DNA of 64,000 nt, from contig NC_088300.1 in NCBI RefSeq assembly GCF_032854445.1, positions 15,503,570-15,567,569 on the forward strand. The letters run 5' to 3'. Positions within the stretch are counted from its first letter, which is position 1, and each line of letters opens with the position of its first letter. The notes beneath the pieces were generated by a model. It saw nothing but the letters and a program-made list of their open reading frames with translations. It made no database searches and was not told the DNA's origin. Below are positions 1 through 64,000 of the stretch, one piece after another. Origin of the DNA: Liolophura sinensis (Eukaryota > Mollusca > Polyplacophora > Chitonida > Chitonidae). Both the position numbers and the translations under genes were made by a program.

Positions 1-2057
1 GTATATATATATAAATACCAGTAAAACCGCTTTGCCTGAAAGCCCGGAACATCTTCAATCACGTGACAATTTCGATCGTCATGTCCGCCTAAGACGCCGT
101 CGGTTTTTCGTTTTATCACAGATATACAAATAACGTGTAGAAAAAGAGAGGGATGGCGTGGGTATAGAGCCTGGGGGTGGAGGCACAGAGGCTCAGGGAG
201 GCCCAGAAGGACTTTAACAGAGAGATCGTCCTTACTGCCGGGAATGCGCGGTAGATTAACAAGAAAACAGACGCATGTGCGCATCTGGCTGTAATGCTGC
301 AGAAATGCCGTTATTCGTCGGCGTAACAGTCTGAATTTGAAAACATGCATAAATTCCTTGCTGACATCACAGTCTCAAGACATTTTTACAATCATACAGT
401 TATATAAACAAACCTGTCCTTAATCCCATTATGTTATCATCAAAGAGACATCAAAGACTGTTTTGATTGGCAGGATACACACACCAGTAAATGATTCGCT
501 AGGTTAAGTTATCCAGGCCGCATATATGCAACTTTTACTCACCACATGTTCAGTATTAAGATTTGTGTACACACAGCCAGAAATATGGTGACGGTTCTTT
601 GATTTGTACTGTTCATATCTAGCGGTTACCACTACTGGATCCTGCTGCACTGCCAAAAACTTGTCAGTTTTATATAGTCATGCACAGTTTGCTGTTTATC
701 CCTAGGATCAACTCTAATGGGAACCATATAATCAATTATTTCATAATTTAAAATAGGAGACAATCTGGGCATATAAACACCTGCTATGACCATGGTCTAC
801 ATCGCCATTTGTCAGGCTGTGTATAACAACGACTCATCAATAACCTTACATTTCATACACCCAAAGGATAATATACAGTCTTGCTACTTTGGATGGTTTG
901 GAACCCACGTACCACAAGGCACTGCTGTGCGACCTTAGTTTAAAGATAAACCTTTTTCTAGCGAGTGAATAAGAAACTTTTAAAAGTCTGTTAAGTGCTG
1001 GTCTTTCATACATTTTAAAATTGCTACGTCCTTGTTAAAGCGCAGTAATCTTAGTTTTGCGTCTATATGCAGGTTTAATTACCATAAGACTTTAAATAAA
1101 CTGTTCTGGGTTTTGTCATTTAGAAAATGATGTCCTCATTCCTGTCGTTTTCTGATTCAAAATAGTTTTTTTGTTATTTTAAAACTGCAATTCAAGTGAT
1201 GGATAGAGTTTTGTATATAAGCGTATCTCAGCAGAAATGACGTGACGAAAACTTCAATGCGCAAGCCGCTGAGAGACGCTATGGGTTTGTCGTGAAAGAG
1301 TTGATAGCGCCGTATACAAAGAACGACATATTTCCCTGGGGATTAACACGGTTTTGACACTGGTAAACGGTGGCATAACTGATCTTCACTGGAATGTGTT
1401 GATAAAGTAAAATATTTGCAAATACCGGTGGTGCAAATACCAGTGGTGCAAAGCTATATAACAAACCACAGTATCTAGTGCAAACACTTGGCAACCGCTG
1501 TATATACTATACCATCATATAAAAATTCATAAAGGTTTTTTGGAAATGGAAAATGGGAGTCTATAACGTTTCATAGAAAAACAACAGGCGTGGTGGTGAA
1601 GGCAAAACGGTAACATGAGCGAGAGGTTAAAAGGCGGTGATGTGTCTTATTGGAATGTCAAACGAAGCACTATTGTATGACGAAAAAAAAATCAAAGAAA
1701 CGGAAAAAATCCATCAACATCATTTTGACTATATACAATTTTCGACCTCCAATGGTATTACTAAATCAAATAATTCAAACAGGTGGGGTGCGAAACGAGC
1801 ACTTATGTAGTTCCGGGCACCTTACTGTTGCCCTTGGTCCTCTGGTAAGATGAAGATCGCAGGTGGGATAGTTTGGTTTCAATGAGGATGGGGGCTTTGG
1901 GGTTATAGTCACACACAGAGACCCCACATGATTATATCACAAAACATGGTCTCGATATGAGTGCAGCCCAGAACGTAGTGTTTAGAACTAAACACGTATT
2001 GATAAGGAATACATTTAACGGATGTGACCAATTTGGTAAAGATGTTCTAAGCAAATT
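1..2057. other. Downstream flank of eag, including its 3' UTR
   Basis: No coding exon is recognisable. The proximal part should be eag 3' UTR. No AATAAA is seen on the minus strand; the best poly(A) signal variant is ATTAAA at 1079-1074. A short direct repeat (caaataccrgtggtg, twice) lies at 1416-1450. Small ORFs here show no protein-like features. Confidence 0.5.
1074..1079 (-). terminator. eag: Possible poly(A) signal (ATTAAA) for eag
   Basis: ATTAAA on the minus strand, 979 nt past the stop codon. It is the commonest variant of AATAAA, and no canonical hexamer was seen between it and the stop. Weak evidence. Confidence 0.2.
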
Positions 2058-3335
2058 TCAGAGAATGTCCAAGTCTCTGTCTTTTACAGGGGTATCTTCA
2101 TCGTCTCTGGGCGTGTCTACATTTAAACTCGTGTCTGCTACCTTGTTGGATTTCAGTAGCTTAGTGACTCGGTTTTCTTTTGGCTTACCCCGGGTGCTGC
2201 TGTGCCGTGAACCGGCTCCACTCTCAGGGAGACTGGACACCGACACCTTCCCATTACTGTCACTACTGCTCGTGCTCTTCCTTCGGGCCGCTCCGGGGGC
2301 TCCCGTAATCACGGAAGCTACTGAGCGACTAGAACTGCCCGAGTCAGGACTCCCGCGATGAGAGGGAGACTTGGAGCCCTGTGATTTGGGCGATATGATA
2401 GCAGTTTCTGGTATATTTTCTAGGGAAGTCCTGTGCGGTGATGACGGCTGAGAACTCTTTGGCGACTGTCCAGCACTATTATTTTCTGTACTGCTGTTAA
2501 ACGTACTGTATCTAGAGTTAGGATATGTAGACACTCTCGACGAACATGGCGAGGACGAAGGTGAAAACAAACGTAAAATTTCACTGATTTGATCGTCTAT
2601 CCGATTGATTTTGTGACTAAGATGCTCCATTTCCTCCTTCATCTCCAAACGGATGTCATAAAGGGAGGTAAGCATTTGTTGCTCTACGGCTGACAGAGTA
2701 CTTCCGGTGGAGGCCACGGTGTCCCGTGTTGTTGACGAATCGCTCCCGTCCCCGATCTGATCGAGTTTTACGTCACTCCGTAGAATACCACTGTCCGTAG
2801 AATCCGTCTTTCTCAGATTTGTCTTTGGATTGACGGCTGAACTGTGCGAATTTCCCTGAATAGGTTCTGAGGGCTTGGCCATAAATTTGCCCCACCTGGA
2901 GGCCGGTTTTAAGGCGGGTTTAGGGGGTTCGGTTGGTTTTATCACCTCCTTGATGTTCTTAGGAATAGCGTCAGGAATATTATTATTGCCATTTTGAGGG
3001 ATTTCTGGGATTTTAGGAGTACTTCCCCCGCCTCCCAAAAACTTCCCCCACTTGGATGCCCCACCCCCTAGCCTGGGCACCGCCGAGAACTGTGACGAAC
3101 TCTCTGAAACGTTAATCAGTCGTGTTTCCGCTTTTGACCCCAGTAACGACGGGTTCACTTGACCCCTCTCAAGGTCATGGTTAGGCTGAGCGTGTTTGGT
3201 TTCGCTGACTTTCCGGAAACGTGATATGAGCTTGCGCACTGGGTGATCACTGGCCAGCTCTAATGGTGGATCGTTCTTTCTCTTCTCCGCCAATTCTTTC
3301 TCCTTTTTCACGTCTGCTACCTTTCTGAAGATCAA
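2058..3335 (-). CDS. eag: eag exon 10: C-terminal cytoplasmic tail and stop
   Basis: One open stretch of 426 codons ends in TGA at 2060-2058. It begins [20 protein letters not shown], standard for EAG after the c[17 protein letters not shown] (704-716) resembles the second C-terminal calmodulin site (BD-C2). The middle is low-complexity Pro/Gly/Ser with the block S-(K/R)-WGKF occurring twice (about 770 and 822). A heptad-rich segment from [10 protein letters not shown] to [11 protein letters not shown] (about 887-931) corresponds to the tetramerising coiled coil of EAG. The last 170 residues are Ser/Thr/Pro-rich with many SP and RRKS sites, so phosphorylation is likely (inference). The acceptor is tttatag|TTG. 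The 405-nt plus-strand ORF overlapping the 3' part is a shadow. Confidence 0.95.
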   Translation of the reverse strand: MIFRKVADVKKEKELAEKRKNDPPLELASDHPVRKLISRFRKVSETKHAQPNHDLERGQVNPSLLGSKAETRLINVSESSSQFSAVPRLGGGASKWGKFLGGGGSTPKIPEIPQNGNNNIPDAIPKNIKEVIKPTEPPKPALKPASRWGKFMAKPSEPIQGNSHSSAVNPKTNLRKTDSTDSGILRSDVKLDQIGDGSDSSTTRDTVASTGSTLSAVEQQMLTSLYDIRLEMKEEMEHLSHKINRIDDQISEILRLFSPSSSPCSSRVSTYPNSRYSTFNSSTENNSAGQSPKSSQPSSPHRTSLENIPETAIISPKSQGSKSPSHRGSPDSGSSSRSVASVITGAPGAARRKSTSSSDSNGKVSVSSLPESGAGSRHSSTRGKPKENRVTKLLKSNKVADTSLNVDTPRDDEDTPVKDRDLDIL

Positions 3336-6300
3336 CTATAAAAAGGATAGAAACTGTGATTAAAAATGTACGCTACATTTATCTTTATATTTGTCATCAC
3401 ATGAACATATATTTATATAATGTTTTACAAATATAAAAGTAAGTATGTATACGTCAGTCTGTAAAAACGCCCAATGCTTTTGTTCTGTAGCCAACATTTT
3501 TTTTCATCAGACCTGTTTTTTCTTAAACAATATACAACATACAAACAGAAAGAGAACAAAATTCTGCTTAGCAATTCTTTTACACTTCGTGATAAACTTG
3601 TTAAATTTTATGAGGCTGTACTTAAACAACTGCTTTCACTGGCTCCACAGATCTGCATTCGTATCGACAGAAACGCATGTATTAGCGTCCCACTTGCCAT
3701 CTTACTCCACAGGACAGGCGAGATGTTAATTTACAGTAGAATTTTGAGAATTTGCGCAATCCTTGTTGATTGCACGCCCAGCTTTTTGGTAATGACAGAG
3801 TGTGGAATAAATGCGACATGAAGTTCACGGAATACTGCTATACGAGGGTATGTACACGTAAGTCTTTGAGAGCAAGTGATTTGGTCGTTTTCAGTCTCTG
3901 AATTTTCATGATGCCACAGTTGTTTACGTGCTTGATTTGCCTTGAGTCCTAACGTCGTTGTCAACATTATTTCAGCCATATCACCAAGATGATTTCATAC
4001 GGCATGCCGGCTCCATTGTTAGCAATGGCGTCATATACTGAAGACATGCACCAAACATGATGCCCCACGAAGTCCCAGCATTACGACATTGGGTCGACCA
4101 ATGATGTTAACCTGGGCGTCAGCAAGGAGTTAAGAAAATTAACTGTTTTAAGGTCTCAGAGATGACCAAACTTGGGATTGAACCCCGGTCTCCTGCTCTT
4201 TTTCTAACTGTTAGGGTGCAGTTACCACCGCGTCTCCCTTGCTTATCTATTTTAGACAATGTGGGTGTACTTACACGGTGACGAAGGTTATAGGTCAAGG
4301 TCAGGTTCCTGGCAAAGGAGTTAGCGAATGCGTGGTAAAATTCCAGAACCTCCAGGAGGCGGTCTCTTTTGATTATGTGAAGGTCACAGTAGGTGAGGGC
4401 GCGCACGTTGGCAGTGGATTGACCAATCGTTGTTTCTTTCCAGAAGTTATCACCGAAAACGTCACCTTTGCCTGTAAAGATGGATTTATTTTCATGTGGA
4501 AGATTTCAATCTGATATAAAAAAAACATATCAAATGTTCATGCCAGTAAATTTTGTCTTTTTAGTATTGAATGTCTTAAAATACATAACTGGATATAACT
4601 TTGACTAAAACATCTAGGGCATATTCCACAAAGCCATTTCTTAAAAGACTTTTACGTTAATATTTAAAACTTTGTAACAAAATCTTAGTTCTTGGTACCC
4701 AAATTTGCCATTTTAGCACATTTTTCTGAATATAACATTGGACGAGGTGGTCACATTGTTAATTTCTATTGCCTAAAAATAAGCTCAAAATCATGCTTCA
4801 GTAGTTTGCTTGAAAGGTGCGTTTCATGATTTCATAACCTATATGATATAGCTCAAATTGCAGAGCTAAAACTTTTAGTTTCCGGTATTCTTACAACTGA
4901 CATTATCAGCCTGCTCTCTGGGATAGTTGCGTAACTAGCAATCAGCAGGAAGTACATATACATAAAAGGTTATATATTGTTACTATCGTTAAAACAATCT
5001 TATTAAAATATATGTATACGTTATTGTCACTTCAGGAGACAAAAACCTAAACTGCTCTCTTGCTGTACAGTGAGGTACAACTCTCGTACAGTCATAGTGG
5101 ACAATAACAAAAACAGGCCCGTAATTAGTATGTGGGGGGAATTAGAAATGGTTGTTATCTGCTCTTGATAAATGTCACTTCGCGGAAAAGTCAATAAATG
5201 ATGAAGAACAAGTAAGTTTCAATGGCGGTTATAACTCTGAGGTAAAAATAGGGTAAAGCCTATCACCAACAACAGGCAATTACACACAAGCAATTAGCGT
5301 TTAGAGCTTCCTCATCCCACAGAAAGCGACACAAGAATGCATGCGTGCCAGTAAACTGAGAACTAGTAATTGTATCTGTTTGAACCATCCCTTCCTTGAA
5401 CTCCATTATGGTATGGTAACTCTTGAATATCTAGTTACTTAGCAGCCAGCGTTTTCCAACATCAATTTGCTCTGAGCTGTCACTACTTTAGCAAGTTGCC
5501 TATTGGTATCATGTCACTGGAGTGTAGAGTCTTCGCTCATCACCTTTTAGAGTATTTTATGAAACTAAAATTTCTCACTTTCTTCATTACAGCAATTATG
5601 TAGGTGTACGGTTAACCTATATAGGTCTGCTATATGCTTATCGATTTATCTGCAAAATTCAACTGATTGGTTTCCCTTCGTCAAACATTTCAGGTTAAAG
5701 TTAGGGCTGTTGATTGATTAAATGATTGTCAGTTTGATTAGCCCATAACGTCATTATAACGGATTTTTATTTGTAAATATATATCGTGTTTAAAACCGGC
5801 TTTCCATGTGAGTGTGTTCTGTGTAGATAACACGACCACAGAAGAACCATAAATGATTGTTATCTGCCCTGGATAAAATGCAACTTCCCGGAAATGCATG
5901 CTTGAACACCATGGTTACGGGCGCTAACCCTCCCCATCGTTTTATGTTCTGTCGCTTTAGAAAACCTTTAGGCTTGGGAAACTTACTGAGAATGGCAACC
6001 ACTTCGTCGTCTTGAATCACCTCCAAAGATCCGGAGACGACGAAGCATAGGGCGTCCAGACTTTCTCCTTGATGGAAGATTAGATCTCCTGGTGCGCTAT
6101 GGGTCATATTGAAATGCATGGCCAGGGCCCTGAGACAACCATCACTGGCGAGACGGAAGGCGGGGTGCTCGCTGAATACCTTCCGATTTAAGTGCACACA
6201 TATGTCTGCCTTCATGTCCTTAGGGCAATAATTGAGTACCTGGGAATAGAGGAAGAAAGCGAGATAGTGGTACTGTCTTCATACGTCAACCGTAATCCTA

Positions 6301-9300
6301 GTATGTATACAACAGAAGGCATAAAGAAATTTCCGGCCAAGACGATTTATAGCTCTAAAAACGGTCTCTGCATCTCTCTGGGATGGCATTTAAGGTTTCA
6401 GTCTGCGTGTACTGTCATGAAACCCCAGCCGAGATGCGACCTTGCCCTGTGAACCTCACCAAGGTCAGATTGTCTGGGTTTCTCTCACCCTAGAGAGGGA
6501 ACTCAACACCTCTGACATCGTGCGGTAAGTATAGAGATGTGGGAAACCATTCCCTAAAATGCCCAAAACGATATGAATACAGTAACTGTCTGCGATCATA
6601 CTTGAAGAAGTTTTGCTGTTTTATTTATAATTAGATATATAATGCTACCGATGGTATACGTAGTAAATTCTGCTTTTCCCATTCCTCAATTAAAAATTCT
6701 CTGATTCGAAAGGAATGCATTCAACTGTACGATATTTTTCGAAAGAGTAAAAAATACAAAATGTTTCACGTATACTGTGAGGCAGTAAGTGGGAGGTTTA
6801 CAATCTCTAGTCATCGTTTCTATATCATCAATTATTCCCACCATTAATGTCTCTTTCACCAGTGCTGCTACTCTCAGCCTCATCAGTTCATACGAACAAA
6901 ACACATCCGTGTTATTTATTGATTTTCCGGCTGTACGTGGGAAGGTCTCCAGCAACCTGCGGATTGTCGTGGGTTTCCTCCGGGTTCTGCCCGGTTTCCT
7001 TCCACCATAATGCTGGCCGCCATCGTATAAGTGAAATATTCTTGAGTATGGCGTAAAATATCAATCAAATAAATAAATCAATAAATCATTTATTGAGTCA
7101 TCTCATTTTGCGATTGTGCATGCGTGGAAATGTACGCAGAATTTATGTGTACATGTCTCTGTGCTATTCTGTATCTGTCATGGTAACAGCACCCAGCTAC
7201 ATGGTTTTTGTAAACATTTATCAATGAAACCACCTACCTTAGCAGCATCGATGCCTTTCGTCATAGCCCAGGTGGACACAATGTAATCCATGACGCGTTC
7301 ACTCAGAGCTTTGGGTACGTCGTGTAGTTTCATGAACTCCCGAACGCTGTTCAGCATGTCATGGTAGCGGGCCGTGCTCGCGTAGAACTGCTGGAAAATC
7401 GTCGTCACGTTACTGAAGATTGTGGCGTACAGCAGAGCTGTCAAAACACAAACAACGCGTGCAGGTTATTTCTTACGTTCATGTAAAAATATCAGGATCT
7501 TCCTCATAGATACACGTGCTTCCTCATAGAAACTGATTTTGGACATCATACTCAAGAATATTTCACTTATACGAAAAGGTAAGACTACGGGTGGAACAAA
7601 TCGGGCATTAGGTAATTTACTGAAAGAACTGCCACAGGTGAGTTACAGATATACCCATCGATACAGATAAACCCACCAAGATACAGATATAACCATCTTG
7701 ACACAGATATATCCATCAAGATACAGATACACCCATCAAGATACAGATAAACCCATCAAGATACAGATACACCCATCAAGATACAGATATGCCCATCAAG
7801 ATACAGATATCCCCATCAAATTGGTGGATTTTCAACGAATGCTGGGCTTCACAAACGGTCGCACAAGCCTCATGCGTGGCTTATATTCACCAAGGCCCAT
7901 GATAGATAATGACATTTTCGAAACTTTATCCTTCTTCAAATGTTGTAACGCATTGTTCATGATCATTTGCTGACCAATTACTCCCTTCAGGACACGATTC
8001 CATTCTTATTGCCCAATGCGAAACGTCTTCAACCATTCAAATCGAAAGTATTCGAATTATGCAGAAAAATTGCACAAAAAACAGACAATACCTAACATCC
8101 TCACGTTGCAAATCTCATGGCAAAATCTAGGGAAATATCAGTCTATGCAAGTCTATAAATAACATGCTGTTTCGCTTTCTATTTCCACAAAGACAAAAAT
8201 CCACAGGTTAAATTGATGCACAAAGACATGAACGCGTGAATGAAAGACTTAAACTACAGTCTAATGGCCCAATAAACGACTTCACGTTCAACGCATTCTA
8301 GTACCGCCTGTGGACTTTTTATTGCCTGTGAAATAAGATGTAAACGCATTAGACAGTTGAACATTGTAAAAAGCATTAAACAAGTTTATGTTAAAGTTTG
8401 GTTATAACCTGTTCGTCAATAATATTCACACGAGTAAATACGGTTTGTTCGCTTTATTGGTCGCCCGCATTATTAAATCCTATTACATAAAGATACCATT
8501 GCATCCATGAACATAGAAGGAGGTGTATTGTAGTTTGACATTCATGACACTTTGGAATTGATCAAAGTGTTTAACAAGAATGCCTTTACGTGAAAAAGAT
8601 CTCATTTTGTACTCGAAAAAGGTCTCATTTTGTGCTCCAAAAGATCTCATTTTGTACACGAAAAAATCTCATTTTTGAACTCGAAAAAGATTAAAGAGGT
8701 TTCTTGCATAAGATTGTTCTTGCAGACTGGAGAAAACCGATCATTTCCCCGCCTGACACTTTTTGTAGAACGGGCAGCCCATATCACACCTCTGTGTAAC
8801 ACAAACATAGTATAAATAACAAGACTTCCACGTAGTCATATAGCTTCATTCTTGTACAAAAGTTTTGCACTTAGCCTGTATTTAGATCACACATAAATCA
8901 AGTCGAACAAAGGTTGAGCTTGCATCAGAATATTGGAGCGTTCATATTTTGGAAAAGATTTATTTTAATTTATTATTTTTGTACAAACCACAACCAGATC
9001 TACTTAAACATCGCCAATATCCAATTTTAAGTCATTAGAATTTAGCAAAAAGGCATTTTAACGACAGACACACAATCTTGCAATTTTTTAAGGTAATTTT
9101 TCAAGCCCAGAACTACATGCGTAAGCTTATACATATGCAATGTTTACACACTAATGGTATTTAATTGGAACAAAACCCTGGTCCAATTTAATTTCTATAT
9201 TAATGAAAATGTCTACCTACTTGGGATGACCAGCCTTAGACAAAACGCGAGTATTTTCCAAATATGTTGTGCTTCATGATATGGATGAAATACTCCCAGT

Positions 9301-12300
9301 GTTGCGTTAACTACAATTATACATTCCTTCCTGCAATGCTGCTGGGTAAACGTTCGTGTTACCACACCTTTTTCAATATTGTGACACAAATAAAGCTTTT
9401 GCTTTGTTGACCCATGGAAGAGCGTAAACCACAGAACCTCTGGTTTCAAGAGCGCTTAAAAACCAATATGTTTGGTTAGATAAGTAAGTACAAAGGTAAT
9501 ACACATGTAAGGTCTACATGATGTCCGCTTTCCGTGAGTAATTCGATCACAACAGTATGGAGGACAAGCCATCGGTAGCTTTTACACGCTATTACTAACA
9601 GGTTATCATGATGCTTAACAAATGTAAAATTATCTTTGTTACGAGACGTTGCCTGATTTAGAGATCTTGTAACAAACAGGTCAACACAGCCAAGTGATAC
9701 AGTTTTACGTGAGACAGGAGCGGTGCTTAAGTCATATTGTCGTGATACACGTGTGTATCTTCCGGGGTTGTCAGAGTAAAGCCTTTAGTGCTGAGTTCCT
9801 TAGTCGAAGAATAACAGCATATCTGGCCGTTTGATGACCCTAAATCGTGGCACACGGGTGATGTATTTAGTTGCCTTGGAGAGCTTGTCTAACAAAAATA
9901 GCAGTCTTAACGTTGATGGGATTGACACTTAAACTCTGATCACAAATACTGTATGTCTTACCACAAGAGCCACACTTATACCGTCATATGATTCCTTGGG
10001 GCAAACTATATCCAAGGCGAGTGCCGCTAAGTTTAGAATTAGCTATAATTGAAGATCGTTATAACGCCGAACCCAGACATCCAACAGCTGAATAATCAAG
10101 AGTTCCGAGGTCGAACTTTCTAGAAGTGTGTTGTCGTTCTTTGGAGGGGCCTTTTAATGAAAGAAGTAAAATTGCACCCAAGTATCTATATAAAGTACAC
10201 ATGTTCACCTAATGACTGTCACAGAATAATAAATAATGTCTATTCATGGGTAGGGTTTGATAGAATGTTTCCTCGGGTAGGGATTTAAGGGAATGTACGC
10301 TATTTCATTTCGTGATACGGTGTTTATCACTTCAAAACAAGTTCTGTTTGGTGCAAGCCAATGATGCATCAAATGAAACCACTGACAGCACCACAATGTG
10401 ATATTTGTATAAAGGCAAACCACCTTAAGCGCTTGATTCAAATGGTCACATGACACAATCGATGAAATAACCTCTGCAATTTGCACGAAAAGCAGCTATC
10501 TGACAGTCGATAAAACAGCCACAGCAGCTAATGTGAAATGCAGATTTCGATGATCTGAAACAAAAATTACTGCGTCTAATGTGGGGTTCAACAGTTTGAC
10601 AGTTTGTACAAACACAAAAGCTTGTGTGGGATCGGTTTATCTGGCTGTTGACGAGGGCGTTGTTCAAACATCCACATGCAGTTAGATGTTAAATGAAGTG
10701 AAGACCACCTAAAAATTATTGCAGTCTTCAAATTGCTGGAAAACGGTCACCATAACAATGGAGTAAATACTACTGAGGTGTTCAAAGAGAGAATGTTAGT
10801 CAATTAGAACAACCATTACCTGCAAAGTTCCACAAGTCAAGGCTGACTGCATAAATACACACGCATAAAACAACATGTGTAAATATCTAAAGAAATCGTG
10901 ACAGCTTTCCATGTTCAGTACTATCGTTTGTCAGGGATCAGTATTTCTGTGTGTTTATCTATGGTTTTAAAACTCAACATACAGACGTCAACAATTAATT
11001 ATTTTCTTTATTTGCTCACGTGCCCGATTGGTCGACAGATTGCTTTGATCATAATCCGGAGGTTTTCTGAATAGAAAACTCGATGGTGAGTTTCTGTATG
11101 TTTTCTTTTTGTGATCTGTTCTCGCTCCATGAACGCTATATATCTTTTACTGCGTAGATAAAGTTACTTCGTGATCATTTATCAAGCACAATTATACTTC
11201 ACAGTTGTAGCAGTCCCATCTCCAAGAATGGATCATTACAAACTTGAAAAAGCCGAGAAATTCCATGTACATGTATGGATAATGCTAATATCATTACTCA
11301 GCCCATAAGTCTTCATCGACGTTGATTTCCATATTCCGATTCACTCCAAACTTTGACGAAGAGATAAATCTTCGTTGTCAGATATTGATTTATTTATTAC
11401 AGAAACGAAGACAGCATAGAGAAGAGATGGAGAGAGCAATAAACGAATAGGCCCTTGATTAAAGAACATTCTTAATTACATGATTATCATCGTAGAACTA
11501 TTGTTCATGCCTCCCAGACTCGCTAGAGAATCCGACGGGTGATACAAGGAGTTCCAGTACAAATGCCGTTGCTTGAAGAAACCCTTCACGGAGTCATCCC
11601 TGGCAAACACCTGTCAGTTAGCTTTGTGTTACGCGATATTCGATCGCATGACAATTATTTAATAATAAAGGATTGCTTTATTGACTTATTTGGTGTTCAG
11701 TGACACCAACGAGCTCAACGAGCTCAAGAATTTTTCACTATATGGTTTATGGGTGGAGGAAACTGGAGTACATGTAGGTATGTCCTTTAGTTTTCTACAC
11801 AATCGTTCGTTTGATGCAACTGCCACACTTGCCAGGTGATTTTGATTAGGGGCCAAGGAACTGCAATGTGGAGTTCTCGAAAAATTTGGGCATAACGTAT
11901 GCAAATTAGTTAATTATGTCGTCACACAGTGCATGCTCTACATAATAACAAGATTATTTTGTTCTGTATTTCCACAACGCCAAACAGTTGAAACTCACCT
12001 CCACATATCATCATGAATATTGAAAACAGTTTCTCGGACTCGGTGTTGGCGGCCACGTTTCCAAACCCCACACTTGTCATACACGAGAGGGTAAAATAAA
12101 GCGCTGTGAGATAGCGCATGCTCCGATTCGGGCCACCTTCCAAAGTTTGACTGGTGTTCACCCGGAAGTAAGGCGAACTTGTTATGTTGGCGAGTGTGTT
12201 GAGCCACCCATAGTTGAGACCCTCGTTGATTTCCGAGAGACCGATGCTATACCATATACAGGCAAACCAGTGGGCGAAGAGCATAAACACTAGGATAAGT

Positions 12301-15300
12301 ATGATGAGGACAGCAGCGCCGTACTCCATGTAATGATCTAGTTTACGTACAACTCGACCTAGCCTCAGGAGTCGTACCACTTTGAGAGCGCTGAACAGAG
12401 TACTGATGCCCTGAAAAACATACACATGAAGTATTTTAGCTATGATGTGTAAAACTTTCTGCTCCTTTATCATGTTAGGAAGTTGTTTTAAAGGAAGTTA
12501 GAGACGTTCTATTAAATTGAGACTTAATTAGGTTTGTTCTCTAAATTTAACATGTTAATAGCTGGACTGAAGGGATAAAAGTTCACTTTGTGTGTTTTGA
12601 CTGATGATGATTATATATTTGTTTATTTGATTCTTGTTCTCTCTGGCCGTGCGTGAGAAGGTCTGTCAGCGGGTTTCCCCCAGGACTTGTCCGGTTTCCT
12701 CCCACTATAATGCTGGCCGCCGGAGTATAAGTGAAATATTCTTGAGTACGGCGTAAACCACCGATCAAATAAATAAATCAAATAAATATCTGATTGTTGT
12801 TTAATGCCATGCCCAAGAATTGTTTACTAATATGATGGATACCAGTTTCATTGCAGAGGAAAGCGGAATGCCTGAGTAGTCGCCAACGTACTCTGTGTAA
12901 TAGTACAGAAAGAGCATAGTCAACCGTTACATAACACTTAGGCTTCAAAAACAATGGAAGCAAAGGAGTCTTGAAAAGAACAGTAATAAATCCAGATCTC
13001 GGAAATCCACAGTTGGCAAAGCAAGCAGCTCAACCACTCCGCTTTGGTATGCTCTCCCTTACTGATTAAAAGCGACAGTCTAATGAAGCTTCAACATTAT
13101 GTTTTACATCGGTGTTGGTTGATGCACGTTTGAACAATCGACCAACAAAAGGTAACGCCCTAACAGGGACAGCGTTGGCCTGTATGCGTTTACTTTCGCA
13201 AACACATGCTTATGATAAATCTTGAGGTCAACGCAACACGTTGCCTTTAATGACATGTCTTACTGTGTTCTCTCTGCTGTTTTCGTTTGAGAGAAATCGT
13301 GAACATCATATTTTAATCATTATTTATTTATCTGCCTGGTGTTCTGCGTCATACTCAAAAATATTTCACTTATACGACAGTGGTCAGAATTATGGTGGGA
13401 TGAAACCGGGCAGATCCCGGTGAAACCAGTCGCAGGTTGATGGCGAACCTTCCCACATAGGGCCGGAGAGTAAGCTGGCATGAGTTGCATTTGAACTCAT
13501 TTCGATCCTAAGCCCCCCTCCCCCCCTTCCCCGATATTTTACAACGAAATGAGTAGGGGAGACAAAGATTTAAATCTTTCTTTAGAACCGGTTTCTTTTC
13601 ATTTCTATAAATAGAGCATCTGACACAAAGGGAATGTCTTGTTCCCTTTATGTCTCTGTGCTGTACGTCTTTATATTGTTAACGAACTTTACTTACATCA
13701 TCTACATACTGGAACGCATTAAAGACGTCATAAGGCAGACATGACAGCAGGTCGATCACAAACCAGCTCTTTAAGTAATTCATGCGGATGATTTTCGGAT
13801 CTGAAATAACTTCTCCGCTAGGCCCAACAAATGTGGTATGAAAGTTCAAAATGATATCGATGAAGAAGACAACATCTACAATGCTGTCGATGACGAGAAG
13901 TGGAACCTGATCCATTGTCTTGTTTTTGAAGGCCACGTTGTATGGGACCATGACGGCGGTGTAGAAAGTTAGACTGAGGATGATCCAATCCCAGATGGCT
14001 TTGAACACGCAGTAATGAAGGATGATATGGGGAGGGGTTTTGGGAGCTTCCTGGCGGTACTGAGGAAGCACGTCCGAGTTGAGGTTCATCATCTGAAAAC
14101 GTCAAGTGAAACAGATTGGGGCAATGGGCCAGAATTACACCAACATTCAAATATGTGACGAGAAGTATAACAAATAATTTACGTCAAGAAAACAAGTATG
14201 AAACAAGCTTAAGTCAAATCTAAAAGAAAACAAAAACACAACTTGTGGTGAAATGCGGTCACAGTTAAGAGCAGCATGTATTAAAAAAAAACGATCCCAT
14301 ATTGAATTTCAGCTGAGTGATTTTTGTCTGAGAAAAAATGGATAAAATTCAAAATTACAAAAATAAGGCATTAGTGGAAAGTTGTCTCCAAGTTAGAATG
14401 ACAGAAATGAAGAAAATCTATGAGTTAGTAATTCATTAAGACGTAAATCTGATTCCACACAGTTATATTATAGGAATGTTCACAACCTTTGGTTTCTCAT
14501 ACAAACAATACATACGCTCGAAAAGGCTACGGTGTAACACAGAATATGAAAAAACGTGAATCTGTCAGACTGTTGAAAATTATCTAGCATCTGATGAAAA
14601 CACTGACACCATTGTTATCATATGCTGTACATTCACGCTGTAAACCAACAAACATAGTCACATGACACGACACAGGCCATCTCGATCTACTTTGGTTTCG
14701 TGGAGAGGAAAAGCGAAAAATATCAAGACTATATTTATGTTTATTGGATACTGGCTAGTTACAGACATCCAAACTGGAACGAATGTCAGTTTACTCTCAA
14801 TTTCGCTCTCAGCCCTGGGTAATTAGCTGAATGGAATCCAAAGCTTTCTTGAATTAAAGACTACTTTTAGCATACGTTTCTTGCAGACTTGTTATCCAGG
14901 TTTTTTCAGTGTTTCATCATACATCCATGAATATTCAGTGGCTGAAGTGTCGAATGAGTGCAAGCATAACATAAGATAACAAAAATTATTTCTATGGAAT
15001 TTATTTCTACCTTCATTATATTTTTTATTATTTTCCAGTTCGATCCAATCTTCACTCTGGTCAAAACCATGGATAAGTGAGTGGCCTGGGTCTAATCAGT
15101 GGAGACAAAGACAACTTACAAGCTGGCACCGGTCATGCAACAGTTCTTCTCATCCTAACTGATACGGAGATGTGTGAGGGTTATTGGGCTAAGGGTGGCC
15201 CACACACCAGCTAGCCGTGTGATTTGGCTAGCCACCATCTTTTTTGTCACGTGTACATCACCAGACGGACACCACACGTTGACAGGAAGTACAACATTTT

Positions 15301-18300
15301 CACTTGTCACAAGTCAGTTAGTTTCTGTCCTCAAGGGGCTGAGTGTTATCAGGAATGAATAGTGACATTCGGACGAATTGTCGTAAAAACTTCAAAACTT
15401 TTTAAAGGCAAATGAATCACTAAAATGAATATATATCATGTCAGATGAATGACCATTGTCCAGGAAAACAGTTCGATTTATTTTTTAAGACTTTTTTCAA
15501 CCTGGTAAAATGCATTCTCCTTTTGGCCATATTGTGACCATTGACAATTACATCAGGTTTTCGCCACTTAATTCAGACTTTCAGACTTTTGCATTCCATA
15601 TATTATGCGCGTATACGGTTATAAGCTTATTCATGAACTATATGAAACAAAAAATATGGATGACCAGAGAAGTAAACCGTAGAATGCATGTTTAACTGTA
15701 ACTTATACTTAACTTTAAATAAAAAGTACTATTTTCTTGGACAATATTTACTGGTGTTTCATATGACATATACCTTCGTTAGTGTTTTCATTGCCTTTAA
15801 ACCCTTTCGCCGCGTCTGATCTGTTTTATATATCGACATGTATATCAATATATCATGAAGACTCAGTCCCATATAGTTGCATGACGCAGTTGTTTGGCCC
15901 GGAATTTCGAATCCAAAATTTCGAATTTCAAGGTCAGGAATTAGACTAAAATTGCGGTCTGGTGAAGTTTCGTCAAAGCAGTTGGTAAGACGTGATGATG
16001 CTGCGCCTACAATGACTAAAACGTGACTAGCACGTCATGATGAGAAAAGATGAAGAGGTGTTTGGAAGAAGAAGGATGATAAACGTGCACATTTGAGAGT
16101 AGAGAAGGTGTGAGTAAAAAATGTAAGCCTAAGTTGAGGTGTTAATGAAACTACCCTGTTAGATTGCGTTATGTCTGCTACCACTGGCCGTGGATTGGTC
16201 GTTCACAAAAGCCAGTCATGCGCACTTCTGACGTGCGGTATTGCGGAAATTCCTCTAAACGTCAGTTACAGCATTTGAAGCAACGTTTGTTATTTTAATC
16301 AGTGGAGCGAGGCTTGAGATAACAGCTTCAACGAAGTTCCGCAGTACGCATGTCAGAGAAAGAGAGGACAGATTACGATAGGACACGTGACAACGTTCTT
16401 ACTTCTGATGGCAATACTAACCTCTGATTGGTTACTCACATTTGCAATTTGTGAAGGCTTGGATGTATCGAATTTGGTGGTTGGCATGTGAGAGGAAAAT
16501 TGCAAAAGGACGGAACGATTCCTCGTCACAGAGCGCGCTAAGCGAGCAAATTTGCTAAGACCAGCTGTGGGAAGAAACAAACATTGATTGCTTGATTTAC
16601 TGATCAGTTCATTCATTCATTTATTGAATATTGACAAAATTAGTTCACTATTTGTTTTTGTCCCTATGTTCCACTATGAGATGTTAGTGATAGCAAATAC
16701 GTAAGAGTATGAAAAAACCTTTGCCAAGCTCTAAGATACATTATCCCTGCAGGACACAAACAATCACTAGAAACGAGATTCGAGTTTAAGGCCTTTGTAG
16801 GCGTTGATGCAGTTGACAGAGCCTGATATAGTGATCAATATGATAGACGTTTAATTATTTGTTTTCTTGATAAGGCTTTGACGTCACCAACATGTTTCCA
16901 TTCATATCACAATGGCGACTGTTTTTGGGTGATGGCGGAACCAATAATATGTGTTTGTGGTCCTGCTTCACTGAAACACCATGCCGAAGACACCCGACAT
17001 GACACCCACTACTACTTGGACTTTTAGCACCAAGGCATAAAGCACTAATCAATGCATCTGATTAGTGGGCCTACTGATTCACCGTGATGGAGAAATGTGT
17101 ATCATTTGCCTCGTAGTGAGAAGTATATATGAAAACGTACCTGTAATAAATAGGATGATGTCTTGTTTTTGTAAGCGTTATATGTAAGTTATGCAGGTGT
17201 TACAAGCATATCGTAAAATCTGGACACCTACACATAGGATCAGGTAAATACCTGGGTATGTTTACGTAAACAACACCTGAACTAATGACCTATGTCCTGG
17301 TATTGAAACGTACTGAAATCATCCTACGGTATCACTTTCTTGGTAACATTGCTATGGTTAGACAAAACGGCACGGTTTGCTTAATGGTGTAACCTGATAA
17401 TGTTGTATGCAGTATGATCAGGTTTCAGGGTGAATAATAAAATGTATGCAGTATTTTGTAAAAGTCTCTGTGTCGTCATTTTGCCTATGGAGGTCTAATA
17501 TCAGCTTCATAAAAGTGCGCATCACTTGGAATCCATGTCAAAGACACCAGGCGGTATACCAGGTTCTAGACGGATCATAAGGTTATACACTGAAAGAAAA
17601 GTTTGCGTCACTTGACTCAAAAATCATATCATATATCAAGTTATATAGTTTATTCCACACAGAAGACTGAGTCATATGACCAGATCAACTGAGTCAAGAA
17701 ACTCATCTGGTTATACTGTGACTCACTTGGTGAGTTGTTCATGGTTCAGCTGATCTGGTCATATGACCAGTTTTCTGAGTCGAATTAGCTCAATTGAACT
17801 ACTCAGATTTTTGGTCAGTTTACCCAAACTGTTCTCCTGGTGTAACTTGACACGGAATTGAACGCGTTTTTTCTCGCTTATGAGATGATAACCAACTGTT
17901 CAGTTCATATAGTCGTTGGAAATGATATAATAACCTTTGGTTCCATCGTCCTCAATCGGCTGTTTCAATGCTGTAATATCCTTAAAAGTGCATAGGAAGA
18001 GCACCACCTGATCTTTCTCATTTTTTATAGGCGCTATATGGAGTAGGAGCCACAACGGTGTCCCTGAAAAATATATAAAAAATAGCTTTATATATAATAT
18101 TAGAAAAACAAGTAACAGCAGGTCTCTGTGCAACCCAGTTACCCTTTAAACAATCAGTATCTATGAGTTCTTATCGCCCGTAGCATTTAATAACCTATGA
18201 TTTTTATCACATTCACTAAACAATGAATGCAATTAAAAGATAAGAGGAAATGCATATAGTGACTTGATTCAGACCAGGTAATACCTGTCAAACTAATTAC

Positions 18301-21300
18301 ATTTGTATATATTGAAAATATACACATGGATGACCACTCTGATTGTTCAGCAACTATTTGAACTTTTCAGTTATATATGGTTGAAATCGCAAAAACAAAT
18401 ATAAACTGAGTGTTTAATGAACATGTGTTAATATTTTTCCACGAAAATTACATTCGATAACACTATCTCGTCCACACTTTCCAGCAAAAACAAATCCATT
18501 CAGCTATGAGTCGCTAATTTTTTGTTAACACGGAGGTTGACTCAACCGCAGCATGTATGTATGTAGAATATGTATACTTGGATTTTTACGTCGTATACAA
18601 CAATTTTTCAGTCATATGAAGACGAGGAGTGATTAAGTCTGTGTACACAAATCATGTCGATGGCACCAGACATGGACACATTACACTGACACAGGTTAAT
18701 CAGTTCTATTTCCTTGCTCTAACCTCTCAGTGCCGACTGCAGCAGTTGGAGAAGGCAGATTGCAGAAGTAGGAGAAGGCAGACTGCAGCAGTAGGAGAAG
18801 GCAGACTCCAGAAGTAGGAGAAGGCAGACTGCAGCAGTAGGAGAATGCAGACTGCAGTAGTAGGAGAAGGCAGATTCCAGAAGTAGGAGAAGGCAAACTG
18901 CAGCAGTAGGAGAATGCAGACTGCAGCAATAGGAGAAGGCACTACTTTTTTATATATGAGAACATGAGCCACTTTCACAGAACTTTTTGTAATATTTCAT
19001 TTACGAGACACATCTGCATAAAAAGTTGAGTCAAACCTAGGCTAAATCACTTTTTGCCTAGTTCTTAAACTCGCTATTATCTTTCTGCAGGAGAAATTAG
19101 GCTGGCTGAGGTTTTTCTAGTCATTAGGAGATCGTGACTCACTATCACGACAGTAAACGAGCTATATACGTTATCTGTTTTGTCTGGGAACTTAATCCCT
19201 AGACAAAGCAACAGACGCACACAATTTCTTGTACGGCAGATGACAAGCTGACTCGTTATCAGCTTTGCAGATAGGAAACTGAGTCGTTATAGTTTGGGGG
19301 ACGGACAGACTTGTGCTTTTTCCTTTTCCAGCAGACGACAAGGTGACTCACTATTTTTCTTGTACAGGAGGATTTCCACTTGCTCTTGGTCCTGTATTTC
19401 GAAGGCTTTCTCCATCCTGGTGACGGTCTCTCTGTCCGTAAGCTCCCCGTACATGAAGCCGCATGTGCTACTGCGTTGCATGACTTCTGCTCTGTTGTAT
19501 CCGGCGAGCTTGCAGAAGCCATCATTACAGTAGACGATGGGGTACTCCACGATCCGAGCGTTGGCCAGCAGGAAACTGCTATCTGTTAGGAACAATAAAA
19601 AGATACCTTTGTAAACAAAATAAATCTGATGTGGAAAAAGAAAGTGAGGCGTAAAAACGAAACCTAGCAAAGACGGTAAGAAACCACCGTATCTCGACTT
19701 CCTATCGTAAGGTTGCAGTCGTATGCTTTTTGTCACACTGGTTAAATTGTTCTATAGTATTTAATGCATTTTCTACTTCAGGGCGGAACATGTGACGTTT
19801 GTAAGACTGGCAAATATATTTTATGTAATTATATAATTAGTTTGTGTTAGTCGTATTGTATTAATAAAATAAGGGCGATTTTGTTTTTTCTTTTCTGTTC
19901 TTTCCTGATTATTCACTCTCTGTTATTCCACCCTCCTGTCGGGTATTTCCAATTATTTTAGGTTAAAATTAAAGCCATGTAGGGGTGTACCTGAAGGATA
20001 ATATCACTCAAAGGAATTCATAAATATGTTTTTTTTTTCTAAACTGTTTTTCGGAAGGTTATATCAGTTGCATTTGCTATCGGCATCTCTAGGTTACAGG
20101 AGATCATGTTCAATCTCTGGGTGAGTTCACAGTCCAGCCAATGGTTTCTTCTCCGGTCGCACGAGGGACGGTCTCCAGCAACGTGGGGATGGTAGCTGGT
20201 TTCCCCTCGGGCTCTGCCCGGTTTCCTCCCTCCATAATGCTGGCCGCCGTCGTAATAAAGTGAAATATTCTTGAGTACGGCGTAAAACACCAATCAAAAA
20301 AATAAATCAGTCAATCGCAAGGTCTTGGGTTCAATCCCATTCTCGGGCTGGAAACTTCTTACATCCCTCTGTTCTTATTGTTCCCCAAGTCTCGGTAGCA
20401 ATAAATGATCGACGGTGGTCTCTTGTGTGGTCTTGCATGAAGTATCTTGGAGATGACTTGCCTTATACATCAGTAACATGTAGGCCTACGTCAATAGCTT
20501 GTTAAGGTCTGCAGTTGACTCCGAACACTCTTCCATCCACAAAACTGGCCACCATTGTATAATTGAGCAATTCTTGAGTGTGACGTTAAACATCAATCAA
20601 ATAAACAAATAAATAAAATAAAAAAAATATGTAAATACTACGGTTATGTATTTCTTCACAATATATTGCCACGGACGTTGCCCCAGACTCATGATGCAAC
20701 GGCTTAGTAAAAATATTTGGACATCAGGTTTATGACTGGAAACCAGCATCTCGCCCCACTCGTAGAAGAAGTGGAAAGTGCTGATATTATCAGATTTTCC
20801 GGCACGCCATCGGCCGTGAATGCGTACAACCTATGCATGTTGGTGTTATATCGTCGTTGCTGTCCATCAAAGAAAGTACTATTTGATTGGATAATTGGGT
20901 AGTTATTAATATTCATCAGCTATTGAGTAGGGTGAATCGGCTGTTTCTGTCTGTTGGATCATAGTAGAAAACGCATCTGTATGCGAAGTGTCGGACATAA
21001 ACTGAAGACGACATGCAGTATGTAAACAGTGGACATCACTTGGTATTGGCAACACATGGCACATTGTATATAGCTTGTCACATAGTATTTGGTAACATGA
21101 CCTTTGGGCAAACATTTTACTTGTTTTTTCAACCCAGTTTGATTTACTGTGAACAAAAGCATATGTACTTCATTAAACGGGTTGATAAAGATAACAGTGT
21201 TTATGGAAAAACAAACCCATGTCAATATCCAAACCAAAACCGCTAGAACAACATAAGAAGCTTTAAACGAATGCATGAAACCCTTATTTGGTTGTTGAAA

Positions 21301-24300
21301 TGATAAGGCTGTACACGTTTGTTAAGCATCTGTGAGACTGAATCATCATCCGACCGAAAATCAAACATGTCGTCTCCCTGTAATTTTATTGGCACTTTTT
21401 AGCTAAACCAAATCGGCCCTTCGTATAATTTCATATCACACCCTGACCCAAATTCTCACTAGATTATTGACTTCCAGTAAAGGGTGTCTCACATGGCCTT
21501 TATTGTTTAAACCACACTTCCTTTATCCGAACATGACTATAGGATGGCTTTTTGACGCAATTTGTTGCTAAGGAACGAGTAAGTTCTGTATTCATGTACA
21601 CACCACAGTGAATCATGTGGCCTGTATACCTGTACGCACCACAGTGAACCATGTGGTCTGTATACCTGTACGCACCACAGTGAACCATGTGGTCTGTATA
21701 CCTGTACGCACCACAGTGAACCATGTGGCCTGTATACCTGTACGCACCACAGTGAACCATGTGGTCTATCATGATTTAACGTCCAGAAATTTCCATGGCC
21801 TATATACAACGGAATGGCGGCTCCGGTGATACCGGAAATCACCATGACAAAGGTCAAATTGTTCACAAACTGTTACAGGTTCCCATGGGAGCAGATGTGT
21901 GTGTCAACCCAGTGCACGGTTACAGAAGCTTTTCTACTGACTACTTATGCAATCTGACATCTATCAGTATGACTTGGTGCTAACTTTCATGAAGGCAAAA
22001 ATCCTTTGTTAGCGAGCCATATATGAGATATGAAAGGCTTTGCGATGACAGGAACGGTTCAGCCTTATATAAACTATGGACTCAAAAAATTTATCTGTTA
22101 AATTTAACAGAAAGTTTGTTAACTGAGTTATGCTAGAATGTATTCTGTTATTATTACACAATATTGTGTAATAATAATATTACACATATTCAACACAATA
22201 TCCTGTTAATCAACAGAATCGTTATATTGAATTAATAGAATATGTTTGTTGTATTCAACACAATAATCTGCAGCAATAACAAAATACATTCTGGCATTAC
22301 TCAGACAAACAGAGTCTCTGTTAAATTTAACAGATCATTTTTTTAAAGTAGACTTTGAACTCTGCATTCATCATTGTTTGCATATAGGTTTACTGACTTC
22401 CTGTAAGAACTTGACCCAAAGCACTAACGGATATCACCAAGTTCTTGTAGACACTAAGACTCCTCCAAAGCTTAAATGATTCTGTGATCTTCAGTTTTTG
22501 TTTCCATGAACGCACAAATCTTCCGTTCGAGAGATTAACGGGAAGTCAAGTGGTAGTGCGTGTCGTCGGGAGACATGGAGTATAATAGAGACGAAGAATG
22601 TGTTGTCGTGCGATGGGTTACCCGACTAAACTCTGCGTAAATACTATCTATAACCAATTCCGGTAACAGCCTATTCTTTGCAAAGAGCAAATTGACAATG
22701 GCATCGATCTGAGTTTCGGAGACGGTTGTCATGGAGCTGCGTGCCTGGCGTTGGTCACGCCACAAAATGGCCGCCGGCGGACATTATACAAAACTCGGCC
22801 AAACCAATATGGTTCTAAATAGAGTAGTTAAATAAGTACTCTCAGACATGTCAGAAAATACACACCAGTCTTTTGTGTAAAACACATTAGCTGTGTTATA
22901 TGTTAAGTAAAATCAGCGGAAAAGTTTCGCACAATTTCCACAATAAAAATGATGGAGTCGTAACGACATCATATTTTCATTCCTTGTGCACAATTACAAA
23001 TAAAGACTCTTTATCTACTGATTAGCAATTAGTGTGTTATGAAAACAGCCTTGACACTCGCGAACATCAACCTTCTTAAGCAAGAACCGGTATATACTCA
23101 CACATTTTTTTATAAAATAATTCGACCAATCACAAACGTCTAATATGAGGATTATAGATCTAATCACATAAATAGACGGAAGGGGCATTACTTGGTGTGG
23201 TGACGTCATCGATTTCAGCGCATGTCTTTTTGTGTGTCTTTTTTATAAAATCCTCTATAAACAGATACAGAACAATTTTATGTAATGTTTGATTTTTTCA
23301 CATTTCGCAAATTGATAACATATACAAATATATCATAATGACGTTCAAATAATTTGATTAACTTTAACCGTAAATTATCCGGACACTTAAATCAATAAAC
23401 CTCATAGTTGATCATCAAAATCCAAAATCTTACCAGCTAATGTATTTCTATCTATTCAGTCATAATTCAGGCGTAATATTTTCTGTTTTATATGTGATAT
23501 AAAACAGAAAATATTACGCCAATCTTCACTGGACTGGAAATGACTGAATGGATAGAAATACATTAGCTGGTAATGTATGTGATATAAAACAAAATATTAC
23601 GCCAATCTTCACTGGACTGGAAATGACTGAATAGATAGAAATACATTAGCTGGTAAGTTTTTGGATTTTGATGATCAACTATGAGGTTTATTGATTTAAG
23701 TGTCCGGATAATTTACGGTTAAAGTTAATCAAATTATAAATTTCACAGAAAATTTAAAGAATGGAAAAGACAGTATTCAGAACAGCTGAGAAGAGATCTA
23801 GCAGCAGAGATGTTATGCTAAGTATATATTCTTATCTACTCGTGGAAATAATTGCACTTCATTTCTTCTGACTACATGTATTCATGAAAATGACGTGGTA
23901 TTGCCTTTTGTGTTCAAAGTATTTGTTAGCAATGATTAATAAATAAAACTGGAACTCGGAGACAATCGGAAGATTCTAAAAACGATATATATGTAACGAA
24001 AGATTTTTCCAGAAAAAATACGCGGGAGATTTCATCTTTAATATGATAAAATGTATCGTCCTCAGATGATGTAAAACAAATGTGATATTTCTTTTCAAGC
24101 AGCATATTTTACTGTTTACATGTATGAAACTCAGCTTGTCAATGCCCAGGGGTAAGTCATAACGGAAAAATTGTACTGCCAGAGAAAGAAAAAAGTGTGC
24201 CTGTACTCCACAATATGTGGGCGTTGAATATAAACGATGTGTAGGCATTCTGCATTTCCTGTTCCTTCCAGCTGACATATAAAGGCCCCCCAACAACTTC

Positions 24301-27300
24301 ATCGTACATCAATTTTTGTTTTATTATTATTATATAGCACAACTTTGCGTGTAGACCCGATAAATAGATTAGCAAACCAGCCTCGTATATGCTGATCGGC
24401 CATTTTGATCTAGCGTTTGGAGCTATTTCAAGCCAGAAGTCAGCTATCCAAACACAGACCCAAGTGACTAGCTGATCTGCTAAACCGGACGTTGGCCGTT
24501 AATCTCTGTCGATATTCTGTATGACGTCGCTGTGTACTCTATGATTTATAAACGATGCATAGCTATACTTGCACTTGGTACATTGTACTAAATGTGAAGA
24601 ATGAGGAAAGGTACAGGTCATCATTGCATGGGTTAAACCACACACACATTTGCTACAACATGTACCCCCTCCGCCAACAGTTCTCTCTCCCTCTTCTTTG
24701 TGTTTACGTCACCGGAGTAGCAGGACTTGCCGTGGAAAGCGTTAACAGTCTGATCGATGGTGTGCTTAAAGGTAACGTTATGGGCACGCCAGTTATAATG
24801 AGCGGTCAGTTTTTGTGGAGAAGGCTGGGTAGTGGAGCAGAATAGCTTAGTCGATGCCATTACATAGAAACTCTGTAGAGCTTGGGAGTTAATCAATAGA
24901 CAAGGTGCACTGGCGGCGTGACGTATAGCTAAATGGACAGGTTGCCAGGCAACAGTTTACACATATACATACTTTGGGTCAGTGAATAAGCTTTATTATC
25001 AAGGTCGGGGTGAGCTCAAGCGCTGTCTCTATGGCAGCAGAGTCATACCTTTACCTGGCCGTTATATCGACACAAGGGCAAATTAAACTCCTTCAGGAGT
25101 TAGATCTTCATCTACACATCAACGATAGCCTAATGAGATGCATGGCATAACATGTCCGTGGCCCGATGCTCAACAATGTCATTTGAAAAAGGAATCCGCT
25201 TGGCTGGTCGCCACCCAAGAATCACGGTAGATTTAGTATACAGCTGTATACCTACCTGACCTTGCAATTAAACCTGGCTAATATCGATTTTACCATGACA
25301 AGATGAACGCTACATGCTTAACAATACCACCGCTGTCTTCTACTTGCTCTTGGAGCGGTATCAAAACCACAACAAAACAAGTCCTTACGCAGCATCATTT
25401 ATACTTTGGTTAAGTGTTCCAGTTTTGCCACACGCAGATTTGTTTTCTCCATGACAACAATTTGTTTACAGTATTATTTTCTATTAAATAGTGAGGTCAA
25501 AAATTGAGGCTTTTTTATAGATAATGGGAGAGTTAGATTAAATAATTGCATGATAACTATGGGTCCTGTCTAAAACGCATATGGTTAATAGCATGATCGA
25601 TCGCTTAGATTTAATTTAGCTTTCAACATTATTTGGGTCATATCACGACCGTTCCATTCAACAAGCCACACAGCACAAAGGTTGTCAATATTAAAGTCTT
25701 AGAATAACCTAAGCAAAATATGAACCTCGGTCTCATTGCCTGCTTCACAAAATTTACAATTGATTTCTCGTTTCAGCACCGACGTGAAGTCATCCTTTGG
25801 CATTTGCCATTAGAACGCAAAACACAACAAAAAGAGAAGTCTTCAAGGGAAATCGCATTGTCGACTGCGTCATTCGTTTAAAGAGTTCCTTTGCCACAGT
25901 GGAGAGGCCTTTCACCACTGAGATCACAGATTCGAATTCAGCTTTTTCCGGTTCTGTTGTGGCTTTTAGTTAGAAGATTTGTCCGTTACCGGACGAAGGG
26001 CGATGGTTAAACCTGACTGCCATCATATGAAACAATATGCAGTGCAGCGTAAACACTTACCAAACAAGTAAATAATTCCAAGCACTGACATATGGAATGA
26101 TCTAAAAGATCTTATAGATATGAACGTAAGTTGAACCAAAGCCATAAAGAAAGACAATTTGGTCACACAAAATCGAACAGTAAAGGCCACTGGAAAGGTT
26201 AAACTGGTTTAGGCTTCACTGTTCTTATCAAGAGTATATCTGTACAAAAGACTTGAACGGAGTTGAGAAAACATTAATATGCAAATGCCTGGAGTAAATA
26301 GTTAACTGCACAATTGGATGTTTCCAGTATCTCTGTATGTATAGTGTATAGAGTCTTAGCTCACTCAGCTAATTTTCCACCAAAAATGATTACTGGTCTC
26401 TTACTAGACTCATAACCTGGTGTTCATTAGAGATTTAAATTACCGCATACTGACCTGTAGTTTGCATACATTAGGACACCGTTGATATCTTCAGAACTCA
26501 CCAAATGACATGTTGTTCTGCTTTCATAATCAGGTCGGAAGCATCAATTAAAGAGTTGGGAATGTTGAAATAATGTGTTTGTTTGAATCAAATGTTTAGG
26601 TCTTGTATGCCAGAATAATTTGATTAATTTTCCCAATTTTAGCTCCGGTTACCCTACAATAAACGTTGAAATCGCATTTAAATTTGTTCATTGTCCCAAA
26701 CCGTGAATATGCAGGCCCAGTTTTCGATGCCATGAATACGGGGATCCAGCTTCGAGTTTTATAGTATCAGCCCTTTCTGTACAGTCAGAGTAATAGTGAT
26801 AACATCGATCCACAAAAACCTCATTCATGACATTCTGTTTGGTGGTGCACCATGTGCACACGGCGACAAAGGCATTGTACAAATATTGCCCAGCTAATTT
26901 ATCTGGTTGTAGACCTATACCTCGCCCCGCGAAACAATCAACTGAAGGAAAGGCCACTACCATCAATAACAAAAACATTATTAATGTGTTCGATACCATG
27001 TAAGCTAACAATAAAATGAAAGTGTTCGGCACAATATGGTTGTTCTGTGTTAAAACCCTATCGGGTTTTTCGATAGTAATTGCCTATATATGCATGGTTG
27101 AATAGCTAAGGTGATATTTCACACAAAGCATAGTAAAAGGGTGTAATGACGAATCTAGTAACGTTTCGAACATTTCTACTGCCAAACACACTGATCAAGG
27201 CTAGTCTCAGTTTCCCGTGATAAATCACTGGTAATCAGTGTTTGAACATAATCGCTGAAACAAGAGACGGGGTTGACTTTTACCCACAATACCCCTCATG

Positions 27301-30300
27301 GAGAGTTCCACATAGGCTTATATTTGGTGGTTTGCTATTTAGCAGTGACAACAGTGACCGCACAATTGGACTACGCCTATCAAATAAACTCATCAATATT
27401 TTTCAGCTGTAAAATAGTACCGGCGTTTTTAACATTTGATCAAAGTTTGAAAATATCTTAAGAAGGGACTAAACAATAATCACAATGCACTGAAACTGCA
27501 TCTGAAAATATGTTCTTCATGTAGTTTTTAGCCGTGATTCTTATTTTCGCTCGTATTGTCGCTCTTTCTGCCTGCCTGTCGGTCGTGCGTTTATATATCG
27601 ATCAAGATTTGGATCTCTAATATTTCATCATCCCCGTCACGGATTATTCCCTCAAGGAGACAAGACGACACAAAATCATATACTTGTGATATGACAACCA
27701 TTGCGAATTTGCGCTTCTCTTTTTTGACATAAGTTATTTACTTAACGAGGGATCTGAGTACAAGACGACGTCGACTATGTTCTAGGACGTCGCGGCTATT
27801 GCGAATCTGTGCTGTTTTATTGTAAAATGACTCCCTCCCATAATATCAGAAAAAGCACTTTGAGGTGAATATATGCGTTTACATAATACCAAATATGGCT
27901 GATAATGCGCACCTTACAATCAGAACATTTACATATGTAACACTACTTTCCTAGATGAAATGACAATCTTTAAAAAAGTGTAAGTATTTTAATTTAGATA
28001 CAGCTTTCCGTGGAGCTTCTGATCCACAGTTTTCCGTGGAGCTTCTGATCCACAGTTTTCCGTGGAGCTTCTGATCCACAGTTTTCCGTGGAGCTTCTGA
28101 TGTTTCTGACTTCGTTGTTTGTTTTCTCCTCATTTATATGCATGTGTATTCTATATGTCATTTTTATCCCGCGGTATACTTTGTAGTATCGTTACCATTG
28201 GGGCGCATTTTAGTATACCTGAATTGTAATATGTAATCAACCAAGGAATCCTCCTGGTTCACATGGGTGCAATACAGATTAAGGGTACAGAAGTTACATT
28301 GAAATATAGGCACATGTCGCGATACCCTGCTCAACACATGTGTGGATAAATTGCGCATTTTTGTTCATACATCAGTCGTGAGTTAATAGCAATGTCAGTA
28401 TAGACGCAAACAAAACGCTCCATGCAAAGGTCAAGTAAATGAACACTTAATAATTCAACCTGGATCAAAAAGAAACTCATTAGAGCAGACATTTCATTTC
28501 TGTGTACATATATGTATACACCGTGTTCCAAACAAATCTAAAATGCCTTTCATATATAGCACGGGGTTACTTTCCAATGAATTATTCACGAAGTGAACGG
28601 TGACTTTCCCAGTGTTAAAATCAATTCCTCCTCTGTGTACAAGCGTTAAGGAGACGATATTTAGTTCTTTGTCTCATAAAAAAATAATGAAGCACATAAC
28701 AAGTCATCTAATAGGGTAGGATGGGCTTAGGTATACAATTATTTCATTCTTCCTCTATCTAATCCCATAGCTGAATCAAAATAGGTCATAGAAATAGACG
28801 TACATGGATCGTAGCGGAAAATACTATGAACGTATTCAGATCCTTTACAAATAATTTTGGTGATTTGCTTTCACCTGAAGTAATTTAGACACTCCATATT
28901 TCTCTCTAGTTGGATACAGGGCTCCATTTGATGAAAGGGATAATTTCATCCAATCAAAGGTTCCGAAATATTCAACACTGCGTGTTTCTTATAGCTCTTA
29001 ACGGATGTTATGTAATACGTCTTTGGATTTCGGTACATCAAAATCAAGATGGAAAGAGCTGATAATGCCATTTGGAGAATCAGTGTTCATAGTAAATGGA
29101 AGTTCCCTTCTCTGTTTTCCTTGAACAAGTTTCACAAGAAAACCATCGTGATGCGGAAAATGGAAGCATTTGTCTGTAAGATCAAAACAGGCAACACACG
29201 CTGGTGGGAATCATCACGGTTCTCGGGATTAGTACGCTGGACGTCAACAGTTTACCAGCATGCGGTCATAATGCGCATACAATAAGCCAACGTTTTCCTT
29301 TACGGTGACTTAAAGGGCGTTTGTGGGATTCATTCGAAAACATCATTACCTATAGCATATATGATGACGTGTGGGGTTGTATAAGCCTATACTTGCCTTG
29401 TTTGGCAGTGTGAACTGTTACAAGGCTTATATATCATAAACCGTGGCTCAAATGCTGTATGTGGAGTTCTTCATCAGTGTGGAAATCACATGTAATCTGC
29501 AGAAACGTGTTTTTGTTGCATTTTCTGGAGAGTATTTGGCACTTACACAAAAGGTAATTATAACAATTACTTCCGCTTTACATTTAGCTATTTTTTGTTT
29601 GTTTCATATATTTAGCTATTAAACTGTAACGTTGCATGTCACCCGACAGGACTGAACGTGGGCAGACTGAATTTCCTCTCGTGCCAAATAGTAAATATCT
29701 TTTGAGCGTCTGGGACTTTTGGCAAAACCCCATCAGTACCATTCATAATCGGCAATAAAGTTACTGAAATGTGTAAACCGGGTTGCATTATAACTTTTCC
29801 AAACCTTAGAACCATTATAACATTAGCAATAGTACGGGTACGAGCCTGAAATTTACTGAAAGTCAATAATTCGAGCTATTCTTGGTAAGTACAGAAAAAA
29901 TATGGATTTTTTGCTAAAAATCGCCGGTATAGCCATAAATACGAATATAATAGGCAAACGTTAGGCTTTATCCATTAAAACACTATGGATATTGTCTATG
30001 TTATAAGGCATGGTCTTCGAAGTGACCATAGTCATCTATAGAAGCTTTGGACGCTGTGCATGTATTTCAGGCCCTGTAGGTCGTCATGAACGACACTGGG
30101 AAAGGACTCACGCTAGGCACTATGAGATATGGTCTATATGCACTCTCCAACACGGGCTGGTGACTTTCAGAATATCAGTAAGATTGTCTATAAACACGAA
30201 CCGTCCATCCGTACCCGCGTCATTTACCTGGATGCGAGTAGCCTTTGAACATCAATTAAGACGTCATTTCACTAACAAATCGCATGGTGCGAGTTGCCAT

Positions 30301-33300
30301 GATTACGCTGAATCCCTATACCTCAACATCGAAGGCTTGCACCTTTACGATTTGGTTGGAAGTCCAACGTAATTTTTTTGACTATATACCAACATTAAAT
30401 GACCTCGTCCATGCAAGTAAGCGGTTTTTCCCTTTACTTATTTAATATGTCTATTTTTATCCACGCCAAACACACATCCATGCCAAATCCGACTCAGATT
30501 TACATAAACAGGTGATACCATCCGCTAGGTGTCGCTGTGCTTAGGGTTAGTGTTTGAAATCCTGTTCATCAGCTATAATGTGGTGATAGCCATTGTCAGA
30601 TTGTGTACATGTATATATAGAAGAAGCTGTTGGGTTTGCCGTCTACCTTTACAGTTCAATGATTGGCAAAGCCATGCTGACTGCTTTCTTTTATTACACA
30701 GACTGCTGCGCTTTAAAACAACTCACCTACTTGCTTTGTATTCCCCTCTGGCCTTGTGGTTAGCGTGCTAGTGCAGCACAATGGCCCAGAAGCCTCTTAC
30801 CAATGCGGTGCTGCGTAAACCACCAATCAAATACATAAATAAAATATTTGCAGTGTTCTAAAGTTGAAATTTAACTTATATATACCGTGAGATCAAATGA
30901 ATAAGGCTTCAAGTTTCAGTATGAAACACAAATGGACTATATGTACACGTAGACTCGAGACAATAGTGTTCATACAAGAAACGAGTATACAATAATCTGC
31001 CCAACTGCACTAGTGGTGATTTGTTTACTCTTCATTTGCTACTGTATCTTTTTCATATAGTGCGAGCATGCATTTTTCAAATTTCTGTGTGTCCGTAATA
31101 ATTGCAATCCATGCGGCTTGACAGTTGCGGTTTGATCAAATGTGTGACCTGAAATATTGATTGTGGTTTTGCTTGTCATGCATAACCCATCACATTACAC
31201 TCAGACCTAGCATTTAATAAATAACAGATTAGCTGAAAGCCTTGTTATGAAGCTTGAAATCAAGCGCTGTGCTCACAACTGCTTCTTAACAGATTACATG
31301 TTCAATGTTTCACAGCAGCGTCAACCGTGACTGCCTTACCCTGGCGTTCTTGTGGACTATAAAGCACGCCTATCGATCAACGGCTTATATTATTGCCGAG
31401 ATGTCATCGCTGTGCTCTTAAGTGCGTGTGTAGTGCTGTCACTGGCCAAAAAAAGATTATTTTTATAGCTGGTGTTCCGCGAACTTCAAATCATGTGACA
31501 CGTCCGCATTAAATCGCCAGTGTTTTTCCATCTTCTTTGCTAAAACATTTATAGAAGATCTGATATAAATGTCTGGAGATAAGCTTGAGGCCGTTGATCA
31601 CATTGCCCTTAAATCCACAAAAGGTCGCCAAATAATGAAAGTGAAAAACGGTGGCTTGTTGGAATTTACCTCTGGGTACGAATATATCTGATTTTGTAGG
31701 ATATCTGTAGGCAGATTTAGTGATCTCCTCGTTGTCTATTCATGGTTATACCCCATGCCTGCATCAAAGTTATACTTCAGTTGTTTACATACTGTTGCAG
31801 GCATTATTTCTGTATACAGACTAGCTCACACTGTTAGATTATCCAGTCAGTTTTACTTTACATCATTTACTAATTTACCACACTTTTGTGTAAACACCTT
31901 ATCTTTGTAATACGTACTACAGGTCTCTCAAATGGTCCGCCTGGTATTTTGTCATTTCCTCGCCAATTTACCACAAAACATCTACACCAAAATGATCAAA
32001 TTTTCCTGAAGGTGTCAGGTAAATTGTTAATTCCCTTGTTTTATCGATTCAAATCGATTCTTGGTTCCAGGCAGAGAAGGGATTTCGGGCTACATTAAGC
32101 ATGGTGCTAGAAACAATATAAATTCTAACATATCTCCAAAAACTTTAACATTAAAAGCAATTGTAAGGGAAACGTGTTCAAACTGATAATCGATATACAA
32201 TGCTGTGCATTATCTAGGTGACTTGAACATGGCAAACTACGTTTTATTTCTTAATTCTGCGTGGTAATCTTAATGGGAAGGGTTATGTTCGTATTTATTT
32301 GAGTGATATTTACGCTGAGGAAGGTAACATACAGGGATACGCAACATACAAGACAACAATCCGGTACATGGGTGAAGATATTTATCACACTCATGCCATT
32401 TAACTGACAACCCGCTTGACGTACAGTCATAGACGAAACGGTGCGAATTGTCTCCTTGTTATGTTATGTGGAACAGCACAGTATATAAAGCAATGGGTTC
32501 TCTGTTATTGTTCCAACAATACAAGATGGAATAAGCAATGGCTGTCAAAATAAGTGATCAAAATGACTTCTGCGTGTGTTCCAACAAAACAACATGGTAT
32601 AAGCAATGGCTGCATGTCATATCAAGTAACCAAAAGGACTTCTAAGTGTTTTCCAACCAAACAACATGGAATAAGCATTGGGTGTCAAAACAAATAACAA
32701 AAATGACATTTGTGTTTCTTTCAGCAAAACAACATAGTATAAGCAACGGCTTGCTACTTAAAGCGAGGTAGTCAAATAAGGTGGGGAAAATATTATTTCC
32801 CCTGAGTTGTTTTGAAACGTTTCTTTTTTTTATCTGTTCGACTGTTTTTTTCAACCATACGCTGCCGCAGTTAAGAGGTCTGGCTATTAATATGTAACAA
32901 ATCAGAATGCTTATCAGTCTATCATACTGTGGAGTTTAAATTCTCAAACCTTGATCCGACTACCTGGATTTAAAGATATACCGCTTAATTTTAGTTCTAC
33001 GCCAACTACGTCTCCGCTTCTCTAACATCATATCGAACAGGCATTTGACACCAAACCGACTTCCCGTTTAGCTTGCACGTACGGTTGTTGGAACAATCTC
33101 TTTTGGGATTTTCACTATTAAAAGTAAATAAGTAAATTAGAGTCTTTATGGGGCTCGGACCGGTTTCATAAAGCTCATTTGGCTAAGTAAGCTTTTAACT
33201 ACCATGGCAACGTATGTTGTAGAGATATAAAGTGCACTTAGCTAAAGGCAACTTAACACTAAGTAAGCTTCATGAAACCGGCCCCTGTTCGCCATTTGCA

Positions 33301-36300
33301 GCAATTCTGTTCTTAAATGACGTAGCGCAATTCAGTTAAGACGTTGCATAGTGCAATGTTTTCATGCAATGTGTGAAACTTGCATACAGATCTAATAAGA
33401 AAAACAAGAACATGGGTGTGATTTGTATGTAGCGATGATCCTAACACCATGATTCGGGTACGACAGATGTGGGTGATATAAGCTTCAATTATGTGGGGCA
33501 GTACGTGGGCAGTAGGCAATATTAAAGAATGATCGCTATGTGGGTCTGAAATAGATGGACATTTATTGAATTTATGATCGGGTTATCGATATGGACCTGA
33601 AATATTTGTGTTTGATGTACTGTATTTCACTTATAGATTGGAACACAAAAATGCACTTTTCGGAGAGCTTTACAATGATATTTTTGATGCCAACATTTAG
33701 GTGTTTCTGTTAAAACATGAATAAAACTTCAGAAGACAACTTTTAGTGGCCTTGCAAGGTGGATTGATCAATTGGAATGAAGGAAAAAGTGTCACCAGAA
33801 AAATGCTAAACTTTAGGTGGAATAGAGTATATTCAGTACGGGGTGGATTAGTCTACGACATGTGACACCTATTCTGATCTACTCGTCTACTTTCTCAACA
33901 CCTCATCACTTACCACGCAACGTGGCTTGGGTCTGATCATACAGAATCACAGATTTAGAAATACCACTAGCCTAGGCCTGTTAGTTGTCCTTACGTCCTT
34001 ACTTATATCAACGCTAAATCACGTCCCAACATAATGGGGTGAAAAACAGGTCAGTTAGCCCTTAGTGATTATCTGCGCATGGTGTAAGTTACCATTGTGA
34101 AACACATAGACATTTTGTGCATCATACTGCAGAATCTATTTATTTATTTATTTGATCACATCAATGAAAAGAATGCCTGTACATATGCACGCTCACACGC
34201 ACATAAAATTATACAATAATATTTTAACAAATAAGATACCAAACATTCAAACAACACTATCACCAATATTATCATACTTACACAAAGAGAGTTTCAGTAA
34301 GAATTTGCACGATTAGGAATTCAGTGATATAAGATTAGGTGCCAGTTCATTGCTTGTATTGATTAACAGCGGTATCTGTGACTTGACGCAGTTATTCTGT
34401 GAGATAATTATACATCATACGGCCTCTAAATCACATTGAACACAACTGATTCATTTTTTCCAAAACAAAGAAAAAGAGGATTGTATGTTAAAAACCACCC
34501 TTGCTCTTTATTCCTATAATCCACCATTTGCTTCAGTCAGTGTCTGAGACTGGCTGTAAAACACCTAAATTGAGCAAATCTATAATATCTTATAGTTTAC
34601 ATAGCGGCTTGCCCTAAACATCACAAGGTATATATACATACGCCTTAACAGGATCTAAAACATACCCGACTTAAGCGAACATGCTTCACCAAAATACAAC
34701 TGTGCGCCTCGTGTCTTAACAAATTTACATAAACCAGAACCTATATATACATATATATGACATTATCTTGTAACATCTGGACAAAGCTAAATATACCTGG
34801 GCATTTTTGCATGAGAAAACATTGAACTATGACACCTAAAAACATGTCCGTTGCAGACCATCGAACAATTTGACGCCCTGATCACGCCTGTGCACAACCC
34901 TAAATGCCTGTATACACATCTAATGAGACTTAGAGTCCACAAGTAAGTGCAACCTACATTTTCCGCTGTAAGTATAAGCAAAAAACAAAATTTTACTCGG
35001 TCGTAGAAGCCTACAAAGCAATCACAACATCCCTCTGGGTTAACTTCCTTGGAAATATGTAGAGATACGTCACCGTGGTAAATGGCATCTGACGTAACTC
35101 AACGACAGCTTTGTACGGCGAACTCTTGCAAACACCTGTAATCACACTTGCGCAGTCACTAATACCTGTAAACTCACGCAATCACCCAAAACCCATAAAT
35201 GTACACAACACTAAGCTTGCATACCTGTAACTGACGCATTTACGAATTGTACTCAACCATAAACACATGTACATATGCAAGCCCATTTACTTAACCTCTG
35301 TATGGCAGTAAACACACACAAACCAAAAACAATTGCCGATTTCGTGTATCAACTATAACTTAGCTTGTTAAATGAATACGGCTTAGCTGGCAGACCTGTG
35401 CTGAGTGCTCTGATATTCAGGGCGATTGTCTATCAGAGTGCCAGCCAGCACAAAACCTGGTCGCTGTTAGTCCAGAGAGCCTCCATCTTTTACACCGCTA
35501 ATTTTGGTAATTACTGACCCTCGTGACCAGCCCGTATAAATCAATGGCCATTTCCGAGGATACATCTCGCACTGCCATGACAACCACGTTCAGCCTCGGG
35601 CGTACTATCATTCACGGCCACAGCAAAACTACCGTGGGGTTGAGAGATCGGGAAAATGTCCGGTCAGCATTCTCATGACGATTCCCTGAACTTCAACACC
35701 GTTTTCTTTTTGCCGATAGTAATAGCGTTAGTGCAGAGAGCAAAAGAGTTGGGATCGTCCCATCGACCAGCCTGAAATGTCAGAGCTGAAATATTTAACA
35801 TTGTCGGAAGACGTTTTCGTGAGTAAACATCAGGCTATAGGTCCTTGCAGACATACAGATAAGAAAGCTGTTCTGATCGTTACTTATGTAGCCCTGCCGC
35901 CGAACTATCCACCAACCGCCATCGAACAACTCCCAGCGAAGTTTACCCATACATATGAATGGCGGTTAGAGTTCTATACAAGTGCCTAGACAAAGTATGA
36001 TAAAGATGTGTAAACCTGTCGAATAGGCTACATTGAGCACTGAAAAGTGTGCCACGGGCAAATGACTTGCAACAGCTAGCTGAGTCCTCCATAGTGGCGA
36101 TCGGCAGGGGGCATGTCCTTGTTGTATTGCCACAGCACATTTCGTAATAACAAAGTAATTTGTAATGATAATACAATTTAACACAACATGCAATACCTTC
36201 GAATTCTGTTAGTAACAGAAAGTAATTTTGGATTGGCGTTTGTTAAGGAATCTTTCACACACGTTTTATATGTATTATAAATTTCGTTGTAATATTCATG

Positions 36301-38842
36301 TACGTCTCCAACATTGCGCACAACTCGCTTTGTGATCACGTGATTTTCTACAGGGATTTGCGGCTTGTGTCTAGTCTTGTGTCTGCTCATCAGCAGATTC
36401 ACATCTCTTCAGATTCTTTGCATCCTGATCAGTTCTGAGCACACTGTGTCTCTCACTAACGGACTTGGCTGATTTCGACCTTTTGTTCGACATCATATTT
36501 TGCAGGAAAAAAAATGATTCCATCTTCATCAAAAATATTGGTTTAAAACAGCATTGAACAAATGATATGAAGGCTTTCTAAAGATCTACTGGTTTCCTGT
36601 ACGCCAGGGGTTTACAGTTAGAGACGAGACATCAAAGGTTTGGATAATAATTGTCAGATCGTGCCAATGATCGCCATCATCAATTATTTACTTTCTCATT
36701 TTGGGCCTCTCGCTCGTGGCTGGTTAAATCTCAGAACGACTGATCAATTTACAAGAGCGGCGTCCAGAGCACATAGCTTTTAATACCATAACCAGCCGCT
36801 GTCTGTGTTCTCCTGATGGGATACGGAGACAGGAAGGCAGAAAACCATCTGCCTCTCGACGAGTCTATTAGACAGGACACGTGATGAAGGGGTCAGCCAA
36901 AAGCAACTATTACAACAATTATCTCTCAACCGGTCTTTTGTTAAAAAAGGTCAGTCTTATAAAACCGTAGGAGCGCCCGTTGAAGTAATATTCAGTAAAA
37001 TTTAGTCTTGTCCAGATACACGGCTAATACGCTTTTTCTGTGTTTTGATGTACTTCCCATACTCATTTTCTAAGCCCTATTTTACGCCCCATACGCTTCT
37101 CCTGCGTACTATATTCATTACACATCTTCTGACGTATGTCCCATACGCTTCTTCTGAGCCTTCTTTTACGTCCCATAAGCTTCCCCTGTGTACTACGTCC
37201 ATTAGACATCTTCTGACGCATGTCCCATACGCTTCTTATGTGCCCTGTTTTACTTTCCATGCCCTTCCCCTCAGTCCTACATCCAATAACCCTCCTCTGT
37301 GTTCTGACGTCTTCCCTATACGCTTCTTCTCTACACGCCCCATACGCTTCGTCTGGGTCCTACATCCGATACACCTCTTCTGTGTTCTGATGTGCTTTCC
37401 ATACGCTTATTCTCTACCCTGATTTACGCCCCATACGCTTCGTCTGCTTCCTACATCCAATACACCTCTTCTGTGTTCTGATGTACTTTCCATACGCTTA
37501 TTCTCTACCCTGATTTACGCCCCAAACACTTCGTCTGCGTCCTACGTCTTCTGTGTCCTGATGTACGTCCCACACGATTCTCATACGTTCTTCTGTATTA
37601 ATCTGGCCATTCCATACGCTTCTTCTGTATTATCATGTACGTCCACTACTCATATCCTCTGTTCTGTTCCACGCCACATGCTTTTTCTGCGTCCCATTAC
37701 GACATACGTTTGGTCAATTGCGTTCCCGTATATAGGCCATGTTGACCACACAGGCTACACAAAACAGGGCCTCAATTATCATCATAAAATCTTAAGAAAC
37801 ATAACAACAGCCATGTTAAGAATCACAGGACAAATTCCGAATACTAATCGGATATTGCCATGCTCATTGGAAGGTGTCACAGATTAAATGTAACAGTTCA
37901 CCATTAACGTAGGTATTCTACGTCAGGATTAAAGAGAACGAATGCAAGAAATACAGACAAAAGAACACCGAAAACTATATCCACATCTATCTTTCTTTAT
38001 GTTTTTAAAGAATTTTTGACTAAATAAAATAAGGTTAAATTTATGAACCATACTGATAATGGTTAGTATCTGATGTTAGAGATATGAAACCTGGAGAACG
38101 TTATGGGGGATCAGAGAGCAAAGATATTCAGACTGAAACACTGTGTCATAGTTGCTGTCTAGCCAGTATTGTACGAAAAGAGTGATCATACATCTCACAT
38201 ACTGGGGCTGAGACCCTTTGTCATAGGTGCTGTTTGACCAGTATTGTGTGACGCTGGTGATTATACATGTCACATACTGACGTTGAGACACTGTGTCATA
38301 GTTCGTGTCTAACCTTCAATATGTGACCCTAACCATCATACATACTGACACCGAGACACTATGTCATAGCACTATGTCAAAGAGGAGAAACCTATTGTGC
38401 TGTGAACTAATCAGACTGAAGAAGATTGTCAGCTGCAGATCAACGTTGCTCCTTTCGGATCAATAAGATCGCGTTTCTACACAGAGAAACTTTCCTTTGT
38501 GGTTCACTTTATGACTTCCTCGGCATAGATTGACTGTCATATTGAACGACATGACATTACAAAAAACCAGTCTCAAAACCCTTGATGTCATATACGATTT
38601 CAAGTGATATATTTAGTTTATTACTTTCCAGCTAAGGCGCTGTACCGGAAGTTGCGGGGAAATCATGCGCGTGACATGTATGTAAGTATCTTTTTGTGTT
38701 TTTCTCGCCAGAACATTATCGGATCTATCAATTTTTTCTACACCCCATGCAGAAATCAAGTTCCATTGTTGCATGGTTTGATGGTTCTTCCTTGTAAAAC
38801 ATTGTTAAACAATGGCGAGAGCAATCAGTATGTATGTATGTA

Positions 38843-38917
<75 letters not shown>

Positions 38918-41900
38918 GTGTATGTACGTATGTATGCGGTTTGACGCCGTACTAAGTCATATGACGACAAGGGGTCATTAGGTGTGTGTACATATATTGT
39001 GTCGTCTTGTGGCAGGGCGAGTCCATGCCGTCACAGTTTCAATCAGGATAAAACATAGCTCGTGATAAAATATTGAATGTATCTTACATCAGCCTCTTTA
39101 CTTCCTTCGCGATCCTGTACTTCTTTATTCATTTATTTATAATATTATTCAACAATTTTCAACTTACAAAACATCAGTCAGGTGTGTAGGTAGAGGGCCT
39201 AAGAGTGCCCTGTAAAACACCACCCTTTATTAGGTACATATAACAAACCTGATTTAAACCCGCAATCGATCTAGCCAGTGTTGGATTTAAACCTTCTACC
39301 TCACTGATCAGGGAGGAGGCAATCACTTAAACCGATTGAATCGGCGAATTAACCATGTGGAATTTCTGAACAATTTTTGGATCTTTTTTATGTCACCGTC
39401 ACGAGATCTAAAAGACGGTCCTCTGAAGCTGGCTTTCGTTGGCCAGCTTCGGAATGGTTTTCCTCAGACCACAAATCTTCAAATCGGATGTAACGTTCTC
39501 CCAGCATTCTGCGGATCATCGGGAGTTCCTTTGGGCTCTGATTGGTTTTGCTGGCCAACTTTTTATAAGTGAAATATTCTTGAGAAAAGCATAAAACACC
39601 AATCAAATAAATAAATAAATAAATAAATAAAAAAATAAATAAATAAATAAATAAATAAATAACAAATCTCCAGGTGTTCAAATGTCGCTAACGCTTGAGC
39701 CTCCTCAGATATTACGTGGTGTGTTTTTGTGTTACCGGTATTTGTAAGGTTGCTGATGAGGTACGACTGTGTTCCTTATCATAGAACATGACCTGTGGCA
39801 TCAGACATTTGAGAAATGTATTTGAGTACGGTGTGAAGTACATCAAAAGAATAAATAAATAAATAACGTTTGTGTCTAACCCGGCCCCAGGAATCTACAA
39901 TGTTACATGTCTGTACCCTTCAGTCGCCACAAGTATCAAGCGGTCCTCAACCCTCTCTGCTGCCTTAACTTAGATCCGGATAAACCCATAATCACGCGAT
40001 AGAATACGAGAAGCCTTCATGTACTCAGGGCCGATTACATCCAAATATACACTCTATGCTCGCCTTGTGAACCCCCAGAGAGCTATTGGAAAATTAAACC
40101 AATGAATAATGGAAATGCCCCTCTTCCCAAAATGAGACAGAGAAAGGTGCGACATAACATTGTTTTCCTTCGTTGAATGTACTGTTAAAGAACAATGAAA
40201 TATGCCACAGTTTGTTTTTTGGGGCTTTCTTTTAAATTTTTTATTACTATTCTTTAAAGCTTGAAAACAGTAGAGAAAGAACAATATTAAACATTAGAAA
40301 GGAGATACCTACAATATTTAACTACGCAGTAAACGATAACCCCTTACCCAAAACAAACGCTATTAACTTACAAATTACAAGATAAAAACTTCAAACTAAT
40401 AGCTATGAAAATGTGTAATTGTATTCTGGAGATACGGAGTAGATTTTTTGTCGTTTGTATTTTCACTTATGAACATCAATAAACCACTAACCAGCTTAGA
40501 TAATTGCTGAAAATAATTTACATATCAATTTGAAAAAGATACTTTTCACTCCACGCAACTCAAAATTATCTGTGAGAGCTTTCCAGCTCCAGCTAATTGA
40601 ACATAATAGCCCAAATTCACCTCAGCTTTGAAATTGTTTTAAATAAGAGTGATTACTTAAAATAATGTCAACATGAATCTCGATAACAAACATACCAAAA
40701 CATTCCAATGGAATGTCTTAGCTTTTAAGAAGATACTCGAAAAATGCAGTATAAATCTAAGACGTTTCGTGAACATAAGGAATAAAGTGTATTCTCGGAA
40801 TTTCGTTAGACTGAAAGTGAATGAGTTCTATATCAACAAATGTAGAAATAGTCCATGCCAAATAATGTACATCTTTACCAGGAACCAACATTGGCAGCAC
40901 AGGACGGTTATCCATCGCTGGGTGTAGCCCATTAGTAAATGGTTTCTTTCGTCAGGCCGAGCAGCGGCGCATGCGAGCTCACGCATAGAATAGCTGTCGA
41001 TAATTATCGTAACTACTCAACGATCTGGCCAGTGAAGAGATGGCCTGTTCAATGGGTAAACAAACTACAGTCAGCAGTAATAATAGGGTGCACTGTGTAC
41101 TCAGCCAAAAATACATAGTTTATACCACACTCACCACTCAGTAAACAAACTATAGTCGTCGTTGGTGAATAAACGGTAGATTCCCAGTTTCGGTAAACAA
41201 TCTTCAGTAAACAAACAAAAAGTCAGCATCGGATCACAGATATTACTATATACTTGTAAGTATACACCGCGGATTATCCAATTTGTAAGCAAATTACAGT
41301 GATCATCAGACATACCGTCTATGTACTCTCTGTTGAATAAGAGACTACAGACATCAGCACGCAATATTCTAGGTCAATATTCAAACTAGTCATCATTACG
41401 AATACCGTGGACTATACACTGCAGTCAGCACTGAGTAAATCATGGACCATGTTGTTAGTAAATAAAATGCAGTCAACACTGAGTATGTCACGGACTATAT
41501 AGTTAGTAAATAAACTGCAGTCAGCAGTGAGTATGTCACGGACTACGTAGTTAATAAAATAAACTGAAGTCAACACTGTGTATCTCACGGACTATGTAAT
41601 TAATAAAATAAACTGTAGTCAGCAATGAATATGTCATGAACTATGTAGTTAATAAAATAAACTGCTGTCATCAGTGAATATACCGTTGATTCTCAACTCA
41701 GTATTAAAACAAATCGGTCAGCTAATAATTACCGCAATCACACTGTCAACACAAGATGTGGTTATGATTGCCGCAAAGCAGATTCCACAATGAACACGAA
41801 AGATTGTCCGTAGAAATGTAATAGGGTAGCATCAGCTTTTCATAACTCTCGGTAAGAAGATTTAGCCAGTTTCAAGTAGTATCTAAACTTCCATTGTTGA

Positions 41901-44900
41901 GGTATTCGTTGAAAGTAGGTGAATTCCAAGACAAATTGAGTCACAGCGCATGTAGGTATTATGACACGGTGATGTCTAGCCCACGACATTATGACACGGC
42001 CATATCTGGCCCACGACATTATGACACGGCCATATCTGGCCCACGACATTATGACACGGCAATATCTGGCCCACGACATTATGACACAGCGATATCCGCC
42101 CCAAGACATTATGACACGGTGATATGTGGCCTACGGCATTATGACAGGGTGATATCTGGCCCAAGATATTATGACAAAGTGATACCTAGTCACGACATTA
42201 TGACACGGTGATATCTGGTCCACGACAAGCTCAGGTCTGTCCGTTTTAACGGAAACTTTTGGCCACAGATAAGCATGCTAACCACTCAGTGTATAACTAC
42301 TCACCTTCTGGAAGTGAATTAATAATTCTTTGAGAATGAACATCTACGTAAAGGCTGTTTTTTTTTTACTATACAAGCGAAAAAGTGGGGATGGACATGG
42401 CTATATTTTTGATTTAGTTTATCCATTATGGAATGTGCTTGTGTACCAGATATCTTAGATATTCCTCTCTTTCAAGCTAGTCTTATAGTTTGGTTTTTGT
42501 ACGAGGCCAACCATTTCTGACCACTGCAGCTAGAAGATAAGAACTTTGTACAGCAAGGACTGTATTATCTTGATGGCCATCTTGGCGAGGGATGCCTATG
42601 GTACTTGGAGCTTTTATGTCCAGAATCATTTACACACAGATTTATTTTGATCTGTCGATCACACAATATTAACATCTTAGTTTGACTTACTGTAGCAAGG
42701 GAAAAATCAAGTAAAACAGATCCAAAAAAAAAATAGAGCGTCGATTGCACACATGATCTGACCAACCAAATGCGAGAGCATGCAATTCAAATTTGAAATT
42801 GTTAGGAACTCGACAAGACTTTTCATGGAAACTCCTTATACAGTAAAACAAAACGGCCATGTAAAATGTCGATTCTATCTTATGTTGCCAGCAAACTGGT
42901 GTTGCTTCAACAATAAATATAGCTGTATGGTAATAGCATGCATATTGATTGCTGTGGTACGCTCTGATGACTTTTCACATCCCATCCGTCTGTGCCAATG
43001 TAATACTCTGGGTGTGCGACGTGACGGGCCCAGACCACATCCGCCCGACACTAACCCTGCTCCCATGAGCGTTAGACTCTATATGCCCCCTGTGGCCATT
43101 CTCATGAAACTCTTAAGTCATGAAGCAGCTGACTGAAAACAATCATATTAATCTTGACATGGCCAACACTAAATGTATTAAAACATGTAGCCATCACGAA
43201 AATTATCAATTTCACAATGCGGGAATTATAGTGCCAATTAAGAAGTACCCTATTTGGTAGTACACGCGATCCCGAGCTCACGTAAGCCGTGAGATAATGT
43301 ATTCCAAGTAACTCCCTTTGCACGGTTGACGTATCAGCGTAATCTAGAACTAACCTACGCTAACATACCACTACGGTACACAAGATCTAACCTGTTCTAA
43401 CCTACCAGGCCTGCACAGTAACACTCTAATCTATGCTAACCTACCACTACAGTACAGTAAGCTAGACCTAACCTATGCTAACCTACCACTTCTACACAGT
43501 AACAGCCTAACCTATGCTAACCTACCACTTTCACACAACAACAGCCTAATCTGTGATATCCTACCACTTCTGCACAGTAACAGTCTAACCTATACTAACC
43601 TACCACATGTACACAGTAACAGCCTAATTTATGCTAATCTACCATTACCGCACGGTGACCTGAACTCAATAATAACTTAAACCTTAAGGAGACTATAGTA
43701 ACACATAACTAAATTCTGTAGTAGACTTCACCTACAGCTACTGTAACACAGAAACCTCCGCGTAACTTACTACCAACCTACAGCAAATTATACCGAACCG
43801 AAAATGTTTAATTTACTACCAATCTACAGCAAACTATACCGAACCGAAAATGTTTAATTTACTACCAATCTACAGCAAACTATACCGAACCGAAAATGTT
43901 TAATTTACTACCAATCTACAGCAAACTATACCGAACCGAAAATGTTTAATTTACTACCAATCTACAGCAAACTATACCGAACCGAAAATGTTTAATTTAC
44001 TACCAATCTACAGCAAACTATACCGAACCGAAAATGTTTAATTTACTACCAATCTACAGCAAACTATACCGAACAGAAAATATTTAATTTACTACCAATC
44101 TACAGCAAACTATAATGAACCGAAAATGTTTAATATACTACCAATCTACAGCAAACTACACCGAACCGAAAGTGTTTAATTTACTACCAATCTACAGCAA
44201 ACTACACCGAACCGAGAATGTTTTTATTACACTTCACCTTTAATAACCTATACCTTCTGTATGTTAATCTTCGATAATACTTCGATATCAATCAGTATTT
44301 AACCTTTACTTATCTAAGGTAAAGTACTAAAATATTTTGTATATTTTGCATAACTATTTCACAGCGCATCGCACCTTTAAAAGAACTCAATGAAAGGTGA
44401 AGTGGTACATAGATTTGGTTCAATATACATGTTTTTGTGTTTCACACATCAAATCGCACCAGATATCAAGGGTCAGTAAAGAAACCAACATCTGACTTGA
44501 TCTTCTCATGGAGTTAATGAGGGATAAAGATGATCAACTTAAGACCATGTCAACGACCATATTGTGTTGTTGGTAAACAAAAATGGTGCTTTCTTGACTA
44601 TGATAATTTCTTTAGACACCGTTGGACAAAGAAACTTACTTGGATTATGTCTTTATTATTCATTTTAAGACTCATGAAATCATAGTGACTTCATTTGATT
44701 TATGAAAAGTGTTTTTATAAAGTTTCCATGACGTCACGGATTCTGATTATTAAGATTATATCACATTTGGCGCTGCGAAACCCAAAATATGCAGTCATTG
44801 TGAAATCCATAATAAATCTAAATTAACAATCTGAGCGAAATAACGATGTCATTATCCTATGTTCATTTTGTTATTTATCGTTATGATGATGAAATTTAAT

Positions 44901-47900
44901 TCATTTTACGTTTCAGCGCTTATCCGAACTAAAACACACAACTGTCTTATTATGCCCCTTCTGTGTGGGATAGTTAATGATGGATCTGTCCAGTGTGAAT
45001 AGAGACTGAAAGTAAACCTTCATAGACCAGGCCACTCAACCACCCACCAATCATTCCCACTCACTACTATAATGACCAACCCTAAACACTGCACCTGTCA
45101 CCGACATAATCAATTTATGTATATTTACATGTACGTATAAAACGTTTTGATGTGGTAATAATCAGTTGTTATATTTCACTTCATGTCTTTGTTTCGACCA
45201 GAGAATGACCAGAATGGCAATAGTGTTAGGTCATATTGTGTGAAAGTTTTAAATTAACCATTCATTGAACTTTTCCATCTTTTCTTCAGTTTCTAAGAGC
45301 AGCTGCAGGAATTCATTAATAAAGTTTTACTCCAGTTTATCACTCGCTTTTTCCCTCAGCACGTTTTCAGATTTATTCAGTGACCCTTTCCCACCTTTAG
45401 ATTCATCTGAGATTTTAGATAAATGCGTTAATCTTTAATACACAAAAACTCTTCAAAACTACCGTAATGTCTTGAAATGAACAGATTCATGAATTCTTCA
45501 TCAATGCGGTATCGCAGATTAATCAAAAGTTGATTAAGACCACGCTCAGCTCATTTCCTACCGGAAGCCATATTAGCACATGTTTAACACGTGATCAAGA
45601 ACAAAAACCTAACAGTAATCCGATAATGTTCCAGGTGACGAGAAGAGAGATAGCAACATGATAACTGTTTTCATCCTCAGACAAAAAGCAAACTCACTCC
45701 GTCCAATTTTACATCTGTTCCAGTGATCATCACCTCAAATTTTAGTACTGATTTTCCTTTTATCTGTATGATTTTTGCATTAATTATAGGTTATATGTGT
45801 TTACAGTGTAAAGTGTTTAATATAGAACCTTTCTTGACTTTATGAACCTTAACTTATATTCTCTAAAAAAGTATTCATGCCTTGGACATGTTAATAGAAC
45901 AATTTATTGAACATCAGCATAAAAATCGCTCTAAAAGCTTTACAGATAATAAGCAAACTCTCTTGAGTAAGACGCAAGCAGATATCATAACCTGTAACTA
46001 CCAGGTATGTTAAACAAGCTCTCGGATATGATAAACAACCTCTCTTGAGTAACACGCAAGCAGATATCTTAACCTGTAACTACCAGGTATGTTAAGCAAG
46101 CTCTCGGATATGATAAACAAGCTCTCTGCATGGTTTCATAAGCTAGTTCTCTAGCACTACAGGCAAGCTCCCTGGCACCATAAGGAAAGACTTTGTTATC
46201 AGACGCAAGCTTTCTGGTGTCACACACCTATTTGTGTCATAAGAAAATTATTCTGGTATCATAATCTAACTCTTTTTAATCCTAGGAAAGCTGTCTGGTG
46301 TAATAAGTAAGAATTCTGGTATTGTATGTGAGCTCTTCCATGGTTTGTACGAATACTATAAGTGAGCTGCCAACTAGACTTCTTGTATTACCGTACTGAT
46401 ACATGTATCTGGTATCATATGTGAGTTACATAATCTTGCTGCCTGTAATCACAAAAAAGCTGTCTGTAATAGGCAAGAATTCTTGTATTGTAAGTGAGTT
46501 TTCTCGTTTTTGTACATGCACTATAAAGCTGGCGAACAACTATAGACTTCTTGTATCACCGCTTTGTTCGGTTTCCATCAGAGCCGTTGAACTGCTGTAG
46601 GAAATCAGAAAACATCTGAATTATTGAAGACAAAGCGAGCCGTTGATAAATCTTATTCGGCCATCCAATGAAAATTTAATAAACACCTCGGTTAGAAGTC
46701 GGTTTCTCCCACAGATTCACCTGGACGTATTGCCCGTCCCCTCAGGAAGCACCCACCGAATAGATTCTTGTGTCCACACATTATTTTAGATCCACAATAA
46801 GTACATGTGTTAAGCCGCGGTCACACGTGTGTTGGTGTATGTGTCATGGCCGCACCCACATTGCCATCAGTCTCATTCTATCTTGCCATGCGGCGTGATC
46901 TTATACAGTGTACATGTATTTTACGATGATCATTACCGTGTTATAAAAACAAACTGAGGAAAAATATACTAAGTCACAGCAGGTCACGTGATGGGCAAAA
47001 ACTAAAAGACTTTACAACAGTCTGAAACAGGAAAATGACAAAAAAGGAACAAAAACATAATATATAGAAGTCTGTTTCCTTAGCTATACATTTTGACAAT
47101 ATAAAGTAGAGAATACTACAGGATGGAACGCTGTGCAGAGGGAGTTCACATGGGGTCTTCCGAGATTGATCACTGCTGCTTACACGGAGACGTAAGAAGA
47201 ACGTCTTTACACTTGATATGAAGTGTGTATATACACAAAACAATGCTCTGGATTACCTTGTATTTGCAAACCAGCTTATTTTTCAGCTTACGGTCTATCT
47301 GAATATATACCTCACAACTGTGTGGTTTCTTGGACTCTACAGCACTAGTGCTTTCTTAATGGTTGTATCACATGTAGAACATCCCAATTTTTGTCAGCAT
47401 ATTGTACTATCTAACTCTTCGAAATCTAGTGTATCAACCGATGTATTTCCACCGCCGTTATTGGTGAAATGCTCGGCACCATTTCATTTTTCATAATATA
47501 CAGGTATTCGAATAAACACACAGGTAAACCTGCGTATGCACCACAGGTAAATGTGAAATTTGATATGCCAGGCAGGCATGTATTCCACGCTCAATATTTC
47601 TCTTGTCCTTTATGATTAAATGTAAATAATAAAATCAACCTGACCGAACATCTGCGTTACAAAAATCCACTTCAGGAAAAGAACAGATTTGAGAGATTTG
47701 AGAGAAAAATACAACTGTGTTCAGTATCATCAAAAACTAAACAAAAACTAAAAAAAACATGTTTTTTTCTTTTCATTTACTAATATATATCATTATTGTG
47801 ATATATACCTCCATTAGTACACGGCGGTTGGCTGAATGTATAGAAAGCATCAACACTTGTGCAGTCTATTTCTGATATCCTAGGAAGCATGCTAACCGTG

Positions 47901-49434
47901 ATAGTATGTATTTGCAATACTTTATATGTTAATTTCACAAGGCATGAAACAAACTAATAACATGTATGGCCATAAATTAAAGTATAAATTTAGCTATAGA
48001 TCATGAAGCATGTAAGCATTCATACAGGACAAAACCAGACTATAAATTATTACCCCTTTAGTTTAATATGAATATATTATATATGAACTTAATTCAGAAC
48101 TACACACTCTTATATCAGACCCTTGCAATTCCGATCTAAAGTGCACCAGAAAGCCGCTTTCTGTAACCCGTATTATGTTTCACTCCGCTTGTGTTCCATG
48201 CTAGCATCGCAGTTCTCATGGAAACTGATGTAGAATACATGGCCTAGGTTACAGGAAACTGTTAGCATTATACAAACACGTTCATAGCTTTGTATATATT
48301 TATATAACACCATTTATATTCATGTTTTTGTTATTACCATGTTAATTTATTCATTGATACACACCGTCCACATGGCATCAAGTGTGGAATAGGTATAGAC
48401 TGGCCAATGAAATATTAAGAAATAGTTTCAGATCAAATTGATGCAGTTGTTTACAGCAAATCAAGTGGAACTAATTAACGATGGTAATAAATTTATAAAT
48501 GTATTCTACAAATGAAATCAATGTTAAGGCCTCGTAATTTAGTTATTCTTTAAAATAATCAATTAGAAAAATATTCTGAAAAAAAAACCGTAGGCCTACC
48601 TGTGTGACCGTACCTGTACGTATGTGTATCCATACATAAACTTGAAACGTAGTTATGTTTATAAACAATGTTTGTATACATTTAGATAAAGCTGGTGTTT
48701 ATTATTTAAGTAAGACAATTTCCTTTGTTAACTTACACGAATTGTGTTAGGAATGCGCCATTTACACCTTCAATTAGAGACGAGTTTTCTAATGTCACAG
48801 TTTGTACCGTTCAGTCGGCTTACTCTCAAAAACTCAGCACTGCTTTGCCAATGTTGCTTGTTGGCAGGTCGCTAATATGGACAGCAACTGTGCGGATTAT
48901 CGGTATCAGTGGCATAATTATCGGCTCATTAAACCGGGCAGATGTCCTGTCGTTGGACAGTCACTTACCACCGTCGGTCATCATGACTTCATCAGAGCTC
49001 GTCAGTTAGACAGCTAGCCCTAAACCGAATTACAAAATTGGAAACAACGAATTCCTCACGTGGGCATGAACGTTGTCAGTCATCCAGGTTATAGAATAAG
49101 CAGAATACCTGTAAATCTGTTCCTCTTGAAATGTTACATTTGTATATACGTTCCCAATTAGATTTATAGTTGATCTGATATTGAACTCCTTAAACATGGT
49201 CATCTTGCGAGGAATCACAAAATAACCGTTATATGATTGTTCGTTCTGAAATAAAATAGGTTTAACAATATCATACCTGAACAAGTGTAAGTAACCAATA
49301 CTTTGACAAGAACTTAACTTCGCAGAATAATGTGAGAACAAAATGGTCAACTTACGCTGGCCGTTGGAGCGCCGGATGATGTTTTCCAGGAAGGTATTCT
49401 GGGGAGCGACCAGCCCTCTCCTGGCTCCCGGCAT
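2058..49434 (-). CDS. eag: EAG-type voltage-gated potassium channel (KCNH1/KCNH5 family), whole gene, 10 coding exons
   Basis: The product is a pore-forming subunit of a tetrameric plasma-membrane K+ channel that opens on depolarisation and shapes neuronal and muscle excitability. Joined exons are 49434-49356, 19582-19352, 18063-17935, 16564-16440, 14092-13697, 12410-11999, 7437-7238, 6239-5987, 4471-4275 and 3335-2058, giving 1099 residues, close to known EAG proteins (about 990-1170). Seen in order: PAS cap and PAS (1-135), calmodulin-binding linker, S1-S6 (about 220-470) with filter SVGFGN, C-linker, cNBHD (about 550-660) ending in the intrinsic-ligand motif YNL (669-671), and a Ser/Pro-rich tail with a coiled coil (887-931). 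All introns are GT-AG and all phases match. PAS plus GFG plus the motif [15 protein letters not shown] point to EAG rather than ERG or ELK (family knowledge). The start is the first ATG after an in-frame TAA at 49494-49492, in context gccgccATG. No 5' UTR exon was identified. Confidence 0.97.
3336..4274 (-). other. eag: eag intron 9
   Basis: GTAAGT...TATAG intron of 939 nt. It contains a group C SINE at its 5' end (about 4040-4255). The rest is plain AT-rich sequence. Confidence 0.9.
4040..4255 (-). mobile_element. tRNA-derived SINE, group C (minus-strand copy)
   Basis: On the minus strand a tRNA-like head with A box (gcggtggtaactgcacc) and B box (ggggttcaatccc, about 4182-4194) is followed by a body reading gaccttaaaa, ttaactccttgctgacgcc and gtcgacccaatgtc. 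The same body words occur, with a different head, in the 58.5 kb SINE. The 5' end lies only about 20 nt inside the intron from the exon 9 donor. Divergence suggests an old insertion. Confidence 0.65.
4275..4471 (-). CDS. eag: eag exon 9: second half of cNBHD with intrinsic ligand
   Basis: The 197 nt exon encodes [36 protein letters not shown] and [21 protein letters not shown] at residues 669-671 matches the intrinsic-ligand tripeptide that occupies the nucleotide pocket of EAG and ELK channels. The acceptor is ctttacag|GC and the donor CGT|GTAAGTAC. A tRNA-derived SINE lies about 20 nt past the donor inside the intron. Confidence 0.97.
4472..5986 (-). other. eag: eag intron 8
   Basis: GTAAGT...TACAG intron of 1515 nt. 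Two related segments (about 5147-5188 and 5850-5893, both reading ttgttatctgc...ggataaa...cttc.cggaaa) suggest an old dispersed or duplicated repeat. The second abuts exon 8. Otherwise nothing is recognisable. Confidence 0.85.
5987..6239 (-). CDS. eag: eag exon 8: C-linker end and first half of cNBHD
   Basis: The 253 nt exon encodes [18 protein letters not shown], then [37 protein letters not shown] and [18 protein letters not shown]. This is the beta-roll of a cyclic-nucleotide-binding homology domain. KCNH channels do not bind cAMP usefully; the pocket is filled by the channel's own C-terminal residues (family knowledge). The acceptor is attcccag|GTA and the donor CTCA|GTAAGT; the split codon A|GC gives Ser. 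Confidence 0.97.
6240..7237 (-). other. eag: eag intron 7
   Basis: GTAGGT...CCCAG intron of 998 nt carrying one group A SINE-like copy (6920-7092). Small ORFs in it are derived from the repeat. Confidence 0.9.
6920..7092 (+). mobile_element. Group A SINE-like repeat, body and tail
   Basis: It reads ttccggctgtacgtggga, then agcaacctgcgg, tctgcccggtttcc, ataatgctggccgcc and the tail aagtgaaatattcttgag...ggcgtaaaa...aatcaaataaataaat. The same order of words occurs at 12.6, 13.3, 20.1, 39.5 and 53.3 kb. The tRNA-like head is missing here (5' truncated). Confidence 0.75.
7238..7437 (-). CDS. eag: eag exon 7: end of S6 and C-linker
   Basis: The 200 nt exon encodes [18 protein letters not shown] (inner S6, gate region) and then the C-linker [18 protein letters not shown] and [17 protein letters not shown]. 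The C-linker couples the cytoplasmic ring to the gate in KCNH channels. The acceptor is tttgacag|CT and the donor AAG|GTAGGT, joining to VLNYCPKDM in exon 8. Confidence 0.97.
7549..7605 (-). mobile_element. Group A SINE-like repeat fragment
   Basis: It reads atactcaagaatatttcact followed by tatacga and gggtggaacaaatcggg, the reverse complement of the group A tail and its junction with the body. Only about 55 bp remain. Confidence 0.6.
7642..7818. repeat. 20-bp tandem repeat, about 9 copies
   Basis: The unit is close to atacagatacacccatcaag. The first three copies are diverged and later ones nearly identical. The unit is not a multiple of three, but few stops occur, giving a low-complexity ORF that I do not consider coding. 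Confidence 0.9.
8588..8691. repeat. 23-bp tandem repeat, about 4 degenerate copies
   Basis: The unit is roughly actcgaaaaagatctcattt plus tgt. Copies differ by 1-4 bases and small indels. Confidence 0.75.
11999..12410 (-). CDS. eag: eag exon 6: S4 voltage sensor, S5, pore loop, S6
   Basis: The 412 nt exon encodes residues 321-457. The S4 sensor is [16 protein letters not shown] with regularly spaced Arg/Lys. S5 is [19 protein letters not shown]. The selectivity filter SVGFGN (GFG at about 435-437) marks a KCNH channel; other Kv families use GYG. Three N-glycosylation sequons (NIT 395, NTS 405, NRS 415) lie in the S5-pore turret. S6 begins with [12 protein letters not shown]. The acceptor is tttttcag|GGC and the donor GGAG|GTGAGT. 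Confidence 0.97.
12640..12790 (+). mobile_element. Group A SINE-like repeat
   Basis: It reads ggccgtgcgtgagaagg, gtcagcgggtttccccc, ataatgctggccgccgg, aagtgaaatattcttgag, tacggcgtaaacca and an aaataaat tail. Body and tail are present; the head is missing. Confidence 0.75.
13345..13500 (-). mobile_element. Group A SINE-like repeat, minus orientation
   Basis: It reads catactcaaaaatatttcac, tatacgacagtgg, ggtgggatgaaaccgggc, gatggcgaaccttcccac, ggccggagag and agttgcatttgaactca (B-box-like). It faces the 12.6 kb copy about 550 bp away, so the two could pair in the transcript. Confidence 0.75.
13697..14092 (-). CDS. eag: eag exon 5: pre-S1 to S3
   Basis: The 396 nt phase-0 exon encodes residues 189-320. 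Seen: the EAG signature [21 protein letters not shown]1 ([19 protein letters not shown]), a glycosylation sequon NKT at about 245 in the S1-S2 loop, S2 ([18 protein letters not shown]) with its acidic residues, and S3 ([17 protein letters not shown]). The acceptor is cgttttcag|ATG and the donor GAT|GTAAGT. Confidence 0.97.
14093..16439 (-). other. eag: eag intron 4
   Basis: GTGAGT...TTCAG intron of 2347 nt. AT-rich, with no repeat family or ORF that I can support. Confidence 0.88.
16440..16564 (-). CDS. eag: eag exon 4: linker with N-terminal calmodulin-binding segment
   Basis: The 125 nt exon encodes [18 protein letters not shown] and [17 protein letters not shown] before joining exon 5. 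The basic amphipathic [18 protein letters not shown] aligns by eye with the N-terminal calmodulin site (BD-N) of vertebrate EAG1, so Ca2+/calmodulin inhibition is likely conserved (inference from family). The acceptor is cttcccacag|CT and the donor AAT|GTGAGTAA; phase 0 into exon 5. Confidence 0.93.
16860..17045 (+). mobile_element. Group B repeat fragment, diverged
   Basis: The words atgccgaagacacccgac and atgacaccc match the middle of the group B copy at 61.4 kb (atggcgaagacaacagac, atgacaccc). The left part is too diverged to place its end. Confidence 0.4.
17588..17842. mobile_element. MITE with about 40-bp terminal inverted repeats and TA target duplication
   Basis: The left end (cactgaaagaaaagtttg) and the reverse complement of the right end (caccaggagaacagtttg) align through ...actgac..aaaaatc. 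TA dinucleotides flank both ends (17586-17587, 17843-17844). Inside, a second inverted pair (catatgaccagatca, about 17675 and 17750) forms a nested hairpin. Size 255 bp, no coding capacity; TA duplication suggests mobilisation by a Tc1/mariner-like transposase (inference). Confidence 0.65.
17935..18063 (-). CDS. eag: eag exon 3: end of PAS domain (PAC motif)
   Basis: The 129 nt exon encodes [17 protein letters not shown] followed by [20 protein letters not shown], the PAC strands of an EAG PAS domain. The split codon A|GG gives the Arg of KKNRTP. The acceptor (tttttcag) is good. The donor is AAAG|GTTATT, which lacks the usual A/G at +3 and G at +5 and is the weakest of the gene. Reading through it adds about ten residues and then meets a stop near 17900. 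Confidence 0.94.
18580..18734 (+). mobile_element. Group B repeat element
   Basis: It reads cagtcatatgaagacgagg, tgtgtacacaaatcatgtcg, gacatggacacattacac, tgacacaggttaatcag and ttgctctaacctctcagtgc. The same word order occurs at 38.9, 60.3 and 61.4 kb. It runs without a gap into the minisatellite. Confidence 0.65.
18735..18941. repeat. 23-bp tandem repeat, about 9 copies
   Basis: The unit is gcagcagtaggagaaggcag plus act. Two variants (gcagcagta and c/gagaagta) alternate, suggesting a 46-bp higher-order unit. Open frames on both strands come from the repeat. Confidence 0.9.
19352..19582 (-). CDS. eag: eag exon 2: PAS domain core
   Basis: The 231 nt exon encodes about residues 27-103. Recognisable PAS stretches are [34 protein letters not shown] and [10 protein letters not shown], all typical of EAG PAS domains. 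The acceptor is cctaacag|AT and the donor is AAT A|GTGAGT; phases join exons 1 and 3. In this family the PAS domain packs against the cNBHD of a neighbouring subunit and tunes gating. Confidence 0.96.
20085..20316 (+). mobile_element. Group A SINE-like repeat, nearly complete
   Basis: It includes ggttacaggagatcatgttc, gtgagttcacagtccagcc (B-box-like), ggtctccagcaacgtgggg, tctgcccggtttcctccc, ataatgctggccgccgtcg, gtgaaatattcttgagtacg and the tail gcgtaaaacaccaatcaaaa. It is the best copy from B box to tail. Confidence 0.75.
20317..20628 (+). mobile_element. Second SINE-like copy with group A tail, in tandem
   Basis: It starts with a B-box-like ttgggttcaatcccat and ends ccatccacaaaactggcc, accattgtataattgagca, gacgttaaacatcaatcaaa and an A-rich aaataaat tail. 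Its body differs from the copy directly before it, so it may be a different SINE sharing the same 3' tail. Confidence 0.55.
21587..21767. repeat. 36-bp tandem repeat, 5 copies
   Basis: The unit is cctgtacgcaccacagtg, aaccatgtggtctgtata. Copies 2-5 are nearly identical; the first has four changes. Because 36 is a multiple of three and the unit lacks stops in several frames, ORFs on both strands cross it; I treat them as non-coding. Confidence 0.95.
22077..22348. mobile_element. MITE with about 65-bp imperfect inverted repeats, TA-flanked
   Basis: The left end atctgttaaatttaacag, gttatgctagaatgtatt matches the reverse complement of the right end (atctgttaaatttaacag, gtaatgccagaatgtatt). TA lies at both outer edges (22075-22076, 22349-22350). 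A perfect 30-bp palindrome sits at 22148-22177. About 272 bp, no coding capacity. Confidence 0.65.
22535..22732 (-). CDS. Candidate small ORF of 65 residues behind a CpG-rich segment, unknown
   Basis: The ATG at 22732 (context cagctccATGa) opens [20 protein letters not shown], then [17 protein letters not shown], ending LTSR-TAA. An in-frame TAA lies upstream with no other ATG. The ORF and the 60 bases before it are unusually rich in CpG for this intron, with ccgccggcggccatttt (YY1-like) and an ATTGG box near 22807. The N-terminal half could form helices. A possible donor CGG|GTAACC lies inside, so it may be a first exon. It lies in eag intron 1 on the same strand. Length alone does not exclude chance. 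Confidence 0.25.
   Translation of the reverse strand: MTTVSETQIDAIVNLLFAKNRLLPELVIDSIYAEFSRVTHRTTTHSSSLLYSMSPDDTHYHLTSR
22748..22815 (-). promoter_or_regulatory. CpG-rich promoter-like segment upstream of the 22.5 kb ORF
   Basis: On the minus strand it reads, in order, an ATTGG (inverted CCAAT) box, ggccgag, a TATA-like tgtataatg and the CpG-dense gtccgccggcggccatttt. This combination stands out from the AT-rich intron. Promoter activity is inferred. Confidence 0.2.
23349..23740. mobile_element. Foldback element with nested palindrome and internal 85-bp duplication
   Basis: The left arm (23349-23463) returns almost perfectly in reverse complement at about 23624-23737. Between them sits a perfect 24-bp stem with a 3-base loop (23470-23493 / 23497-23520) and a direct duplication offset by 85 bp (23496-23578 and 23581-23655) of a unit containing ttcactggactggaaatgac. 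No ORF. The arms differ at very few positions, which suggests recent formation. Confidence 0.8.
25860..26075 (+). mobile_element. tRNA-derived SINE-like element
   Basis: A B-box-like cagattcgaattcagc is followed by tccgttaccggacgaaggg, cgatggttaaacctgactg, ccatcatatgaaacaata and an A-rich end. The final words resemble the group A body-tail junction. The head is diverged. Confidence 0.5.
26688..26999 (-). CDS. Candidate single-exon gene: 103-residue secreted protein, unknown family
   Basis: The ATG at 26999 opens a 103-codon frame. Residues 1-22 ([20 protein letters not shown]) are a textbook signal peptide, with cleavage likely around DC-FAG. The mature part of about 80 residues has Cys in VCTWC and RCYHYYSDC, and a basic/aromatic end ([17 protein letters not shown]). 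It lies inside eag intron 1 on the same strand. A TATATA at 27090-27085 sits 86-91 nt upstream of the ATG. No AATAAA is seen within 150 nt after the stop. I recognise no family and assign no function. It could be a real intronless gene, one exon of a longer gene, or chance; the signal peptide plus TATA box make chance less likely. Confidence 0.35.
   Translation of the reverse strand: MVSNTLIMFLLLMVVAFPSVDCFAGRGIGLQPDKLAGQYLYNAFVAVCTWCTTKQNVMNEVFVDRCYHYYSDCTERADTIKLEAGSPYSWHRKLGLHIHGLGQ
27085..27090 (-). promoter_or_regulatory. TATA box candidate for the 26.7-27.0 kb ORF
   Basis: Read on the minus strand the context is gcaTATATAggc. It lies about 90 nt before the ATG at 26999, which would leave a 5' UTR of about 60 nt. 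A short inverted repeat (aaaaccc/gggtttt, 27053-27069) lies between. TATATA is frequent in this AT-rich DNA, so this is only supportive. Confidence 0.25.
28001..28100. repeat. 26-bp tandem repeat, about 4 copies, each with a hairpin
   Basis: The unit is ccgtggagcttctgatccac plus agtttt. Copies are almost identical. Within each unit gtgga and tccac can pair across an 8-base loop. Confidence 0.92.
30745..30845 (+). mobile_element. Group A SINE with tRNA-like head joined directly to its tail (internal deletion)
   Basis: The A box ttgtggttagcgtgctag and cccagaagcctcttacc, caatgcgg are followed at once by tgcgtaaaccaccaatcaaa and tacataaataaaat. The body present in other copies is absent. This copy shows what the head of group A looks like. 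Confidence 0.6.
32500..32760. repeat. About 80-bp tandem repeat, 3-4 degenerate copies
   Basis: Each copy contains ttccaacaaaacaacatgg, tataagcaatggctg and aaaatgacttctg.gt. Spacing varies with small indels. Confidence 0.75.
33157..33284. mobile_element. MITE, about 128 bp, with near-palindromic structure
   Basis: The left end ggaccggtttcataaagct matches the reverse complement of the right end gggccggtttcatgaagct, and matching continues inward with interruptions. No ORF. The target duplication is unclear. Confidence 0.65.
34985..35330. other. Degenerate short-repeat region in intron 1
   Basis: The words acctgtaa and actcacgcaat recur irregularly between about 35130 and 35290, like a decayed minisatellite. 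No unit length can be fixed by eye. Confidence 0.35.
37030..37690. repeat. Degenerate minisatellite with about 28-bp substructure and 84-bp higher-order unit
   Basis: The core gtcccatacgcttcttctg recurs many times. Blocks starting at 37085 and 37169 show an 84-bp period made of three about 28-bp parts; later copies are rearranged. The 125-codon plus-strand ORF across it is repeat-derived. Confidence 0.8.
38125..38375. repeat. About 78-bp tandem repeat, just over 3 diverged copies
   Basis: Each copy contains gagacactgtgtcatagt, accagtattgtgtga and cacatactg. Confidence 0.75.
38828..38936. repeat. (GTAT)n/(GT)n microsatellite
   Basis: Simple tetranucleotide and dinucleotide run on the plus strand; ORFs across it (CVCVCV or THTHTH) are artefacts. 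It runs directly into a group B fragment. Confidence 0.97.
38937..39055 (+). mobile_element. Group B repeat fragment
   Basis: It reads ggtttgacgccgtactaag, tcatatgacgacaagggg, tcattaggtgtgtgtac, tgtgtcgtcttgtggcagg and gagtccatgccgtcacag. These match the start of the 60.3 kb copy. Confidence 0.6.
39430..39662 (+). mobile_element. Group A SINE-like repeat, diverged, with long (AAAT)n tail
   Basis: Diverged body words are followed by ctggccaactttttataag, gtgaaatattcttgag and ataaaacaccaatcaaata, then about 58 bp of (AAAT)n (39604-39662). Confidence 0.65.
39770..39867 (+). mobile_element. Group A tail fragment
   Basis: It reads gaaatgtatttgagtacgg, tgtgaagtacatcaaaa and ataaataaataaat. Only the tail is recognisable. 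Confidence 0.45.
41420..41690. repeat. About 61-bp tandem repeat, 4-5 copies
   Basis: Each copy contains gtagttaataaaataaactg, cagtcaacactgagtatgt and cacggacta. Related decayed copies extend left to about 41.13 kb. Confidence 0.8.
41958..42227. repeat. 30-bp tandem repeat, 9 copies
   Basis: The unit is cattatgacacggccatatc, tggcccacga. Central copies are nearly identical. The period is a multiple of three and free of stops in several frames, so ORFs of 60-105 codons exist on both strands; treated as non-coding. Confidence 0.93.
43340..43650. repeat. Degenerate tandem repeat of about 46 bp
   Basis: The words cctatgctaacctaccact and acacagtaacagcctaa alternate through about 7 diverged copies. 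It lies just before the homogeneous 46-bp array and has a similar period and the shared word ctacca. Confidence 0.75.
43763..44224. repeat. 46-bp tandem repeat, 10 copies, highly homogeneous
   Basis: The unit is aatttactaccaatctacagc, aaactataccgaaccgaaaa, tgttt. Five central copies are identical by eye; edge copies carry 1-4 changes, the usual pattern of unequal exchange. Confidence 0.95.
45959..46120. repeat. 82-bp direct duplication
   Basis: tctcttgagtaagacgcaag to caagctctcggatatgataa occurs twice with only a few changes. Related words (aagctctctgg, gtatcataag) continue in decayed form to about 46.58 kb. Confidence 0.85.
49356..49434 (-). CDS. eag: eag exon 1: N-terminal PAS cap
   Basis: It encodes [19 protein letters not shown] and the first residues after it, the near-invariant N-terminal cap of EAG channels that contacts the gating machinery. 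The ATG at 49434 has a strong context (gccgccATGc), and an in-frame TAA 57 nt upstream, with no ATG between, fixes the start. The donor is C|GTAAGT; the split codon C|AT gives His27 with exon 2. The 79 nt coding part lies 29.8 kb from the next exon. The surrounding 49.3-49.5 kb segment should hold the 5' UTR, but no TATA box is obvious. Confidence 0.95.
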
Positions 49435-52400
49435 GGCGGCGTGTCGCCCGATCGTGCACCTGTCCTCGCTCACACAACACACCTGATATCGTTAATCACC
49501 AGGTAAAACACACATCCAGTTTCCCAGCCCTGAACGAAATCCCTCATTTCAACCGAGTCTTACGTGTCCGACCAGAAAAGTAGCGAAGTGGCTCTCTGTC
49601 GTTAAATCCTGCTCGTTGGTTCAGCACGGGACGACATAGGTTAACGGCGGCTTGCTCTGATCACGATACACCTTTCCATTTCAACGATAAGTTATTGGGA
49701 AAATCTGCCCTGAACGCATGCGCTGGGCAGGTAATTATGCAGCCAATGTAAAAGGCTTTTATTTCCCTATTTCATCGATGTGATTATGAGTCGGTTGTCG
49801 CTATGGTGACATCACTGCGACTAAATCAATAGTCACCATCTCACCTGCGACAAGCAAATGACAGAGCGTTCTCTGGGCACGCGCCAGTACAGGTAGCCGT
49901 GCAGGGATTACAACCGACCGATTCCACTCCTCCTGGATGGCAGTGGTGTTGACGGGACCGACAGAGCGCGACTGGATGCCTTTCCCACTATCTATTATAC
50001 ATATATTCCGTGTGCTTGGAACACTAATAGCATTAATAAGCCCGGATTAGCGGCAGCACTAGCGAAGAGCGCCTCTGCACTCTCTAATAGCTCTTATTTC
50101 TCTCAGGAATATACCAAACAGAATTGAACGGGTTAATTTTTAATGAGCACAGGCTTTCCAGGGCAGATGTTTAGGCAGGCAAGACGAGAGCCGTGATGTG
50201 ACAAGTTGATTAAGCACTCTTGTTCTTCGTTCAGCTCCCTTGATTTCAACCTGGCCCTTAAACCTAAATTAGATGTCACTGTCTTTTACCTGGTATTCTT
50301 AAAGCCTGGCTAAGGTGAGAACTGGATCGATTGGACGGTCTCACCCTAGCTCTTACACCGCTGCATACTTTTTCAAAGGTTAGGCGTTACAGTGAACAAA
50401 GCCGACAGGAAAAAAAATCAAGGATGAAGAGCTTGGGGTTACACTGAAGATTTCACTTCTTTTGTGTTGCTCTTCGAAGATGAATTGATCGCTAGATAAG
50501 ACGCGGCACTCGGGTGTTTATTACCCGGGATATGTCAGCAAGTTCCAAAGAAACGTGTCACTCAACACGGGAAGGTAATATACTGATCTCATGTCGGTGA
50601 TAAGCAATTCTCAGAGGTATATAACTGAATGTTAACTGGTCAACGCCCGATTCGTGTAGCCGTGGATCGGCTCATGTCTTGATGTCAAACCACTTCTGTG
50701 AAAAAGCAAAACCAAATGACAGATTTTTTAAAACTCGCAATATTATATGATATAGCTTCATGTGGTATGCAATTCTACAAGAGGACATACATCGTCCAGA
50801 TATGATCTACCTAATGTTGAAAGCGACGTTTAACCCCAATCAAACGCACAATCAGTGGTACAATATTGGGAATGTAAGGCCTTTTTTAGGCAATAGCTAG
50901 ACCTAAAATAAACCGGGAGTAAATTTCACAGTCTGTGAGCGCCTATTTCCTGGTGCAAAGCGCCTGTTACAAATTATCGTGACATACTGAAATGTGTCCT
51001 TCCACGACAGCAAAAGTTTAGCTTCCCCTATACAGTGTGAACATTGTACACAGGTAAAAGGCATGCGCTACACATCTTTGTGTTAATTTTTCATGTTGTT
51101 TGATGATAAAAGACATAAAAATTACCAATACATTACGCATAATAGACGGACATTTATGGCCCCTAAATTTCTTGTATGACGTCGTATATTTTCTTGGAGT
51201 ACTTACCTTTATGGCTTACCTTTACAAACTTCGAGTTACGGTTGTGATTGCTTCGCCCATGAATCTGCTGGATTCAAGGTTCTCACCTGTTTTTGTTTGA
51301 TGAATGACGCAGTATAAACATAAGATCAAAGACACTACAACGCACCTGACAGAACTTGGCTATGTTCATAGGCATAGTTCCGACAACGATATAGAGAACC
51401 AGTAAACCATTAGCTGTTCATCTCACCACTGTTCTCGTATACCTCGAACTGTAACCTGAAGGAAATTTCTGTTCGACAATTTGTTAAGAGTTGTTTGACT
51501 CTAAACGGTTATAAACATGTTTATTAACTTGTCCGCCACGGTATTTTCTCCGACCCATACTAAGTGCAGTGGGCCATTCAGGGTTACTGCCACACATTGA
51601 GAGACATGACATTCCAAACCCCGGCAGAATTGTGTCCAAGGATCGGGTTTAACACCCTCGTTTTCACAATGGATCCATTTCAAATCTATGTTAATTGGGA
51701 ATGAATAGTGAGCCCCACAGCAATGTCAAACCAGCTTTAAAATAACTACGTACCCCAAGGCTGAGAAATCTCATTGGTAAGTCGGCTGTTTATTTGCTTT
51801 TGTGGTGAGATAAATCTACAGAGGCATACGGAGTACAATCAAACGTCAATATTCATGAATAGATCATTTGTCAGTTCCTTTCATCATTCAATAATTGAAT
51901 AGCCTATATATTCCTTGTACCTGTCGAAACCCACATTACTGAGTCGCTTGTTTTATAAACGGCCGAATGACTAAGAGATTTTTTTATTTCCATTCAGATG
52001 TGATTTACTTTGGTTAGATCCAAACCTGAACATCCGTGAGTAAACCAGATTTAATCGAAATTTCTAAAATTTATATATACCAAACTTTAGTTGTCTAAAT
52101 AGCAATGGGAGAACCACAAATCGTCAACTAAAAATACCAGCGCATGTCTGGTGGTGTATAGGCCGAATTGGGAATACAAGATATTGAAAAACATTGATTA
52201 ATTGTCGTCGTTGTTGTGAAGCAAATATATAAGAACTGTGGCACTATACCATGCTTTCAGAGTAAATACACACACATTTGGGATTAATGGCCTCATATAT
52301 TTTCTGAAAGATTTCAAATCGTCAGAATACTTCAAGTTTGCTGAAAGTATTTGCTGAAAGTAAGAAGTGTCACAAAACTTCATGCGAACTGAAGGTCATT

Positions 52401-52485
52401 CTGTTGATGTTTATATTGTCATGGTAAGAGCTTGAATGCCTGCATGAAACGAAATTTTGAGAAGTTTTTATTGATTTATTGGAAT

Positions 52486-52675
52486 GGGCCCAGTTGTTCG
52501 AAAGTGTATTCTGGTATTAAGTCATATGCAGTTCTCCAAAGTCAAAGAATAACAGCAGTAGTTTTGTTCAAATTAAATATATTGTTACACAGTCTGTTTT
52601 AGGTACAAAATTGAAGACTCGGATTAAAGTTAAATCTGGTATTAACTCTTAAACCAGTTTTAAACAACCTGACCC
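52486..52675. mobile_element. MITE, about 190 bp, with terminal inverted repeats
   Basis: The left end gggcccagttgttcgaaag matches the reverse complement of the right end gggtcaggttgtttaaaac; inner words (ctggtatta) also occur in both arms. No ORF. It abuts a minus-strand group A element. Confidence 0.6.
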
Positions 52676-52677
52676 TG

Positions 52678-52890
52678 GTGTATAACACCGTACTCAAAAA
52701 TGTTTCACTTTTATCACGGGAGTTTTGGGCGGCAGAAACCAGGGTTTCCGTAGTAAACCACTACCTTCTGGTATGTACCTGACTTAAAGCCGCATTCGAA
52801 CTAGGGAGGTCTAAATTTGATTCCGTGACCTCATTCATCAGGTAACAACGAGATCAACGCCTTTGTTGACTGAGCCATCGGGTGCCCTAC
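52678..52890 (-). mobile_element. Complete tRNA-headed SINE with group A tail, minus orientation
   Basis: On the minus strand it has a tRNA-like head (gatggctcagtcaacaaagg), a B-box-like ctagttcgaatgcgg, ccagaaggtagtggttt, the word order of the group A body, and the tail gtgaaacatttttgagtacg. It is the only copy here with head, body and tail all visible. Confidence 0.65.
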
Positions 52891-53135
52891 GGCAAATCAA
52901 CCCGCCAAGCACAGGATTTGTAAATCAGAATAAAAATGTTATAGGATGGCATTTTTCAAGTGAATTATACGTGAAAACTATACTTCAGACATTTACAATA
53001 TCATTTTACATTTACAATAGGATGGAGTTTACCCAACGAATTAGGTGAACACTACTGCGGACAATTAAAGCATTATATATGCCATAACAAATTACGGGAG
53101 GACATTCTCCTGACATTTAAAGTAGTATGTTTTAT

Positions 53136-53222
53136 GTTGAACTTATTGGACGCAATCGTAGAAGTGAAAAATTAGTGGGTATGGCGTTAAATAAACAATC
53201 AAATAAATCAAACGAAATAACT
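53136..53222 (+). mobile_element. Group A tail fragment
   Basis: It reads gcaatcgtagaagtgaaaa, gtgggtatggcgttaaa and caatcaaataaatcaaa. Confidence 0.5.
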
Positions 53223-53249
53223 GGTAAATATCATGATTTTATGTAACGA

Positions 53250-53376
53250 ATCTTCCACCCACCATATTGCTGGCTGAGGTCGTATAAGTGAAATATTCTT
53301 GAGTATGGCCGCCGTCATATAAGTGAAATAATCTTGAACACGGCGTAAAACACCAGTCAAATAATTAAATAAATAT
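53250..53376 (+). mobile_element. Group A fragment with duplicated tail
   Basis: The segment gtcgtataagtgaaatatt, cttgagtatgg is followed at once by a second ccgccgtcatataagtgaaa, taatcttgaacacgg and gcgtaaaacaccagtcaaa. Two tails in a row suggest template switching during reverse transcription or slippage. Confidence 0.6.
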
Positions 53377-56318
53377 GTAACGAATCTGGGACAAGATATA
53401 CCTTTGCCAATTTCACAATGTCTCAGACGATTTTATGCCAAATGTATGACTATTATTTCGTGGGCAGATATAAAGATGAGAACATTGTGGACCCGTTTAT
53501 ATGACGATGTCATTAACAGTTTTAGCAATTATGGTCATAAGTATTCAAAAATCTGACGCGGCGAACTTTACAATCTGCAAAATCAAAATACACTGTGTTC
53601 ATATGGTGACTGCGTAAAGGAGACCTTTCGGTAGCCTCGTTCCGAAGCTACAACGATTCCGGAAATAGCCGACCCACGACAAAGTGGACGGGAATGGTTT
53701 GAGAAAAGCTGCTGGATGCGAGCTAGCTGATCGCGCACTTATCTTGTCACAAACAGAAGGCGCTTTATCACTCACCTGTTTTTTTCACACCTAATTACTT
53801 TTCTCGCTTAAAGCTTGTGGTGCTATATAAGTTCGATGATGATAACTACTTAGGTGTGAAGCTTCCTGTCTGGAAAAACTCGAGTTATAGGAGAAAGGGA
53901 TACTGAAGCGATCAATCTCTTGTTAAAAACATCGACAGGATCCACGATACGACGTTTGGTCGAAGTAAAGGTTAAAGTAGGAGTACAGTTGAAGCGCGTG
54001 TTTCACGGGAAGAAAAAACCTGTATCGATCACCTGTATCAATCACCTGCGTTTATCGGCCAGTGTTCCGATCAGACACTTGAACTATTTTAACATTATAT
54101 TATATGAACAAATCGCAGCAAACTTTGCTACAAGGCAGAGTATTTTCTTTAGAATCATGTGGTTAGACGATGATTAGACCAACAATTAACGGTCACCTCA
54201 CACCGTCTGCTACATGCGTGACATAGGGTAGAACATACGATTGGCGCACTTTGCAGTCGTCCATCTTTACAGACAAGGAATTACAACGCTCATTTTAAGG
54301 CCTATTCAAACAGTACAAGTTGTTCCCTAGCTTAAACAAAATTTGCACCAGGACCACCAGTGAAGTTGGCTTGATTGTGTGTTTCGCTAACATTGCGTGT
54401 ATTTCGGCTTATTAAATATGTCACTGCTTGATATCACAATGCCTGGATTGTAACCGACACATCATAAGCCTATCAGAAATATGGTCTGCTAACCATTCGT
54501 CAACAAAATTGTGAGTTAACACGTGGAGCTAGCTCACTGGTCATAGATTGGCTTACGTGATCACTTAGTTATTGCATAACGGAGTGGCTTAATTTTGACC
54601 CTTGTCTCAAAGGAAATACACATATGAAACAGAACAATTCATTCAAACATTTTCAGAAGAGAAAAAACAACGGTCGGACAAATGTATATGTGCATGGATA
54701 AAGTATCCCACATAAAGCATACATTTTCAATGTGGACATGTTGAATAACCGAGATATCGCATTTCAAAGCAACCAAGTTATGCATAGTGGGAAAATCGAA
54801 GATGCCGCCATGTTATCAATTTTAACCTATCAGGTGAGAGTTATTTCTATAACACGAGAATGTACCTGTTTCAGCAGACGTCATTTAGCCATATGAGCGT
54901 GGGCTTACGAGTGACGCGACATAATGTTTTCGATTTCTTTAACATGGCGTACCCAATGCCCTTGTAAGAATTGCAGATTAAAAGTCGATGTACTGAGTTA
55001 CCAAGCATTTCAGAACGAAATGGCTGTGGCCGTTTCAGGTCTGTTCACAGCTCTCTTCCGAAATAACTATGGTTATATTATTAGTTAATATCCATTATGA
55101 ATCCAAGTTTGACAAGTCTAATGAGTGGAGGGACAAAATAATGGAGTTTTGAAATATAAAAATGAATAAGAAAGAAAAGTTGCATTGGATCACGATTGTA
55201 GTGTGTGCTGAGGGGCTGCACTAAAGAACATGCTTGAAAAACCGAAGGAAAATTATAAATTTAAAATGTACGTGTATAAAATACTATAATATTTTGATTT
55301 TAAAAACTACAAAATGAGCTCGGTTGCAGGTGTCATACTTTTGCTCTTAAGGGAATTTTCGCGAATTGCCGTTTTCACTGATTTTAGAGACACATTGAAT
55401 CAGTTTATGGCTTTTAAGCTTTTGATAATGTGAAACTGTGATATTTGGGAAAATGTTAAAAGGAAAGCCCCACACTGACATGTAACTGAAATGTGTCAGA
55501 TCCTGCCTAATTCAATTGTAAACTGTCACGTTCTTATATGACAGACTTAGGACTTGGGCCCCTACTTGTCATGGATTTATCCCATACTTGAGTGACATTG
55601 TACTTGTACGCGTGATGACCACACAGCATTTTGAACAATTCTAGAGCATTGTGCAAGGGGGGTTGAAATTTGTTACTATTTATGCATTTACACGAACAGT
55701 TAGGATAAAACCCAATTTGAGGTAAACTGATCATTTGCCAGCTATCACATTGTCGTCTCTTCTCTGGTCTCTAAGCTGTACGTTTTAATTGTATTGAACT
55801 GTAAACTAATGTACAACTGCGATGTTCCTGTGTTAAGATCCCATCTGTATTGCATATCAAGATTCAATACCGAGTTAAATGAGGTCAAACACTTTGATCT
55901 TGGCGTCGTAACGTATATTCTGGTCAACCAATGAACAATTAGCCATAACGGGCGTTCCAGCTTAATAATCGAAAAATCAAATCCAAAACCAACATTTAAC
56001 AATATCCAGAAAAAATAAGTATAGAAAGTAAGAAATTAGGGCCGAATAATATAGAAAACACAGAGAATAAACCCACAGCAGAGGCGACAGTGTCGTAGCT
56101 GGTAAATGGTAACAGATAATCAGCGAAACACAGCCCTGTGTCATTTTACCTCAGTAACGGGTCTTATTGTTAATGTTCATGTAAATGCTTAAATAGTTGC
56201 AAATTGCACACCCCCGAGCACCATGGCTTAATTAAGCAGAATTAGACTATAATTAGCAGATTTCAGCCGCTATGTTCAGATCTCTTCAAAATCCTCTGCC
56301 AAACCTTTGTGAATTTGC

Positions 56319-57040
56319 TGAATGAATGAATGATTAAATGATTCTGTGCACATCGGCACTATTATAGCTGTATTGCGACGCAGCTGTGTTAAATGAATGA
56401 ATGATTAAATGATTCTGTGCACATCCGCACTATTATAGCTGCAATGCGACGCAGCTGTGTTAAATGAATGAATGATTAAATGATTCTGTGCACATCGGCA
56501 CTATTATAGCTGCAATGCGACGCAGCTGTTTTAAATGAATGAAGGATTAAATGATTCTATGCACATCGGCACTATTATAGCTGTATTGCGACGCAGCTGT
56601 GTTAAATGAATGAAGGATTAAATGATTCTATGCACATCGGCACTATTGTAGCTGTATTGCGACGCAGCTGTGTTAAATGAATGAAGGATTAAATGATTCT
56701 ATGCACATCGGCACTATTATAGCTGTATTGCGACGCAGCTGTGTTAAATGAATGAATGATTAAATGATTCTGTGCACATCCGCACTATTATAGCTGCAAT
56801 GCGACGCAGCTGTTTTAAATGAATGAAGGATTAAATGATTCTATGTACATCGGCACTATTATAGCTGTATTGCGACGCAGCTGTGTTAAATGAATGAATG
56901 ATTAAATGATTCTGTGCACATCCGCACTATTATAGCTGTATTGCGACGCAGCTGTGTTAAATGAATGAATGATTAAATGATTCTATGTACATCGGCACTA
57001 TTATAGCTGTATTGCGACGCAGCTGTGTTATATGAATGAA
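56319..57040. repeat. 71-bp satellite array, 10 copies, with small hairpins
   Basis: Unit starts fall at 56319, 56390, 56461 and so on every 71 bp. Each has aatgaatgaatgattaaatg, attctgtgcacatcggcac and agctgtattgcgacgcagct. Linked variants (tgatta with gtgcac; ggatta with atgcac) define at least two unit types. The agctg/cagct arms can pair in each unit. Confidence 0.96.
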
Positions 57041-57959
57041 TTATCGTGGTATCACGCTACTACTAATTTAACAGCAACATTGTGGCGAATCTGTGTTTGA
57101 AAAGATATATCTAACATTATGTATAAAGGGTTTATACTTTCAATATTTTACGGAACAGCCTCTAACTCACATTTTCAACACGGAGTCAAAATTAATGGAA
57201 CCAAACCCAGTAACAATCCAATATATCCAAGGTTCAATATTTTAATAATTGCAGGTGTTATATACACGAAACAAGGTATGTAAGAACAGTGACGCTTGTA
57301 TACACCGATTCAAGGCCAGGCCTAACGAACAAAACTGATTTCAAACTCAAGGCCGGAAGACTTCAATTCTGTTTACCAATAACCGTGTTGAATACTGAAT
57401 TTAACATATAGGAACGTTAGAAAGGAGATGTTTAATCCTTCACGAGGTAGTGTGTGAATAAAAACTGGTGACGTAGATTGGTGAGACCCCTTGGGTTATT
57501 TCTATTTGAACACAAATATGTTGTTTAGAGACAATTGTCATTTCCATAAAGACACAATCCCAATACGATTTTACACTATGCTGATGACCCATATGCAATA
57601 ATTTCAAAACAGCCGGATGTATTTAATTCAACAACAATGAAGAGTAGACAATGATTCGAGCCAGCCTATGATCTTCATTTTTTCAGTTTATTTATAGCCC
57701 TGGTTTTCATAAATTGTGTTTTTTTTAGCGTTTAAAGGAGGCACTATTGTTAACAACCCTGATTCTTAAACATGATGAATTTATATTTTAATCTTAAATT
57801 TTAACGTATAAACAAAGAATAATACATAACAAAGTGATTTAATCAAAATTTGCCTGAGCGTTGGGAAGAAGAAGGTCAAGATACAAATCCTTTCTAGTCA
57901 GTTTCTTGGTAATATTTATTCATACTCTCGGGTCTAAGGCTACTCAAAGGTGATTTTTT

Positions 57960-58060
57960 TTATTCAAGCGTAAATCGATCGGCTCTTGACTAGTGTGGTA
58001 AAGAGTTCGAATCCAGATCACGTTGGTTCAGATGAGGCTTTAAAAGATTCACGTCAACTT
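57960..58060 (+). mobile_element. tRNA-like SINE head fragment
   Basis: It reads atcgatcggctcttgactag and agagttcgaatccagatc, i.e. a decayed A box and a good B box, followed by ttggttcagatgagg. No further body is recognised. Confidence 0.4.
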
Positions 58061-58424
58061 AATTTTTTTTATTTTAAATACAATTGCATTACACATAGGT
58101 TGCTCAGTAATCAGACTACCAGACTACTAATGCAGATGACATAAGCTAGTTTCACCTACACCGAAAATGACGTCCATAGCTTCTATTCTGAGGTAAAATT
58201 CAGGCCGTATTTCACCAGTTACGTGTGAACATTTGCCACTTATCACAAAGTCGTTGTTGCCCTGGTTTTAATAAGCAAGCGTCAATCCAGGGGACATAAC
58301 TAACACACCATTTTGATTGTCATTTATGGAAAACAGTTACATGCCCTTGAATATCAGACATCCTCCGGCTTTGGCTGATCTGAATACTCCCATGTAGTGG
58401 CAAAGAAATGATCTAAGGACACCG

Positions 58425-58810
58425 CAGACGGAACTAAGGACGGAACGGCATCTCTACCTACATTTTGACTACACGGAACGGCATCTCTACCTACATTCTG
58501 GTGACCAGCCCCGATAGCACAGTTGGTAGATCGTCCGCTTCGGGAGCGGTAGATCCAGGGTCAATCCTGGGTCGAATAACACCTAAGACCTTAAAAGAGG
58601 AAGTTATAACTTCCTCGCTTGGCGTTCAGTATGAAGGGGATAGTGCAACGAGTGGTTGACCTGTATCCGTGTGATGGACATTACGGAATAGCATCCCTAC
58701 CTACATTTTGACTACACGGAACGGCATCCCTACCTACATTACATCACGGAGCGGCATACCTACATACTTTACGACAACACGGAACGGCATCCCTACCAAT
58801 ATTGTGACTG
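58425..58810. repeat. About 36-bp minisatellite interrupted by a SINE
   Basis: Copies of cggaacggcatctctaccta, cattttgactacac lie on both sides of the SINE at 58507-58680; those on the right have cccta in place of ctcta and are more diverged. Confidence 0.85.
58507..58680 (+). mobile_element. tRNA-derived SINE, group C, with tRNA-Pro-like head
   Basis: The head gccccgatagcacagttgg, tagatcgtccgcttcggg, agcggtag folds like a tRNA with anticodon loop ttcggga (CGG, Pro). The T loop gtcaatc lacks one base of the usual seven-base gttcaatc pattern, so it is not a functional tRNA. The body caccta, agaccttaaaagaggaagtt, cttcctcgcttggcgttcag, gggatagtgcaacgag follows. Confidence 0.8.
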
Positions 58811-59238
58811 CACCTTGAACAGCATCATTCCCTGTAGCATTATTCATTTTTTCCTCTCCCTGTATGGTTATAGTCGGCTTCCTGTTTAGACACATCACAT
58901 AATGTCATTACAGCGATGACCAGGCATGGACCACAACACGGTATCATGGGTCAAAAAATCACATCTAGAAAACGGGTGTTAGCTATCATCGCACATATTC
59001 TGATATGAACAATTATTTCATATATAGCTGTTTTAACTGTTTTTAACTTTTAAATTTTTTGAAAATTGGAAAGCTAAATGTCATCAATATCTGACTGAAG
59101 TTTCTTTTGGCGGCTAAAATTTGTAAGTTTGCAATAATCCATAGGGCAATTCAGGTTACAAACTACACATCGCCGGATGTATGGAAATGCACAATACTAC
59201 AGTATGAAGAGTAAACCCAGAGCAGTGACAACGACAGT

Positions 59239-59371
<133 letters not shown>

Positions 59372-60339
59372 GGATTTTGTTCTAACCCTTCAGGTAAATG
59401 TTTAAAAAGTAGCAACTTTAACTTCCCCTAAAACGATGGCTTCAGCAAAAATATGTAAAACAGCTGATAATGTAGTGATTTTATTTGGCATCCATTAGAC
59501 GTCGCTTGTCTAGAATTACACAAATGCTGCGTTGTCATATTTATCAGATATTTACATGAAAACACTACAACGGGGCGTAGCTTAGGCGACCCTCAGTCCA
59601 CCAGCAGAATCCTGATTTACGATGGTACACAATACAAAATACTACAGAATGGACAGTAAAGCTAGAACAACGACAGTATAATAGTTGCCAATCTTGTTTT
59701 GAATAATGATCTCTTAAGCTACCGTATTTTAATATCTCCATGAAATTTTTTTGTTCCAAAACTTGAAAAATCTGTTAAAACAATCCGTTGTCATGGCAAC
59801 GACAATTTCGTTCACATTAGGCAGAGTGTGATGAGAGCCGATCTTCTTTCAAAGCGACATCTGGTGGGCAGATTGAAGCGAGACGCCCCGTCATAGTTAA
59901 ACCATTGACTGACTGGCGTGGGTGGTGAGCGCATAGCAAACAGAACCTGGAGTGTCTTTACACGACAGTTTTAGGATAGAATGCAAACTCTGTCTGAATT
60001 TCCATGGCTTGTCGATTTATGGAGTTCACGCCTAAGTGTGTAGGGTCTACAAACTCCTGCAGATCATGATCTCTCCCTCTGCTCTCCATGTGTGAACCCC
60101 GTACACCACACATGTCTTCACTACGAAACATATTTCGAATTACATCACCCCCTATTGTTTCTGTTGCCATGGAGATTACACAATTGTTCGCTGGCTAAAT
60201 AACACTGATAGCTCTCAGGTGTTGTACAGCACGTACACACGGGGTGGGGGGTCCAGCTCACATGTTGCAGCTTTCTTTATCTTGATCCCACATAATGTTA
60301 TCTTTAAGCACAAACGCATGTCTATACTGTATGTATGTA

Positions 60340-60494
60340 TGTATAGATATACTGAGGTTGTTAGGTTGTATTTAACAATTTATCAGTCATATGACGACGA
60401 GGAGTCAATAGGAGTGTGTACATTACACATAGTCTTCTTCCTTGCCGCCAAAGTGCTGCCGCCACAGATGTAACATGTCTAAGACACCAGAGGC
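60340..60494 (+). mobile_element. Group B repeat element
   Basis: It reads ttgtatttaacaatttatca, gtcatatgacgacgaggag, tcaataggagtgtgtaca, gccgccacagatgtaac and tctaagacaccagagg, then changes directly into tandem repeats. Confidence 0.6.
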
Positions 60495-60995
60495 ATCAGG
60501 CAATGCATCAGTGGGGGCCTACAGAGGCATTAGGCAATGCATCATGTGCGGGGGCCTACAGAGGCATTAGACAATGCATCATGAGTTGGGCCTACAGAGA
60601 AAAGGTCATTAAGCAATGCATCATGAGTTGGGGCCTACAGAGACATTAGGCAATGCATGATGAGTGGGGGCCTACAGAGAAAAGGTCATTAGGCAATGCA
60701 TCCTGGGTAAGGGTCAACAGAGAGGTACATAAGGCAATGTATGATATAAGTGGGGTATACAGAGAGAGAGACAAGGCAAATGCATCATGGGTAATGGACT
60801 ACAGAGGCAATGTATGGTATGAGTGGAGTATACAGAGAGATTTATTATGCAGTGTATCATGAATAAGGACCTACAGAAAGGTACATAAGGCAATATATGA
60901 TATAAGTGGGGTATAAAGAAAAATTTATTAGGCAATGCATCATGAGTAGGGGCCTACAGAGAAGTATATAAGGCAATGTACGATACAAGTGGGGG
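60495..60995. repeat. About 37-45-bp degenerate minisatellite with two unit types
   Basis: One unit type reads aggcaatgcatcatgagtg, ggggcctacagag; the other aaggcaatgtatgatataag, tggggtatacagag. They are interspersed, with an optional aaaggtcatt insert. ORFs across it are repeat-derived. Confidence 0.88.
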
Positions 60996-61074
60996 AAAAG
61001 AGACGGTGTTTGCAACAATTTCTCACGAATGGGATTATATATAGTGAATGTAGTTGAGTATTATCCAGTTGTGA

Positions 61075-61405
61075 ACATATATACCTGCTTACGTGTAATG
61101 GTAATGAGCGGTGAGTATACTGCTAGTGAATGGCGAGTGTAAAGTTAAGCATTGGCACATTTTAAGGTTATTATTACGTGGTGTGTGAAATACTGATGAC
61201 GGGGGATATTAATGTTAGTGTATTGTCCTGACAGGTTAGTCCATTTGCTCACGAAATGGTGAGTTTATTACTCGTTTTTATGAGTGTAGTGCTTGTCTGC
61301 GGTGAGTGCAGTGTCAGTTTGTTGCAAGCGCAATGTATATATATGAGTGATTACTGCAATGCCCTACCATGGTGAGCTGCAATGAGTACACATTTCTCAT
61401 TATAA
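61075..61405. other. Decayed GTGAGT-rich repeat region
   Basis: Short words (gtgagtat, agtgaatg, gtgagtgcag, aagtgagtga) recur irregularly. It may be a decayed minisatellite attached to the group B copy that follows. No fixed period. Confidence 0.35.
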
Positions 61406-61419
61406 GTGAGTGAGATGTC

Positions 61420-61660
61420 AATGCGTTGTAAGTCTTCTTGTCCATGTGGCCAAAGCGCTGCAGCCACTGAAGTATCATGGCGAAGACAACAGACATGACA
61501 CCCATGTCACATTACACTGACACAGGACCAACCAGTCATGTTTCTTTGCTCTAACCTCTCAGTGCTGAGCGCCAAGCGAGGCAGCGGCAAGTACCATTTT
61601 AGTATTTATTATGACGAGATCCGGGTTTGAACCCGGGGTCTTCCGACATCCTCGTAAATT
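61420..61660 (+). mobile_element. Group B repeat, most complete 3' part, with B-box-like end
   Basis: It reads agtcttcttgtccatgtgg, caaagcgctgcagccactg, gaagacaacagacatgac, ttacactgacacaggacc, ctaacctctcagtgctgag, cgccaagcgaggcagcgg and ends with gatccgggtttgaacccgg, a self-complementary B-box-like sequence. This end could be a tRNA-like module on the minus strand, which suggests group B is a SINE read in reverse. Confidence 0.65.
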
Positions 61661-62019
61661 ATATAAGTATGTCCCCCAAATGCCCCCAAAGTTTGAATAT
61701 TATTGGTCAGTAAGAGTGAGAGCAGTGTCCTCCTGTCAAGTGGTGGGTACGTGAACTGGTAGCCTCTGTGCACTTCTCCTGGGATTATCAACTACTCTCC
61801 AGTATCTCAATCTGTCCACACCAGACAGTGAAGTCTTTTTCGAGGAGGTACAGCCGATTGTTCGGGGAAACTTTCACACTGTGTCGGCCCTGGAGAACTT
61901 GCTAATATCGCGCACCAAATAGGCATATCGCATAGGTAGAAGTAGAACAATGGCCTATAGTGCCCGTGAAGTAATGTATTGTTGGTGAGTTAAAGATCAG
62001 GCTTGTGTTAATCGTGCGA

Positions 62020-62196
62020 TCTACAGGCCGATCAGAGCGTGTGTGCGTGGACCTCGCCCCCTAAGAGAACAGCTGGGATTTGTGCGGGACGGCCAGGCCG
62101 TGTGGAGGACCGCTCGGAAGAAAGTTCTCCAACTGAGAGAGCTGACCTCGTACTGGAGCCTGAAGAGTGTCGTCTGGACGGGAACTCTCCACAAAC
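62020..62196 (+). promoter_or_regulatory. Probable 5' UTR/promoter-proximal segment of the NIDO-domain gene
   Basis: The 180 bases before the ATG are clearly GC- and CpG-richer than the flanks (cctcgccccctaag, gggacggccaggcc, gaccgctcgg). No TATA box is seen at a fixed distance. The transcription start is inferred, not visible. Confidence 0.35.
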
Positions 62197-62388
62197 ATGG
62201 TGCCTTTTAGGATTCTTGTCTCTGCTGCACTGTTGTGTTGTGTAAACTCTGTACCCTTAAGTTTATTTTATGAATTCGGCCCTGAGAGCGGAGACAGTGC
62301 CCTGCCGGCCGGGGACGATCTCAGCTCCAGCGAAATTCAACTTCTTACCCCCGTGGCTTTCTTCGACCAGATTCACCCCAGTATTTTC
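62197..62388 (+). CDS. First coding exon of a secreted NIDO-domain protein (nidogen/tectorin/SNED type), partial gene
   Basis: The exon encodes 64 residues. The first 20 or so (MVPFRILVSAALLCCV...) form a signal peptide. The mature part starts LSLFYEFGPESGDSALPAG and continues DDLSSSEIQLLTPVAFF. The pattern FGPxxGDxxLxxGDD followed by an SSEIxL..P..FF strand is the start of a NIDO domain, as in nidogen (entactin), alpha-tectorin and SNED1; the spacing reads closest to nidogen. Such proteins are extracellular matrix or basement-membrane components. The ATG (acaaacATGg) is the first after an in-frame TGA at 62161. The exon ends ATTTTC|GTAAGTAC in phase 0. I found no convincing exon 2 before 64000, so the domain set and exact family member are unknown. 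Confidence 0.75.

Positions 62389-64000
<1,612 letters not shown>

Follow-up and report, generated by a model that had tools for sequence, protein, structure and literature searches.

In the 64,000-nt window of Liolophura sinensis DNA that was analysed, a non-coding and almost perfectly self-complementary element of 389 bp was delimited at positions 23349-23737. This element is most probably a recently inserted, non-autonomous DNA transposon, a near-fully palindromic MITE of the foldback type whose right half was later enlarged by an 85-bp tandem duplication. A first-pass annotation of the same DNA had described the structure correctly almost to the base. Its term foldback element holds as a structural description, and the mobility that the term implies is read here from the anatomy of the element.

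The outer arms, of 115 nt each, lie at 23349-23463 on the forward strand and at 23623-23737 in the reverse orientation. They are complementary at 114 of their 115 positions, with the single mismatch at 23428; the near-identity in reverse complement first reported for them was thus confirmed, with a length of 115 bp rather than 113 bp and an end at 23737 rather than 23740. Inside the arms, the reported perfect stem with a 3-base loop was recovered at 23470-23520 (24/24 bp, loop GTG at 23494-23496). The left arm is separated from this stem by a spacer of only 6 nt (23464-23469), compared to 19 nt on the right side. As the 19-nt spacer is present in both right tandem copies, the left one has probably been shortened by the loss of about 13 nt. 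The symmetry breaks off abruptly at either end, the flanks showing no mirroring beyond 23349 and 23737, and the element is the longest inverted repeat of the window with arms up to 2 kb apart (among the best 25 of 178). Its GC content is 29%, compared to 38% and 38% in the two 1-kb flanks, and among segments of 389 nt taken along the window in steps of 50, only 1.6% had a GC content as low as this.

MITEs are defined by terminal inverted repeats, a length of a few hundred base pairs and the lack of coding capacity. The element combines its 115-nt arms and 389-bp length with a longest stop-free run of 49 codons (six frames, the 389 bp taken alone), which agrees with the earlier statement that it contains no ORF. 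Its structure, the absence of an ORF and its low GC content fit a near-fully palindromic MITE.

The right half of the palindrome contains two direct tandem copies of a unit that runs from the loop outwards, copy 1 at 23491-23573 (83 nt) and copy 2 at 23576-23656 (81 nt), both on the forward strand and separated at the duplication junction by a 2-nt filler TG (23574-23575). Both copies start 85 bases apart and differ by one substitution (G23550 vs A23633) and a 2-nt gap, as expected from the 85-bp duplication claimed in the first-pass annotation. The left edge of copy 1 (23491) falls at the inner hairpin's tip, four bases off its centre (23495). The inner stem is situated in copy 1, and the left outer arm pairs with copy 2. 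A block of 34 nt is present three times, inverted at 23430-23463 and direct at 23540-23573 (with one base different) and 23623-23656, so the unit words do occur three times, once inverted, as had been noticed. These three copies of one block, one of them inverted, make the element a modest natural example of palindrome evolution, from which a probable sequence of steps can be deduced.

When the left arm was compared with the tandem copies, it agreed with copy 2 at the substituted site and with copy 1 at the 2-nt gap. As it sides once with each copy, each of them carries a single private change, and neither of these is found in the left arm. The simplest order of events would be the formation of the palindrome, followed by the partial duplication of its right half and then by the private changes, arm-to-arm gene conversion being also possible. 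With one difference in 115 positions for the arms and 2 events in 83 for the tandem copies, both look recent.

The ancestral element would have had about 304 bp (389 minus 85 bp), with a 3-nt loop flanked by arms of about 150 nt each. Its inverted ends would have been recognised by a transposase produced from another genomic locus, which would have inserted it at this place, possibly at a TA. With the palindrome already formed, the right half would have gained the 85-bp tandem duplication, with the hairpin tip as its left breakpoint, most likely because replication slipped or switched template at the hairpin. Judged from this one junction, template switching at the hairpin tip would be a natural explanation of the duplication, after which each tandem copy would have acquired its own change.

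The tandem duplication itself suggests template switching at the locus, and this is also what would be expected if the whole palindrome were a local inverted duplication, produced by fold-back repair or by a template switch at a break and never mobile. The failure to find a second copy within the window and the lack of a distinct target duplication, both described below, are in line with such an origin. However, a local event would copy the local composition, whereas the whole 389 bp differs in GC content from both 1-kb flanks; furthermore, the symmetry ends sharply on each side and palindromes of similar size are found nearby. A purely local origin appears, on this evidence, unlikely. Near-perfect palindromes are also known as trouble spots in assembly and sequencing, and a hairpin read collapsed into the contig could produce a false palindrome. 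Such an artefact is extremely improbable here, as the arms, the spacer lengths and the tandem copies show differences at a number of distinct positions and the flanks are unmirrored beyond 23349 and 23737, unlike those of a fold-back read.

Two observations weigh against the preferred reading as a palindromic MITE, a kind of element expected in multiple genomic copies: a second copy was not found in the window, and no target duplication is distinct. In a self-BLAST of the window, only matches at E 0.25-0.86 were detected outside the element among the matches listed. When the arm was run along the window by gapped local alignment, its best score was 40, reached at two places and falling within the 37-47 that 12 shuffled arms reached at best. 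A 17-nt match to the end of the element at 26615-26631 was considered as a diverged copy and rejected, as its gapped score of 40 falls inside that range. The left half (172 nt) had a best score of 42 outside the element in the same type of alignment, run without a shuffle control. Exact patterns, which diverged copies would escape, gave no matches in viral_contigs (two patterns, of 22 and 32 bases) or in genome_contigs (one pattern of 24 bases). In the phages collection, searched in distant mode, a single record matched at two places, the better one over 43 nt with an E of 9e-3, and this was taken as chance. The silence of these collections says little either way, as they contain phage, viral, bacterial and archaeal DNA and are not intended for animal genomes. 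No description of this element was found in the literature, as judged by titles and abstract openings.

At the ends of the element, no unambiguous target duplication was detected, either in register or off register. With the ends trimmed by 0-11 nt and words of 1-9 nt compared in register, only AA, AT, TA or AATT fitted, and the longest equal flanking word was of 4 nt. Off register (5-8 nt tested), no equal word was longer than TCAAAT (6 nt), and with this word as target duplication the two ends would be unequal. A TA target-site duplication is expected for elements of the Tc1/mariner type, and candidate TA dinucleotides are present at 23350-23351 on the left and at 23735-23736 on the right. 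These are not diagnostic: the TA is palindromic and lies inside the symmetry, and AA, AT and AATT fit as well.

Palindromic MITEs of the Tc1/mariner type are short, AT-rich, non-coding and nearly all inverted repeat, features that the element shares together with a possible TA at both ends; this likeness is drawn from general features, and neither other copies nor a transposase were seen. Among foldback elements, tandem repeats located within the inverted repeats are known from Tetris (PMC4079207) and Galileo (PMC4168063). Tetris of Drosophila virilis has inverted repeats of up to 1,735 bp, repeats of about 220 bp and target duplications of 8-10 bp, and Galileo has target duplications of 7-8 bp and copies that often lack internal tandem repeats. 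Long inverted repeats and tandem repeats within an inverted repeat are common to both and to the element, as is the absence of an ORF in the case of Tetris, whereas the element differs in having one 85-bp duplication, a single two-copy unit, in its right half only and not in both inverted repeats. A target duplication of 7-10 bp, of the Tetris or Galileo kind, was not seen (at most 4 nt in register and 6 nt off register), and therefore the element was not filed under either of them. Pearl-type MITEs (PMC5139131) are likewise small, bounded by inverted repeats and furnished with tandem units in their interior, but those units resemble satellite monomers, whereas the unit found here is a piece of the element's own arm. 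The SIRC of Arabidopsis (PMC10342631) have direct repeats and a proposed MITE origin in common with it but, unlike the element, contain repeats of 10-29 bp with diverse DNA between them, and their inverted ends are thought to be lost.

The minus strand of the window carries exons of an eag-type (KCNH) K+ channel gene. Ten ORFs of the window were tested against Pfam and three of them matched, one to a PAS domain, one to an ion-transport domain (exon at 11925-12497) and one to a cyclic-nucleotide-binding domain, the latter (ORF 5793-6278) with 25.8 bits, under the Pfam cut-off of 27.5. KCNH5 and KCNH1 chains of the PDB are matched in their C-terminal part by a further ORF (2061-3335). The coding part of exon 1 runs on the minus strand from its ATG at 49434 to its last base at 49356. 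The exon with the PAS domain, also on the minus strand, is preceded by an acceptor CAG and extends from its first base at 19582 to 19290, a position that marks the end of the ORF and not a placed donor. Both exons are GT/AG-bounded and join in frame. Therefore, the element, located 25.6 kb past exon 1 and about 3.8 kb ahead of the PAS exon in the direction of transcription, sits in the long intron 1 of eag, where the first-pass annotation had placed it, unless an unseen exon intervenes.

Folding of the region 23300-23790 as DNA gave a z of -27.6, with none of 100 dinucleotide shuffles as stable, and folding as minus-strand RNA gave a z of -29.2, again with none of 100 in a second set of such shuffles. 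For the 389-nt minus-strand RNA, the predicted fold of -226 kcal/mol consists of 79 unbroken pairs, one mismatch and 35 pairs, plus the 24-bp inner stem. Pairing the left 34-nt block with copy 1, and not with copy 2, gave an alternative fold that was about 19 kcal/mol worse (-207.1 vs -225.7) and was rejected. The eag pre-mRNA is thus predicted to carry a long dsRNA, and the pre-mRNA hairpin suggested in the first-pass annotation is borne out as a prediction. From that interpretation, the foldback structure, the place in intron 1 and the predicted hairpin were retained, its mobile-element part being a reading of the structure. For the MITE proposed here, this hairpin of two outer helices and an inner stem would be spliced out with the intron, and the element would presumably have no special function.

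The strength of the predicted fold could also be taken as a sign of a functional intronic dsRNA, acting as an ADAR platform, a source of hairpin siRNAs or a regulator of eag splicing, which would be compatible with a transposon copy. The editing of fly eag that had been invoked is supported by PMC4965139, in which S6 and the C-terminal cyclic-nucleotide domain are named as affected. However, more than 10 kb separate the element from the ORFs with the ion-transport and cyclic-nucleotide matches, and because the likely exons of the affected regions are so distant, the hairpin would be badly placed to direct editing there and is unlikely to take part in eag recoding. Between 22800 and 24300, Rfam searches at a loose threshold (up to E 1) gave 19 matches, 15 of them to microRNA families (best E 4.1e-5), two to FasX, one to SNORD73 and one to RybB. 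No microRNA precursor was supported, since all 19 stayed below their gathering scores (39.1 bits for the best, against 96.2 required), and scores like these would be expected from any long hairpin. A functional dsRNA is, overall, very unlikely, and a use of the predicted duplex in editing or dicing has, at best, a slim chance. The fuller proposal, in which a recently inserted palindrome, grown by duplication at the tip of its hairpin, would recruit ADAR or Dicer to the eag pre-mRNA as an intronic dsRNA and change its processing, is slightly more doubtful still. If transcribed, the element would, in any case, offer a clean natural substrate for studying whether editing or dicing acts on intronic hairpins in this animal.

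Two other palindromes, both more worn, were detected in the vicinity. The one at 22084-22344 (261 bp, 73% self-complementary), with CTGTTAAATTTAACAG near both ends, is probably another MITE in the same eag intron, and the one at 17595-17835 (241 bp, 69% self-complementary) lies beyond the PAS exon. When the outermost 89 nt of the element's left arm were aligned with both of them, the scores were 16-22, judged low by eye and without a shuffle control, and they look unrelated in sequence to the element. Their presence suggests that MITE-like palindromic elements may be common in this genome, the element being possibly the youngest of the three. Apart from these, a dispersed repeat was found, among the matches listed, at 6923-7087, 12671-12787, 13322-13467, 20149-20316, 39549-39624 and 53253-53375, in both orientations and with pieces mostly about 78-89% alike, and looks like a common interspersed repeat of the genome. 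The gene region also contains minisatellite arrays at 56321-57041 (71 bp unit), 43763-44223 (46 bp), 21586-21764 (36 bp) and 41958-42227 (30 bp).
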